From Mytilus galloprovincialis (Eukaryota > Mollusca > Bivalvia > Mytilida > Mytilidae), in contig NC_134844.1 in assembly GCF_965363235.1 (NCBI RefSeq), positions 74,579,497 to 74,643,496 on the forward strand: a DNA stretch of 64,000 nt, in the 5' to 3' direction. Numbering within the stretch: position 1 is the stretch's first letter; each line of letters opens with the position of its first letter. Both the position numbers and the translations under genes were made by a program. The notes below the pieces were generated by a model. That model was not told the origin of the DNA and ran no database searches. It saw nothing but the letters and a program-made list of their open reading frames with translations. Shown in pieces: positions 1 through 64,000 of this stretch.

Positions 1-3000
1 CCCTGCAATTTCCTTAAAAAAGGAGAGACATCAATGTGTTAATTGCAATGATATCCGTCTAATAGTACGATAACGAAAACATATTTATACTGAAAGTAGG
101 TAAACGGTTATACTAGTATACATACATAATCCGAGCTTGTGATATGTTTTGATGATATAAATGGTTATGCTAGGGAATAGAAAAGCTTTAATTATAACTT
201 AATTAAGTGTTTTGCTTCTAGTCTTTTAATATTTCAATGTAAATGACCGGGTGTTTTTCCAAATTGTATTATGCCTTTGCCATGTTTGCGTCAGCTAAGA
301 ATCGTTTTTGTCATGACATTCTTAGTATGTTGTCGATTTTAGACTCGAGTCTGAATATTCTGTCCGTAGCTGTGTGCAATGACAAAAGCTTGAAAATTAT
401 TTCAGACAGCGTGTCAACACTACGAAAATCATAATCCACCTATATGTTTTGAAAATATTATCTGCTGAACCCTGAATCAATTATCATAAATGAAATATTT
501 ACTCACCCTATCTAGAAAATAATTCAAATATCATTACATTTACATAACACCATGAGATATAAAACCCTTCTCTGACGTTTTATTAGATGCGTTAACTACA
601 ATAATTGGTTTTTTTTATGAAAATTAGCAATACAGTTTTTAAAAGGAACCACATTGTATTGTCAGAAAAAAATGATAACATTTGTATTATTAACATTAAG
701 TTTAAATGACTTTTGAAATGCATTCAACCCGCATGTTCAAATATATCGGTCTCATATTTAAAATCCATATCAACAAAAAAAACTTCACAAAATAATTTGT
801 CCAGTCGTAACAAAAGATGTTTATATTAAAAATCCAACAGAGCGATTATTTGAACCGCTCTTAAATATTTTAAATTTAGCTTCCATTTAAGTTGCATTGG
901 TTACATTCTTAAATGTTTTAAACAAGTAACGTTTTTCTTCGTTCAGGATACAACCCTTTGCCCAATGTAATAGGACTAACCTACGATATTCAACATTTGT
1001 CAGACGCTGGAGAAAAAAGACCCGCTTATAAAACAACATTTTTTCGTCTTTTAATAATACAACACTGCGTTAATTTACAGAAAAAAAAACTAAATACCAG
1101 TGATATCTCAAGTCAACACACCCAGGCTGAGGCTATCAGAACGGACTAAGTCAATCTTAATTGATAACTTTAGTCATATTAAAATATGAGTTTGGAAATT
1201 TGAGTGTTAGTATTTTTTTCAAAATTCTATCAAACAATTTGACACATTCCTCATGTCCATTCTCAATTTTATCAAAAATCAAACAATTTAAAAAAATCTA
1301 TCATCGCCCCTTTTAATATCAAGAAAAACCATTATTAGTTTCTTTTTTTAAACTTTTGTCAAGGTTGTCCATTGATATACTACGTGGTGATCAGTTATGG
1401 TATATGTACGTATAAGTAAAACTATCTTTTAAAAGTAACTATTTTTTTTAAAACAAAACGTGTATTACGTCGTGCTAATATATTTGCAACAATGTATGTT
1501 GTTGCAGTACACATGTCGGAACCATACCAGAGTATACTCAAACGCAAAAGTCGTTTCAATCAAGTTGAGAATTACGACGATTGAAAGATTGTGAGAAAAT
1601 ACTTTTTGCAAGTACCGACAAATGATTGTTGGCCTCGATGGATTGGTGTTTTGTTAACTACATCACACATAGTTATAACAAATAACAATAACAAAAACAT
1701 ATTGATAATCCTCTGTTTCTTTTTCCCTATTATTATTTTTTTTCTTCAACCTAATTTTGTCCGCCCGAACGTATTACTAATCAACCAATTGGAGCAGTGA
1801 GCATAATGTTTGTTTCAAAAATAATAACGCTACACAATTATTTCACTGCTAAACCTTTATAGTGCTAGCGTGTGTATTTATGTATTTTTTTATTTTGGTA
1901 GAGGGGTAATGGATTCAAAGGAATAAAATGAAAGATATAATCTTATTCGTCAGCGTATCGTGGATGAGTCATAAACTGACAACCAAGATCATTCTGATGA
2001 GGCAAATAATCGATGAATTGCAAAGTAAGACAAGTTTATATGCAGATTTGGCTTGAAACTATTTCACTGACATAAGGTATTTAAAGTGTCCCAGGCATTT
2101 ACAAGCTTTGAGTTCATATAGTGAAGTTGAAATCATCCCTTCGTGAATTGTACGGACGCCATCACGAGTGGTTGACCGTATTGAAATAACCGTTTCACAG
2201 ATGATATCGGATAAGTTCATTGTGTCGTAACTACGACCCCCTTCCCTGTTCTTTTCACGAATGTGACCTACCGAATTAGACTATTTAATAAAATTAGCGA
2301 CACGACGGTTATCACATGCGAAGCCAGATATGCCTACCCTTCCGTAGCACCTGATTTCGCCCCCCCCCCCCAGTTTTCGGTGAGGTTCATGTTGGTTAGT
2401 GTTTAGTTTTCTATGTTCCTTGAGTATTATTATTTGTCTGTTTGTCTATTTCCTTTTTTAGCCAGGGCGTTGTCAGTTTATTTTCGATATATGTGTTTGA
2501 CTGTCTCTTTGGTAACTTTCGCCCCTCTTTAAAAGTACATTGTTTCATGTGTTTATGAACTTCTAGATTCAAAACCATAGCAACATTCCTTTAACAGATA
2601 TCTATATATGTATTGTATTTTACAAAGTGGCGCGATGAGTAATATTAATATGTTATCTGTGTGAGGTATATTATTTTATGTTTTACTATCCCGAGAAATG
2701 TTCTATTGGACTTATCTTAACATTCTAAATGCGTAGAACAAATCTGCATTAAATAATTAGCTTGTAGTATTGTGTGGTTATACAAATGGTTTCAAATTAA
2801 AAATAGATCTTTCGTTTGCTTTGCCTTTGAATCACAATAAACCTCTATGTTTCCCCCATTTTTAAATTAGTCATTTGTATATACATTATATATAATCTTA
2901 AAAAATATTTTCTGAGCAGCCAATATATAGATTTCGCCATGCCTTTTTCAAAAATATAGTAAAACTTAGGAGTCACCCTGATATTTTTCAAGCTACAAGT

Positions 3001-5160
3001 CGTGCAAAATGGCCCTAGTTAATATTATATTATTCATTACAAAAACAATATTTAGGTGAAGAAGAAGACGTTTACGAGATATGATTTAAAAATAAATATA
3101 AAAGGATAGGTTTTAGTATGCTAAGTTTTGAAAAAATGGAATCACTCAAAAACAAGTTTGGTTGAATCTTTTAACATAGTCTTTACAATTGTATGAATAA
3201 GTTATTTTGCAGTTTAAAAAATTACGACAAAAGATTGGTTATCTATTTCAGCATCGCCTGCTCTACACATGACGTATATATGTGCCCCAGTTGATATAAC
3301 AATAAGCTTGCGTGTATTGTCAGAACTATCACAAAAACACGCCAAAGAAGATAATTGTTAACACGAAAGGTATTACCCAAAGGATTTCTAACTGTTAACT
3401 TGAAGTCATTTATTTAAGGGTCTACTGAGAGCCATCTAGATCGACATGGATTACTAGTATCTTTCTCCGTCGATAATTTGCACTTGTAATAAACACAAAC
3501 CGATCGTGATGTTATCGACTGTGAAATTGCCGTATGTAACGTATTGTCGTTAATTTGCATGCAAAGAGTATCATAACGAGTGCTTACAGTAGTAACTGTC
3601 TACTTTGCTAGGTCATCTAGTTCACCCGTGATTTTCCTTTGTTTTTTTTCGGTAATTTTATCTTAAACTTTGAGTTGTCTGTGGGTTTTTTTATAACTTA
3701 ATTCCTTCTTGGTCTGTTCTGTTTATGTAATGAAGTTCACTGATCCTAACGTGTTATTGATTTAAGTATGTTAAACATAATATAAACAAGCTCACATCTT
3801 ACCACAGTGGCACCTTATACAGGTATACATTACTCACAATTTAACTGTTAAAAATTAGATAGAAAAGACAGTTGACTAAGTTGCTTTTTCCCATTTCGAT
3901 TCCTACATGGCCTATAAAAATTTCCTTTACATATTAAAGTTTATTAACTTATTGAAACTTGTTGTTTGATCTACCTGATCACACGTATACAGAAGGAAAA
4001 ATGCATTAAATTTTAAGGTCAAGTGGATAGACTAAATAATCAGATAACAATGTTCACTTGATAAGTGATAAAACTGTATGCTAAGCAGCTTGTATAATTT
4101 AGAATAAAAAAAGTGTTTGATTTCTTAAAATTTCATTTTTAAATGAAACATATGTCTTTCTATACTTCTATCACTTGAAGTGTTTGGTTAAAAGAAATTC
4201 CAAAATATTGCATTGAATGCTGTTTGTTCTGATAAAAGTCATATGAAACTTAAAATAAAAAAAAAAATGCATATGTGTTTTTTTACAACCAACTGGTTAG
4301 TTTTATTATAAAACTTATTTTAATACATTTTTTTCTCAAGAAAATTCTATAATTTTCCAAATTCGGAAGTAAAAAATTGTTTGCTCCCAGTAAACAATTC
4401 GACGATATATGCGTATGCACTGATCTCAACGTGACCTTTCTCGGTGATCGCAATACGCATGGATCTGTTATTGAAATAAACTATTATCTTATTACACATG
4501 TTATATACGTGCTCAATATCCATGCTTCTTTTTTTATTTTTTTCTAGCGTGACAATTGGTACTCTATGGCTTCAAATATCAACAATTAATCAGCTGCCTT
4601 GTTTTCACATCATACCAGACCTAAAGAGATTTGATTCTTTACGATTATACAATATGGATACGTAAAAATACTGCACATAGAACTAAGTTGATGATATATT
4701 CGTGCATTGGTTCAAAAATTTGATAAACATTATTTTTCACTAATCACTCGTTTCATATGACTTTAAGACTTAGTAGTTTTTCCACTGAAAATCGACTAAG
4801 TCAAAGGTGAAACTGTGATTTCCTTTTTAGATAAAGTATTTATGATCGAATAACAGTCACAAAAAATATGTTCGCTGTTGTTTTGTATTCTATTTTTGAC
4901 AGTTCAATATTGCATACTCATTTTGGATTAAACTTTCAGATTTTAAAGAACTGGAAAAACACTTTAATTTTAGGGAATTTGTCAAAATTGCAGAAAGAAA
5001 GCTTTTCTTAAAATACGTATTTTCCCTCCCGATTCAATATATATAAAAGGTGCAGTGCTTTTTCTTTACTGTTTATTATTTGTAAGACCTGTTATTGTCT
5101 TTCATGTGGAGCAACTTCCTTGTTCAAACTGAAGGTTTGTGATTTTTCTTATACTTTTTT
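1..5160. other. AT-rich spacer, no gene supported
   Basis: AT-rich non-coding DNA. Reading frames are short and lack recognisable domains. The only stretch with an exon-like look is near 946-1149, where a pyrimidine-rich tract and CAG precede an open frame; it is too weak to call as a gene and is discussed as a finding. A short poly-C run lies near 2360. A repeat fragment at about 2370-2535 is listed separately. Confidence 0.6.
2370..2535 (+). repeat. Interspersed repeat fragment, family C
   Basis: The stretch reads like a degraded interspersed repeat: it contains TTTGTCTGTTTGTC, then GCGTTGTCAGTTTATTTTCG, then TGACTGTCTCTTTGGTA and a CCCCTC end. The same order of words occurs in reverse complement at about 34985-35110 and, more decayed, at about 30850-30920. 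Three copies in one window in both orientations indicate a dispersed element. No coding capacity is seen; the class (SINE or other) is not resolved. Confidence 0.6.
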
Positions 5161-5164
5161 TCTT

Positions 5165-5230
5165 ATATAGGTATAGGAAGGTGTGGTATGAGTGCCAATG
5201 AGACAACTCTCCATCCAAAGAACAATTAAG
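5165..5230 (+). repeat. Fragment of abundant repeat family B
   Basis: Contains the words AAGGTGTGGTATGAGTGCCA and ATGAGACAACTCTCCA that head the family B repeat, whose longest copy here is at 11148-11710. Only the 5' head is present. Elsewhere in the window the family occurs in both orientations. Confidence 0.65.
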
Positions 5231-5304
5231 GCATAGATTACCTTAGCTGTATTTGGCAAAACTTTTAGGAATTTTGGTCCTCAATGCTCTTTAACCTCGT
5301 ACTT

Positions 5305-5415
5305 TATTTGATCTTTTAAACTTTTTTGGATTTGAGCGTCACTGATGAGTCTTTTGTAGACAAAACGCGCGTCTGGCGTATATTCTAAATTTAGTCCTGG
5401 TATCTATGATGAGTT
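5305..5415 (+). repeat. Repeat tail, family D (ACGCGCGTCTGGCGTA)
   Basis: Carries the ordered words ACTGATGAGTCTTTTGTAGA, AAACGCGCGTCTGGCGTA and TCCTGGTATCTATGATGA. Diverged copies with the same order lie at about 5690-5810 and 29812-29890. The GC-rich core inside AT-rich DNA and the recurrence point to a dispersed element, probably a SINE tail; this class call is inference from memory of similar words in other bivalves. Confidence 0.6.
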
Positions 5416-5559
5416 TATTTATAAAAGTAAACCATTATAGGTCAAGGTATGGTCTATATGCTTGTGTTAACATGATTTTTATAGCCTTTCAACTTAAAAA
5501 TAGTAGCATTCACCTCAATTTATTTATTTAGGATAACTGAAGTCATGTTTGCTTTTAGA

Positions 5560-6230
5560 ACAAACGGATAAAACATATTACACAGAGGATCATATTTGGT
5601 GAATTTGGAGATAGACTTTTTGGAACAAACTATGTGCCTCTTCTTGCCGACCTCTACTTACTTTTTTCATATGAATCAGAGCCCCTTTAGACACTTGTCC
5701 TTTTAAACATTTTTTTATTTGAGACTAATGACTCTTTTGTAGACGAAACGCGCGTCAGCGTAAATATAAAATTTTAATCCTAGTATCTATAAGGAGTTTG
5801 TTTATCGAAAACAAGAAGATCAAGAAGCCAGATTATCTATAATTTTTACACTCAGATGTATTGATGTTCTTTCAAATTACAACCCGAACTTTTCTGATTG
5901 GTTTCCATTAATGTGTCCCTCTAAACTAGAAATCAAAGAAACAACAGACACGGCTTCCTCTGCCTCATTTCTAGACTTATACCTTGAATTTGACATCAAC
6001 AGTCATTTCAGTACCAGCATCTATGACAAACGAGACGATTTCAATTTTAAAATTATCAATTTCCTCCACCTTAGTATCAGTATACCAATTTCATCTGTAT
6101 ATGGGATATTCATTTTCCAACTTATTTAGCTTCAAAGGAGCTTGCAGCTCATACTCAGAGTTTGTAAAATGTCACCAGTGTCTGGCAGAAAGTTGATGAA
6201 CAAGGGGTTTGTCAAGCACTGGTATTAAAT
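5560..6230 (+). mobile_element. Diverged Penelope-like element fragment
   Basis: Short coding pieces recall the C-terminal half of a Penelope-like reverse transcriptase. Near 5620 a frame reads GTN-VPLLADLYL, the counterpart of the GTNCAPLIADLFL motif of the copies at 7.6-10.4 kb and 31.0-33.0 kb. At about 5911-6190 frames read FLDLYLEFD, YDKRDDFNFKIINF and SSVYGIFIFQL, matching FLDLDIYI, YDKRDDFSFPIVNY and SPSYGVYISQL of the copy at 31013-32002. A family D repeat interrupts the piece near 5690-5810. Identity to the other two copies is visibly low, so this is a second, older PLE lineage. It is fragmentary and broken. Confidence 0.7.
5690..5810 (+). repeat. Repeat tail, family D, inside PLE fragment
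   Basis: Second copy of the family D words (GACTCTTTTGTAGACGAAAC, then ACGCGCGTCAGCGTA, then TCCTAGTATCTATAAGGAG), 385 bases downstream of the first copy. It lies between two coding pieces of the diverged Penelope-like fragment, so it probably inserted there or arose with it. Confidence 0.55.
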
Positions 6231-6500
6231 AGATAATCGTAACTGGAATTACGACTATCCCAATATGGCGACGGCAGATATAGGTAAAAGCTTGACAGTC
6301 ATTTTTCCCAAATGTAGCATGTTTTTGTCCACAGTTACTCAGCTGCAAGGTTTTTCTATACCATTACATCATATTTGAATCGTAACGGTGCACTGGAATT
6401 GTCTAAGCGCTTTGAAAAATTTACCGTTGAAAAATTCGGGATGATAATCGTATCTCGGAAAAAAGATAATCGTAATTATAATATTAAAAAATGAAAAGAT
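6216..6500 (+). repeat. Left arm of a ~280-bp inverted repeat pair
   Basis: Begins CACTGGTATTAAA, followed by AGATAATCGTAACTGGAATT and ACTATCCCAATATGGCGACG. The reverse complement of 12035-12312 has the same words in the same order (GTATTAAAGAGATAATCGTA, CCCAATATGGCGACGGCAGA, CAGTGCACCGTTACGATT on the plus strand). The 17-base word GATAATCGTAACTGGAA recurs near 6495, so the arm holds sub-repeats. The two arms enclose about 5.5 kb that includes the Penelope-like copy. The arms could be long terminal repeats of a DNA element or two independent insertions in opposite orientation. Confidence 0.75.
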
Positions 6501-7029
6501 AATCGTAACTGGAAAGTTTTTTTATTGATATTGACACTTAAAACGTATATCTGATAGCATATGATGAAATTATGGCGATGAATTAATTACGAAACGTTCC
6601 GACATCTTATGACAATTTTTTTTATGCATATATCATTAATAGTTCTTATGCAAACAGCTACATACTAGTATATCATAAAATTGGAAGGGTGAACAAGCTT
6701 CAAGAAATTTGGAAATGGGGAAAACACGAACTATGTAAATATACAGAAATTGTCAAGAACTAGAAACGTCACAAAATATGGGAAAGAGCAAAGAGGCAAT
6801 TTTAAAGGAAGTAATGATACATGGTAATAATTGTCAGGCGAAACGCATGTGTCACCCTACATAAGATTTCTGATTAAGACGGTAAACAAACACTAATTTA
6901 TCCTGAAGAAAAAACATAGTAAATATAGTAAATAAAATTGAGAATGGAAATTAAATATTGTTTCAATCCAATTTATTGCAGGTGGCTATACAAACTATAA
7001 AATGCTTTCGTTCGATTTTTTTTTTTTTA

Positions 7030-7225
7030 ATAAATAAGGCTGTTAGCTTTCTCGTCTGAAGACTTCAAGTGTTTTTTTTTTTTTTTTCGGAGACTTTTAT
7101 AGCTGACTTTGTGGAATGGGCTTTGCTCATTGTTGAAGGCCGTACGATGACCTATAGTTGTTAATTCCTGAGTCATTTTGGTCTCTTGTGGAGAGTTGTC
7201 TCATTGGCAATCCTACCACATCTTC
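7030..7225 (-). repeat. Abundant repeat family B, minus orientation
   Basis: Reverse complement of the family B head: plus-strand words GGGCTTTGCTCATTGTTGAA, GGCCGTACGATGACCTATAG and GTTGTCTCATTGGCAATCCT match in reverse the words GGCCTTCAACAATGAGCAAA and GATTGCCAATGAGACAAC at 11148-11290. Poly-T runs at 7017 and 7074 probably come from the A-rich parts of the element. No protein is encoded. Confidence 0.8.
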
Positions 7226-7639
7226 TTTTTTATATTATCTACTTCATGACCATCAAAGACATTTCGATATCTCAGAAAATAACTATAAACAACACAAATT
7301 TAATTTTGTATTATAATAATATGACATCCTTTAATTATTTAATGCTATATAAGACTAGAGAAAGATTATGATGCTTTGTGTATTATGAAATTAAGCACAT
7401 TCTAACGTGGAGTTCATTGACAAACATGGATTTGTGTTCTTTAATAGTTTGGCCAAAAGCCCGAAAATCAAGAAATAAAATTTATGTGGCTTTAAATTTT
7501 CTTACAAAAAATACTTATTCAAAGAATGACTGCAACGTTGAGAAATCAAAACGCATATTTCGCCATGATATTAGAAACAAACTAATTCAAAAATTCATAA
7601 ATACTCGGTATATGAAAAGTATGCTGCATGGCATATTGT

Positions 7640-10362
7640 TGAGAAAAATATCGAAGGTACTAAACAAGGAACATTTTTGTACTTGCATACTTTAGATCAT
7701 AAAAAACATTTTATTAAAATAAAGTATGTCAATAAAGGTTTTGATTTTGTAAATATTGCCGGTATATTTAACGACCATTCTGTTAAAGAACAAATTCCTG
7801 GATATTTTGACAATACTGAGCTACCTCTTATTTGTTATATTTACAAGAAATCTACCCGGAAATTTGTGTTTAATTATAGTAAACTGTGTAAAGATGTTAA
7901 AATCAGTGAAAATACACCTACTTCATGTAATTGTAGTACCTCCGAATATATTTATGGACCCATTTCCCATGTTATAACAGGAGATCTTAACATCGTTCAA
8001 GACCGAGAGTTAAAATCATTCCTCAGTAAAGGACCTAAATATCGTCCCCCGTCAATTATTAATTGGAATGACTGTCGTAATATCACGACTCACTCCATAC
8101 TTACTGTATGAAATGGATAAAACGGGAAAAAGCTGACAAAAAATCTTTGGACTCTTTTTTTAATTCAGTAATGAAGATAGTTGATATACGTATTCAACAT
8201 TTTAAAGAACATTTTACTATTAACAATAACCACAAAAATCATATTTGTCGTATCAAACATAAACTAAAAGAACTAGCCAAGAAATTTGTTTTTGTCCCGG
8301 CCGATAAAGCTGCTAATAATATTATTATTGTTTGACGTAAATTTTACATTGAGGTTCTGAAAAAAGAAATCACCAATTCACCAACATTCCAACTGACTCT
8401 ATTTTCAAAAAACGACATCTTTAACAAACATAAACTTTTAGCTACCGCTTTACAAGCAGAGCCAAATACAATGAAAGTCCCAACTATGTACTGGCTTCCG
8501 AAGCTACACAAAACACCTTACAAATATAAATTTATTTCGTCTTCAAGCCATTGTTCCACTACTAAATTGTCTATTCTTCTTACCAGCACACATGGTACAA
8601 TTAAAAACCTGATAATAAATTCTTCAAATAAGGCCTTCGAAAATAGTGGAATTAATTACTTTTGGAGTGTCAAGAACTCGTTGGAAGTACTTGATAAATT
8701 GCATGCTTATATTGGTGATTTTCAATCTGTTCAAAGTTTTGATTTTTCTACCCTGTATACCACATTGCCTCACATTCTCTTTAAGAAAAAAGTCACACAC
8801 CTAATTAAATGGGCATTTAAAAATCAGAATGTGAATATATATGTTCAAACTCTTTTAGGTCATTTTTTAGTAGCAATAAACAAAAAAACTATGTCAATTG
8901 GACATGCTTTAATACTATATATGCCCTTGAATTTTTACTAGATAACATTTTTGTTCGCTTTGGGGATTCCGTATATCGTCAGATTATCGGAATTCCAATG
9001 GGGACTAACTGTGCACCACTTATTGCGGACCTGTTTTTGTATTGCTATGAGTTACAATTTAGGACAAAAATAAGCAAAGACCCATCGAAACAACATCTGA
9101 TAAACAAATTTAATAATACTTTTAGATATTTGGATGATATTTTGGCTCTCAATAATGACGACTTCAGTATGTATACTAACAATGACCACTGCCTTTCCTC
9201 GATCTTGATATCTATATCACTAACTGAAAGCTGAATACTAAAATTTATGATAAAAGAGATGATTTTTCATTTCCTATCGTTAATTATCCATTTTTAGATG
9301 GTGACGTTCCCTTTTTACCATCTTACGGTGTTTATATATCTCAACTTGTACGATTCGCTCGTGTATGTAACAATGTTTTAGATTTTAACGAGAGAAATTT
9401 ATGTATTACTGAAAAATTATTACACCAGGGTTTTCGATATCACAAACTAGTCAAAACATTTACTAAATTTTATCATCGGTATAAGGACATCATTCGTAAA
9501 TATAGCTCAACATGCAGACTTCTTATACGTTCAGATATTTCACATCCAATTTTTATGGAAATATTCTTTATAAAGCACAAAGGTGTCAGTATTCACCTCA
9601 AAAACTAACAAAACCTTTGAATAGACTTATTAAGAAGGGATATAGTTACAATACTGTTGTCAGGTCATTAAAGATTGCATATTTTGGCGTTAATATTGAT
9701 TCACTTATAGGGTCTTTGCATCGGAACTAAACACATTCATTCAAAAACCAGTTGTTGGCATGACACGGGTTATGTTCTTCTCATATATGTTATGATGGTA
9801 TGATACTAAACCCCTAACGGGAAGGATTGTGCCTGATGTTCATATGATGAAATCATAATCTTTCAGTCAGTTTAATTGAAGTATGGAGCTGGCATGTCAG
9901 TTAACTGCTAATAGTCTGTTGTTATTTATGTATTATTGTCATTTTGTTTATTTTCTTTGGTTACATCTTCTAACATCAGACTCGGACTTCTCTTGAACTG
10001 AATTTTAATGTGCGTATTGTTATGCGTTTACTTTTCTACATTCGGTAGAGGTATAGGGGAAGGGTTGAGATCTCACAAACATGTTTAACCCCGCCGCATT
10101 TTTGCGCCTGTCCCAAGTCAGGCGCCTCTGGCCTTTGTTAGTCTTGTATTATTTTAATTTTAGTTTCTTGTGTACAATTTGGAAATTAGTATGGCGTTCA
10201 TTATCACCGAACTAGTATATATTTGTTTAGGGGCCAGTTGGAGGACGCCTCCGGGTGCGGGAATTTCTCGCTACATTGAAGACCTGTTGGTGACCTTCTG
10301 CTGTTGTTTTTTCTATGGTCGGGTTGTTGTCTCTTTCCCATTTCAATTCTCAATTTTATTTC
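7640..10362 (+). mobile_element. Penelope-like retroelement, copy 1, broken
   Basis: A non-LTR retroelement of the Penelope-like order. An N-terminal region (about 7677-8111) has a small Cys cluster, CNCSTSEYIYGP, then HVITGDLNIVQD. A piece at 8108-8335 ends with FVFVPADKAANNIIIV, an early RT motif. At 8471-8941 follow MYWLPKLHKTPYKYKF and QSFDFSTLYTTLP. At 8998-9234 follow GTNCAPLIADLFL and FRYLDDIL, the RT active-site region with the YxDD aspartates. At 9512-9730 lies the end, finishing with SLIGSLHRN. A ~630-base 3' untranslated part runs to CTCAATTTTAT near 10362. No GIY-YIG nuclease motif is seen. Several frame breaks make it inactive. The true 5' end is uncertain; it could reach back towards 7226. 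Clade (Neptune, Naiad or other) is not resolved. Confidence 0.85.
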
Positions 10363-10599
10363 CATATAATTAGTAATTGTCTATTAAAGGAGAACACAAA
10401 ATTAGCCTAAACTAACTGTCATGCATTTTTCTGAAGCACAAAATATTTGTTTTAAAATCTTTGTAATTAAACCAGTTCCGACTGTGATGATCTACATGTT
10501 ATGACTTCTGATGTAATTTACTAATATACATATTTGTATGTTTTTTTCAGTCCGTCAAATGTTTCGTAAGACTAAAAGTAAGGTTAATAAAAACAAAAA

Positions 10600-10664
10600 A
10601 CAAAAGTAACAATAAACAAAAGTAACAATAAACAAAAGTAACAATAAACAATAGTAACAATAAA
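10600..10664. repeat. 16-bp tandem repeat, four copies
   Basis: The unit ACAAAAGTAACAATAA is repeated about four times head to tail, the last copy with one change (ATAGTAACAATAA). It lies a few hundred bases downstream of the PLE 3' end and has no coding content. Confidence 0.9.
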
Positions 10665-11147
10665 CTGGTAATTATTCTAGATCCTTTAACATCAACGTTA
10701 ACACTGTTCGAAGAAACGTCCTAAATTACATGGGTATTTGATCAAAACATTTGAATTTAATTTTTAAAATCATATATTATATCAGTATAAAATAGAAAAA
10801 AAGTGAATCCAAGGAAAAAAATATGGACGGCTATATTTATTGAAATATAAGGAAAAGGGAAATATGCATACTCATATCTACCGATAAAAGTATCAACTGT
10901 TAAATCCGATAATGTAGTTATAAAGTTATTGAGGGAAAATTTTGTTCATTTCGCGCAGAGTTTTAGTATAAACGTGATATTGCAGGCAAAACATATCACA
11001 AAAAAAAAACTTAAACGCGTGCACAACATTGAAATTTTGCAAAAAATAAAAATATCTACTTACTTACCACAATTACTGACCCGACAGCTGCTTCATTTTC
11101 CATATTTTTAACAGGTACATGTTTATATAGGTTATGCATATTGTATA

Positions 11148-11710
11148 AAAAAGAAGATGTGGTCTGATTGCCAATGAGACAACTATCCACAAAAGACCAA
11201 AATGACACAGACATTAACAACTATAGGTCACCGTACGGCCTTCAACAATGAGCAAAGCCCATACCGTATAGTCAGCTATAAAAGGCCCCGATAAAACAAT
11301 GTAAAACAATTCAAACGAGAAAAGTAACGGCCTTATTTATGCAAAAAAAATGAACGAAAAACAAATATGTAACACATAAACAAACGACAACCACTGAATA
11401 TACAGGCTCCTGACTTGGGACAGGCACATACATAAATAATGTGGCGGGTTTAAACATATGCTAGCGGGATCCCAACCCTCCCCCTAACCTGGGACAGTGG
11501 TATAACAGTACAACATAAGAACGAACTATAAATCAGTTGAAAAAGGCTTAACTCATCAGATGGACAAAAATATAACTGGACGTGGCTGGGTACTTATACA
11601 TCCCGACACAAAAAGACACAATGAACAGATCTGAGAGTACTCGCAGTTATCTGCCAGCTAGTTCAAAGCCACTAACAACTAATAAAAAAATCATGCATCT
11701 AAGACTAAAC
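11148..11710 (+). repeat. Family B repeat, longest copy in the window
   Basis: Starts with AAAAGAAGATGTGGTCTGAT and runs through TGCCAATGAGACAACTATCC, TAGGTCACCGTACGGCCTTC, GGCTCCTGACTTGGGACAGG, ACCCTCCCCCTAACCTGGGA and GGACGTGGCTGGGTACTTAT. Partial copies of parts of this unit occur at 5165, 7030, 13600, 33680, 36160, 57030, 58285 and 60797. The poly-A-rich middle and lack of long frames fit a non-autonomous element. I recall these words as very common in Mytilus sequences; a repeat-library search would settle the name. Confidence 0.8.
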
Positions 11711-12034
11711 TATCAACCCGTACACATCCAACATCCAATGGATTTAGTGTAAAGACATCATAAACAGCCAGAGAAAAACATGACCTTGTGCAATGCGAAG
11801 TTACAGATATCGACAGATTGTAGATCCATGAATATGTATATCTATAACATACTAGTAAAATTTAGTTAGCTTTTAATCTACTGATAACAAAATCAATATT
11901 TATTCCAATAAAAACAATATTCAATGATCTTATTACGGTGTTGAATAGGTAACCTTTTAGAATAAGTTTTTTTTTTTTAAAGTTGTCAGTTATAAATAAG
12001 GATATATAAACAAATTTGTCCTCGATATTATGTT

Positions 12035-12312
12035 TCCGTTACTATTATACGATAAAGAAATAACGATTATCAAAGAAGAAAAATGTCATAGAGTTACGAT
12101 TATCATCCCGAATATTTCAAAGCGCTTAGACAATTCCAGTGCACCGTTACGATTCAAGTATGATTTAATGGTATAGAAAACCTTGCAGCTAAGTAACTAT
12201 TGACAAAAACATGCTACATTTGAGAAAAATGACTGTAAAGATTTTACCTATATCTGCCGTCGCCATATTGGGATAGTCGTAATTCCAGTTACGATTATCT
12301 CTTTAATACCAG
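12035..12312 (-). repeat. Right arm of the ~280-bp inverted repeat pair
   Basis: Reverse complement of the arm at 6216-6500 with only scattered differences and short gaps. Shared plus-strand words are GAGTTACGATTATCATCCCG, AATTCCAGTGCACCGTTACG, AACATGCTACATTTGAGAAA and TCGTAATTCCAGTTACGATT. Its outer edge is AATACCAGTG near 12312, mirroring CACTGGTATT near 6216. Confidence 0.75.
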
Positions 12313-12989
12313 TGTCAAGGAACGTTTCGTCTTTTTTTTTCTTCTAAAAACGTTTATCGAAGGTACCAAGACCTTGTTGATAAATATTCCGTATCAACTT
12401 CACAAATAATACACTATGGTCTGGGTTTTTCTGCATACTGTCGTTGTTTATCATCTTTAAAACGTGTTAAATTGTTCTTTTGTTTGTCTTTATTTATATT
12501 ACTTTTACCGTTTGGTCTGCTTCTGATTATTTTTATTTGGACGTGGCTCGGTACTTATGCATTCCGTCAATTTTGTTTATCTATCATATATCAGTTTTGC
12601 TGGTGTGCTTTGTCCATGTGACTTTTTGTGTTTCCTTGATACACATGACAGGCTCTGTATTATAAACATCTCGCTGTTATGTTATTGTTTGATTATAATT
12701 TTGCATACTTTGAACGTCATCATATCAACCTGTGTGACGTTTACTTTCTGACGTCATACGCGCCACACTAGAGTTGATGTTAAACTAGTCCTTTGGTCAC
12801 AGGACTATTCAATATTTCATAGGTTGATTTAACAGGCATAAATAAATCACATAAATAAGTGAGCAATGAACGTGGTTGTTAAATTTGATGTAGTATGTAT
12901 TTTTGTGCTTCGTTGTTAAAACTTGTTTGTCTTTTTTCTGATTGAGATTGTGACGATTTAACCTATTATGTCTGTTTTTTCATGCATCG

Positions 12990-13220
12990 TTGTCAATAGA
13001 ATGGAATTGGGTACGAATGTCATACAAGTGAGGGGTTTAGCGCTATAAAACCAGGTGTATTACATCATTTTCTACATAGGACAATGTATTTACCAAGTCA
13101 GGAATATTCGTGTTTGATGTGTTTTATCTTTATATTTTGCTATCTAATTATGGTCGTTTCGTTTTAAATTTTCATGATCGGATTTCAGTATTTTTGTGAA
13201 TTACCATTTTGTTCATTACT
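12990..13220 (+). repeat. Dispersed repeat, family E
   Basis: The words GCGCTATAAAACCAGGT, CATCATTTTCTACATAGGA and AAGTCAGGAATATTCGTGT match in reverse order and complement AGAATATGACAGTTGTTATC..CCTATGTAGAAAATGTTGG..AAAACCTGGTTTTATAGC-like words at about 22800-22990. Its downstream end, ATTTCAGTATTTTTGTG, recurs at 21690-21710 and 45565-45600. A non-coding interspersed repeat of unknown class. Confidence 0.55.
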
Positions 13221-13599
13221 ATACTAGCAAACCTATGATATACATAATCGTACTTAACAGGTACTGGAGTTGTATGACGTATGGTTGATTAAATGCTGAC
13301 ATCTTGTCGAGTAGCCGGACCGTTAGTGGTTTTGATATACCAGACAGATTCAATATGGAGTTACCGTCACATAAATAAGTTATCAATCAGTCAGTTGATG
13401 ACAAACATGTTTTTACAGATAGATATATTTATATAAGAAGTATTTGAATATGAAACTACATGTAGCTCTGTAGTAGATGTAAACACGATAAGAAACATTT
13501 ACAGATAAGTTTTAAGAGCAGTCCCTCGGTATCTCTTCCAGCTAAGCAATTATTGCAACTGAAAAAACATTTAACCTAAGGTTGCACTAACACACAAAA

Positions 13600-13745
13600 C
13601 CAATATGCAGAGACGATTCAAACCAAAAAACTAACGGCATTATTTATATATTTTTTTTAAAAGAAAAACAAATATGTAACACATAAACATACGACAACCA
13701 CTAAATTACAAGCTCCTGACTTGGGACAGGAACATACATATCAAT
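13600..13745 (+). repeat. Partial family B repeat
   Basis: Contains AACACATAAACATACGACAA, CCACTAAATTACAAGCTCCT and GACTTGGGACAGGAACATAC, matching the middle of the family B copy at about 11290-11435. The head and tail are absent. Confidence 0.7.
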
Positions 13746-13972
13746 TTTCCTGGATTTTGTGAGTACATTTGAACCACGAAATTAATGTACAACGAAGAGC
13801 AAGTTTTCTATAGGCTTGTCTACAGACTTCTCCAAAACCACCAGATCGAATATTCACGAATATGTAAGTTGTCCTTTATCCACGAACATTGATACCCGTG
13901 AACATAAATGAATCAACAGTAGTTGAATAAATATTACCAGAAATATTTAGTTGGGACTTAAATTTTGGCGGA

Positions 13973-13998
13973 CTATATATATATATATATATATATAT
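13973..13998. repeat. (TA)n microsatellite
   Basis: About 13 TA dinucleotides in a row. A likely length-variable site; nothing else is associated with it. Confidence 0.95.
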
Positions 13999-15935
13999 TC
14001 AGATTTTCAAACAGATGTTTAATTCAGAAAATTATAAGGGAAGGATGAAGACTTCTCGTCATGACTAAATTGTTTTCCTTGAAGAACTAAAATCTTATAA
14101 ACCCTAATAGTGTTTTGTAGTATGATTTTGCTTTTCTCAGTTCTTTTTTTTTGCCACATACGTACTTCTTTTTATAACTTTATACAAACATTGTGCATTT
14201 TGATACTGAACGTGTTACAACAGGGAGAGCGAAGATATAATTTGATCCATTACTCCTATAAAATTCACGTTATCAGAATTATAAGTAGTATGTACGCACA
14301 CTAATTAAGTTGAATCACCATTTTCATTGGAAAATACCGGTACCTGTATCAGTTATATTGCAGTTGATTTATCTTGCTCTGTTGATTGATAGCGTTTGAT
14401 TTTTGTCAGTTTTAATGGACTTCCAGGTTTTGAAATGCCTAGATGTTCGGTATATTTGCTGTATTTTTCAATTGGAAAGTAAAAAAAAAACTGTTGCTTC
14501 CAAAACAATTTTTCATCATTTTCTTTCTTCTTTAGAGGCAAATCTTATTTTTAATTGTCCGTTTATAAATTTTGAAATTATTAAGAAACTAAGGTTTCAA
14601 CTCCCTTACATGAATTTGGCTATCAATTTAAGGTATTTTTGTCATACAGCTCTTCAACGGTTTCGGTACTTATATATACTCGGATTTCAAATATTTGGCT
14701 TTGATGATGGTAAATCCGGAAAAGTGCTTCGAACGGATAGAAACTATTAAACGTGTTTTTTTCAGGTTTTTTTTTAAACATCTGTTGAGTAAAAACTGAA
14801 CAAGCCAAAGGTTTTTGTGTGTTGGTCTTACAATATTCGTCTTTTGAATATGTAGATGTGTGATATTCTGATGGAGGTGTTAAATCCATTTCACTGCTGG
14901 ATTTATAATATTGGCAAAATATATGTTACGTTTACTATGGCGGCTTCACTGACGAAAGTAACTGTGTCCATAGTGATCTGCTTTCATTTTCTATTACATC
15001 GATGAAATTTTCTCACTCAATTATTCAGGGTTTTGAGACTGCCGTTGATTGTTGATTGTATCTAAGATAAGATTCCGTCTACCTTCCATCTTGAATTACA
15101 TGTAAAATTGCTGTTTAAGGATGGCTGAATACTAAGCGCAGGGTTTTGCAATCTTGATACGGTTTAAAGTATCTGCTAATGTTTCCTTTCACATATTTTC
15201 TTTCTTTTGCCATGCTGTTTATAATTGTTTTGTTTGCTTGATTCCTTTACCTATAACTGTGTATTGTCGCTATGTTCTTTTCTGTGTGTTATTCAAATGA
15301 ATGCTTTGAAAAAACAGTATCAAAATACATAACATATTTATCTGACACACATTTGAACCTATCAAGGAATATAATCGTAGATATTTTCGACACAGGAAAA
15401 GTTTTATATTTTACTGAAAAAATTGACTTAACCTTTTGATTTTTTATATATTTGTGTGCAGTTAGGTTGCTGTCACACTAATGTATAACTTACGTTATTT
15501 TTGTGTCGTTTTATAGTTATACAAATTGTTTTGCTATCCTTTTGACATTTATCCTTTGTATCTTATTTTTCTCATAGTTGATAAAACAAATGATTTATAA
15601 CTTTTATTGATTAAAATATTACCTAAATCTTAAAACATTTTAGGAATAACTAATATTTTTTTTTCTGTCTATGAAGAAAAAACCTGAAAAACTTAATCTC
15701 CAAACATATATGAATAATATATTTTTTCTTTTATTTAAGACTACACAATCAGATAAAATTAACTTATTCAGTTTTCTATAAGCATCTTTTTATATCACTG
15801 TACAACTCGATTAAATATCATCTGAAATCAATCCCGAACGATTTGTGTACATTACATGCGTGCATGCAATCGAAAGTTCATGACAGCTTAAACAACAATG
15901 ATACAACAAAAGTCTCCTTGGATCATAATATTTCA

Positions 15936-17560
15936 TTAGAAGTATGAAAATATAAAAATGTACGCAAACTGCTCTGAATTTGTTACTACAAGTTGATTCC
16001 TCACTCTGTGAAAGAAAATTGCTGTTGGTCTCTCAATACCATCTTCTTTGGTCAGTATCTGTTTGTACTGTTTTCTATCAGTAGATATGATCAACACCTT
16101 ATATGAACCAGCAACAATAACGTTCCAATATATATCCACGGCTATTCCCCGCGGATACTCTAAAATATTTTTAACTCCAAACTTCAAAACTAGTGCTGCA
16201 CTGTACAAATATCAACTTACTGTGTGATTATACGGATTGGTGAAGAGAATCTTGTCAGCATGTGTTGAGACGTATGACATCTTAGATGAGACAGTGTTAG
16301 GTATTGTAGTGATACTGTAGTCTGTACAAGATATCACATGTAAGTCTTTACAATTAACACAACAGATCTATGACTTACCGTCATAAGTAATTCCATAGGG
16401 ACTAAGATATAAATCGATGAACTTCTTTGCCTTTTTCTTAGTCAGATCAACAATACTGACGCCTGACTTTTTTCTTAAATATACAGTAGATACAGCTATT
16501 GTAGAGTCATCTAAGGCCGCTACATCAAACGCACTGTATGGTTCTCTAAGGGGAATTATATATACAACTTCACCATCTGCATTAATTGCTATTACTTTTT
16601 CGGTGTTAACTTCGTAATTTGAGAACATAAACTCACCTTTTTTATTAATGAAACATCCAACAGGTATTTACAAGTTGTGTTCAGTGTTCGTTTTGATACA
16701 GATTTTACATCGTATATCAATTGTTTTGCTTTGGGAACTATTATTTGGGCTTGTCGGTCTTTTTTTCTATTTAGGTTAATGTGAAAAGACGGACTTTTCC
16801 TGACTTTTATGGAAGCAAATCCATCAACAGTCAGAATATCTTTTACCTTAGCATCTATTACACTTTCAATTGTGATTTTCTCGTGATTTTGATTTTCAAT
16901 ACTAGACTGGAGATGCTTTTCGTATTCAGTGGTATTCGCTGCAATGTCTTTTCTAAATAGAAATGCTCGCAGAGCTGATGTATATTTCTGCATGTACTGA
17001 ATTTCTGACCTCATCTGGTGTATTTCCTTTTCTTGATCTTGAAGTGAAGACACAGTCGATCGAATCGCGTTGCAGCAATTAAAATCAATTTTGTGAAGTT
17101 ATTTTATGAACTCTTGTGCGAGTTTCTCGACATGCTAAATGATCTCAGTTTTTAAGTCAAAAATATGTGCTGTTATTTTTTTCTTTTCATCTTTTAGACT
17201 TTCTATATTGTACTTTCTATCTTTACGAATTTGAATGATACTACCAATGAGGTCGTCAAGGCTTTGCTCTATGTCAACGAAGGATGCAGAAGTCTTGATG
17301 TCCCTTACTACCTCTTCAAGTGAAATTATTTCCCAATATTTTCCATGATCCTTTACGCACTTGTTACATATTGGACTCTCGTGCTTAATACAATAAAGTT
17401 GATACATCTCATTGTGATAAACGCAATTCTGTTTGATGTCGGTTACAACAGACGGTAATAAGTGGTAATCTAAGATAGCAATGGTTTTGTGATTTCTTGT
17501 TGCATTTAAAACATTATGATGTTCTCTACAGTCAGAACATAATGGTTCTTCACACACATT
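15936..17560 (-). pseudogene. Decayed B-box/TRIM-like gene copy
   Basis: A degraded tandem relative of the intact gene at 19774-21495. Four blocks in the order expected for a minus-strand gene match it. 17135-17557 covers B-box residues (CEEPLCSDCREHHNVLNATR, YHNEMYQLYCIKHESPICNK) and the start of the coiled coil. 16592-17053 covers the rest of the coiled coil and linker. 16368-16628 covers part of the propeller (FDVAALDDSTIAVSTVYL, SIVDLTKKKAKKF). 15936-16208 covers its end (YPRGIAVDIYWNVIVAGSYK). The blocks lie in different frames and contain in-frame stops. The first half of B-box 1 is missing. The intact copy has no introns across this span, so splicing is an unlikely explanation. The word ACAAAAGTCTCCTTGG downstream of both copies shows that the duplication included flanking DNA. 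Confidence 0.8.
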
Positions 17561-17792
17561 ATAAAACTTGACTTCTTGATTGCTTCAATTGCGTTGTTCA
17601 TTGTTAAAATGCATTAATTCATCAAACGAGAATAATATTGAAGAAAAGAAATCCATTAATACGCACCGATTCTAGTTCCTGAATAGCTTTAATGACTAGT
17701 TCATGTTTCATACTATGATGACTTCATGCGAGAGCTTCTGATGACGACTGAAAAGAAGCTACTATTATCTTGAAACTTCGCTTTCTACTATA

Positions 17793-17940
17793 TATGTTAT
17801 TCAGGTCTCAGACAGGGTATATACTGTGACATTCCCGGCTTAGAGTTTATATCCCCTGAGCCGAAGGCGAAGGGGATATAAGCCCTAAGCCGGGAATGTC
17901 ACAGTATATACCCTTTCTGAGACCTGCATTACACATATAT
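17793..17940. repeat. Long hairpin (inverted repeat), nested
   Basis: Left arm 17802-17842 starts CAGGTCTCAGACAGGGTATA and the right arm 17886-17926 ends TATACCCTTTCTGAGACCTG; they pair almost perfectly over about 41 bases, with CTGTGACATTCCCGGCTTA answered by TAAGCCGGGAATGTCACAG. Inside, TATATCCCCT and AGGGGATATA form a second stem around a CCGAAGGCGA loop. Flanking AT-rich words extend the symmetry weakly. It has the form of a foldback or MITE-like element. It lies about 230 bases upstream of the decayed TRIM copy. Confidence 0.9.
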
Positions 17941-19773
17941 TACGGATTGCCCCTGACTTAATGTTATTTTCCAGTGCAGGTATTTGTTGACAACATATAT
18001 AAGTTAAAAAACCCAACCTGATATGTTCGGCATACGTGAAGGATTTTCTAATTTGCTGTGAACATAATTTTATCGTGTATGTAATAATTTATAATAACAC
18101 TTTTAACATTAAATTTAAGTATCAAAAGTGTTAATTGCGTGATTTTGTATCAAAAATGTATTATTGACTGAAGCACGTTATTATTTTCCCTTTGTGAGCC
18201 TCCGACAGTCTGATAGCTTTTGACTACGTCACATAGCAACCGGTGTTATGATGACGTTTTTGAGGTTCCAATTGGGGACAACAACGTCGTATATACCCCG
18301 GCAGTTTCTTGAATATATACTGACATCTCTGTGTTTTTATCCAATCACAAACCTCGACACATTTGTAATCCGTAATATTATAGATTATGTCCTCTCACTG
18401 AATAGTGCCAAATTTGTGACAATATTGGACTCGTTTTTTCCATTGAAATTGAAAATAAAAGACTAAACAGATATAATTAGTTTACTCCATCACGTATCTT
18501 GAAATCGACTGTGAGGGTTGGTTGAGAACAAGTTTTACGGCAAAAGAGATGAGATCAATCAACCCATGAAAACACTCCTGACTACCCAATTATAAACTTT
18601 ACATTTCTATGTAGCAACATAATAGCAATTCCTGCATATCTAAACTACTAAAGGAGAAGACCGATTTCAATGAGCCTCAACTCATCTGAAACAATAAAAA
18701 GTCTGAAATATTATTGATATGACGTATCAATGAAGTGTTTTGTATTTCCTAAATTTGTCTTTGCATGCTCAGTCGACGAAACGCCCACGAAATTAAATAA
18801 AACTCTTGATTTAAACACTTTCCCAATCGTTTTCGCGGCATCTTCTTGTGAAGTATATATCTCGTATCTTGTGATACAATATTCTAGAGCTTGCATTTAC
18901 TTTCACGATTTTTGTGATAGTGCGTAACTGCTGACAATGAAGATATTAAATAAAGGCAACTATAGTATACCGCAAATCAATAGTCATTAATCGATTTACT
19001 AGTAACTTAAACAATTCCGGGTCACAAACATAAGCAACAGGACATATGCCACATGTAGAGCAGAATGTGCTTACCTTTCCGGAGCACATGACAACCCAGG
19101 TTTTTTGGAGGTTTTTTTTTGTAGGGTTCTAATGGTACAGTCTTCAGTTTTCAACACAATACTGTTTTTTCATCTGATTTTTTTTTCATTTTTTTTGTCT
19201 TGACGTTGTCAGTTTGTTCTCCTTTTGGATTCTTTTCATGCTTTTCATGTTTGTATTATTAGCTTACAACACATGCTGTTGATTTTGATATCAACTCTCT
19301 TTTAGTAACCATACGAATTGACGAAGTACGAAGCAATGATTTGACACTATGTCGTTTAAATTTATTGGGATCTAACCGGGAATATTGTTATATACATTTT
19401 GCTATTTCTCAGTATTTCAGTTTTATGTCTTCTCCCCATTACACTCCTAATATCAGGATGGCTTAATTATGTTTCTTTCATATTGACGTACACACTCAAT
19501 CTCTAACTATTCACATACATGTAGTTCATTAAACAAATGATACATAACTGTTCATACGAAGAACCATGTCAAGAGATCTATCTAACTAGTAAAATTTTAT
19601 ATAAATAGATCTTATATCACAATTTGCATTTGACCTCAGCAGAAATGTCCAAATCAAAAAGAGTTGTCGCCATAAACGCGATAAACATACATCCAACAGA
19701 ACAAGAAGAAAGGTAATGATAGACATTTTTACAATGATTCGACAAAAGTCTCCTTGGTTGAAACTTATCTCAC
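17941..19773. other. Spacer between TRIM-like copies
   Basis: No gene is supported. Open frames at 18248-18466 and 18711-18927 have no recognisable domain. A piece at about 18945-19060 (AAATAAAGGCAACTATAGTA, ATTCCGGGTCACAAACATAA) matches the family F repeat at 63590-63930. The rest is AT-rich unique-looking DNA. Confidence 0.55.
18945..19060 (+). repeat. Family F repeat fragment
   Basis: Shares GGCAACTATAGTATACCGC and CCGGGTCACAAACATAAGCA with GGCAACAGTAGTATAACGCT and CCGGGGTAACAAACATAAAC of the longer copy at 63590-63930. Only the head of the element is present. Confidence 0.55.
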
Positions 19774-21495
19774 TTAGACATAAGACACGTCATACATGTA
19801 TGCAAACCGGTTTTCATTTGTCACTAATAGCAGATTCCTCACTTTGTCAACACAAATTGCTGTCGGCCCATCAAGACCATCTTTCTTGGTCAGTATCTGC
19901 TTGCACTGTTTTCCATCAGGAGATATGACCACTACATTACATGAATGATTTCCAACCACAAAAATGACTCCATTGTTGTCTACAGTAATTCCTTGTGGAC
20001 TTTTGATAACTCTTTCATCTTTGAACTCCCACACTAGTGCTCCACTATATAAGCAACACGTTACAGTTTCTTTATCCGGAGTTGTAAAGAAAATCTTGTC
20101 ACCATGCGTTGAGACGTATGAATACCACGATGAAGCAGTATTAGGGATTGTAGTGATACTGTAGTTTGTACAAGATATCAAATTTAAATCTTCGCCAACA
20201 ACACTGGAGATCAATGATTTACCGTCATAAGTAATTCCATAGGGATGATTATTTAAGTCAGTGAACGTAATTTCTTTTTTCTTGGTCAGATCAACAATAC
20301 TAATACCACACTTTTCAAATGAATATCCAGTGGATACAGCTACGGTAGAATCATCTATGTATGCTACATCAAACGCTGTGCATGTTTTTTTAAGCGGGAT
20401 AGAATACTGAACTTTACCTTTGAAATTAATTGCTGTTACTTTTTCATTGTTATATTCGTTATCTGTAAACAGGAATTCACATTTATTTGTAACACAGCAC
20501 CCTACAGGATACATAGAAGCTGTGTTCAGTTTTCGTTTGAATTTAAGTTTTACATCGTTGATCAATTTTATTGGTTTGTGAAGCACTATTTGTGCTTGTC
20601 GGTCTTTCCTTCTCTGTAGGTCAAATTTTTTAGACAGACTTTTCTTGACGTTTATGGAACCAAATATATCCACAGTCAGAATATCCTGTATCTTAGTGTC
20701 TATTGTACTTTCTATGTTGATTGTTTCGTTGTACTCATTTTCATTACAATACTGAAGATCCTTTTCGTATTCAGTGGTTTTATTATGAATCTTTCTCATA
20801 CTTAGGAATGTTTGCAGATTTGATGCGTATTTCTTTGTGTTTTTGATTTCCGACTTAAACTGATTTATTTCATTTGCCGTGTCTTGAAGTGTAGACACAC
20901 TAACACGAATCGGGTCGCAGCAATTAAATTCAATTTGTTCAAGTTCTTTTATGAACTCCTCTTCTAGTTTATTGAGATGCTGGATGATCTGCTTTTTCAA
21001 GTGACAAACTTCTGCAGCTATTTTCTTCTTTTGATCTGTTAGACTTTCTATATTCGACTCTCTGTCTTCACGAATTTTGTTAATGTTTGTAAATAGGTCG
21101 TCAAGGCTCTGCTCTAGGTCAACGAAGGACTGTGAAGTTTTGAAATCCTTTACTATCTCATCAAGAGGAAGTATTTGTCCACATTTCCCATGATCCTTTG
21201 CGCACTTGTTGCATATTAGACTCTCGTGCTTACTACAGTAAAGTTGATAATTCTCATTATGATAAACGCAATGCTGTTGGATGTCACTTACAACAGTTGG
21301 TAATAATTGGAAATCTGATATAGGAATTGTTTTGTGATTTCTTGTTGCCTTCAAAACATTATGATGTGCCTTACAGTCAGAACACAATGGTTCTTCACAC
21401 TCAATACACCAGTAAGCAGATTGTGTAGTTTGGTGTTGAAGATCGCACACCACGCACACTGATCTACATGTAGCCATTTTCAATGTCACTGTCAA
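19774..21495 (-). CDS. B-box / coiled-coil / beta-propeller (TRIM-like) protein
   Basis: A single 573-residue open frame. Residues ~10-60 form B-box 1 (CVVCDLQHQ, CIECEEPLCSDCKAHH) and ~75-110 form B-box 2 (HCVYHNENYQLYCSKHESL, CNKCAKDHGKC), with the Cys/His spacing of zinc ligands. Residues ~125-275 are rich in K, E, Q and L and read as a coiled coil. From ~330 on come repeated strands of the type AINFKGKVQYSIPL, FDVAYIDDSTVAVST, PYGITYDGKSLI, PQGITVDNNGVIFVVG and GPTAICVDKVRNLLLVT, typical of NHL-like propeller repeats. There is no RING domain, so E3 ligase activity cannot be assumed; RING-less B-box proteins usually act as scaffolds or antagonists. Bivalves have large families of such genes, often annotated as TRIM45-, TRIM56- or TRIM71-like. 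Start: the first Met; a Met seven codons on (MATCRS) is equally likely. No introns are seen in this span. Confidence 0.9.
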   Translation of the reverse strand: MTVTLKMATCRSVCVVCDLQHQTTQSAYWCIECEEPLCSDCKAHHNVLKATRNHKTIPISDFQLLPTVVSDIQQHCVYHNENYQLYCSKHESLICNKCAKDHGKCGQILPLDEIVKDFKTSQSFVDLEQSLDDLFTNINKIREDRESNIESLTDQKKKIAAEVCHLKKQIIQHLNKLEEEFIKELEQIEFNCCDPIRVSVSTLQDTANEINQFKSEIKNTKKYASNLQTFLSMRKIHNKTTEYEKDLQYCNENEYNETINIESTIDTKIQDILTVDIFGSINVKKSLSKKFDLQRRKDRQAQIVLHKPIKLINDVKLKFKRKLNTASMYPVGCCVTNKCEFLFTDNEYNNEKVTAINFKGKVQYSIPLKKTCTAFDVAYIDDSTVAVSTGYSFEKCGISIVDLTKKKEITFTDLNNHPYGITYDGKSLISSVVGEDLNLISCTNYSITTIPNTASSWYSYVSTHGDKIFFTTPDKETVTCCLYSGALVWEFKDERVIKSPQGITVDNNGVIFVVGNHSCNVVVISPDGKQCKQILTKKDGLDGPTAICVDKVRNLLLVTNENRFAYMYDVSYV

Positions 21496-22799
21496 AATAA
21501 AGTTCCAAATTAAAAAATGTGTGTTGTTACGACATGTACACAGAATTGAATAGAACTAAACGTACAAAATTAGAAAGTGGGTACAAGTATTTTTCGTATA
21601 ATTTATTAAAGTACCAGAAAAGGAAAATTTGTGTTTGAGCTTTTGATTTTGCTATTTGATTAGGAACTTTCCGATTTGAATTTTCCGCGGCGTTCAGTAT
21701 TTTTGTGATATAACTTTTAACATACTGTAATGGTCACATTTTACAAAGGATTATAACCTGTATCTATGTTACAGAACACTGTTTAATCTTCGAAGTTAAC
21801 ATTTCATGACCACATAAATGTGCATCATTCAGAACTCGTCTTGACTATAGACATATTTGACATATACGACATGTACAATTACAAATGAAAAACAATACAT
21901 ATTGATGTACTTTATGATAATTCCTGTATTTCCCTAATCGAAATAAAATGTTTAAACTAATATGAAAGTAGAAGTACATTAATAACTACATGAACTAATC
22001 CATGACTCTGATAATGAACAATGTTTTATTTAAAGCCGAGAAGTAAAGATACTCATCAACACTATGAAAACTCACACGACCATTACATATTATTAGTTCT
22101 GAAGTTTCGATTATTTATATGTGACGTTTTCTTAACATTAAAACCAAGATACTCTATAGAGCCTGAGTCGTTCAACATGACTTATCTGCAAAACAAATTC
22201 CGCGATGTCTATTTTGAACTTTAACTGTTAAATAACATAAAATCACGTAAATGTTATTTCAGTACTGCATGCAACGAATGTATCTATCAATTAAGTTGAA
22301 TTCGAATTTAGACTCGACCATTCTAGTTGAAAAAGGCTAGGTAAGTGGCTTTTTCACGTTTCGAGAAGTTTTCACGAATTTAAAGTCACATTAAGTCTAA
22401 TGATAAGTTCATATTGATATTAATGATAAGACAAATAAGCTCTAACAATCCTAATGCCAACCGGGGTCTCAGATCTTCACATCCGTCTGTGTTCATATGT
22501 CAATACAATATTTTAAATGAATTTTTATATTTTCTTAACACTGCTCATTCTTTTTTTATCATTCTTTATAGGTCTTTCCCAGATCAAGTAAAATCACAAA
22601 TATATCAAGAATTACATGAATTATAATATACAGACCTTCAATGTAAACTAATAGTGTATTTATGATAATAGTGAGATGTTACATATAATCACATGACGTT
22701 AAACGTGTGACTGGTCATATGATTGATAAGATAACGTAATATTAGTATTGACCAAGGTATTGTTGTACGTTTACGGTCGTCCATATATCGATGTCAACA

Positions 22800-22990
22800 G
22801 TAAAATTACAAAAATACCGAAATCCGAGAAAAAATTTAAACAGAAAGTCTCTAAGCAAATGGCAAAATCAAAAGCTCAAACCCATCAAACGGATAGATAA
22901 CAACTGTCATATTCTTGATTTGGTACAAGCATTTTCCTATGTAGAAAATGTTGGATAAAACCTGGTTTTATAGCTACATTTTGTAACTAA
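22800..22990 (-). repeat. Dispersed repeat family E, minus orientation
   Basis: Plus-strand words AATGGCAAAATCAAAAGCTC, ATTTTCCTATGTAGAAAATG and AAACCTGGTTTTATAGC are the reverse complement of parts of 12990-13220. It is non-coding. Confidence 0.55.
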
Positions 22991-23244
22991 ACCTAGATAA
23001 ACTAATTATACATATCAAATGCTTGTCTTGGATCTAAAGGGATTAACTACATACTTTTTACTGCATAATCACTCAATCATTTGATGTCATGTGTCATATA
23101 TGTATCGAACGTTATGACAAATGTCAATATCCAGGTAACAAAAAACCTCCTATTGCTCTAAATTGATAATTTAAAATGATTGCGAGTATATGACAACCAT
23201 TAGAGCATGTAGAGTAAACACTGAACTGAAACAATATATCTGTT

Positions 23245-23395
23245 CCGGACCATATGAGTATTTGGGCCATACGCGTATGGTCATGACCATACGAGTATAC
23301 TCATATGGTCCGACCGTACGCGTATTGTTGGATCATGAGTATATACTCGCATGGTTATTAACGGACCGGACCATATGAGTATTTGACCATATAGG
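23245..23395. repeat. Cluster of ACCATACGNGTATGGT palindromes
   Basis: Within about 150 bases the words GGACCATATGAGTATT, GGCCATACGCGTATGGTCAT, GACCATACGAGTATACTCAT, ATGGTCCGACCGTACGCGTA and GGACCGGACCATATGAGTAT form overlapping short inverted repeats. A relative at 25317-25352 reads CGACCATACGCGTACGGTCG. They can fold into several alternative hairpins. Origin and role are unknown; a miniature foldback element is possible. Confidence 0.75.
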
Positions 23396-23643
23396 TATTT
23401 TTTTCATATATGCATCAAAAACGTTTCAATAATACAAAAGACATGACAATGTATTAATTTAAAGGCTACGTTAAATTAAATATTGATGCCAAAGTTAATT
23501 TTCATCGCTTATTATATTCTTGCATGTAGGCTTAAGGTGACATTTACTTCCACACGGTAACATAACTTTTTTTGCATGTACATTTGCACGTCATGGTTAT
23601 GCACGATACTTTTCAGTTACACATTTTGTTTGCAAGTGAAAAG

Positions 23644-24112
23644 ATAAAATTGAGAAAGGAAATATGGGGAATGTGTCAAAGCGACAACAACCCGACCATA
23701 GAGTAGACAACAGCCGAAGGCCACCAATTGGTCTTCAATGTAATGAGAAAATCCCGCACCTGGAGGCGTCCTTCAGCTGGCCCCTTAAAAAATGTGTATA
23801 CTAGTACAGTGATAATGGACGTAATACTAAACTCCGAATTATACACAAGAAACTAAAATTAAAAATCGTATAATACATAAATAACAACAGACTACTAGCA
23901 GTTAACTGACATGCCAACTTCAGGCTCAATTAAACTGATTGAAAGATTATGTCTTCATCATATGATTATCAGACACAATCCGTCCGTTAGGGGTTTAGTA
24001 TAATACTATCATAAAATATATGAAAGGAACATAACCCGTGTCATGCCAACAACTGTTTTTTTAAATAAATATGCTTAGTTCCGATGCAAAGACCCTATAA
24101 GTGAATCAATAT
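23644..24112 (-). mobile_element. Penelope-like element 3' end, fragment
   Basis: Reverse complement of the 3' end of PLE copies 1 and 2. It starts with ATAAAATTGAGAAAGGAAAT, the mirror of the CTCAATTTTAT end, passes ACAACAACCCGACCATAGAG, TCCCGCACCTGGAGGCGTCC and ACCCGTGTCATGCCAACAAC, and ends in the last codons of the RT frame (CTTAGTTCCGATGCAAAGAC). A middle stretch of the 3' untranslated part is missing. It is 5'-truncated, as is common for target-primed retroelements, and has no coding capacity. Confidence 0.85.
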
Positions 24113-24535
24113 TGCTTTCTTTGCAGCTGCGTACAGTGATGTCGAGGTTTTGGGTTATTACGATGTATCTACGGTGTTGATGAAGCTCTAGATTTCAAAT
24201 ATCGTAACAAGACTACAGTACACCATATTCACAAAACAACTTAAAAAAAATATGTTCCTTGCAAGCGACTTTTTGTGTAACAGTTTATTGAGAATTTTTT
24301 TGGAAGTTATCTTTTCAAGTTGACATATTGCTATTCATTTGTATTAACAAATCGGTAATGAACATCGGTATACAATGTGTTTATTATAGTTTTGACTAGG
24401 TAGTAAAATTAACTATGAGGACCTTCCTATTTTAATTCAGTTAATCTCTTTATTATAATACTAGAACACACCCGTGGTCACGGGTCTGTGACTGAATTAA
24501 AGAATATAACTACATGTATGCGTAAGCCTTATTTT

Positions 24536-25196
24536 AGTATTGGTATTGTCATCTGATAACGTCATGCCGATTATAAGATGCACAGGTTCCCTGCTTTCAA
24601 CATCTTTCTGTTTGAACCCGTCCACCTGGAACTTATCAATTATTGGTATTATTAATTTTATTTGGTAAAAGGGCCTGGAAAGTATTTTTTAATCAACAAC
24701 ATTGTCCTTTATGAGTTATAAATAAAGTTGAATTCTTTGATTCGCTGTTTTACGTCATTCCGGCTAACAAATTGAAAACTGTACATGCTGTACCTATATA
24801 CGCCTTATTTTAGGTCCAGATTTTTATTATTCGTATTGTCATCTTAGAAAGTCATACTGATTAAAGTACTACAACCGGGAACAATGTGACAATGATTGAA
24901 TTTAGTAGTGTCAATCCTGTGATTACGACCCGTGTATATAGCAAAATCCTTTTGGTGGTGCACCTGTCAGATGCGGAACGTACAGATACGGTAATAGGTA
25001 ACAGGTGAATATACTATTGGTATCGGTATCAGATTCGACCCGGAACTTCTTAATTATTGGCAATATTAATTATGTGGAAAACAAAAGGGTCTGGAGTGGT
25101 GTAATTTTTAATCAACAGCATTGTACTATATTAGTTATATAAAAAGTTGAATTCTTGGATTCAGCGTTTTTACGTGATGACGGCTAACAAATTGGA
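24536..25196 (+). repeat. Diverged tandem duplication, two copies
   Basis: Copy 1 (24536-24780) and copy 2 (about 24830-25196) share ordered words: TATTGTCATCT, TTATTGG-ATTATTAAT, AAAAGGG-CTGGA, TTTTTAATCAACA-CATTGT, AAGTTGAATTCTT-GATTC and CGGCTAACAAATTG. The copies differ at many positions and copy 2 has extra bases, so the duplication is old. A GTGGTCACGGGTCTGTGAC word leads copy 1 near 24473. It is non-coding. Confidence 0.7.
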
Positions 25197-25316
25197 CCTC
25201 GTTATTTTAGTATTATAGATGATAATAAAATTACCTATATGATAGCGTATTTTTAAGGAACGGTCATACCATATGAAGAGTTTAGAACTAAACTGTATTA
25301 GAGTATTAATTACCCC

Positions 25317-25352
25317 GACCATACGCGTACGGTCGGACCATACGCCACACGA
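25317..25352. repeat. Short palindrome related to the 23.3-kb cluster
   Basis: Reads CGACCATACGCGTACGGTCG followed by GACCATACGCC. The first twenty bases are a near-perfect palindrome, built from the same word as the cluster at 23245-23395. Confidence 0.8.
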
Positions 25353-26054
25353 AACGAAATATTGAACCAAAATAGTATTGAATAAAACATACACGACCTG
25401 CAAAGGATTTTGACTTGGTACAGGCACATAATGAAGAGGGTTCAACATGTTTTGCAATGTCTCTTTGACACATTACCCGTTTCCATTTTTTATTCTAAAG
25501 GTACATACACTGTAAATGAACGGGAGTATGGTGTGCACTTTTTCAATGTTATGTTGATCTTTTTACGATTTTGTATTTAGTCTGTATAGAAAGTATTCAA
25601 AACGTTTTTCTGAAAGACAAACTATACATCAACTACAGTTTCTCCGAATTTAGTACATTTGCAACATAGACTTAAGGTAGCACAATACAAAGATTTTATA
25701 ACTCCAACTCCCAAGTTTTAAAATGCTGAAACTTTCCTAATAATGCTTGAAAATTTATAAAAGTGGTAGTTTTAGATAGCTTACAGATTACTCTTTCAAA
25801 TTAATGCAATGTTAGTATTATGCAACAATTATGTAACCAATTATAATGTTAACCGTGTCTAAAATATTTTTCACCAAATTTCCACTTTCAAATGAAATTA
25901 GCTTCTGCATAGTTATCCCTAGAGGGTTAATTTTATTATATGTTGTTCCTATGGCCATTATCTACAAAAGAGTGTCTCAGATTTCAGATAGAATGTATAG
26001 AACACACCTGATTAAACATTATCTTCTTTGATGTGGTTACGATGTTTACACTAA

Positions 26055-26515
26055 TTAGAGATTTATGAGAGAATGAAATACTAGTGCAGCAAATGGACTG
26101 CAAACGAGAACTAACACCAAACCAAACATCTGGAAACACAGTTGCTCTCTACATGATAGCTTATGATAGTCGCATTCTAACTTTTTGTGATGTTTTGCAA
26201 AGAAAATAAACGCCAGAAAGAGAACTGGTGCGAAGGTAAAGGGCATCACCAATGCAAACTTCGAAGTTTGTCCAATCGCAATGTAGTGTAGGAACAGGAA
26301 CACATCCGACAGAGTATCAAACAGGTACAGGACATATGTTAACAAAGTCAGTACGATATGAATAGTTGCCTTTATGCACGAATCATGATAAGGTTGGTTT
26401 CCAGAGCAGCACATTCGGTAGCAACCCGCATACAAAATAGTTAACGTAACCATACCAAAAATAGCACAAACCATACTGATTATTTTGATTGTTTCACTCG
26501 ACGTTGACAATGCAT
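26055..26515 (-). CDS. XK-related-like membrane protein, 3' exon
   Basis: Exon coding for a multi-pass membrane protein. After a TTTTTTCAG acceptor the frame reads ATGCATTG.. (phase 1). Hydrophobic segments follow: IKIISMVCAIFGMVTLTILY, IHIVLTLLTYVLYLFDTLSD, FALVMPFTFAPVLFLAFIFF and FQMFGLVLVLVCSPFAALVF. The order D-x2-SD-V-x4-HY-x3-G-x5-FAL-x7-AP resembles the start of XK-related scramblase-family proteins, which have D-x3-D-x6-Y-x3-G before a second helix. XK-related proteins normally have about eight to ten helices, whereas this frame ends after four, so either the protein is short, the 3' part is spliced further, or the resemblance is superficial. A GTATTT word near the stop could be an unused donor. 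The 5' exon is at 27500-27695. Confidence 0.6.
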
Positions 26516-27499
26516 CTGAAAAAATAATTTTACTCTTCATTAATGGTTGTACCCGTACCTCATGAATTTGGCAGGTCCTGAGTTTTTGTCGTATTACAAA
26601 TATACAAAGAAACAACAATTTGATTATATTTGGGATGACAGGGGTTCTGACGTCAATCAAATACATTGTTTAAACCAAGAGGAGAAGGAAGAACAATACG
26701 TATGGCATAGTGAACACAATTTAATTAGGTTTTCAGACATATTGAACATATTTTGTACTATATTACATGTAGCCATGTTAATTAACCAACCACTCATATA
26801 CAAGTTTCATAATAATTATGTCCATAGGTAAACTGTTGTTTTTTTTCATACATATTTTGCATCAGAACTTTTAAAGCAACGCTGTGTTTAATTAAGTGCA
26901 GATTTTCTTTGATCCACAGATTTTTTGTGCGATTGTTTTGTTTATTTCACAACTAAACATTTAACATTAAACTACTTTGCGTTAGGAGAAGAAATCCTAT
27001 CAAAATATCTTATATTTGATATCAACCGTTTCCCTAAATCCTCATTATGACATAATTACAGGAAAACTTGAATTGAAGAACTATAAGTATTGACAGTTGC
27101 GTACCCGAATAAAAATTTATGAGCAAAGTATTTCTTTATATTCTTCCACTTTTCATTCCCGTTTTTGTGGATGCAGTTTGTGTTTCTCGATCTCAAGTTT
27201 TCTATGTATTATTATTATGTATTTGTCTTTTCGTCGTGTAACGGCATTCGTCATTTGGTTTAAAGTTTTCTTGTTTTTTTTAGTTAAATGTTTTCATAGT
27301 ACCTTAGTCTTTTCTTGTACTGAAAATGTAATTTTGTTCAGCTCATTGTATTTCTTATTTTTCAACTACAAACTTTAATATAAACTTCTCTATGCTACAA
27401 AGTAGCAGAATAGAAATACGCATAAATCATTGCTTTCAAGTGTGTCATCCTGAACTGTTTTTTTAGGTTTAAGATATGTAATTTTATGATAACATTTAC

Positions 27500-27695
27500 C
27501 ATATGTCGTAGTTTCAAAACTCTCAAATGGTGTTGTGATAGTGTTGTTTATGATTGATGTCCCAGTTTTAGTACAGTTCAAATAGTATGGAGTTGTGGTG
27601 AAGTCCCAATTGGATGCAGTTGTCATAAACTCCATATCTGTAAGATTCATATTTGCATTTAGTAACAACTTTAAATTTAATATTACATTTATCAC
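27500..27695 (-). CDS. XK-related-like membrane protein, 5' exon
   Basis: Open frame ending at a good donor, TATG|GTAAATG (exon end 27500). It leaves phase 1, which fits exactly the phase-1 acceptor at 26515; joining them gives GAT (Asp) across the junction. The encoded end after the Met at about 27650 is MNLTDMEF followed by Ser/Thr-rich sequence with three N-glycosylation sequons (NLT, NCT, NNT), suitable for an extracellular N-terminus before the first helix. The frame opens at 27695 with another Met, so the start is uncertain. The splice and pairing are inferred from phase and motif only. Further exons in the 984-base intron are possible. Confidence 0.5.
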
Positions 27696-27759
27696 TCATT
27701 TTCCTTTATATTGTGTACATCATGACTTTCTCTTTTTACAAGTCATTTTCTTTAGGTTA

Positions 27760-28050
27760 TAAAAGTTAGGATGGAAATGGGGAATGTACCACAAAGACAA
27801 CAACCCGACCATAGAGCAGACACCATTCAAAAGACACCAATGGGTCTCCAATACAGCGAGAAACTCCCAGACCCGGAGGCATCCTTCAGCTGGCCCCAAC
27901 ACAGATATGTATACTAGTTCAGTGATAATGGACGTCATACTAAACTCAAAAATATACACAAGAAACTAACATTAACAAGCATACAAGACTGCCTAAAGCC
28001 AGAAGCTCTTAAATTATGACAGGTGCCAAAATGCGGCGAGGTTTGTTTTT
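27760..28050 (-). mobile_element. Penelope-like element 3' end, fragment
   Basis: Reverse complement of the PLE 3' untranslated end: GGAAATGGGGAATGTACCAC, ACAACAACCCGACCATAGAG, GCATCCTTCAGCTGGCCCC, ACAAGAAACTAACATTAACA and CAAAATGCGGCGAGGTTTG all mirror words in copies 1 and 2. It lies just upstream of the membrane-protein gene and could supply part of its 5' flank. No coding capacity. Confidence 0.85.
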
Positions 28051-29599
28051 CTCTTCAATGTTTCAACTTTACTTTCTTTTTTAATTTGATTATTATTGAA
28101 ATGAACTTAAAGAGGTAAAGAAATAGAAGATAACGCCTTTCTATCTCTTGAAAATTATTGATTGAAAGATTTTTGTTAAGCATCTATGTAATATTGTAAA
28201 ACGTGAACAATTGATACGAAAGTAAGATTTTACGAAAAAAAAACGACGTCTCTTACATCTGAAACGTGTAAAAATTGTGCAAATTTGATATTTCAGCTTG
28301 CCAATAACATATAAGAGTTTTTACCTCTCCGGGGAACATGAGATCAACAACGGGTTTGATAGAGCTAATGTTGCCCAGTCTTTACTTTTCTATGGTGTGC
28401 TTTGTATTCTGATGCTTCAGTATATGTTTCTTTTCGTTTTTAGCAATGACAATGTCATTACTTTTTCATGTTTAAGACTGATAAAAATGAATTAAAAATA
28501 TTAAAAAAAAAAAAAAAAAAAATGAATTATAATGCTTTTTAACTATTTCCACTGTTCCTTACTCTCCTCACATGCTACACGCTAATCTTCAGTCCATGGG
28601 CACATTTTTTTACATTATGCATAGTACAACAGTTGCAAAGGGAGTTTTAATTTGGGGGAGACTTGGAAAGTTTTGGTGATTACACGATAACTTAAGTTAA
28701 GTATCAGACGGTAGTTATTTCGTGAGAATCAATTGAGCATGCATCTATACTACACATTTCACACGAAAAACAAATATATTTAAAAATAAAAGTATGTGAA
28801 CAATGACTTTCTTTTAAACGATATATGTTGTAGATAAATGAAAAAAGCATATTTAAAATTGCTAGTTTGAATACTTTAAAAACTAATTTGAAAAGACAAT
28901 TAAAAAAATAAGTTTTAAAAAGATTTTTACAAACTCACTGATTATTAAAACCTGTTGTCGACAAAATCCGTAGGAATAGTATTATTTGAACTTCAAATCT
29001 TTAGAAGATAGATAACATAATCTGTCAAGATATCAGTTGATCTTGTCCTACTTTGTGAGCATGTGCACTGCATATCAAGAAGATAAATAATGTTTGTTAT
29101 TGTATATCAAATCAATAAATATTTGATTTAACATGACTATTCTGCAATGTATGATACAATTCGATTTATGGTTACAATACCAAAAAAAATACATTCTTTT
29201 CCGTGACATATACTGTCAATAGGTTTCATTGTAGTATATGTAAAATGCAAAGAGACAGAAAAGATCTGTTTTCTTTTACTATATTTATATACACGCAAAT
29301 TGGAACTCATAAAAATAAATAATGCATCCCTAACCAATATCAATACTGTTAAATTAAACTCTTGCTTAACATATTAGATACATGTTATTCTACTTTTTCT
29401 AAATAAACGTTTAAAACCTAGCATGATAATATTACTGTTGGGAATATAATAATATTCAAATTTATTGGAAAAATAAAAAAATAATCTTTTAATCTGGCAA
29501 GATATCAGTTCAGGTATGTGTATAACTTTGTTTACATGTCATCCGCATATCAAGAAGATGCATCATAATTTTTGATACAATCGATAAACCAAGTTAGAT

Positions 29600-29670
29600 A
29601 TATGGACCTGTTCAGATTATATTGACCGAGTAAAAAGTCCGAGTGTCAATATAATCTAACTGGTCCATAT
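29600..29670. repeat. Hairpin with ATATGGACC arms
   Basis: Left arm ATATGGACCTGTTCAGATTA-TATTGAC pairs with right arm GTCAATA-TAATCTAACTGGTCCATAT around an ~18-base loop. The core TATTGAC..GTCAATA is the same word seen in the hairpin arrays near 42.2-42.4 kb and 45.2-45.9 kb, so this may be a member of the same foldback family. Confidence 0.8.
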
Positions 29671-29811
29671 GCATCGCATTGACTGAGGTAAAGTCCTTTA
29701 TTTCTATATTAAATGTGTACTTAATGTAGTAGGAAAATGGCGTTCAATGTTCTTACTGTGTATGTTTAAATTGTATTTTTGATGAATTATAATCTAAAAT
29801 ACTATTTTGGT

Positions 29812-29890
29812 CTGAGAGTTACTGATGAGTCTAATGTGGACAAAACCCGCATCTGGCGTAATGAATTATAATCCTGGTACCTGTGATCAC
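29812..29890 (+). repeat. Repeat tail, family D
   Basis: Third copy of the family D words: GTTACTGATGAGTCTAATGT, ACAAAACCCGCATCTGGCGT and TAATCCTGGTACCTGTGAT. It is more diverged than the copies at 5.3 and 5.7 kb; the CG dinucleotides of the core have partly become CC/CA, as expected from decay of methylated CpG. Confidence 0.65.
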
Positions 29891-30229
29891 TAAATATATA
29901 GCATGTTATTGAAAATATCATTTTTTTTAACAACTTCATAGCTTGTTACATTAGTCTCCTTGTAGTCTTAGCTTCTGCATTCAACATAACATTCTTGAAA
30001 TATCCAGTGAAAAACTTGGAAATTTTAATGTTGGCTGCTGCGGCGCTTCCTTCCTAAATTTTATGCGTGACGTAATGACGCCATAAATCTTTTGACAACA
30101 CATATACATATAAATAGAAATACAGCGTCGATACGCGTAAAAAAAGAAACAAGGCTATACGTTAAATAACCTTTGAAATACGTGATCTTAATATCCAATA
30201 AAAATAGTAGAATGCTACATGTACACCAT

Positions 30230-30365
30230 ATGTTAGATAGTGCAATATTGACCTTTTAACAATAATGTTGTGAGTTCGTATCCCGCACTACGATTTGCAG
30301 TTTTCTGTCAAACGTTTGTAGTTTTCTCCGTACACACCGACTTCCTCCACTAATAACAATTACTA
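30230..30365 (+). repeat. Possible tRNA-derived SINE fragment
   Basis: The word GTTGTGAGTTCGTATCCCGC resembles a tRNA B box (GGTTCGANTCC) with its flanks. The following GTACACACCGACTTCCTCCA is of a kind seen in mollusc SINE bodies. No full cloverleaf or A box is convincing, so it is not called as a tRNA gene. Confidence 0.3.
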
Positions 30366-31002
30366 CTATGGAATAGCACAAAGTGTTATAGTCGTATTAA
30401 ACATGTATTAACCAATCTGTCAATTCTACCCTTTGTATTCCTCTAGCATGTTTAATATTCGTAACACAACCATACATGAATGAATGGGATTTTTTTTACG
30501 TAAAAGCAATTGATGTATCTTGTTTTAGATATGGGATATATTTTTGTTATACATTTTATATTTTTAAGATCAATTAGGAAATGTTTTATAATCCGAAACA
30601 CCGATTGTTTTGGCCATCTTACTATCTAACAGTTTGCAAAAGTTAAACTGCAAATATTACGCCAATAGTAAAAATATCAACATGACAAGATATCAGAAAA
30701 TTTTCCGAAAGAGATGTCTGTGTTCTTTTTATGTAGCTGAATTAAAACTTTCGTTTCCTCGTTTATCGAGGAAGAAATTTTGCAGATGTCTTTGCAATTT
30801 GCTTTTTATAGTCAAATGCACTCTTGGTATTATTTCAAAAAGCGTATACATCAAAACGTTTTCATTGACGTGGTCAGTTTATTTGGAATGTCCCTTTGAT
30901 ATCTTTCGCCACTCTGTTCCTAACAGTATCGTGTTTTAGCTAAAAATAGTCAATATTGTGTTTAGTCTCGCTACACTCAAAAAATGTTTTTTAATTTGAT
31001 AG

Positions 31003-32952
31003 AATACCAACTATGTATTGGCTTCCAAAACTACACAAAACCCCTTACAAATATAGATTTATTTCGTCTTCAAGCCATTGTTCAACTACTAAATTGTCTA
31101 TTCTTCTTACCAGCACACTTGGTACAATTAAAAACCTTATAATAAATTGTTCAAATAAGGCCTTCGAAAATAGTGAAATAAATTACTTTTGGAGTGTCAA
31201 GAACTCGTTGGAAGTACTTGATAAATTGCATGCTCATATTGGTGATTTTGAATCTGTTCAAAGTTTTGATTTTTCTACCCTGTATACCACATTGCCTCAC
31301 ATTCTCATTAAGAAAAAATTCACACACCTAATTAAATGGGCATTCAAAAAATCAGAATGTGAATATATATGTTCAAACTCTTTTGGGTCATTTTTTAGTA
31401 GCAATAAACAAAAAAACTATGTTACATGTAATTGGACATGCTTTGATACTATATATGCCCTTGAATTTTTACTAGATAACATTTTTGTTCGCTTTGGGGA
31501 TTCCGTATATCGGCAGATTATCGGAATTCCAATGGGGACTAACTGTGCACCACTTATTGCGGACCTCTTTTTGTATTGTTATGAGTTACAATTTATGACA
31601 AAAATAAGCAAAGACCCATCAGAACAACATCTGATAAACAAATTTAATAATACTTTTAGATATTTGGATGATATTTTGGCTCTCAATAATGACGACTTCA
31701 GTATGTATATTAATGAAATTTATCCTGCTGAACTTACTTTAAATAAAGCTAATACTAATAATGACCACTGCCCTTTCCTCGATCTTGATATCTATATCAC
31801 TAACGGAAAGCTGAATACTAAAAATTATGATAAAAGGGATGATTTTTCATTTCCTATCGTTAATTATCCGTTTTTAGATGGTGACGTTCCCTTGTCACCA
31901 TCTTACGGTGTTTATATATCTCAACTTGTTCGATTCGCTCGTGTTTGTAACAATGTTTTAGATTTTAACGAGAGAAATTTATGTATTACTGAAAAATTAT
32001 AACACCAGGGTTTTCGATATCACAAACTAGTCAAAACTTTTACTAAATTTTATCATCGGTATAAAGACATCATTCGTAAATATAGCTCAACATGCAGACT
32101 TTTTATACGTTCAGGTATTTCACATCCATTTTTTTATGGAAATATTCTTTATAAAGCACAAAGGTGTCAGTATTCAACTCAGAAACTTACAAAACCTTTA
32201 AATAGACTGATTAAGAAGGGATATAATTACGATACTGTTGTCAAGTTATTAAAGATTGCATATTTTGGCGTTAATATTGAGTCACTGATAAGGTCTTTGC
32301 GTCGGAACTAAAGACATTTATTCTAAAAACAGTTGTTGGCATGACACGGGTTATGTTCTTCTCATATATGTTATGATGGTATGATACTAAACCCCTAACG
32401 GGAAGGATTGTGCCTGATGTTCATATGATGAAACCATAATCTTTCAGTCAGTTTAATTGAAGTCTGGAGCTGGCATTTCAGTTAACTGCTAGTAGTCTTT
32501 TGTTATTTATGTATTATTGTCATTTTGTTTATTTTCTTTGGTTACATCTTCTGACATCAGACTCGGACTTCTCTTGAACTGAATTTTAATGTGCGTATTG
32601 TTATGCGTTTATTTTTCTACATTGGTTAGAGGTATAGGGGGAGGGTTGAGATCTCACAAACATGTTTAACCCCGCCGCATTTTTGCGCCTGTCCCAAGTC
32701 AGGAGCCTCTGGCCTTTGTTAGTCTTGTATTATTTTTATATTAGTTTCTTGTGTACAATTTGGAAATTAGTATGGCGTTAATTATCACTGAACTAGTATA
32801 TATTTGTGTAGGGGCCAGCTGAAGGACGCCTCCGGGTGCGGGAATTTCTCGCTACATTGAAGACCTGTTGGTGACCTTCTGCTGTTGTTTTTTATTTGGT
32901 CGGGTTGTTGTCTCTTTGACACATTCCCCATTTCCATTCTCAATTTTATCTT
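31003..32952 (+). mobile_element. Penelope-like retroelement, copy 2, 5'-truncated
   Basis: A close relative of the copy at 7.6-10.4 kb; the two align with only scattered differences from ACCAACTATGTA (31003) to the CTCAATTTTAT end near 32950. It lacks everything upstream of the MYWLPKLHK motif, so it is 5'-truncated. The long open frame at 31013-32002 is given separately. After it, the C-terminal coding part (ending SLIRSLRRN near 32310) and ~640 bases of 3' untranslated sequence follow. The window holds four further 3'-end fragments of this family, showing repeated integration with 5' loss. Inactive. Confidence 0.88.
31013..32002 (+). CDS. Penelope-like reverse transcriptase, partial
   Basis: A 329-residue open frame holding most of the RT core in order: MYWLPKLHKTPYKYRF (residues 1-16), QSFDFSTLYTTLP (~84-96), YRQIIGIPMGTNCAPLIADL (~166-185), FRYLDDILALNNDDFSMY (~216-233; YxDD catalytic aspartates) and FLDLDIYITNGKLNTKNYDK (~254-273). 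The RT would copy element RNA onto a nicked target. A complete protein would begin several hundred residues earlier and continue past the stop, so this is a remnant. No GIY-YIG nuclease is visible. This is the longest undamaged RT stretch of the family here, which suggests a fairly recent insertion. Confidence 0.85.
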   Translation: MYWLPKLHKTPYKYRFISSSSHCSTTKLSILLTSTLGTIKNLIINCSNKAFENSEINYFWSVKNSLEVLDKLHAHIGDFESVQSFDFSTLYTTLPHILIKKKFTHLIKWAFKKSECEYICSNSFGSFFSSNKQKNYVTCNWTCFDTIYALEFLLDNIFVRFGDSVYRQIIGIPMGTNCAPLIADLFLYCYELQFMTKISKDPSEQHLINKFNNTFRYLDDILALNNDDFSMYINEIYPAELTLNKANTNNDHCPFLDLDIYITNGKLNTKNYDKRDDFSFPIVNYPFLDGDVPLSPSYGVYISQLVRFARVCNNVLDFNERNLCITEKL

Positions 32953-33821
32953 AAATATCTACATGTAGGAACCGACCCTAAAGGTAAAAATGGATTTGAA
33001 CTGTGCAGTATATCTGAGGTAGTTAATGCACACCTTTGCTGTGCATTATCCAGATTATACCACAGTAAGAACAAAGAGATTTTACTCATGTCATGTGTTA
33101 AGTATATAAGGGGATGCGAGAGAGATCAGAGTAAAAGAAAATAGATAGATTGTTAGTTAGAAGTGTTGAGAGTAATATTGTGTTATTGAATTAGGATTAT
33201 TGTTCAACTGTTTTATTATGTCAAACTGATATATACTTACAGATTACATAGTGATTTGATCTGAAACTTTGTGTTGTGGTTTGTTTTCCTTGTGCCATTT
33301 GAAAATGGATTTTACGTTATTTACGCTACCAAAATACCACATCGACAAACACGAATCCTATAAAAACGACAACGCTACAGTGTATACAAAAGTCATATAG
33401 TTACGTTTTGTATATACGTTAAATGGTACCAGTAGATATCTTATCAGAACTATTCATCATACAAGTATTTATAACTCTCTTTGCATTTATTCCTAATTGG
33501 ATACTAGAAATTTTGCAGATATGTGACAACCCATATACTTACACTTAATTGTAGATGCGAAGAAGCTTCCAATATTACCAGACACATTGCCATGTGATTT
33601 TAAGACCTTGCCCAGATCATCGTTTGCCTCTGTTCGTTTAATGAAGCCATTCATATAGAAGGTACATGTATGTCAATATAAAAAAGAAGATGTGGTATGA
33701 TTGCCAATGAGACAACTTTCAACAAAAGACCAAATTGACACAAACATTAACAAGCATAGATAATACAAGTAAATTAGGACAAACACTATGATCTTGATCA
33801 ACCTCAACATCTATATTTATC
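32953..33821. other. Short spacer
   Basis: AT-rich, no gene seen. It ends with a family B head fragment at 33680-33760 (AAAAGAAGATGTGGTATGAT, GCCAATGAGACAACTTTCAA). Confidence 0.6.
33680..33760 (+). repeat. Family B repeat head
   Basis: Carries AAAGAAGATGTGGTATGATT, GCCAATGAGACAACTTTCAA and AAAGACCAAATTGACACAAA, the first ~80 bases of family B, and then breaks off. Confidence 0.75.
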
Positions 33822-33824
33822 TTA

Positions 33825-34778
33825 AGCCTCGGTTACACCTTACCGGATAGCTAGAACGGACGCCTAACGGATAACTTTTTTCAATCCGTTCTTATCCGTT
33901 AGACGTCCATCCATATCCGTTGCATGTCCGTTAAGCGTATGTGTTATCCGTTGACGTCCGTTCTGTTCGGTGGAAACTTTGAGCATGTTCAAAACTTTGA
34001 ACGGATGAAATGTCCGTTGAACGTCCGTTTTGTACGGTACTCGTCCGTTTCGTTTCCGTTTTGTATCCGTTACGTACGTGTCCGTTATACATCTGTTGGA
34101 GGTCTGGAAGATAAATTCTTCAACCGACATCTACCGGACGTTTAACGGATAAAACGGATGTTGAACGGATGAAAAACGGACTCATACCGGACGTATAACG
34201 GATAAAACGGATGATGAACGGATCTAAAACGGATAAATGTCAAATGAAAATTTTGCGTTTGAAATGCTAATTACTAGTATTGGTATGTCAGACTTCTAAA
34301 GGTTCGTGAATTCTTAATATTCATAATCGATCTTAGAGTATAGGCACGTCTTAACAATCAAGCAGCTCTTATTCAGGCCAGACACTGCCCTCTGGCGGAA
34401 TTTTGAAGACCAATTCAAAATTAGACAGAAACATTTTGAATATTTATGCGAATTACATGTATTATTATTGTCGCCTTTGATTTTTCCGTATATCTTGTTC
34501 GTCCGTTTTATCCGGTTCGCTTTCGTTAGGTGTCCGTTTTATGCGGTACTCGTCCGTTGGATGTACGTTCGACATCCGTTCTGACCGGTACGTTTCCGTT
34601 TCTCGTACGTTGCATATACGTTGTGTGTCCGTTAAACATCCGTTACGCGTCCGTTTTATTCGGTCAGTACATTGTACATCAACGGACTCACAACGGATAA
34701 CAATTTTGTCAACAGACAACTTTTATTTTCATTCGTTAGGTGTCCGTTCGTGCTATCCGGTAAGGTGTGACAGAGGCT
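33825..34778. mobile_element. 954-bp inverted-repeat element rich in CCGTT words
   Basis: The left end AGCCTCGGTTACACCTTACC-GGATAGC pairs with the right end GCTATCC-GGTAAGGTGTGACAGAGGCT, and the symmetry continues with AACGGACGCCTAACG against CGTTAGGTGTCCGTT. The element is flanked on both sides by TTA (33822-33824 and 34779-34781), a likely target duplication. A 3-bp TTA/TAA duplication is usual for PIF/Harbinger DNA transposons, so a non-autonomous Harbinger-like MITE is the best guess. The interior holds dozens of CCGTT or AACGG words at ~8-12-base spacing, CCGTT mainly at 33880-34100 and 34500-34680, AACGG at 34140-34240. The open frames across it are by-products of these repeats. It encodes no transposase. 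Confidence 0.85.
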
Positions 34779-34984
34779 TTATAAACAAGGCATATTAAAA
34801 AATTATTAGTCGAAATCAAACTGACAATTTGATGCCACGGCGAAAAATTGAGCAAAGAGAAACAACAGTACACAAAACACAGCATAGAAAATAAAGCGTG
34901 AGCTGCACGAGCCCCTATAAAAATCCGGAATTATCTCAGTTGCCCTGAGTTGCCAACAGATCTTGCCAACAGTTAAAGACTGAA

Positions 34985-35110
34985 CTAAAAGAGGGACGAA
35001 ATATACCAAAGGGACAGTCAAACTCTAAAACAAACGGACAAAGCCATGGCTAAAAATGAAAAAGACAAACAGACAAACAATAGTACACATGACACAACAA
35101 AGAAAACTAA
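34985..35110 (-). repeat. Family C repeat, minus orientation
   Basis: Plus-strand words AAGAGGGACGAAATATACCA, AAGGGACAGTCAAACTCTAA, ACAAAGCCATGGCTAAAAAT and GACAAACAGACAAACAATAG are the reverse complement of the family C copy at 2370-2535. The small open frames on the minus strand here are by-products. Confidence 0.7.
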
Positions 35111-36971
35111 AGAATAAACAACACGAACCCCACTTTTACTAAATGTTCGCTGAGGCGAGACAAGCTTTTCAGAAGTGTTTATACGTGTACAAAAAGTAAC
35201 AGTTGAAACAAAGACACCAAGACATGTCAATATGAACGAAGATTATCTGTGCTAAATAAACTCATTTAAGTTTCGTTTGATGCTTTCTAAAATTAATTAT
35301 TTTGAAAGTTGCACCACACGCAGTAAACGTAGCCTTAATGCAGCATTCAGAACATGAAAACTTGTCCTTGTTACTCTATGAACGAACTTTTCTGTATTAC
35401 TCCTGGCATATTTGACTATGGAAAGAAATTCGCAATAGTCAGCGCATTTAGTTTTGTAACCTTTAAAATACATGTATATGTTAACATTATACTTAATCAA
35501 TACACCATACATGCAATCTTCTCATTACCTTCATAACAACAGATGTACATGTATTGCTAGGCCGTACAGTCTACATGTATGCATGCTAATTTCAAGCATA
35601 GCTCCATATACAGACATTATAGTGACTTTTTGTTGTGACAACAAAAGAATAAAAAGGTAAGCCATTTCATATTAGTTCGAAGTACACCATTTTTGTCCTT
35701 CGGGAATTTTGACTTGTTTTTGTTTTCTTGGACATTTTTCTAATACGAATTATTTTCATCACTTATTCTATTTTTCCTCTTTTTAACATTGACTCTCTGA
35801 AGTTTCCTCTTACATTAACATACAAAATCAACGTGTGTATGCGTTTATAATAGTTTAAAGGTCACTGTACATTTGTACATGACTAATAAATTCAAGACAG
35901 ATATATTTATTCTTTGGGCAATGCATCAAATGAAAAAGGATGAAAAGTGAAAAATGTTGTTCATAAAAAAAACGTAACATCATTTAATGTGATGTTTCAT
36001 ATGTGTCTTCCTGGTAATTGATAGAATAATTGCGCTTGAACTTCAAAAAATTGCAAACTGCATACGAGTCAGAGCAAGGATTTATACAATACAACTGACA
36101 TTATTTAATGTGCGCCCTCGGTCAGAGTATCAACATTTAACATTTTACGAACAAATATAATAAAAGAAGGTGTGGTATAATTGCAAATGAGACAGCACGA
36201 CACACAAACTAACAACTATAAGTCACCGTACGGTCTTCATAAATGAGCAAGACCCATACCGCATAGTCTGCTATATAAATGGCCCCGAAATGACTATATA
36301 TGAACTGTATTTGATTTACAGGAAATAAGCATTCATTTGTATTACACAAAGTAACTGACATAATTTCTTTTTATAAGATGTTGCTATCAAGAACTATTAT
36401 TATGCTTTTGATATACTTTTTGAATTTGGCCATCTCGATTCCACATTAAAACACAACCCTATTCGATTTTTGATTCTGTACTATTTACATAAATTTAACA
36501 CTTTTTTTTTATTAAATATACGACATTTGTCCGATAAACATAAATACATCTGTCTTGAATTCATTAGTCATGTACAAACTGAACATGAACTGAACTGCTT
36601 TAATCCTTCAGTGGGATAAACAGCCGCAACAACTGTTACATTGTTGTGAGTCTTTCAGATCAACAAGGTCTGTACCTCAAGTTGTCGCGGCGTTCCATTT
36701 TTTTTTTATCAATTTTCTTATCAATTTGAAATTGAATGACTAACCATTTTAAACGTTGAGTAATTTGAATATACTGCACTAATTATATTAACTACAAAAA
36801 CAAATAGTATAGAGAACTATGCAAACATTACTTTTCTTCCTTAATAAAACATAAGTATACATGTACGCATGAAAACAGCATCAACAGAATGATGGATGCC
36901 TCCCTTGTCAACCATTGAGTCGTAAAGCTCTTTTTTAAAGTGTTGAATTGACAGATATTTAAGAATGTCTT
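35111..36971. other. AT-rich spacer
   Basis: No gene is supported. A family B piece lies at 36160-36300. The frames at 35297-35660 are short and without domains. Confidence 0.6.
36160..36300 (+). repeat. Family B repeat, partial
   Basis: Contains AAAGAAGGTGTGGTATAATT, AACAACTATAAGTCACCGTA, CGGTCTTCATAAATGAGCAA and GACCCATACCGCATAGTCTG, matching 11148-11290 with a short internal deletion. Confidence 0.75.
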
Positions 36972-37189
36972 ATGCATAGTGTTTATATTTGTTATGTAGC
37001 AAACATGCTCCTGTCAGCTTTGGTAGTTGTTGTAACAACAAGCTTGGTCCTTGTGCAATGTCATGATTGTAAAGATTATGACTTATCGGCATCTGACCAG
37101 TCTTTTCTAATGAAGCATTATCTTCGTACAACTAGAAAAGAGGAAGGCATTTCAACAGGAAAGCCGGTTGCTTCAGGCATGAACGTTTA
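36972..37189 (+). CDS. Probable signal-peptide exon of the C4-like gene
   Basis: The frame gives, after the Met at 37005, MLLSALVVVVTTSLVLVQCH, a clear signal peptide with a cleavage site after VQC or VQCHDC, then a hydrophilic stretch (KDYDLSASDQ, RTTRKEEGIS). It lies 585 bases upstream of the first C4-like domain exon (37774) on the same strand and would supply the secretion signal that the domain family needs. I could not find a good phase-1 donor to match that exon, so the 3' end of this exon and a possible intermediate exon are unresolved. The frame ends in a stop at 37187-37189. Confidence 0.45.
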
Positions 37190-37773
37190 ATATGTATAAC
37201 CTATGTCAAGAAAATAGATTTAAAAAAGGATAATAAAACAAAACAATACAATACAAGACAAAGCAAGAACGAGAGAAAGAAAACAACAAGAAAAAAACGT
37301 ATACACAATTTTATACAAAAGATTGAAACATAAAATTAATGTAAAAAGAAAAAAATGCACAAAAGATATTGCATCTTTTCAATAATAAAATATATTCTTT
37401 TAGATGATGACATAATGCAGCTGAACAAAACAGCTTTAATTTTATGTTTAAAATTAAAAAAGAAAAGGATCAATTTACAATCAAAGATCACCCACCGATA
37501 CCAATTCCTGCCAAACAAATATTTTTTTGAATATCCACTTTGCTTGTGAGAGGAGGAGAGACATACAAAGTACATGAAGAAATCATCAAAAAAGTGGTAT
37601 TCGTGCTTTATGAATCTGGTTGTGCATGCAATTTCAAATTTAAATAATTTCATTTTAATCAGATCAGCATAATGTATCATAAGCACGTAATTTTGAATTT
37701 TGAGGCGAAATTAATGATATATTTTGCAAATCAAAACACTTAACTATAACTGTTTATTTACGTACATTTGTAG

Positions 37774-37836
37774 GTGTAACATATATACGTTGGGGTAAGA
37801 AAGGATGTCCGAAAGGAGTAGATATGGTTTATACAG
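37774..37836 (+). CDS. C4-like secreted protein, domain exon 1
   Basis: A 63-base exon between a TTTGTAG acceptor and a CAG|GTAAGC donor, phase 1 at both ends. It codes for (G)VTYIRWGKKGCPKGVDMVYT, the first strand of the module found in proteins annotated as 'short-chain collagen C4-like' in molluscs (the usual start is YVRWGRTTCP..ELVYEGY). The first Cys and the RWG motif are present. It is too short to have been found as an open frame; the call rests on motif, phase and position. Confidence 0.75.
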
Positions 37837-38615
37837 GTAAGCAAAAGAAAATAAATACATAATATACAGTTCTGATACAGGACCTATTTTCACATCTTTG
37901 TTAATCCATTGGGAAAATTGGGCTGCTAAAAGTATCAAGATTAATTTATTTTAACTAGCCATAATTTGTGTAAAAAAAAACGAGACAATAAACACTCGTT
38001 CATTTTGATTCTTAAAACGTCAAGCTGTAGATTAAACATGTAATCATGACCATTTTGATCTCGTTTTTATGAGGAAGGGGTCACTTGGTGATAGGTGGCA
38101 TGGGTGACCCATTAGAACATGTCACTTTTTAAAGTTTTATAATATGTCATAAAGTCAAAAAATAAGATAAAATATATGACAAGGTAGACTGAATCATAAG
38201 CAACTGACAAATATTTTATGTCGATTTTTATTTCTAACATGAGACTACGACAGTTGAAAATGCATGTCGAGATATTTGTCAAATATATGTATCTGCCCTT
38301 GAAAGTAAGATTGCAAAAGGTATATCTTTTGTGAAAAAATAAATGATAGGGTATGCATTTGTGTTTTTAAAAATGTTTTGAAAGAATTATATATGTACTT
38401 AATCTCTAAATTGTTTACCCCCCCCACTACATAATGTACAACACGTTTGTATTGTTAACCGCCTCAACCCCCCTTTTTCTACCGTTCACCAAGTCTTTAC
38501 TAAATTCATATATACAAAATTAATGTCAATGTTACACTACAATAGTACTGAATTATTTCGATGTTTTGTACTTTTCTTTTCATAATGAAAAATTGAACAC
38601 ATTTCTGTAACGTAG

Positions 38616-38852
38616 GGCAGGTTGGCGGAAATTACCATGGAAACAAAGCTGGAGGTGTCAACTATCTATGTCTACCAAATGACCCGGAAAATGGAGAGTC
38701 ACAGAAAACTGAAAACGACCAATTATATGGTGCGGAATATGAGTTTGGTTCATCATACAAACCATCAGGAATGAAATCGGATATGCAAGAAAAAGAAGTA
38801 CCATGCGCTGTTTGTTTCCAAAGAAGAAGATCGGTTCATGTGATGATTCCAG
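38616..38852 (+). CDS. C4-like secreted protein, domain exon 2
   Basis: A 237-base exon (79 codons) after a GTAACGTAG acceptor and before CCAG|GTATAG, phase 1 at both ends. It codes for GGVNYLCLPNDPENGE, LYGAEYEFGSSYKPSG, EKEVPCAVCFQRRRSV and HVMIPG. These are the core motifs of the family (NYLCLP-DP, YGAEYE, DVPCAVC, R-S-V-MIP). Such domains occur at the C-terminus of sponge short-chain collagens and, without a collagen part, in many secreted mollusc proteins; the molecular role is not established. No Gly-X-Y repeats are seen here. Confidence 0.85.
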
Positions 38853-39270
38853 GTATAGTTGGATTATTTATTTTGCAGTTGATATTATTAGATTTTATTG
38901 TTATTTCTTGTCTAATTTTGTTTTGCAGTGCATCATATGTTTGTGTTTTTTTACCATTTTAAAATAGTCTAAATACGATTTAGATAAATAAGTTTATCAA
39001 TGCTCACCACTTTAACATAAAACAGACAAAAAAAAATACAACAAAACAAAATCAAAAACTAGAAGTTACTGTACCTGTTGATTAGTGTTATCAGTAACAC
39101 AAAAAGTTAAAGCTCCAACTTGAATAAATTTTGATAATCAAAATAATTGATAAATTAAAGAAAATTAGTCATTTACATGTGTGAACGAAGCAAAGCAGTG
39201 TTTAAAAAATCAGACGAAGAAATATCTGGCAAAAACGAACTTATAGCAAACACAATTGTTGTCATTACAG

Positions 39271-39509
39271 GAAGGCAAACATGCTACAAGGGCTGGACAT
39301 CGGAATACAGTGGTTATCTTATGACGGATTATAAAAGTTACAGCAGTAAGGAGTATGCATGTGTTGACAAAGATGCCGAACCTCTCGACAATAAAACTGG
39401 AGACGAAAACGGGGCTTTATTCTATGGAATCAGAACCAAATGTGGCAGTTTGAGGTGTCCTCCATACAAAGATGCTACAGATGTACGATGTGTTGTTTGT
39501 ACAAAATAG
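39271..39509 (+). CDS. C4-like secreted protein, last exon
   Basis: Starts after ATTACAG in phase 1 and ends at TAG. It codes for GRQTCYKGWTSEYSGYLM, YACVDKDAEPLDNKTG, NGALFYGIRTKCGSLRCPPY and VRCVVCTK. The family pattern is KTCY-GWTLEYSGYLM, VCVD-DPE, NGALFYHVE-RCGSLPCPPY and CVVC. All Cys of the pattern are present, so the module looks complete. A polyadenylation signal AATAAA at 39512-39517 overlaps the region just past the stop. Together the three exons make ~180 residues, a full-length module, with all introns in phase 1. Confidence 0.88.
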
Positions 39510-39511
39510 TT

Positions 39512-39517
39512 AATAAA
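39512..39517 (+). terminator. Polyadenylation signal of the C4-like gene
   Basis: Canonical AATAAA two bases after the TAG stop of the last exon. If used, the 3' untranslated region is very short. Confidence 0.5.
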
Positions 39518-39879
39518 ATCACATAAACATATTAAATGTTTTCTTTTTATTTTAAACATTATACTGTTAGTATAAGACGATTGGTGAACACCATGACCAA
39601 CTTTGAAGTCAATACAACTGGATGTTTCAAAGAAGGGCAACTTTGCTGTAGTTGATATTTAATTCTGAGTACAAGTTGTTTAGGAATGATTCTTAATTTA
39701 CTTTTGTATTCAATGGTCATTTATTATTCAACGACTATTTACACGATATTCTTTGGTTATTTACAAATCCCCATCTTTAGGTTGGAAAATATCTCAGAAA
39801 AAAATAAACAAGAAAATAATGTGCACATTAAAAAGCTAAAAAACAACCTACCTGTTTATCAATGCAAAGTACAGCATCA

Positions 39880-40190
39880 TTTAAAATTGAGGATGGAAAC
39901 GGGGAGTGTGTAAAAGAGACAACAACCGGACCATAAAAAAAAAACAACAGAAGGCCACCAACAGGTCTTCAATGTAGCGAGAAATTCCTGCTCCCGGAGG
40001 CTTCCTTCACCTGGCCCGTAAACAAATATATACTAGTTCAGTGGTATTGAACGCCATTCTAATTTCCAAATTGTTCACAAGAAACTAAAATTAAAATAAA
40101 ACAAGACTTGAGACAGGTGCAACAATACAGCGGTGGTTAAATATGCTTGTGAGATCTCAACCCTCCCCCTAAACCTCTAGTCAATGTAAA
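39880..40190 (-). mobile_element. Penelope-like element 3' end, fragment
   Basis: Mirror of the PLE 3' untranslated end: AAAATTGAGGATGGAAACGG, GAGACAACAACCGGACCATA, GAAATTCCTGCTCCCGGAGG, TGAGATCTCAACCCTCCCCC and CCTCTAGTCAATGTAAAAAA. It is the most diverged of the tail fragments and has no coding content. Confidence 0.8.
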
Positions 40191-42180
40191 AAAATAACGC
40201 ATTTGTCTCTTCATATGACGTAATTGATCATGCACATCATCCAATAAATCTCAATCGAGTTGTGTTCCAACAACACAGATATACAAAAATGCACTCATCA
40301 AGTTTCAAAATGTAAACATGCAAACAAAAATACAAGAGAGAAAATGTATTTCCTTTTTTAGTTAGAGATCTTTGATTTCAAGTAAACCTATAAATATCAA
40401 CAGTTCTTAAGGTGTTATTTGAATATTTGTTGAATTGAAATATAATATTGCAAATATATTCTCAAATGCAGACAACTTTAGCATTTGATAATTCATTGAT
40501 AACATTCTGGCGTATCACAAACAAACAACTTGTTACGTCTCTTTTCATTGGCCGAAAGATTTAAATACAACAACAATGTAGTCAGTGTGCACGTGAATTG
40601 ACAGAGGTGACCAACAATGGAATTTACTATGTTACTACGAACGTAAACACAATAATTTGTATAGTTTACAAACCATTGGTCAAAAGAATTAAATAAATGT
40701 TTTGTTAACTTCAAATAGTGGGGTCGAAATATTATACTGATATTTTGTTTTAAGTAATATTCTAAGTTCTTTATGGATGCAGCAACTCAATTATCTTGTA
40801 CCAATTATCTTGTACCCGTGATGATGAGAAATATAAGGATAACATAAAATACATGTGCCGCTTTTATACGGATGAATATATGAACCACTTTTAATTTCTT
40901 TCATACTGACGATAGGTTATAATCCTAACAATGTCGTAGTCACTTATAATACATGTAAGTATCTCATAATACTGATCCGTTACAATAATTAATGAGGGGG
41001 TGCACTGACATTCCTCTTTTATTATTTTCATGCTATAAAACATACACACAGTAGCTATAAGCGTACCATAAACGGAGAAAATTGTCCCCCAAAGATAGAA
41101 ACAAAATAACTTTAAACGTATCATTTGTGCACCTGAATGAATTTAGTGAAGGCATGTTGTTGTAATAAATTGAAATGTTACATCGGCGAAAATTATTTCT
41201 TTTGCATGTGTGGAACTAATTACATAAAAATGAACGATCCATTCAAATAGTATCCCACTCCCAGGGTAGTTCCCCAGATGAAAAGGACAAGTGCGTGAAC
41301 TGTTTACATTCCTTCTCTCACCTAATCTTCCTATGCCGGTATAAAATATTTGACAAGCAGTTGCATCCAAACTGCACACATTAGTTCCACATCACGATAT
41401 GACGAAGAGACTTAAATCGGCGTACTTTTTTGGTAAAACGCATTTGTCTGTCTTGGCAGCCGACCGAGTCGTCCATATTTGTTTACCATAACTTTTGTTT
41501 CCGGATTTTCAAAGTTGGACAATTCATAGAAAAAATGAGCATTTACTCTATAGTTAATGGAAATATTCTTTAATTAAGCCTTTCTGATATTCTTATCATC
41601 ATTTTAAAATCAATAACTTTATACTTTCGCTTACTAGGCAGAAAATACCGAGGTGTTGAAAAATTTGACACCTCGGTAATCTCCGGAAAATTTTCCTTAA
41701 ACCTTTATTATGGGTCGGATACCTTAATTTGTATTGAATACACATAAATTTTATAAGTATCCATTGAAAACATGAATTTAAAAGAAGCGATTAGGAATTT
41801 TAGATTGCACTATATATGTGCGCGGACATATATTTTTTATACCTCGGATATCATTCCAAAACTAATTATTTTCTTATTCTTGCCCTCAAACGCAAATAAA
41901 GTATTTATGAACAAAAACTCAAACACTTATTAATGTTAACTTTTACCGCGACTGACCAGTCCGTGCTATCATACAAAGAACTTTAAACTCTTAACTTTGT
42001 TAAGGTGACTCATTGTTATGCTAAAATAATTTAAATATTATTGTAAACATAAACACATGTTCCCAACATAACAACAAAGCCATGTGCTATCGATAGTTAA
42101 TAAATACATTTATATATGCATATATCCTTGTATGAATATTCAAATTAGGCGGAAAATTAGGCGATGGCAATACACCCGAG
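40191..42180. other. AT-rich spacer
   Basis: No gene is supported. Minus-strand frames at 40493-40714, 40891-41124 and 41143-41379 are short; the second starts with a hydrophobic segment (LKLFCFYLWGTIFSVYGTLI) but has no recognisable family. A small hairpin at 41648-41682 has arms TACCGAGGTGT and ACACCTCGGTA. Confidence 0.5.
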
Positions 42181-42199
42181 GTCCTGACGGTCCTCTGAT

Positions 42200-42400
42200 G
42201 TAATAACAATGATAGTCTATTTGTGGGGTCAATACAGGATATATTGACCCAAACAGTTTATGGACCTCGGACTTCGTCTTCATTCAATATACTTCTTTTT
42301 GGTAAATACAGGATATATTGACCAAAATAAGTAGATCGACCGCGGACTTCGTCCTCAGTCAATATATCTTTGTATCGACCTCAAACAAAGGCTATCATTG
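42200..42400. repeat. Hairpin array with TATTGACC words
   Basis: Two consecutive foldbacks: AATACAGGATATATTGACCC and AATACAGGATATATTGACCA are each followed by GACTTCGTCTTCATTCAATA or GACTTCGTCCTCAGTCAATA. Related stretches occur at 45235-45335 and 45780-45920. The AGGATATATTGAC and GTCAATATATCTT words are inverted with respect to each other. Non-coding. Confidence 0.75.
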
Positions 42401-42919
42401 TATAAAATTTAGAAAAAATAGTAACTGATCGACGCACTGCGGGATAAAAACAGATACATGTTCATTTATATTTAGAAATCCATTAAATGACTTGAATTAC
42501 TCTGATTTTATCTATTTTATGTACATTTGTATCTTATTATTTGTTTCTTAATTTTGTACACTTTTTAACTGCAGTTGTAATACATTTTTGTTTAATTGTG
42601 ATGTGTTTTATATTAGCATAAGTAGCATTGATTTTGAAAGTACTTTGGTTTTTATATTTTATCATTCCTAATTATGTATGACCAATTTATTGATTGTGAA
42701 AGTAGGTAGGTCACCGGAATTTTTGTTTTGATTGTTGTTTAATTATTTTTAAATATAGATTTTGTCAGAAGTTGAAAAGGTAAAACATAAATGTAGTCTT
42801 CTCTATAAATAAACAGATGATCGGTCGAACTTGGTTAAATACCATTTTTCTGAATATGGTATTATTCATACACACTTAGGTGTTTTCTATTTATAAGAAA
42901 ATAAAGGTTACAAAGAATC

Positions 42920-42977
42920 ATGGCGAAAAACATAAACTGTTGTTTTGCATTCATGTGGATTATTTTATTTGGACAAG
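42920..42977 (+). pseudogene. Duplicate signal-peptide exon with lost donor
   Basis: Codes for MAKNINCCFAFMWIILFGQ, identical in protein to the exon at 46451-46508. The DNA differs from that exon at only two bases. The donor there is CAAG|GTAAGT; here it reads CAAGATAATT, so the obligatory GT is AT. The context does not match the AT-AC intron consensus (ATATCC). Unless another donor is used, this exon cannot be spliced; reading on gives a stop after about 17 more residues (..DNLLFGTYLDRKTKTNF). It was probably copied by the ~3.5-kb tandem duplication and then lost function, although a single-allele change or assembly error is possible. Confidence 0.75.
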
Positions 42978-45234
42978 ATAATTTACTATTTGGAACATAC
43001 TTAGATCGAAAGACAAAGACAAATTTTTAGGTTTTTTTCTGTCTTTCTAACACAAATTATATAATCAAAAGTTCTCAAACTACCACAATTTGTAAAAAAA
43101 ACACAAAAACGACATCCGTTTTAGCTTTCAACATCCACGAATCACTACGAGGTTCCTAATCGTGACATATCAAAATGATATACTATAAATTTTATGCGAT
43201 TATAACTGTTATTTACTTCCATGAAGGGTCGACCATTCAATACAAATGGAACTTCCCTAATCTTATTAGCATTGAATCTTAGCTCATTTTCTTATGCTTG
43301 GTCGCTGCTTGGCAGCTTACGAGAGTTTGGTTTGTTAAAGAAAACTCAGCTGCAGAAGACTGCGTAACAGGAGCATATTATGCACAATATAAGTAACAAT
43401 ATAGTTCATAAGACAAACAGTATACATTTTTAATAATACATCTTCAGAAATTAATCTGTGTGTATTACAGCTTTAAATTACACAAGCATCTTCTCTACCT
43501 TTAGTATAAAAATTGACAGCTTAGACAGCACATTTCTATTACAATATTTAAGCATGCCAAGTACTTTTTTTTATTTGGATATTTTTTAAAATATCGAGGT
43601 ATGCACGTCCGCCTTGAATCATCAATTTCACAATAAATACATTTTCATATATAGTGGTATACATACCCAAAACTAGCGTTACAAAGAGGACAAATTATCT
43701 CATTTCGTGGTACATTTCTCTATCTTGCTGTTTCGATGAGAAACTTTAATACCCTTAATTTACATGTATTTACTCCATGACCCCGCCTTAATTTAAACAG
43801 ATATGGTTCTAAGCAAACCTCTTCTTTAAAGTGTAAATACCCGCCCCCTTTTGAAGAGTTGTTTATATCAGACAAACATCAAAGTACTGTAGTACTGAAC
43901 ACCGGATGACCGCAAGATCTAGTGGGTGGTCACAATTAACATGTCTAAACCTGAAGGGGAGGTTAGTGTATTTTTTTGTTTATTCTGAGAAAAGTTCGTG
44001 CGTGGATGATAGATAAATGACAGGGAATTCAATCTCATCTTGTTAACTATTATATTACAGTGATACAAATCAGTATATTTTGGTTTGTTATCAGATGAGG
44101 GTAGTAATGCCCTTCACCATCAGGTTCAAACGTTCATATTTTTTACATCGTTAGCGTCATATTGGTTGAAATGTTACCGTGATTCATAAAAATATCCTCA
44201 TTGTGATTCGTCAGCGGCTTCAAATTATTATCGTCAACATTTTATCGTCATGCACCAATAATGACCGTTAACGTCATTCGGCAAGAATAATCACAAATAG
44301 GCGACAGCAAAACATCGGAATGCCCTCACTGTCATCCGATAAAAGAAAGAGCGAGTGCGGAATTAAATTTTAATTAGACTGTCCGTCCACACAAAAAAAC
44401 ATTTTAAAATTCAGTTTCTTTATTCTGACACTGAAATTTTAGTTATTGACCAAACAAGTCGATTTATAAGATTTAATCTGCACTGGTCGGATGACCCTAT
44501 TCAAACCAACAGACGTGGAAGTTCGGATTAAAGGGTCATCCCGATTTGATTTGCCAATAACTGCTTTAACACATGACGTCATCAATTTACGTCAATATTT
44601 TGGAAATATGCGGACGATATTCCGCAATCCACGGCTCCTAGGAAACTTTCCTGTAAGGCAAAGAAAGGGGAAATACGTTTTTATGTAGTTAAAGATTGAT
44701 AAGTATTAACATTAAATCATTACTATTTCGTTATATTTAGGCTTTTTATTACATGATTTGGAGAATTGGAATTCGATGTTTAAAAGTGGTGTTAAAACGC
44801 CAACATTCAATCAATCATTTCTTGGACATAAATTAGGCCGATAGTTTTTTTGTGTGAAAAAGTTTATAAAGAATAGAGAAAAATGCATTAAAAATGTAGA
44901 ACATGGAATTGGAAACTGAACTGGAGGACCCTCATTCAAACTATTTCGTACATTATGTGTTTAGGCTTTTGAAAAAGTACAGATAATGCCCTAGAATGTT
45001 AGATAGCATATTCAATTTGTCCATTATTGAAGAAATTATATTGAGCTTTCTGATATTATAAAGCACACTGTTTCTATTTTGCATCAGTCAACGTTGTGGA
45101 ATATGGAAGTAAATGAAATAACAATTAATATGTTGTTTTTGTCTAGGATACAATAGATAGTATCTATGAAATTCTAACAATATCAAATGACGATTTTGAT
45201 ACAAATATGTTCGGAAATTCATAATGTGACAATT

Positions 45235-45920
45235 ATAGTTTATTTATGAGTTCAATACAGAATATATTGCCCAAAGAAGTATATCAACCTCGGACTTCGT
45301 CCTCAGTCAATGTACTTCTTTTTGGACAATTTGTCCTTACATTATTAATTCGTATATTTTAATAAATTTTATTCGTTTAGGAATAGTCATATGTTTAACT
45401 ATATTTTGAAAGGTAGAGAGAAACGGAGGATAGGAAAAAGCATATTGCACGGTTAATTTTAGAATATCTTAAATCCGATATACTTTGTGACGTCATTTAA
45501 TGAATTTCTGGATATTGTTAAACGAATTGCCTTTTGATTTTTGATTTTCCTTTTTGAATTTTCCTCGGAGTTCAGTATTTTTGTGTTTTTACTTTTTGAT
45601 CGATTATTTGACGAAAAAAAATTTCAAATACATAAGATGTCAAACAAACAAACAAAAATGAAATAACAACTAACATTTTTTTATTGTCAAGGAGACAACA
45701 TGATATCTATAAAACTCCTACAAAATCAAATGACGATTTTGATACAAATATGGTCGGAAATTATTAATATAACAAATATAGCCTTTGTATGAGTCAATAC
45801 AGGATATATCTATCCAAAGAAGTATATCGATCTCGCACTTCGTCCTCAGTCAACATACTTCTTTCTGGTTAATATATCTTTGTATCGACCTCATTCGAAG
45901 GCTGAATTTGTATAGTATCG
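45235..45920. repeat. Hairpin array copies at the head of the second duplication unit
   Basis: Two further members of the array: 45235-45335 (AATACAGAATATATTGCCCA, GACTTCGTCCTCAGTCAATG) and 45780-45900 (AATACAGGATATATCTATCC, CACTTCGTCCTCAGTCAACA). Both contain CAAATGACGATTTTGATACA just upstream (45185 and 45728), so this part is itself duplicated locally. Confidence 0.7.
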
Positions 45921-46450
45921 ACCTTAAACACAAGCTATAATTGTATGATATTTTAGAAACATATCAACTGATTGACGCACTGGGATAACACATATATGTA
46001 CATGCATTGAATGACTTGTTTACTTTCAATTTATCTATTTTTTGTACATGCATATCTAATTACTTGTTTCTTATTTCTTTACACTTTTTACCTGCAGTTG
46101 TAACACATTTTTGTTTGATTGTTGTGTGTTTTATGTTTAATATAATGGCATAAGTGGAATTGATTTTGAAAGTATTTTGGTTTTTCTATTTCATCATTTC
46201 TAATTATGGTTGACCAATTTATTGATTGTCAAAATAATTATGTCACCTGAATTTTCGTTTTAATTGTTACTTAATATATAAATATAGATAGATGTTGGCA
46301 TAAATTGAAAACGTAAACAGCAATGCTGTCTGCTCTTTAAACTAGCGAATGATCGATCAAACTTTGTTAAATACCATTTTCTGAATATGACATGATTCAT
46401 ACAAACTTATGTGTATTTTATTTGTAAGAAAATATAGGTTACAAAGAATC

Positions 46451-46508
46451 ATGGCGAAAAATATAAACTGTTGTTTTGCATTTATGTGGATTATTTTATT
46501 TGGACAAG
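46451..46508 (+). CDS. Ig-domain protein, exon 1 (signal peptide)
   Basis: A 58-base coding exon: MAKNINCCFAFMWIILFGQ plus the first base of a Gly codon. It has a short N-region, a hydrophobic core (CCFAFMWIILF) and a GQG end, as in a signal peptide. The donor is perfect (CAAG|GTAAGT). The phase (1) and the last base fit the acceptor at 57572, giving GQGYSDLQ. This call is based on motif and phase, since the next exon is 11 kb away. An earlier non-coding exon may exist. The start is chosen at the only Met with an AATC-ATGG context. Confidence 0.65.
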
Positions 46509-47089
46509 GTAAGTTACTATTTGGAACACACTCAGATTGAAAAACAAAGACACATTAGATTTCTTTTTCTGTTTTCTAACACAAAAGATATAATATAAAG
46601 TTCTCAAATATAACAAAAACATAAATGCGATATCAGTATTAGATTTCAACATACAAAACGAAATAGTCCAGAATACACAATAGTGTCGCGATAAATTGCT
46701 AAATAAATTCATTTAATGTAAAATACCGTCATGTATCAAATAGTATTTTTTTTTGACACCGTTAAGGTCAAACTGGTTACAATTTTACCGAGAATCATCA
46801 AAACCAGTCGATTTGTTTAATCGTCTAAATGAAAATGTATATTTTATCGTCATGAACCAAAAATAACTATGGACGTCATCGGCAAAAAATGTCACCATTA
46901 TTCGCCATGATGGTACCCCCGTCACTACCTATAATATATATTATATTAATATATTACAGTTGCTTGTACAATGTTGTATATACAATTTTCATCCATTTGT
47001 ATAGCATTCTATTCTACTATTTTAATTATAGTGAAGTGCATGGTGGACACTCTTCTATAATAATTATTTTTTTCTGATAGATTTGATTT

Positions 47090-47490
47090 TAGTAGGCTTT
47101 TCTCTTGAACTGAATTTTAATGTGCGTATTGTTATGCGTTTACTTTACTACATTGGTTAGAGGTATAGGGGGAGGGTTGAGATCTCACAAACATGTTTAA
47201 CCCCGCCGCATTTTTGCGCCTGTCCCAAGTCAGGAGCCTCTGGCCTTTGTTAGTCTTGCATTATTTTAATTTTAGTTTCTTGTGTACAATTTGGAAATTA
47301 GTATGGCGTTCATTATCACTGGACTAGTATATATTTGTTTAGGGGCCAGCTGAAGGACGCCTCCGGGTGCGGGAATTTCTCGCTACATTGAAGACCTGTT
47401 GGTGACCCTCTGCTGTTGTTTTTTTATTTGGGCGGGTTGTTGTCTCTTTGACACATTCCCCATTTCCATTCTTCTCAATTTTATTCATCT
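47090..47490 (+). mobile_element. Penelope-like element 3' end, fragment
   Basis: Matches the last ~400 bases of PLE copies 1 and 2 (CTCTTGAACTGAATTTTAAT, GCGTATTGTTATGCGTTTAC, TTAACCCCGCCGCATTTTTG, GCGCCTGTCCCAAGTCAGGA, TCTCAATTTTATTC) very closely. It is 5'-truncated, without coding sequence, and lies in the first intron of the Ig-domain gene in the same orientation. Confidence 0.88.
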
Positions 47491-47960
47491 TTACTGTTGC
47501 AGAGATAACGGTCTTTGAGAAAGAGCGTAGACCAAACACTATGCATAGGAGATTGCAAGTTATTGAGATATTCCTCCGCATGCATTAACACACTTTTTTT
47601 CTGTACGTGTTCAGAGATATATATTTCTAACAACAAAACATTTTCATATTATTGATGTATGTTCTTTAAAAATATCCATTGAACAAATGAATTTATAACA
47701 AGCGATGATGAATGTTATTTTGCTCTCCATAATGTATGGGTATTTACCATGTACAATCCCACCACGAAAATTAAGTGAATGAAGTTACAATTTAATTAAA
47801 TTGTCCGTTCTCTAAACTAAACATTTAAGAAAATCAGTTTCTTAATTCTGACACTTTAATTGGAGTTATTGACCAAGCAAGTCGCTTTCTATGAATTAAT
47901 CTGCACTGATCAGGTGTTTTAATTTGACCTGAACGACGTAGGAGTTCGGTTTACATGCCT

Positions 47961-49840
47961 CAGACCACAAATAATTCCCTTTGTTCGCGGTTTTTAGTTC
48001 CCAATTAGTATATGGGGTATTTCCTCCTTAGTAATATGTCTACTGTTGTTTTTTTATTTTTATTTTTACTATTCAAGTAGTCCTGATCAGTTGCATATAT
48101 ATTGAAATAAAATAAAACATGGGGGGAAAGTAATTTTTGAAAGTGAAAGAAGTGATTTGGCCGAAATGAAAGTAGGGTAAACATTAACTTTCATTATTAA
48201 TTCAAGATTCAAATCGTAGCATTGGCATGTTAATAGGGCTCTTAAAAGCACTGATGAGTTGCCCTGGGACAAGCATATTTTATTAGACTATTAATGGTCA
48301 ATAAGCAGTTCAACTTATTTCATGATTGAAACGGTGCAATTTGACATTAACCAAACAAAGCATTGTTGATATGTAAAGTCAATGCACTATTATTGTCTAT
48401 GACGACTCTAGTTCTATACTTATCAAAGAGTTATATAACATTGTATTTGTTAATAATTAAGGTGGATCCCTACAGATAAAGCAATGTTTTTTTTCCCCAT
48501 TGAATTTGTCTTATGAAATTTGAGTTAAAAGAAATATGTCACCAGACTCGTTTCCATGGTAACGGTCACCAAAGTTGGTACATCACGTGTATGCATAAAT
48601 ACATACCTGATGTAGAAACTCTGGATTTTGTTCAAGCCTTTGAAAGTATTTTGAAAGGTTTGTTCTTCATTTTATTACAAAATTATTTTTTTAAATGTAA
48701 ATCTAACACAAATAATTGCAGTTTTATTCATTTCCATTGATTTCGGCTCCAATTTTATCAACACTGCTCCACAAAAAAAACACAGATTTTGTTAAAATTT
48801 CTATTTTTCTTAAAATTCCAAAAAAATGGTCCAATGAATATTTTTTTTAAATTTGACACAAGATGGTCATAACAATGAGCTTTAAAAAGAAAAAAAAGAA
48901 AAATATGGGTCACCAGACTATTTTTTGCCCGAAAAACGTTTTTGTGACCCCTAACGAACAGTGATCAACAGCAATTTTTTGTATATCTTTCATCATCGGT
49001 GATCAAAGTGTGACATATGTTGTCATATCCTTTGTTAAACTAACACAGAATAATAAAGTTTCACAAGGCAATCAAATGAAAAAAATTTTGGTTTCTATGA
49101 ACAACGGTCATAATGGCAACAGGACATGAAGTTGGAAAATTCAAGTTTTTGCATTGTTCTGATGTGCAAGAGTTACAACCTAACAGACAATAGCAGATCA
49201 AATACCATGATTTCAATGCAACAACACATGGCTTCCATGTAAATGTAAACAAATATGATGATACATTGTAATGCAGCTTATATTAGCATTACTGTGGTCT
49301 TAAATGAGCAAAATAAATTACTCAGAAGTTAGCGAAAATCACCAAATATTTTTTTTTTAAATTATCGACTCATAGGTAACAGGAAAACATAAAAATGATG
49401 AAATTATTACTTGTTCAAAGGTTTTTCAACTTTCTTTATTTTGAATGCCTCAATAATCAAGCAAACATATAACTGTTATATTTAAAAATATGTAAATAAT
49501 TTACTCCAGACCTCTGATTCAGTCAAGTACTGATTGATAGTCATAGCATAATTAGAGTTCACTTTGTTCTCAGTTAAAATTGTCAATCCTTCCATATTGA
49601 ATAGTACATTTTGCTCTCATTCAATTATATCATATTACTATTAGTGGCAATTCTTTTCTTTTAAAATCTTTGTTTTCTGGATATCAGTTTGCCTCTCTTA
49701 TTTCTTATTCATACTTTCCCAAATTTTCGGCGTAACTTTTCATGGGGAACATTATGATGCTGCATTAACCTGAAAGTTTAATTTATTTATTTGTAATGCA
49801 AAGTTGTAATGTATACTAATAAACTACTAAAACTATATAA
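47961..49840. other. Intronic AT-rich DNA
   Basis: Part of the inferred first intron of the Ig-domain gene. The frame at 48513-48740 lacks a domain. The words CACCAGACTCGTTTCCATGG (48540) and CACCAGACTATTTTTTGCCC (48910) suggest a locally repeated segment. Nothing else is recognised. Confidence 0.5.
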
Positions 49841-49842
49841 TT

Positions 49843-52800
49843 GTCGAGATTACCGCGGGATTACGACGTTCCTAAGTTTGTAGATCTTTGTACATTACCA
49901 TTGGCGACGTTGGCGACTTCAGTGACGTCGCCGTGGCTCTTTGAGTTGTTATTAAAAGTTATGGCTGAACAGACGTATTTGTTTATATTAGCGAAAATAT
50001 CCTACTTTTAACCTCCACATTTATGGTACCGTGACCAAAGGATTTAAGCAAGCTCAAATCGATAAGATCCGGGAACAGAAGTGCTGTTACAAAACTTTTT
50101 CGGAAGATAGATGCAGCGAAGCAAGACACAGATTTCGATCCAGAAGAATTGACAGCAACATTTGAAAACCTTCTTCAGAAGCAAAAAATACTGAACAATT
50201 TGAACGAGCAGATACTCAACCTAGCGGAAGCAGAAGATATTGAAAGTGAAATTATAGATTCAGATGAGTATTGCATAACGTTAGAAACCAAAATCAGACA
50301 CATTAGAAATTTTGTTAGATATACTCATACCACACCAAAGACACGTCAGAGTGAAACTTCATCCCAGATATTAAATGTTGACTCTCAACAGTTCGTCTCA
50401 GCAAACCTCACAGAAAACTCATGCACGCAGTCGTCACAAAATCCGTTCTCTCAAGCTAGTAACCCAGTGAGTACTAATATAAATTCGTATACATCCGCAA
50501 GCAGTCAGAATCACTACTTACCAAAACTCTCACTTCCAATATTCACAGGGAATATATTAGAGTGGCAAAATTTCTGGGATTCGTATGAATGCGCCATACA
50601 TTTAAACCCTTCATTGACCGATGTCCATAAATTTAATTACCTCAAAGCGCAGTTACAAAATGAAGCTTTACGCACCATAGCTGGTTTTGCGCTCACCAAT
50701 GCAAACTATGCGGACGCCATTATTCTATTAAAGGAAAGATTCGGACAAACACACAAAATCACGCAAGCATACATACAAGCATTATTAGACATTACGTCAC
50801 CACGAAATCATCTTATTAGTTTGAGACAATTCTATGATCAAATGGAATCTTTGGGCCAGTCACAAGACTCGTATGGAACATTACTTGTACCAATTTTTTT
50901 GAAAAAATTACCGAGAGAAATTAAAAAAAAACTTGCCCGTGAACATGGAACAGAACACTGGTCATTACGAGACCTCCGGAAAAGTATTTGCAATGAAATT
51001 AACATAATTGATGCGGGACAATTTACCAAGTACATCATCTTTCTTTACCGGAACTAAATCAACAAAACCCCGCCAAAATCAAGCTCTAAATACAAGAAAT
51101 ATACGCCAGAATTTAGACACTAAACCTTGTGTATTCTGCCGCGATGTACACGCACCAGCGCATTGCGCGAACATATCGGATCCAGCAGCACACATGAACA
51201 TTGTAAAACGGGAGAAATTGTGTTTCAACTGCCTTGGAACACATCGTATACATGAATGTAAGTCAAAACACTTATGCCGAAATTGCAACAAAAGACATCA
51301 CACAAGTATGTGTACTGTACGCCAATTTAACAACAAGAACTACGATAATGACAGAAGTAGACAAAGCGTGCAAAATACAAATTACAGCCAACAGCATATG
51401 AATTTTCATGGTAACAATGGACAAGCTATTCAGACATCTGTACATTTGGTAAATGACACGAATCAGAAGGAGGAGGACACGTCAATTTTATATTCATCGT
51501 CAGTCGAGGTACGTACAAATGTTCTTTTAAAAACTGCAGTAGCACCTGTATGGTCAGACCACTCATGTAGAGACACCCATATACTTTTTGACGAGGGAGC
51601 ACAGAGATCATTTGTGACTGAAGTTTTAGCAAGAAAACTTAATTTACAGTCAGAGGGATCTGAAAATCTACAGTTATCATCATTTGGAGATAGAAACAAA
51701 AACGTAAGACATTTAGATAAATCGACAGTGTCCGTAGAAACAGATGCAGGACAGAAAATACCGATAAACGTTCTAATTGTACCAATGATTGCCGTACCTT
51801 TACAGAACAATATTCGCCACATCAACAGAGGACTGAATTATATGATCATACGGGGGAATGGTCCAACCGCCGTGAGGTCAAAGTTAGGTTTTTTACTTTC
51901 CGGTCCAGTAAGCGACAAGAGGGATAACTCATTGATGGGTACTAGCATTTTTAATATTCTTATTTCTCATAAAACGGAAGAGCATGATATAGAAACATTT
52001 TGGAGATTGGAATCTATTGGTATTAACTCAAAGGAAACAGACGAAGACGATACGGATTTTTTGGAAACATATCAAGACACTTCGATTGAACTCAGAGGTA
52101 ATAAATACTTTGCAAAGTTGCCATGGAAACAGGAACATGACGAACTACCATCAAACTATACAGTCACAAGAAGAAGAACAAAGAACGTTATTAAGAAACT
52201 TAGTCAAGATCCTGAACTACTAAAGAAGTATGGAGATATAATCGCCGAACAGGAACGCAGAGGATTTGTTGAGACAGTAGATGAAAAAGAACAAAAAGGC
52301 GGGAAAATTCATCACATCCCACACCACCCTATACACAAGGAATCTAGCACAACGAATACTATACGAATAGTATACGACTGCAGTTGTCGTCAACCACCAA
52401 GTCATCCAAGTCTAAATGATTGTCTTATGGACACACCACCAAAATTAAATGATTTGACAAAACTCCTAGTACAGTTTAGAGCCAACCAGTTTGCTACATG
52501 TACTGATATTGAGAAAGCTTTCTTACATGTTGGATTTAGCGAAGAAGATAGAGATGTTACCCGATTTTTATGGCTTAGTGACCCTACAAATCCAGGAAGT
52601 CAGCTGAAAACTTATAGGTTCAAAGCAGTGTTATTTAGAGCGACGTCTTCGCCCTTTATACTCAACGCCACAATACAGAAACATTTGAAACAATTCGGAA
52701 ACAGTGAAACAGCTAAAATTCTAGAAAGAGATATTTACGTTGATAACATATTGTCTAGTATGAACAAAGAGAAAGATTTACTTACGTATTTCAAAGAAGC

Positions 52801-55400
52801 AAGAAGCTTGATGGCTTGAGCTGGATTCAACTTAAGATCATGGAGTTCAAACAGTGCTAAATTACTAGAATTAGCTAAAGAAGAAAACGTCCTAGATACG
52901 GATAAGTATACCAAAATACTTGGAATGTTGTGGAACAGTCGTAGCGACGAGATTTTGTACCCTAAGCGTGATATTCCTACACCAGAACTACTTCAACATG
53001 TTACTAAACGAGAAGTTTTGAAATATTCTTCAAAGATTTATGATCCACTAGGCTTACTTAGTCCGGTTACAATTAGAGCGAAAATCCTGATACAAGAGTT
53101 ATGGAAACGTGGATTAGATTGGGACGAACTAATACCAGATAATTTAAAGACTACGTGGATAGATTTTACCAAAGATTTGGAAAAGGCAATACAATTCACT
53201 ATTCCTCGATATTATTTTAGCAAGCCATCAACATCAACAGAATTAGTACTTCATGTATTTACAGACGCAAGTCCAAAGGCGTACGGAGCAGTGCTCAGCT
53301 TATTTGAGTAACGAAAACGAAACAACTTTAGTAATGGCGAAAACCAGAGTAGCACCAGTTAAATGCTTAACCCTCCCATAACTTGAACTTATGGCAGCAA
53401 TCATCGGCGCACGACTAGCTGCACATCTTCATTCAACACTTAATTATCCAAAAATTGTATTTTGGTCAGATAGCAGAATCGTTCTTCATTGGCTAACATC
53501 TACGAAGACTTTGAAACGTTTTATAGCTAATCGAGTGAAGAAAATAACAGAATTGAAGCATCCATACAAATGGCGGTATTGCCCTACTGATAACAGCCCG
53601 GCAGATCTTCTTACAAGAGGACTTACAATTGAACAATTTGACCAGAGTATACTTTGGCGGAAAGGACCACATTGGTTAACAGATAGTACAAAATGGCCAG
53701 AACTAAATAGTGCAACAAACACCGTTTTGACGTCACTGGTAGATGACAGAGAAAATGAAGAGGAATTGGACAACTTGAATATGACGCACCAAAATAGTCT
53801 AAGCAGTATAAAAAACATATTGGATATTTCGAACTATGGATCTTACATGAAGTTATTACGTATTACCGCGTATGTCATCCGTTTTATACGCAACTGTAGA
53901 CGGGATAGGATTTCCAGAAAAGGCGGACCACTGGAGGTCAATGAATTCAAACAGCAGTAAATACTTGGATTCTAGATTGTCAAGAGTCTACGTATACAGA
54001 TGAAATATCATACCTGAGAGGAGCACAACACAGAAACACAAATAAAGTACCCAGAGTCCGACAATTGGGACTTTTCTTAGACGAAACCGGTCTTATTAGA
54101 TGTAACGGGAGAATACACAACGCACCAATACCAGAATCAGCGAAATTTCCGTACCTTATACCGGCAAATCATCCGTTAACTAGACTAATTGTATTGGACG
54201 CACACGAAAAATTACTGCATAGTAGAATGAATGCTACAGTCACCTATAGTAGACAAACGTTTTGGATACCAACTATTCGACAGTATGCAAAGAAATTACT
54301 CCACAAATGCGTTATTTGCCGCAAAGTGAATGGACAATCGTACGTTGCACCAGACCCACCACCTTTACCGAAAATCAGATTACAGGAAGCACCCCCCTTT
54401 ACAGTCACAGGAGTGGACTTTACAGGAGCATTACTTGTAAGAGACGAAAATAGAATTTTAACAAAAGCGTATATATGCCTGTTTACCTGTGCTTCTACCA
54501 GAGCCGTTCATCTAGAGGTGGTACTGAACCTAACCGAACATTCGTTTGTTCAAGCTTTTAGGCGTTTCGTAAGCCGCAAATCAATACCTAAGACACTTAT
54601 ATCAGATAATGCAACTACTTTCATCGCAGGAGCAGAGGAACTAAAAAGATTATGTGAATCGGCAACACTAAAAGAAACGTTGTCTACACGAGGAATAGAA
54701 TGGAAATTCATACCAAAACGCGCACCGTGGTATGGTGGATTCTGGGAGAGACTTATTGCGCTTACAAAGACAAGCTTGAAAAAGACACTTGGACGAACTC
54801 AAGTTAGTATGGAAACTCTACAGACTGTCGTGACAGAAATAGAAAGAATTTTAAATGACAGGCCAATTACATATTTTTCATCAGATATCAGAGATAGCGA
54901 GACGTTAACCCCAGCTCATCTTTTGTATGGTAGAAGAATATCAACGCTGCCATATCCGCAAATAGACATAGAGGAGTTCAACGATCCAACCTATATAGAA
55001 CTCAACAAATGTGCACAAAGACAAACTTTATTAATACAACACTTCTGGACCAGATGGAAGTCCGAATACTTAACTTCATTGCGTGAATTTCACAAAACTT
55101 TAGGAAAAAACAAACAATCTATTCAAATTGGAGACATAGTTCAAATACATAATGAATCGCCTAGAGTCAATTGGAAACTAGGTATAGTTAATGATATGAA
55201 ATGTCAGTCTGCACATGTTTTGATTAATTAGATAAACTTTAAACCATTTAGACTTGAGTTCATAATTTTATTTGGAATATACAATTGATTTTTTTCAATT
55301 TATATTTATATAAAATGATTGGGAATTCATGTATACTTTTTTTTCTTATAGATCACATACTCATATTTATTTCTTATAAGGTGGAATGAGGGTGGGTGCC
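49843..55400 (+). mobile_element. BEL/Pao LTR retrotransposon, broken
   Basis: A fossil LTR element of the BEL/Pao superfamily in plus orientation. Its parts follow in the standard order: a leader with a primer-binding-like TGGTACCGTGACC near 50021; a gag region with a DUF1759-type domain; a zinc-knuckle stretch; an aspartic-protease region; a BEL-type reverse transcriptase; RNase H; a zinc-binding and core integrase; and a DUF5641-type end finishing near 55231. A purine-rich tract follows near 55378-55398. I could not match a pair of LTRs, so the outer limits are approximate and the element may have lost or rearranged an end. The frame is interrupted in a few places (of the order of three to five), but the parts are long and conserved, so it looks fairly young. 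It sits inside the first intron of the Ig-domain gene. Confidence 0.88.
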
Positions 55401-56190
55401 CTCCCCTTCTTTATTTGCCTTCATGCATTATCCGGCATTCTACACATCATTCTAGGTCTTTTTAAATGATTTAATATGTAAGGTATCAGACCACTTGGTC
55501 TCTAATCACATGCAAAAGATTACTTTATATGAAAATTCTGATTATAAAATAAAGAAAACTAATATTTTGAGTTTGTAAAACATTATTTTTATGAATGAAT
55601 CATTGTGACTGCATTTGTTTACTTTTTCAATCCTTATTTTATTTATTGTTATATAATTGCTACCAAATAAGTTTTTTCAAAATAATCCTCCCCTTTTGGA
55701 TGCAAAAATAAAAAGCCCCTTATGTAAAGATGTCTTTGTGTTCATTGCAAAAATTATACATTTTTGGCCAAATTCAAGTCCAGCTTCATACAAAATTTGG
55801 GCAGCACTTCCCCTTAAAATAAAGCTTTTTACCCTCAAACCACATCAACCCCAGACCATAATAGAGGGGAATTGAAGTCAGAAAAAGAGAGGTGTGGGGC
55901 AGGTTTATTTATTCCACACATGAAACCATACACCTTTTCCACCCAGTAAAATGTGTAAAGAGAATGTATAATAAAGAGAAAATTGAACTCTCTTACCATG
56001 TGCAGCTTTTGAATTGATAACAAATTCACCAGTTCCATTTCTTTTTCTCGTTTCTACACTGTTACACCTGTATGACATGCAGGTTACATGCACTGCAGCT
56101 ACAACGATATGGTATGTACACTCTGAGTATGAACAAAATGCTCCACGGCCTCCACCTACTGGTCCAAGCCTTGAAGGTCGTATTTCCGTT

Positions 56191-56357
56191 CACAGACAGT
56201 ATCCGCAGGGGACAGTTTTACATCTTAACGAACATATTCTGCGCTAGTAGGTGATCAGCTAGAGCTAGCCGTCGACCTTCTTTCCAGGTTCCGTCAAACG
56301 AAAGATCACTGTCTGTGATCGGACGCCGAATTTCTCCAACATACCCACCCAAAACTT
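56191..56357 (-). repeat. Direct repeat copy 1, with conserved minus-strand frame
   Basis: Nearly identical to 56633-56799. Shared words: GACAGTATCCGCAGGG, TTGCGCTAGTAGGTGATCAG (TCTGCGCTAG here), TAGAGCTAGCCGTCGACCTT and GATCACTGTCTGTGATCGGA. On the minus strand both copies encode KFWVGMLEKFGVRSQTVIFR followed by LTEPGKKVDG (copy 1) or LTKPGKKVDG (copy 2) and a stop. The internal palindrome GATCACTGTCTGTGATC is notable. It may be a duplicated terminal exon or a repeat of unknown kind. Confidence 0.8.
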
Positions 56358-56632
56358 CTTTGAATTCACCTGTCTTACTTTCATAGTTTCAACCAGTAAC
56401 ATACATTTGCCATTCTGCAACAAAACTAGCTTCAACCTAATAAAAAAAAGTGGAAACAAATATATATAAATGAAAGTGCATGCAGTGTTCAAATACTATA
56501 GCTACATGTAAAACATATTACATTTAAAATTAACTGGAAACTCAGGCTGTTAACAATGAAATTTGTAATAATAATATGTATAAAGGCTTTCAAAACTAAA
56601 AAAAAGGTTTCATTAAATTTGTTGAAATTATA

Positions 56633-56799
56633 CACAGACAGTATCCGCAGGGAACAGTTTTACATCTTAACGAACATCTTTTGCGCTAGTAGGTGATCAG
56701 CTAGAGCTAGCCGTCGACCTTCTTTCCAGGTTTCGTCAAACGAAAGATCACTGTCTGTGATCGGACGCCGAATTTCTCCAACATACCCACCCAAAACTT
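56633..56799 (-). repeat. Direct repeat copy 2
   Basis: Second copy of the segment at 56191-56357, 442 bases downstream in the same orientation, with very few differences. Sequence flanking the copies differs, which puts the duplication edges near CACAGACAGTATCCGCAGGG and ACCCACCCAAAACTT. Confidence 0.8.
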
Positions 56800-57029
56800 A
56801 AAATTTATGAACACGAAATCCAATAAAATCTCCGGGTGGGAAGAAGATTTTGACCCCAGAGGATTTTTCAAATATGAATGTAAGTGTGCATTAAAATTCT
56901 TTATTGAACAGCTGGTGACTAATTTGGCCTTCACAAATAGTTTTTATGAACATCCATACATTTTACTTGTTTGATAGGCTATTTTTTTTTTACTGTCTGT
57001 ATTTTCCGTATGTATAGAAATGTTTGTAG

Positions 57030-57130
57030 TATGAAAATAAAAAGATGTGGTATAATTGTCAATAAGACAACTCTCCACAGAAGACCATATGACACTGAAA
57101 TTAACAGCTATATGTCACCGTACAGTCAAA
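57030..57130 (+). repeat. Family B repeat head
   Basis: Contains AAAAGATGTGGTATAATTGT, CAATAAGACAACTCTCCACA, GAAGACCATATGACACTGAA and TATATGTCACCGTACAGTCA, a moderately diverged start of family B. Confidence 0.7.
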
Positions 57131-57179
57131 TGTTTATAAACGCCCTCAGTCGCAGCGGGTGATATAAAAAATCAACGTT

Positions 57180-57540
57180 TTAATACTGAAATTGTACATA
57201 CCCGACCAATGCCCGACTATCACTTCGACCTCTATACGATCAAGCCGATCTGGTCTGGCAGAGATAAGTCTGATATCGAGTATAGTTGATTTGGTCTAGT
57301 TAGTCGAGTAAAGATCGTGAATTGGTCGGAATCATCGAAAATGTATTCAATTAGTGGTCGGGTTGGAATCGTGATGGATTCATCAAGCAGTTGTGAATGG
57401 TCGAGTTAAGTTCGTTTACAGTCGGATAGCAGTCGGGTATAAGTCGTAAACAGGCCAGATCAAGAATTTTGTTATGCTTGGTCGTAGAAATTTGGACAAT
57501 TGGGACTTGCGTTGATCTGATCGACAGTATGAACCTAGCT
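57180..57540. repeat. Degenerate GTCG-rich stretch
   Basis: Short words such as GGTCGGGTTGGAATCGTGAT, GTCGAGTTAAGTTCG, GTCGGATAGCAGTCGGGTAT and AAGTCGTAAACAGGCC are spaced at roughly 10-20 bases. In style it resembles the word-filled interior of the element at 33825-34778, but with a different word and no clear terminal inverted repeats. It lies directly before the first Ig exon. Confidence 0.45.
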
Positions 57541-57571
57541 TAAATTGACGTTAAGTATCTTTTTTTTCTAG

Positions 57572-57934
57572 GATACTCCGATTTGCAATTATTTTTTACA
57601 AAAAACATCATATATGGTCAAGATTATCTGTACGTCCAGTTCCGATCCGTCCAAACATTAACGGATGTTACAGTCAACAAATTGATTGTTCAAAAAAACA
57701 ATTCAGCAACTTTTGCTGACATCTTTGAAACAAATTTTAACAGCATTATGTGGAAAGATAGTAAAATGCAACAACGATTCTGTGTAGAAACATGGAGTGG
57801 GGTATGTGCCAATGTTACGGATATGCATATATCCAAAGACAACGTTAACTGTGAAGATACTGGCACATATAGAGGAATTTTAGAACTCTCAGATGGATCA
57901 AATATAACAGAACTGGCGCAGTTGGAGGTAAAAG
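57572..57934 (+). CDS. Ig-domain protein, exon 2 (first Ig-like domain)
   Basis: A 363-base exon after TTTTTTTCTAG and before AAAG|GTACGT, phase 1 at both ends. It codes for GYSDLQLFFTKN..., then SIMWKDSKMQQRFCVETWSG, VNCEDTGTYRGILELSDG and ITELAQLEVKG. The DTGTY motif and the following beta strands fit the F strand of an immunoglobulin V-type fold, although the usual Cys after Tyr is replaced; Cys residues lie elsewhere (FCVE, GVCAN, VNCED). Sequons NNSA (weak), NVT and NIT suggest glycosylation. The flanking phase-1 introns are typical of shuffled Ig domains. Confidence 0.7.
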
Positions 57935-58284
57935 GTACGTGTGTACGAATTTTAAGAATCAAATTTTAATGTAAGTGAATAATCTTTTAAGATTACAGAA
58001 GAACTTTATACACTTATAATTTTTTCATCCCGGATCGCCATTTTGTCTTTCATTTATATGATCTATAACAGTCTTAAACGAGTGTCATATCGAACAAATA
58101 TTGGAGATCCTTTCAGTACTAATGCAAATCTTATTTTCGAACAAAAACGTGTTATCATTCCGAGTAACTAGGTGAATTAAAATCCAACACATATAATTGT
58201 TAACAGTAAACCTTATCTAAATTAACGTCCTACAATCTATAATCGATGCATACGTTTGAATTGTTAGACATTTGTTATGATTGG

Positions 58285-58400
58285 GCTTTTATAGCTCTAT
58301 GTGGTATCGACTTTGCTCATTGCTGAAGGCAAAACGATTCATTATATGTTCTAACTTTTATTACATTTGAATGTAGATGTCTTATTTGCAATCATCATAT
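58285..58400 (-). repeat. Diverged family B piece in intron
   Basis: Plus-strand words GGGCTTTTATAGCTCTATGT, CGACTTTGCTCATTGCTGAA and AGATGTCTTATTTGCAATCA mirror the family B head with many changes. It lies in the intron between the two Ig exons. Confidence 0.55.
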
Positions 58401-58460
58401 TTAATTATTAGCATTGCCTTATCTTTGATGTTCAGGATTTTTAAATGTTTTTTTGTTTAG

Positions 58461-58814
58461 TTGTGCCTGATAGAATAGAACCAATAGAATTGGTTAGCGG
58501 TCAGAATGATTCTTTGCCATTTCGTGTGCATTCTAAACTCGTCCTCCTGTGTACTGGCAGTGTAGGAGATCCACCAACGGACATCCACTGGTGTATCAAA
58601 CGTTCAACGGAGGGATTTTCAAAACTGTATGATATCCAAGAAGATATCAGCAATGGAATACCGTATCTGGTTGGTTGCCAGTATATCCAGACATCAAACA
58701 TCACATATGTAGTTTCAAACAAGGACAGCCACACTCTTCTTAGATGCTATGCAGGAGATTCTCACCAATGTAATAACAATCTAATACCGTATGAGGAGTT
58801 CTTAGTTAAAAAAG
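58461..58814 (+). CDS. Ig-domain protein, exon 3 (second Ig-like domain)
   Basis: A 354-base exon (118 codons) after TTTTGTTTAG and before AAAG|GTATGA, phase 1 at both ends. It codes for VVPDRIEPIELVSGQND, then HSKLVLLCTGSVGDPPTDIH, WCIKRSTEGFSKLYD, TSNITYVVSNKDSHTLLRCY and AGDSHQCNNNLIPYEEFLV. The C-(11-13)-W and later L-R-C-Y pattern is that of a C2-type Ig domain (B-strand Cys, C-strand Trp, F-strand Cys). Extra Cys in WCI, VGCQ and HQC could form a second disulfide. Sequons NDS and NIT are present. The protein is a secreted or surface-anchored Ig-superfamily member; the ligand is unknown. Confidence 0.75.
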
Positions 58815-59318
58815 GTATGATTTTACTGTTTTTTAAAAACAGTTTGAAAGATACGAAGCACTACAAAAAACAATAATTAAAAAACTGATAGACATCACTC
58901 CAACACAATTTGGGATGAACTCATGTGATCTAGACCAGTCGACAATTTATGTTCCTAACATGACACCCTTTCAACCCAGTATACACCCGCTGATAAGTCT
59001 CCTTTAGGGATGTCACAATCGAAGGAAAAGAAGTCGAAATTACAGTTAAGACTTTTGAAACTTATTAGTGGTCACAGATATTTCATAACGGTCAATATAT
59101 TAGTTGGCTCCGTAATCTGTCTGAATTGGGGACCGTTAATTTTACTAATAGGACGCCTTGAAATAAGCACGAATAAACATACATTTACTGTTGTATCTGT
59201 AATATATATGATGTATACAAATTACGGCATTCTTTTGTCTTTTCTTTAAAGTAAAATGATTTTATATGTTTTTATCTGTTTTACACAATTGAATAACGTT
59301 TTGTTTGATCTGTTTTAG

Positions 59319-59345
59319 ATTCTACCAATGCTGGAAACAATATTG
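59319..59345 (+). CDS. Ig-domain protein, 27-base micro-exon
   Basis: A very short exon between TGTTTTAG and ATTG|GTATGA, phase 1 at both ends, coding for (D)STNAGNNI. It continues the frame of exon 3 exactly and fits a linker of small polar residues. It is supported by splice motifs and phase only, so it is tentative. Confidence 0.45.
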
Positions 59346-60094
59346 GTATGATAAACTTATATTTTTTACAGTTTTCATTTCTTGTTAAATTGTCTGGGTT
59401 GTACCGTTTGGTGGATACCTAAATGTGTACCGAAACACAAATTGAACTGGGGTGCTCGGGATGGTTTAATAGGGCCTGTTTCACATATGATACCCGTCAT
59501 GTTGCTTATATGAGTATATACCCGGTGATGATTTAATTCTGTAGATCATATTCAAGGAAAAGAAGACGGCGGATTTTCTACGTCCTCACTCAGCCTTTTG
59601 TTCATCACAATCGTCAGTGTTTGAAAATTAGAGGCTGTACTTGCTGTGTTTCATTAGCTTGTAATTGACGCCGACAACATATTTCTTTTTTTTTTAATAT
59701 GATACAATTTGTCAGTTGTTTTATTGATGTATTGTGAATTTGTATTCTAGTATAATACATTCGATCCTACAACTAATGATTGTCACCTACATTGTTAAAA
59801 CTAGTACTGAAAATACATTTTACACTTCAAGACCGCGACAACACAGAAAATACAAGAACCGTAAGACACACACATAAAAGTGTAGGCGTGTACATGGTAA
59901 AGGCCTTTTCTAATTGACCTGAGCATGCAAGCAATGTCAATCTACTAGGATTAGAAAAAGATAACAATTGGTGTATAACAAAGAATATTAGTGTAGTATT
60001 TGAGGTTTTTCTTTTTTTATCTCGTTTTCATATCTTCTAACAATAATGGTTTAGGTGAAATATTTTGTATATTTTCTATTCTTTTGTTTTATAG

Positions 60095-60105
60095 ATACCA
60101 CCTGA
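60095..60105 (+). CDS. Ig-domain protein, alternative last exon A
   Basis: After TTTTGTTTTATAG a phase-1 frame reads D-T-T-stop. Use of this exon would end the protein with a short hydrophilic tail, giving a secreted form. Too short for independent support; listed because the acceptor is good and the phase fits. Confidence 0.3.
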
Positions 60106-60280
60106 AATATGGTACAAAAATGAAAAATCGAACACGATATTATCATAATGCTTTACTTGTATTATGAATCCTTGTATTGATTTTAGCTAAGCACTTACAC
60201 AGTTATTTCAGTCATCCACTATCATATACACTTCTAATGTACCTGTATTTATTTACATACATGCATATCTTTTATTTCAG

Positions 60281-60342
60281 AGTTTGCACCCTTAACATTT
60301 GTTATGTGCATATTCGGCATGAACTTGCTGAAACAACTTTAA
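60281..60342 (+). CDS. Ig-domain protein, alternative last exon B (hydrophobic tail)
   Basis: After TCTTTTATTTCAG a phase-1 frame reads EFAPLTFVMCIFGMNLLKQL and a TAA stop (60340-60342). The hydrophobic stretch LTFVMCIFGMNLL after a small-residue linker (STNAGNN) resembles a GPI-anchor signal or a short membrane tail. A polyadenylation signal AATAAA lies at 60736-60741. Splice choice between this exon and the one at 60095 would give membrane-attached and secreted forms; this is inference. Confidence 0.45.
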
Positions 60343-60735
60343 AGAATCCAGCTCGTTGTGTCGTGTACATGCCATTTATTGTGTTGGTAGCAACAGACAT
60401 GAATTAAGACAGTTATAATGCAAATTGTCTTTAAAGACTGCATAAGTAAAAGTAACAATTGACGCTAAAGAACATTTAACATTTTGTTAAAATGTATTGA
60501 ATTATTATTAATATGTATTGTGGATTAACAAGTACTAATTTTACCACTGGTATGTTATATACTAACATTAACGAAGATAAGGCACCGGTACTTTGTGTAT
60601 CTCTAACAAATGTAAAATTCAAAATCAAATTGTTATCGTACATTAAAATTATGTATTGCTATTATTATAATTGCTTATATCAATTTGCAACTTTCCTTAT
60701 CAGATCCCTATAAACTCGTAGTCCCATATTTTGGC

Positions 60736-60741
60736 AATAAA
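60736..60741 (+). terminator. Possible polyadenylation signal of the Ig gene
   Basis: AATAAA about 400 bases past the hydrophobic-tail exon and the first good canonical signal downstream of it in the plus orientation. Confidence 0.4.
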
Positions 60742-60796
60742 AACGTATGTGTAAAGGTTTATGACATTGCACTGTCATGTTTCCTTTTCATTAAAA

Positions 60797-60905
60797 AAAA
60801 AGATGTAGTTTGATTGTCAATGAGACAACTCTTCACAAGAGAAAAAATGACACAGACATTAACAATTATAGGTCACCGTACGTACGACCTTCAAATATGA
60901 GTCAA
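60797..60905 (+). repeat. Family B repeat head
   Basis: Contains AAAAAAGATGTAGTTTGATT, GTCAATGAGACAACTCTTCA, ATGACACAGACATTAACAAT and TATAGGTCACCGTACGTACG, the first ~110 bases of family B. Confidence 0.75.
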
Positions 60906-61850
60906 GTCAATGTGTACTCTGCTCACTGACTCATTGCGAATACGCATTCCGATATCTAAATAACTTTCAGAGTTGGTAAGTTATGCATTTTGCTGGTATC
61001 TATATACATGCAGCTAAATGCAATAAAGGGAGAGTTCCAGATCTAATAACTTGCCTCGCATTTACACATCTTTTTAGCTAACCTAGCCCAAAGAGCCAAG
61101 TAATCTTTCTTATCGTCCGTCTTCGTTTATTGACTGTAACACAAATCGTGTCCTCTGAATCTACGGGGCAAAATTCAAAACAAAGTTGGACGCAATACTT
61201 ATTAGGGTTTCTAATTTTTTTTTACATACTGCCTTGATTTCCCCGTTTTTATACTAAAATGGCCAGCATTGCAAAAAAAAAAAAAAATATAAGGGTAAAA
61301 TGATTGCTTTCTTCTATTATTTAAAAAAAAAAGTTAAATTACAGAAACATAACTGTTTATAATGTTGATCTCCCTACCAATTGGCCATACACGTCAATCT
61401 ATCAGTGGTCTTTTTATTTGAAATATTGCCATTCATTTTTATTTCAAATGTAACCATTTTTTTCATATTTACCTATTATCTTTAAAACTATAATCATCAT
61501 CATGATCATAGATAAAAACTTTACATTTAAACATTGATCAGCAAGATAAGTTCTATAATTAAGTCAAGCATCGTCAAAACTGTCAGTCGACTCAGTTTTA
61601 AGGTTATTGCCCTTTGATGACGTTTTTTATTATTCATTTGTATTTGCCTTGTTTGGCTTGGATTCCTGGTGATGGACAAGGCCATTAGTTATTTCTAATT
61701 GGTCTAAATAGATGTTCGAACACCGTATGAGCTAAGGCGTTGGGGTGCTGGGATAGGCTTTGTCAACGTTTTATTGAAATATTTTGGGAGCAGCTAGGGA
61801 CGTTTGTAGGTATTAGGGAGTGCAATGCCATTGGAATTGTTTGGGTATAA
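60906..61850. other. AT-rich spacer
   Basis: No gene or clear repeat is seen. It has poly-A runs near 61273 and 61321. Confidence 0.6.
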
Positions 61851-61851
61851 A

Positions 61852-62290
61852 GCTCATCATAATAGAGAAAAAGCTCATCATATTAGAGACAAGTCTTATC
61901 ATAATAGAAAAAAAACTCATCATATTAAAGAAAAAGCACATCAAAATAGAGAAACAGCTGATTATGACAGAGAAAAGCTCATCATAATAGAGAAAAGTCT
62001 CATCATAATAGAGAAAAGTATCGTCTCATTACAATAGAGAAAACCTCATCATAATAAAGAAAAAGCCCATCATAATAGAGGAAAAGCTCGTCATAATAGA
62101 GAAAAATCTCATCATAATAGAGAAAAGTCTCATTATAATAAAGAAAAACTCATCATAATAAAGAAAAAGACCATCATAATAGAGAAAATGCTCATTATAA
62201 TAGAGAAAATTATCATCATAATAGAGAAAAGCCTTATCATAATAGAGACTATCTCATCATAATAAAGAAAAACCTCATCATAGTAAGGAA
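61852..62290. repeat. ~20-bp minisatellite, CTCATCATAATAGAGAAAA
   Basis: More than twenty imperfect copies of AGCTCATCATAATAGAGAAA stand head to tail with unit lengths of about 18-22 bases. Variants include AATAAAGAAAA and CTTATCATAATAGA. In one frame (61825-62037) it reads as a run of HHNREKA-like and then LIIIEKS-like units, a by-product of the repeat. Confidence 0.95.
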
Positions 62291-63585
62291 TGAAGTACTA
62301 TACGGCAGTTACGGCGTTTCAAAGCAACTTGTTTAGCAGTTGAAATTATATATCATTTACCTTTTTTTGTTAAAGTTAAACCCTGACGGATTGAAATGCT
62401 AACGTAAACTACATAAGGTAATACAATAAATGGAAACAAATATGCTATACATTGCCAAATTGTAGCTTTACTATAAGTAACTTATAAATCTATTTTATTT
62501 TTCCAACTTATATTTTTTATATTTGTTGAGTTCTGAAATGAATACTTTTTCAACAAAAAATTTAAGAATACACAACCCGTTTCTGTAAACGATACCAACT
62601 ACAAATAAAAATTAAAAAAAATAATGTTTACACATTTATATTTTACCTGAGTCTAAATATAAATTCAAAGCTCAAACCTTACAATCATATCCTACCTCAT
62701 GACCTTTCAAATTATGTTACACAATCATAATATCATATCTCAGTAATGTGTTACTGATACATGTATGATTTTTATTTCAAATTATAGTTTTTGTAATATT
62801 TGTCTCTCAAATTGATCAACATCGAGCATCATCATGAAGGTACTACGTAATTCCACCTCCAAACCGTAAACAAAAGAACGATGTGCATAGAAGTAAATTA
62901 TTTTAAGATAATGAATACACTTAGGTACATTCATTAATATGTTTTCAAATAGAGATGACTCGTATGGATATTGATACTGTGTGTATGTTATTTCTTAAAT
63001 GATCAACTCAGGGAACGACCGTTCAACTTCAAGATCAAAAAGGGGGAAAGAGGGGGGGGGGATTAATTATCATGAATTTGTGCATGAAAAAACTATTTTG
63101 AACCTGAATTTGCTGAAACAAATGGGGTCAAGCAGACAACAAAAAAATATCTGAATCCAGATTTTCAAAAAACCTTCATTACAATGTTAAATTTTGAAGA
63201 AAAAAAATAATTCGATTGAACACGTCGAAAAACAAAAAGAAAGTGTTTTCTGACTTAGGTAAACAAAAAAACTTCTCTTTTGAAATTAAATGGTTGCTCC
63301 ATAACTAATTCCACCTTTTTATAAACAATGGTTACCTGTTTAACCAGAGCTGTTAAACTGCATCTACTGATATATCGATACACAATGTATCAATTATTTT
63401 TTGTATAAACACCATTTATACATGATAAAACCACACTATGTCATCCACCTTTAGTTATTGTCTCTAGTTATAATAGTCAAATTGTCTCAATTGTCTGTTA
63501 TCTAACTACTATAGTATAGAAAGTCCAGAGTGCAGGTGTACCACTCAAAATAATGTTTACTTTAAATAGTGACAATTTGATATTG
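62291..63585. other. AT-rich spacer
   Basis: No gene is supported. It holds a G run at 63053-63061 and poly-A tracts. Nothing else is recognised. Confidence 0.6.
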
Positions 63586-63589
63586 AATG

Positions 63590-63930
63590 CGGTAGATAAA
63601 GGCAACAGTAGTATAACGCTGTTTTAAACTCAAAAATTTATGGACAAAAAATCAAAACCGGGGTAACAAACATAAACCGAAGAAAGACGCATTAAATATA
63701 AGAGGAGAGCGACACAACATTCAAATGTAACACACACAGAAACGGACTAAGCATTAGACAAAATCCGATGAGAATACCAAACATAACATCAAAACCAAAT
63801 ACATGAATTTGGGATAGAAATACCGTGACACATCTTATAGTAATGTGAATTTACACTCAAATATAAGAGAAAATAAACGACACAACGGAAACAAAACGTT
63901 AAAACGTAACACACACAGAAACGAACTATA
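63590..63930 (+). repeat. Family F repeat, longest copy
   Basis: Contains AAAGGCAACAGTAGTATAAC, ATCAAAACCGGGGTAACAAA, AACACACACAGAAACGGACT, AATACATGAATTTGGGATAG and a second AACACACACAGAAACGAACT near 63909. The AATATAAGAG and ACACACACAGAAACG words occur twice about 160-200 bases apart, so the element has an internal duplication. A head fragment lies at 18945-19060. No coding capacity; I recall such words as common in mussel DNA. Confidence 0.65.
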
Positions 63931-64000
63931 TAAATATATATAAGTGCCTATAATTTTGTGTTGGTCTTTGTAATGTATCCGGGTTTAGTTTTCTGTAATT

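Follow-up and report, generated by a model that had tools for sequence, protein, structure and literature searches.

Why would a mussel gene hold two copies of an exon encoding the same signal peptide, when one copy has lost the splice site that would join it to the rest of the gene? The question is raised by a stretch of 64,000 nucleotides from Mytilus galloprovincialis (NCBI RefSeq assembly GCF_965363235.1, contig NC_134844.1, positions 74,579,497 to 74,643,496), referred to here as the window, which is part of contig C7 (98 Mb) in a genome of 1.38 Gb and 331 contigs. The genome has 17 matches to the myticin family of mussel peptides, all above the family's cut-off, and 14 control genomes gave none, which points to a mussel. 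A first-pass annotation of the window had claimed that a 19-residue signal peptide is encoded twice with two synonymous differences, and reading and translating both exons confirmed this. The upstream exon 1 (U; 42920-42977, plus strand) and the downstream exon 1 (D; 46451-46508, plus strand) each span 58 nucleotides, that is, 19 codons and the first base of codon 20, and encode the same signal peptide, MAKNINCCFAFMWIILFGQ. The two positions at which they differ are silent, AAC/AAT for Asn and TTC/TTT for Phe.

The two exons part ways at their 5' splice sites. Following the coding end, U reads ATAATT (42978-42983, plus strand) and D reads GTAAGT (46509-46514, plus strand), in agreement with the annotated absence of a GT donor from the upstream copy. 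That annotation had described the change as AT in place of GT, which holds for position +1; a three-way alignment with a paralogous copy on another contig (C5) places a second change, missed earlier, at +5. These two positions are the disabling change in U relative to its intact homologues, D and C5. On a donor matrix of textbook values, U scores -3.39, against 11.86 for both D and C5, and within the pair only D has a usable donor at its coding end. We assign the change to U because both intact copies have GTAAGT, which is thus the ancestral state: U has lost its donor.

The recognised exons of the gene are D as exon 1 (46451-46508), followed by exon 2 (57572-57934) and exon 3 (58461-58814), and all junctions are in phase 1. 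The annotated acceptor at 57572 is sound: TTTTTTTTCTAG stands before it, the phases match, and C5 has kept the same junction. Exon 2 begins in phase 1, and both U and D are compatible with it. Exons 2 and 3 (plus strand, phase 1-1) have counterparts on C5 at 15052643-15053005 and 15053488-15053841, respectively. The gene bodies at C5 and in the window are constrained (dN/dS 0.39 for exon 2 and 0.18 for exon 3), and both thus look like working genes.

Exons 2 and 3 look Ig-like, based on weak profile matches, their pattern of cysteines and tryptophans, which we take to be that of Ig-like domains, and one distant relative at a profile cut-off. The profile matches of the gene product fell under the cut-off (Izumo-Ig, E 0.02-0.042; C2-set_2, E 0.082), and one scanned protein included a putative exon frame near 58981, first read as an exon, that is not clearly conserved on C5. 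The distant relative, from C6 and one of three relatives scanned, reached C2-set_2 at its cut-off with 21.0 bits. A PDB search gave only JAM-A (E 0.11), and structure predictions were too poor to use (pLDDT 42.0 for exon 2 and 35.8 for exon 3). Distant relatives of exon 3 occur on C2, C6, and C11 (L022, L023, L024, L026) at about 30% identity (E 1e-7 to 8e-5) and have a WCY/WCI pattern in common, which suggests a wider mussel family of Ig-like exons. A literature search that was not aimed at the gene by name found no paper on it.

The likeness of U and D extends well beyond the exon, with 77% identity between 42203-43137 and 45769-46655 over 948 columns. A genome-wide DNA search with 42900-43100 as the query found three places: U, D, and the single copy on C5. 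A 24-base pattern from the exon core matched 13 times with up to three mismatches, three of them perfectly (U, D, and C5), compared with eight matches for a reversed control pattern. Together, the three-place search and the pattern counts rule out a chance resemblance or a simple repeat. No haplotig duplicate of the entire locus was seen in the same search, and U itself is present in one copy in this assembly. The C5 locus has a single first exon starting from 15050966, with a GTAAGT donor, followed by a 1.6-kb intron and its own exons 2 and 3; its exon 1 carries three further substitutions and a 9-base insertion.

The U unit (42203-44300, plus strand) comprises a copy of the upstream region and promoter, exon 1, and part of intron 1. 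It aligns with D, and its alignment with C5 begins about 1 kb before the exon and covers most of intron 1 (82.5% identity to C5 over 1006 columns in 42203-43260 and 86.0% over 436 columns in 43860-44300), and its intron end aligns three ways. The corresponding D block (44542-46740, plus strand) contains the upstream region, exon 1, and the start of intron 1. A further common stretch lies at the right ends of the two units, 44363-44488 against 47785-47911, at 81% identity. Part of it (44434-44488) belongs to a dispersed repeat, and outside this repeat it matches just the two unit ends, among the best 40 of 359 candidates. The dispersed repeat spans the junction between the units (44434-44747); its two parts, 44434-44541 and 44542-44747, each match many genomic places and are neighbours on C3, C6, and C12 among the matches listed. 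To the left of U are two other dispersed repeats, 41301-41730 and 41932-42113, and copies of the latter are 96-98% identical, so it is probably young.

A search at E up to 10 with the exon 1-3 product found no body exons belonging to U. The 29 matches, from all 33 candidates scored, consisted of 22 distant matches and seven close copies, namely U, D, and exons 2 and 3 in the window and three exons on C5. Matches within the window were restricted to U, D, exon 2, and exon 3 at that threshold. We also considered U as the start of another gene and rejected this, as the search found no further family exon in the interval from U to D at this threshold. The locus has two homologous units of upstream region plus exon 1, in tandem, ahead of one gene body. 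By these comparisons, U and D are a partial tandem duplication of one gene that took in its upstream region, first exon, and part of intron 1.

Intron 1 of the gene also holds a Pao-type retroelement (50035-55231), with DUF1759, DUF1758, Pao peptidase A17, DUF5641, and integrase zinc-binding domains above the cut-off, reverse transcriptase and integrase core under it, and one in-frame stop at 52817-52819. No direct repeats of at least 80 bases were found flanking this element, and the 1.6-kb intron of the C5 paralogue is too short to hold it. A direct repeat of 167 bases, 98% identical and 442 bases apart, lies in the same intron at 56191-56357 and 56633-56799. Elsewhere in the window, the minus strand encodes a single-frame TRIM-like protein of 593 amino acids (19774-21555) with a B-box above the cut-off; beside it, similar frames in pieces (15936-17584, minus strand) look like a decayed paralogue. 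Open frames at 8336-9608 and 30995-32311 are very similar to each other; a Pfam scan of two of the frames, 8336-8938 and 30995-31999, gave no match at E 0.001.

The first-pass annotation had proposed that U might be joined to the gene by a distant donor. Read past the lost donor, U opens a frame of 36 amino acids that meets an in-frame stop at 43028-43030 (plus strand). There is no GT or GC in 42978-43030, between the lost donor and the stop, and because of this no canonical donor (GT or GC) further downstream can link the U signal peptide to the Ig exons in the right frame. The proposal thus fails for a secreted Ig protein. Among GT sites within the U exon, judged by eye, two create TGA at the join with exon 2 and one shifts the frame. 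After the stop are two donor-like GT sites, at 43599 (score 8.88) and 43962 (score 7.88), which are expected because such sites, scoring at least 6, occur at 1.7 per kb in the window. Upstream, U has a TATA-like box, TATAAAT (42804-42810, plus strand), 116 bases before the ATG. The box stands at -116 in U and -115 in C5 and is absent there from D, where the nearest are at -176/-174; this is weak evidence, as TATAWAW occurs 113 times on the plus strand of the window. Based on the kept box, the U promoter could be alive.

What, then, has kept the coding part of U so clean beside a broken donor? In the three-way alignment, U-specific changes occupy 72 of 637 flank columns (11.3%) and 1 of 58 exon columns (Fisher P 0.022), and the 58-column windows with the fewest U changes all overlap the U exon or its 5' edge. 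The flank used for rates leaves out 42203-42381, where tandem repeats and gaps disturb the alignment; the U-specific rate is higher in this part and in the wider distal flank (0.150 in 42203-42743), and using it would heighten the apparent constraint on the exon. When the U-specific changes are apportioned by a clock between the stem and the branch leading to U, that branch receives 8.1%. Under lifelong neutrality, zero nonsynonymous U-D differences in 48.3 sites has a P of 0.017 at the clock-split rate or 0.003 at the undivided rate, and at most one change in 58 has a P of 0.045 or 0.008. The coding part and the donor differ as well (0/48 against 2/6 changed; Fisher P 0.010), and the donor alone has not changed faster than the flank (2/6 against 72/637; P 0.14). 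These counts are very small, and the use of 58 or 73 columns, like that of six donor positions, was settled once the data had been seen.

The results thus lend modest support to amino-acid constraint on U during part of its history. If constraint is modelled as giving way to neutral decay, the likelihood peaks when 45% of the branch to U is neutral, within a range of 8% to 100%. A model in which U was dead from birth lowers 2lnL by 1.77 at the clock-split rate, where it is not rejected, and by 4.13 at the higher rate, where it just is. The annotated conservation of the coding part is therefore real (P 0.003-0.017), but it is modest, and past constraint followed by decay suffices for it. A very recent loss of the donor, one of the explanations offered at first, is not needed, given a fitted decay time from about 8% to all of U's branch. 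Because a history of constraint and then decay fits both exon and donor, the conservation appears to call for no present function of U, yet it leaves room for one.

We consider it likely, with a probability of roughly three in four, that U is a redundant alternative first exon that has lost its splice site and is now decaying. About 2 kb of a gene with two Ig exons, including the upstream region, signal-peptide exon, and part of intron 1, was duplicated in tandem, leaving two equivalent first exons before one gene body. The protein sequence of U would have been kept while splicing was still possible. Its 5' splice site would then have been lost at +1 and +5, at little cost with D intact, leaving U as a spare. 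The sequence itself shows the acceptor and phase that U and D have in common; we infer that U was at one time spliced to 57572, that it is out of use today, and that the events came in this order.

The contrast between coding part and donor (P 0.010) counts against decay, since it is also expected if the coding part is still under selection. U might be used in another way that keeps it clean, whether as a promoter with a distant donor, through translation of its 36-codon frame, or as a regulatory stretch. The U exon being the least U-changed stretch of the alignment, the kept TATA-like box, and the donor-like sites at 43599 and 43962 would all fit such a use. However, with any donor past 43030 the signal peptide would be followed by a stop and no secreted Ig protein would result, the two sites are no more than the window's density predicts, and the constraint can be explained by past function; we regard present use as unlikely. 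It is barely credible that splicing uses the AT site unchanged, through an AT-AG or U12-type non-canonical intron, or following A-to-I editing. Editing might cause the A at +1 to be read as G, but no long inverted partner of 42880-43080 that could supply the RNA duplex needed for editing occurs in the window (best match E 0.12, 24 bases). The U12-type donor, ATATCCTT, fits ATAATTTA at 4/8 positions, the acceptor at 57572 ends in AG, and +5 is gone as well; neither a U12-type nor an edited donor is supported. Slightly less probable than present use is that the donor state belongs to this haplotype, with other mussels having a working U donor, or that the assembly is wrong at 42978. An assembly error would have to account for changes at two separate positions, which a single base-calling error would not give. 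Allelic differences at a spare exon are plausible, given the very high gene presence-absence variation between individual mussels and the large hemizygous regions described in the pertinent sections of PMC7653742.

Two further explanations involve exchange between copies. The annotation had also suggested gene conversion, by which D would have cleaned the U exon after the loss of the donor, and just two differences in 58 bases within a region of 77% identity would agree with this. However, 2 of 8.7 silent sites differ between U and D, as much as in the near flanks (17-19%), and against C5 one of the two differences is U-specific and the other D-specific. The near intron flank has 15 U-specific and 6 C5-specific changes in 140 columns, and there is no long identical tract. 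We rejected recent conversion on the silent sites and the separate branches, and consider it very improbable. The other exchange would be between D and C5. The D 5' block is 88.5% identical to C5 over 2120 columns, compared with 82.5-86.0% for U, and past 46740, in what would be an older part of intron 1 (46790-47045, plus strand), identity falls to 77.5% (249 columns). Stretches of the gene body are 82.6% (455 columns), 80.7% (1147 columns), and 77.3% (1593 columns) identical to C5, with non-coding parts at 77-83%. U-specific changes outnumber D-specific ones in the 5' part (72:40), and in the intron, counting the columns that all three copies have, the balance is reversed (13:23; Fisher P 0.0037). 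Such a pattern might reflect turnover of the first exon, in which U is the old first exon and, after the U-D duplication, the C5 locus supplied the D 5' block, by replacement or by copying, so that U became dispensable and lost its donor. We regard this as a tentative and rather doubtful possibility. Among three sequences with no outgroup, the pattern can also arise from unequal rates. If true, a promoter and signal-peptide exon would have moved between paralogues on different chromosomes.

Read as a decaying redundant first exon, U would show what a duplicated first exon looks like at an intermediate stage: the protein is identical, the promoter is redundant, the donor is gone, and the coding sequence is undegraded. 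As mussel gene content varies strongly between individuals, according to those sections of PMC7653742, the state of the U donor may vary too. Typing it across many mussels could date the loss and show whether spare first exons go neutrally. The locus leaves the general rules of splicing and gene evolution intact.

The architecture of a duplicated first exon is already known. The closest parallel is PEP1 of Arabis alpina, where, in the part of PMC3527215 that describes the locus, a tandem duplication of about 2 kb takes in exon 1 along with parts of the promoter and of intron 1. A distance of 6.3 kb separates the copies of exon 1, which predict an identical protein in one accession, and the result is described as two overlapping genes with one gene body, in which both first exons are spliced to exon 2 and expression differs. 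The mussel locus resembles it in having a tandem segment of about 2 kb and two first exons ahead of one body. It differs in that the upstream mussel copy has no usable donor: working donors on both first exons are not found here (U, ATAATT; D, GTAAGT). PEP1 is also a plant MADS-box gene rather than an animal Ig-like gene. Human PGM1, as outlined in the relevant portion of PMC7101342, likewise has two paralogous first exons that arose by exon duplication, 1-1 and 1-2, each with its own promoter, before exons 2-11. Unlike the mussel pair, that duplication is old, the protein segments are 51% identical, and both exons are used. The shortened Dscam genes of chelicerates, in the account excerpted from PMC4835542, have tandem 5' cassettes with alternating promoters before constant exons, and so share with the mussel gene tandem 5' units in a member, or apparent member, of the Ig superfamily. 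Those cassettes consist of Ig exons and diversify the protein, whereas the mussel units carry a signal-peptide exon and encode the same protein in two copies. Compared with Arabis PEP1 and human PGM1, then, what sets the mussel locus apart is the loss of the donor from one of its two first exons.
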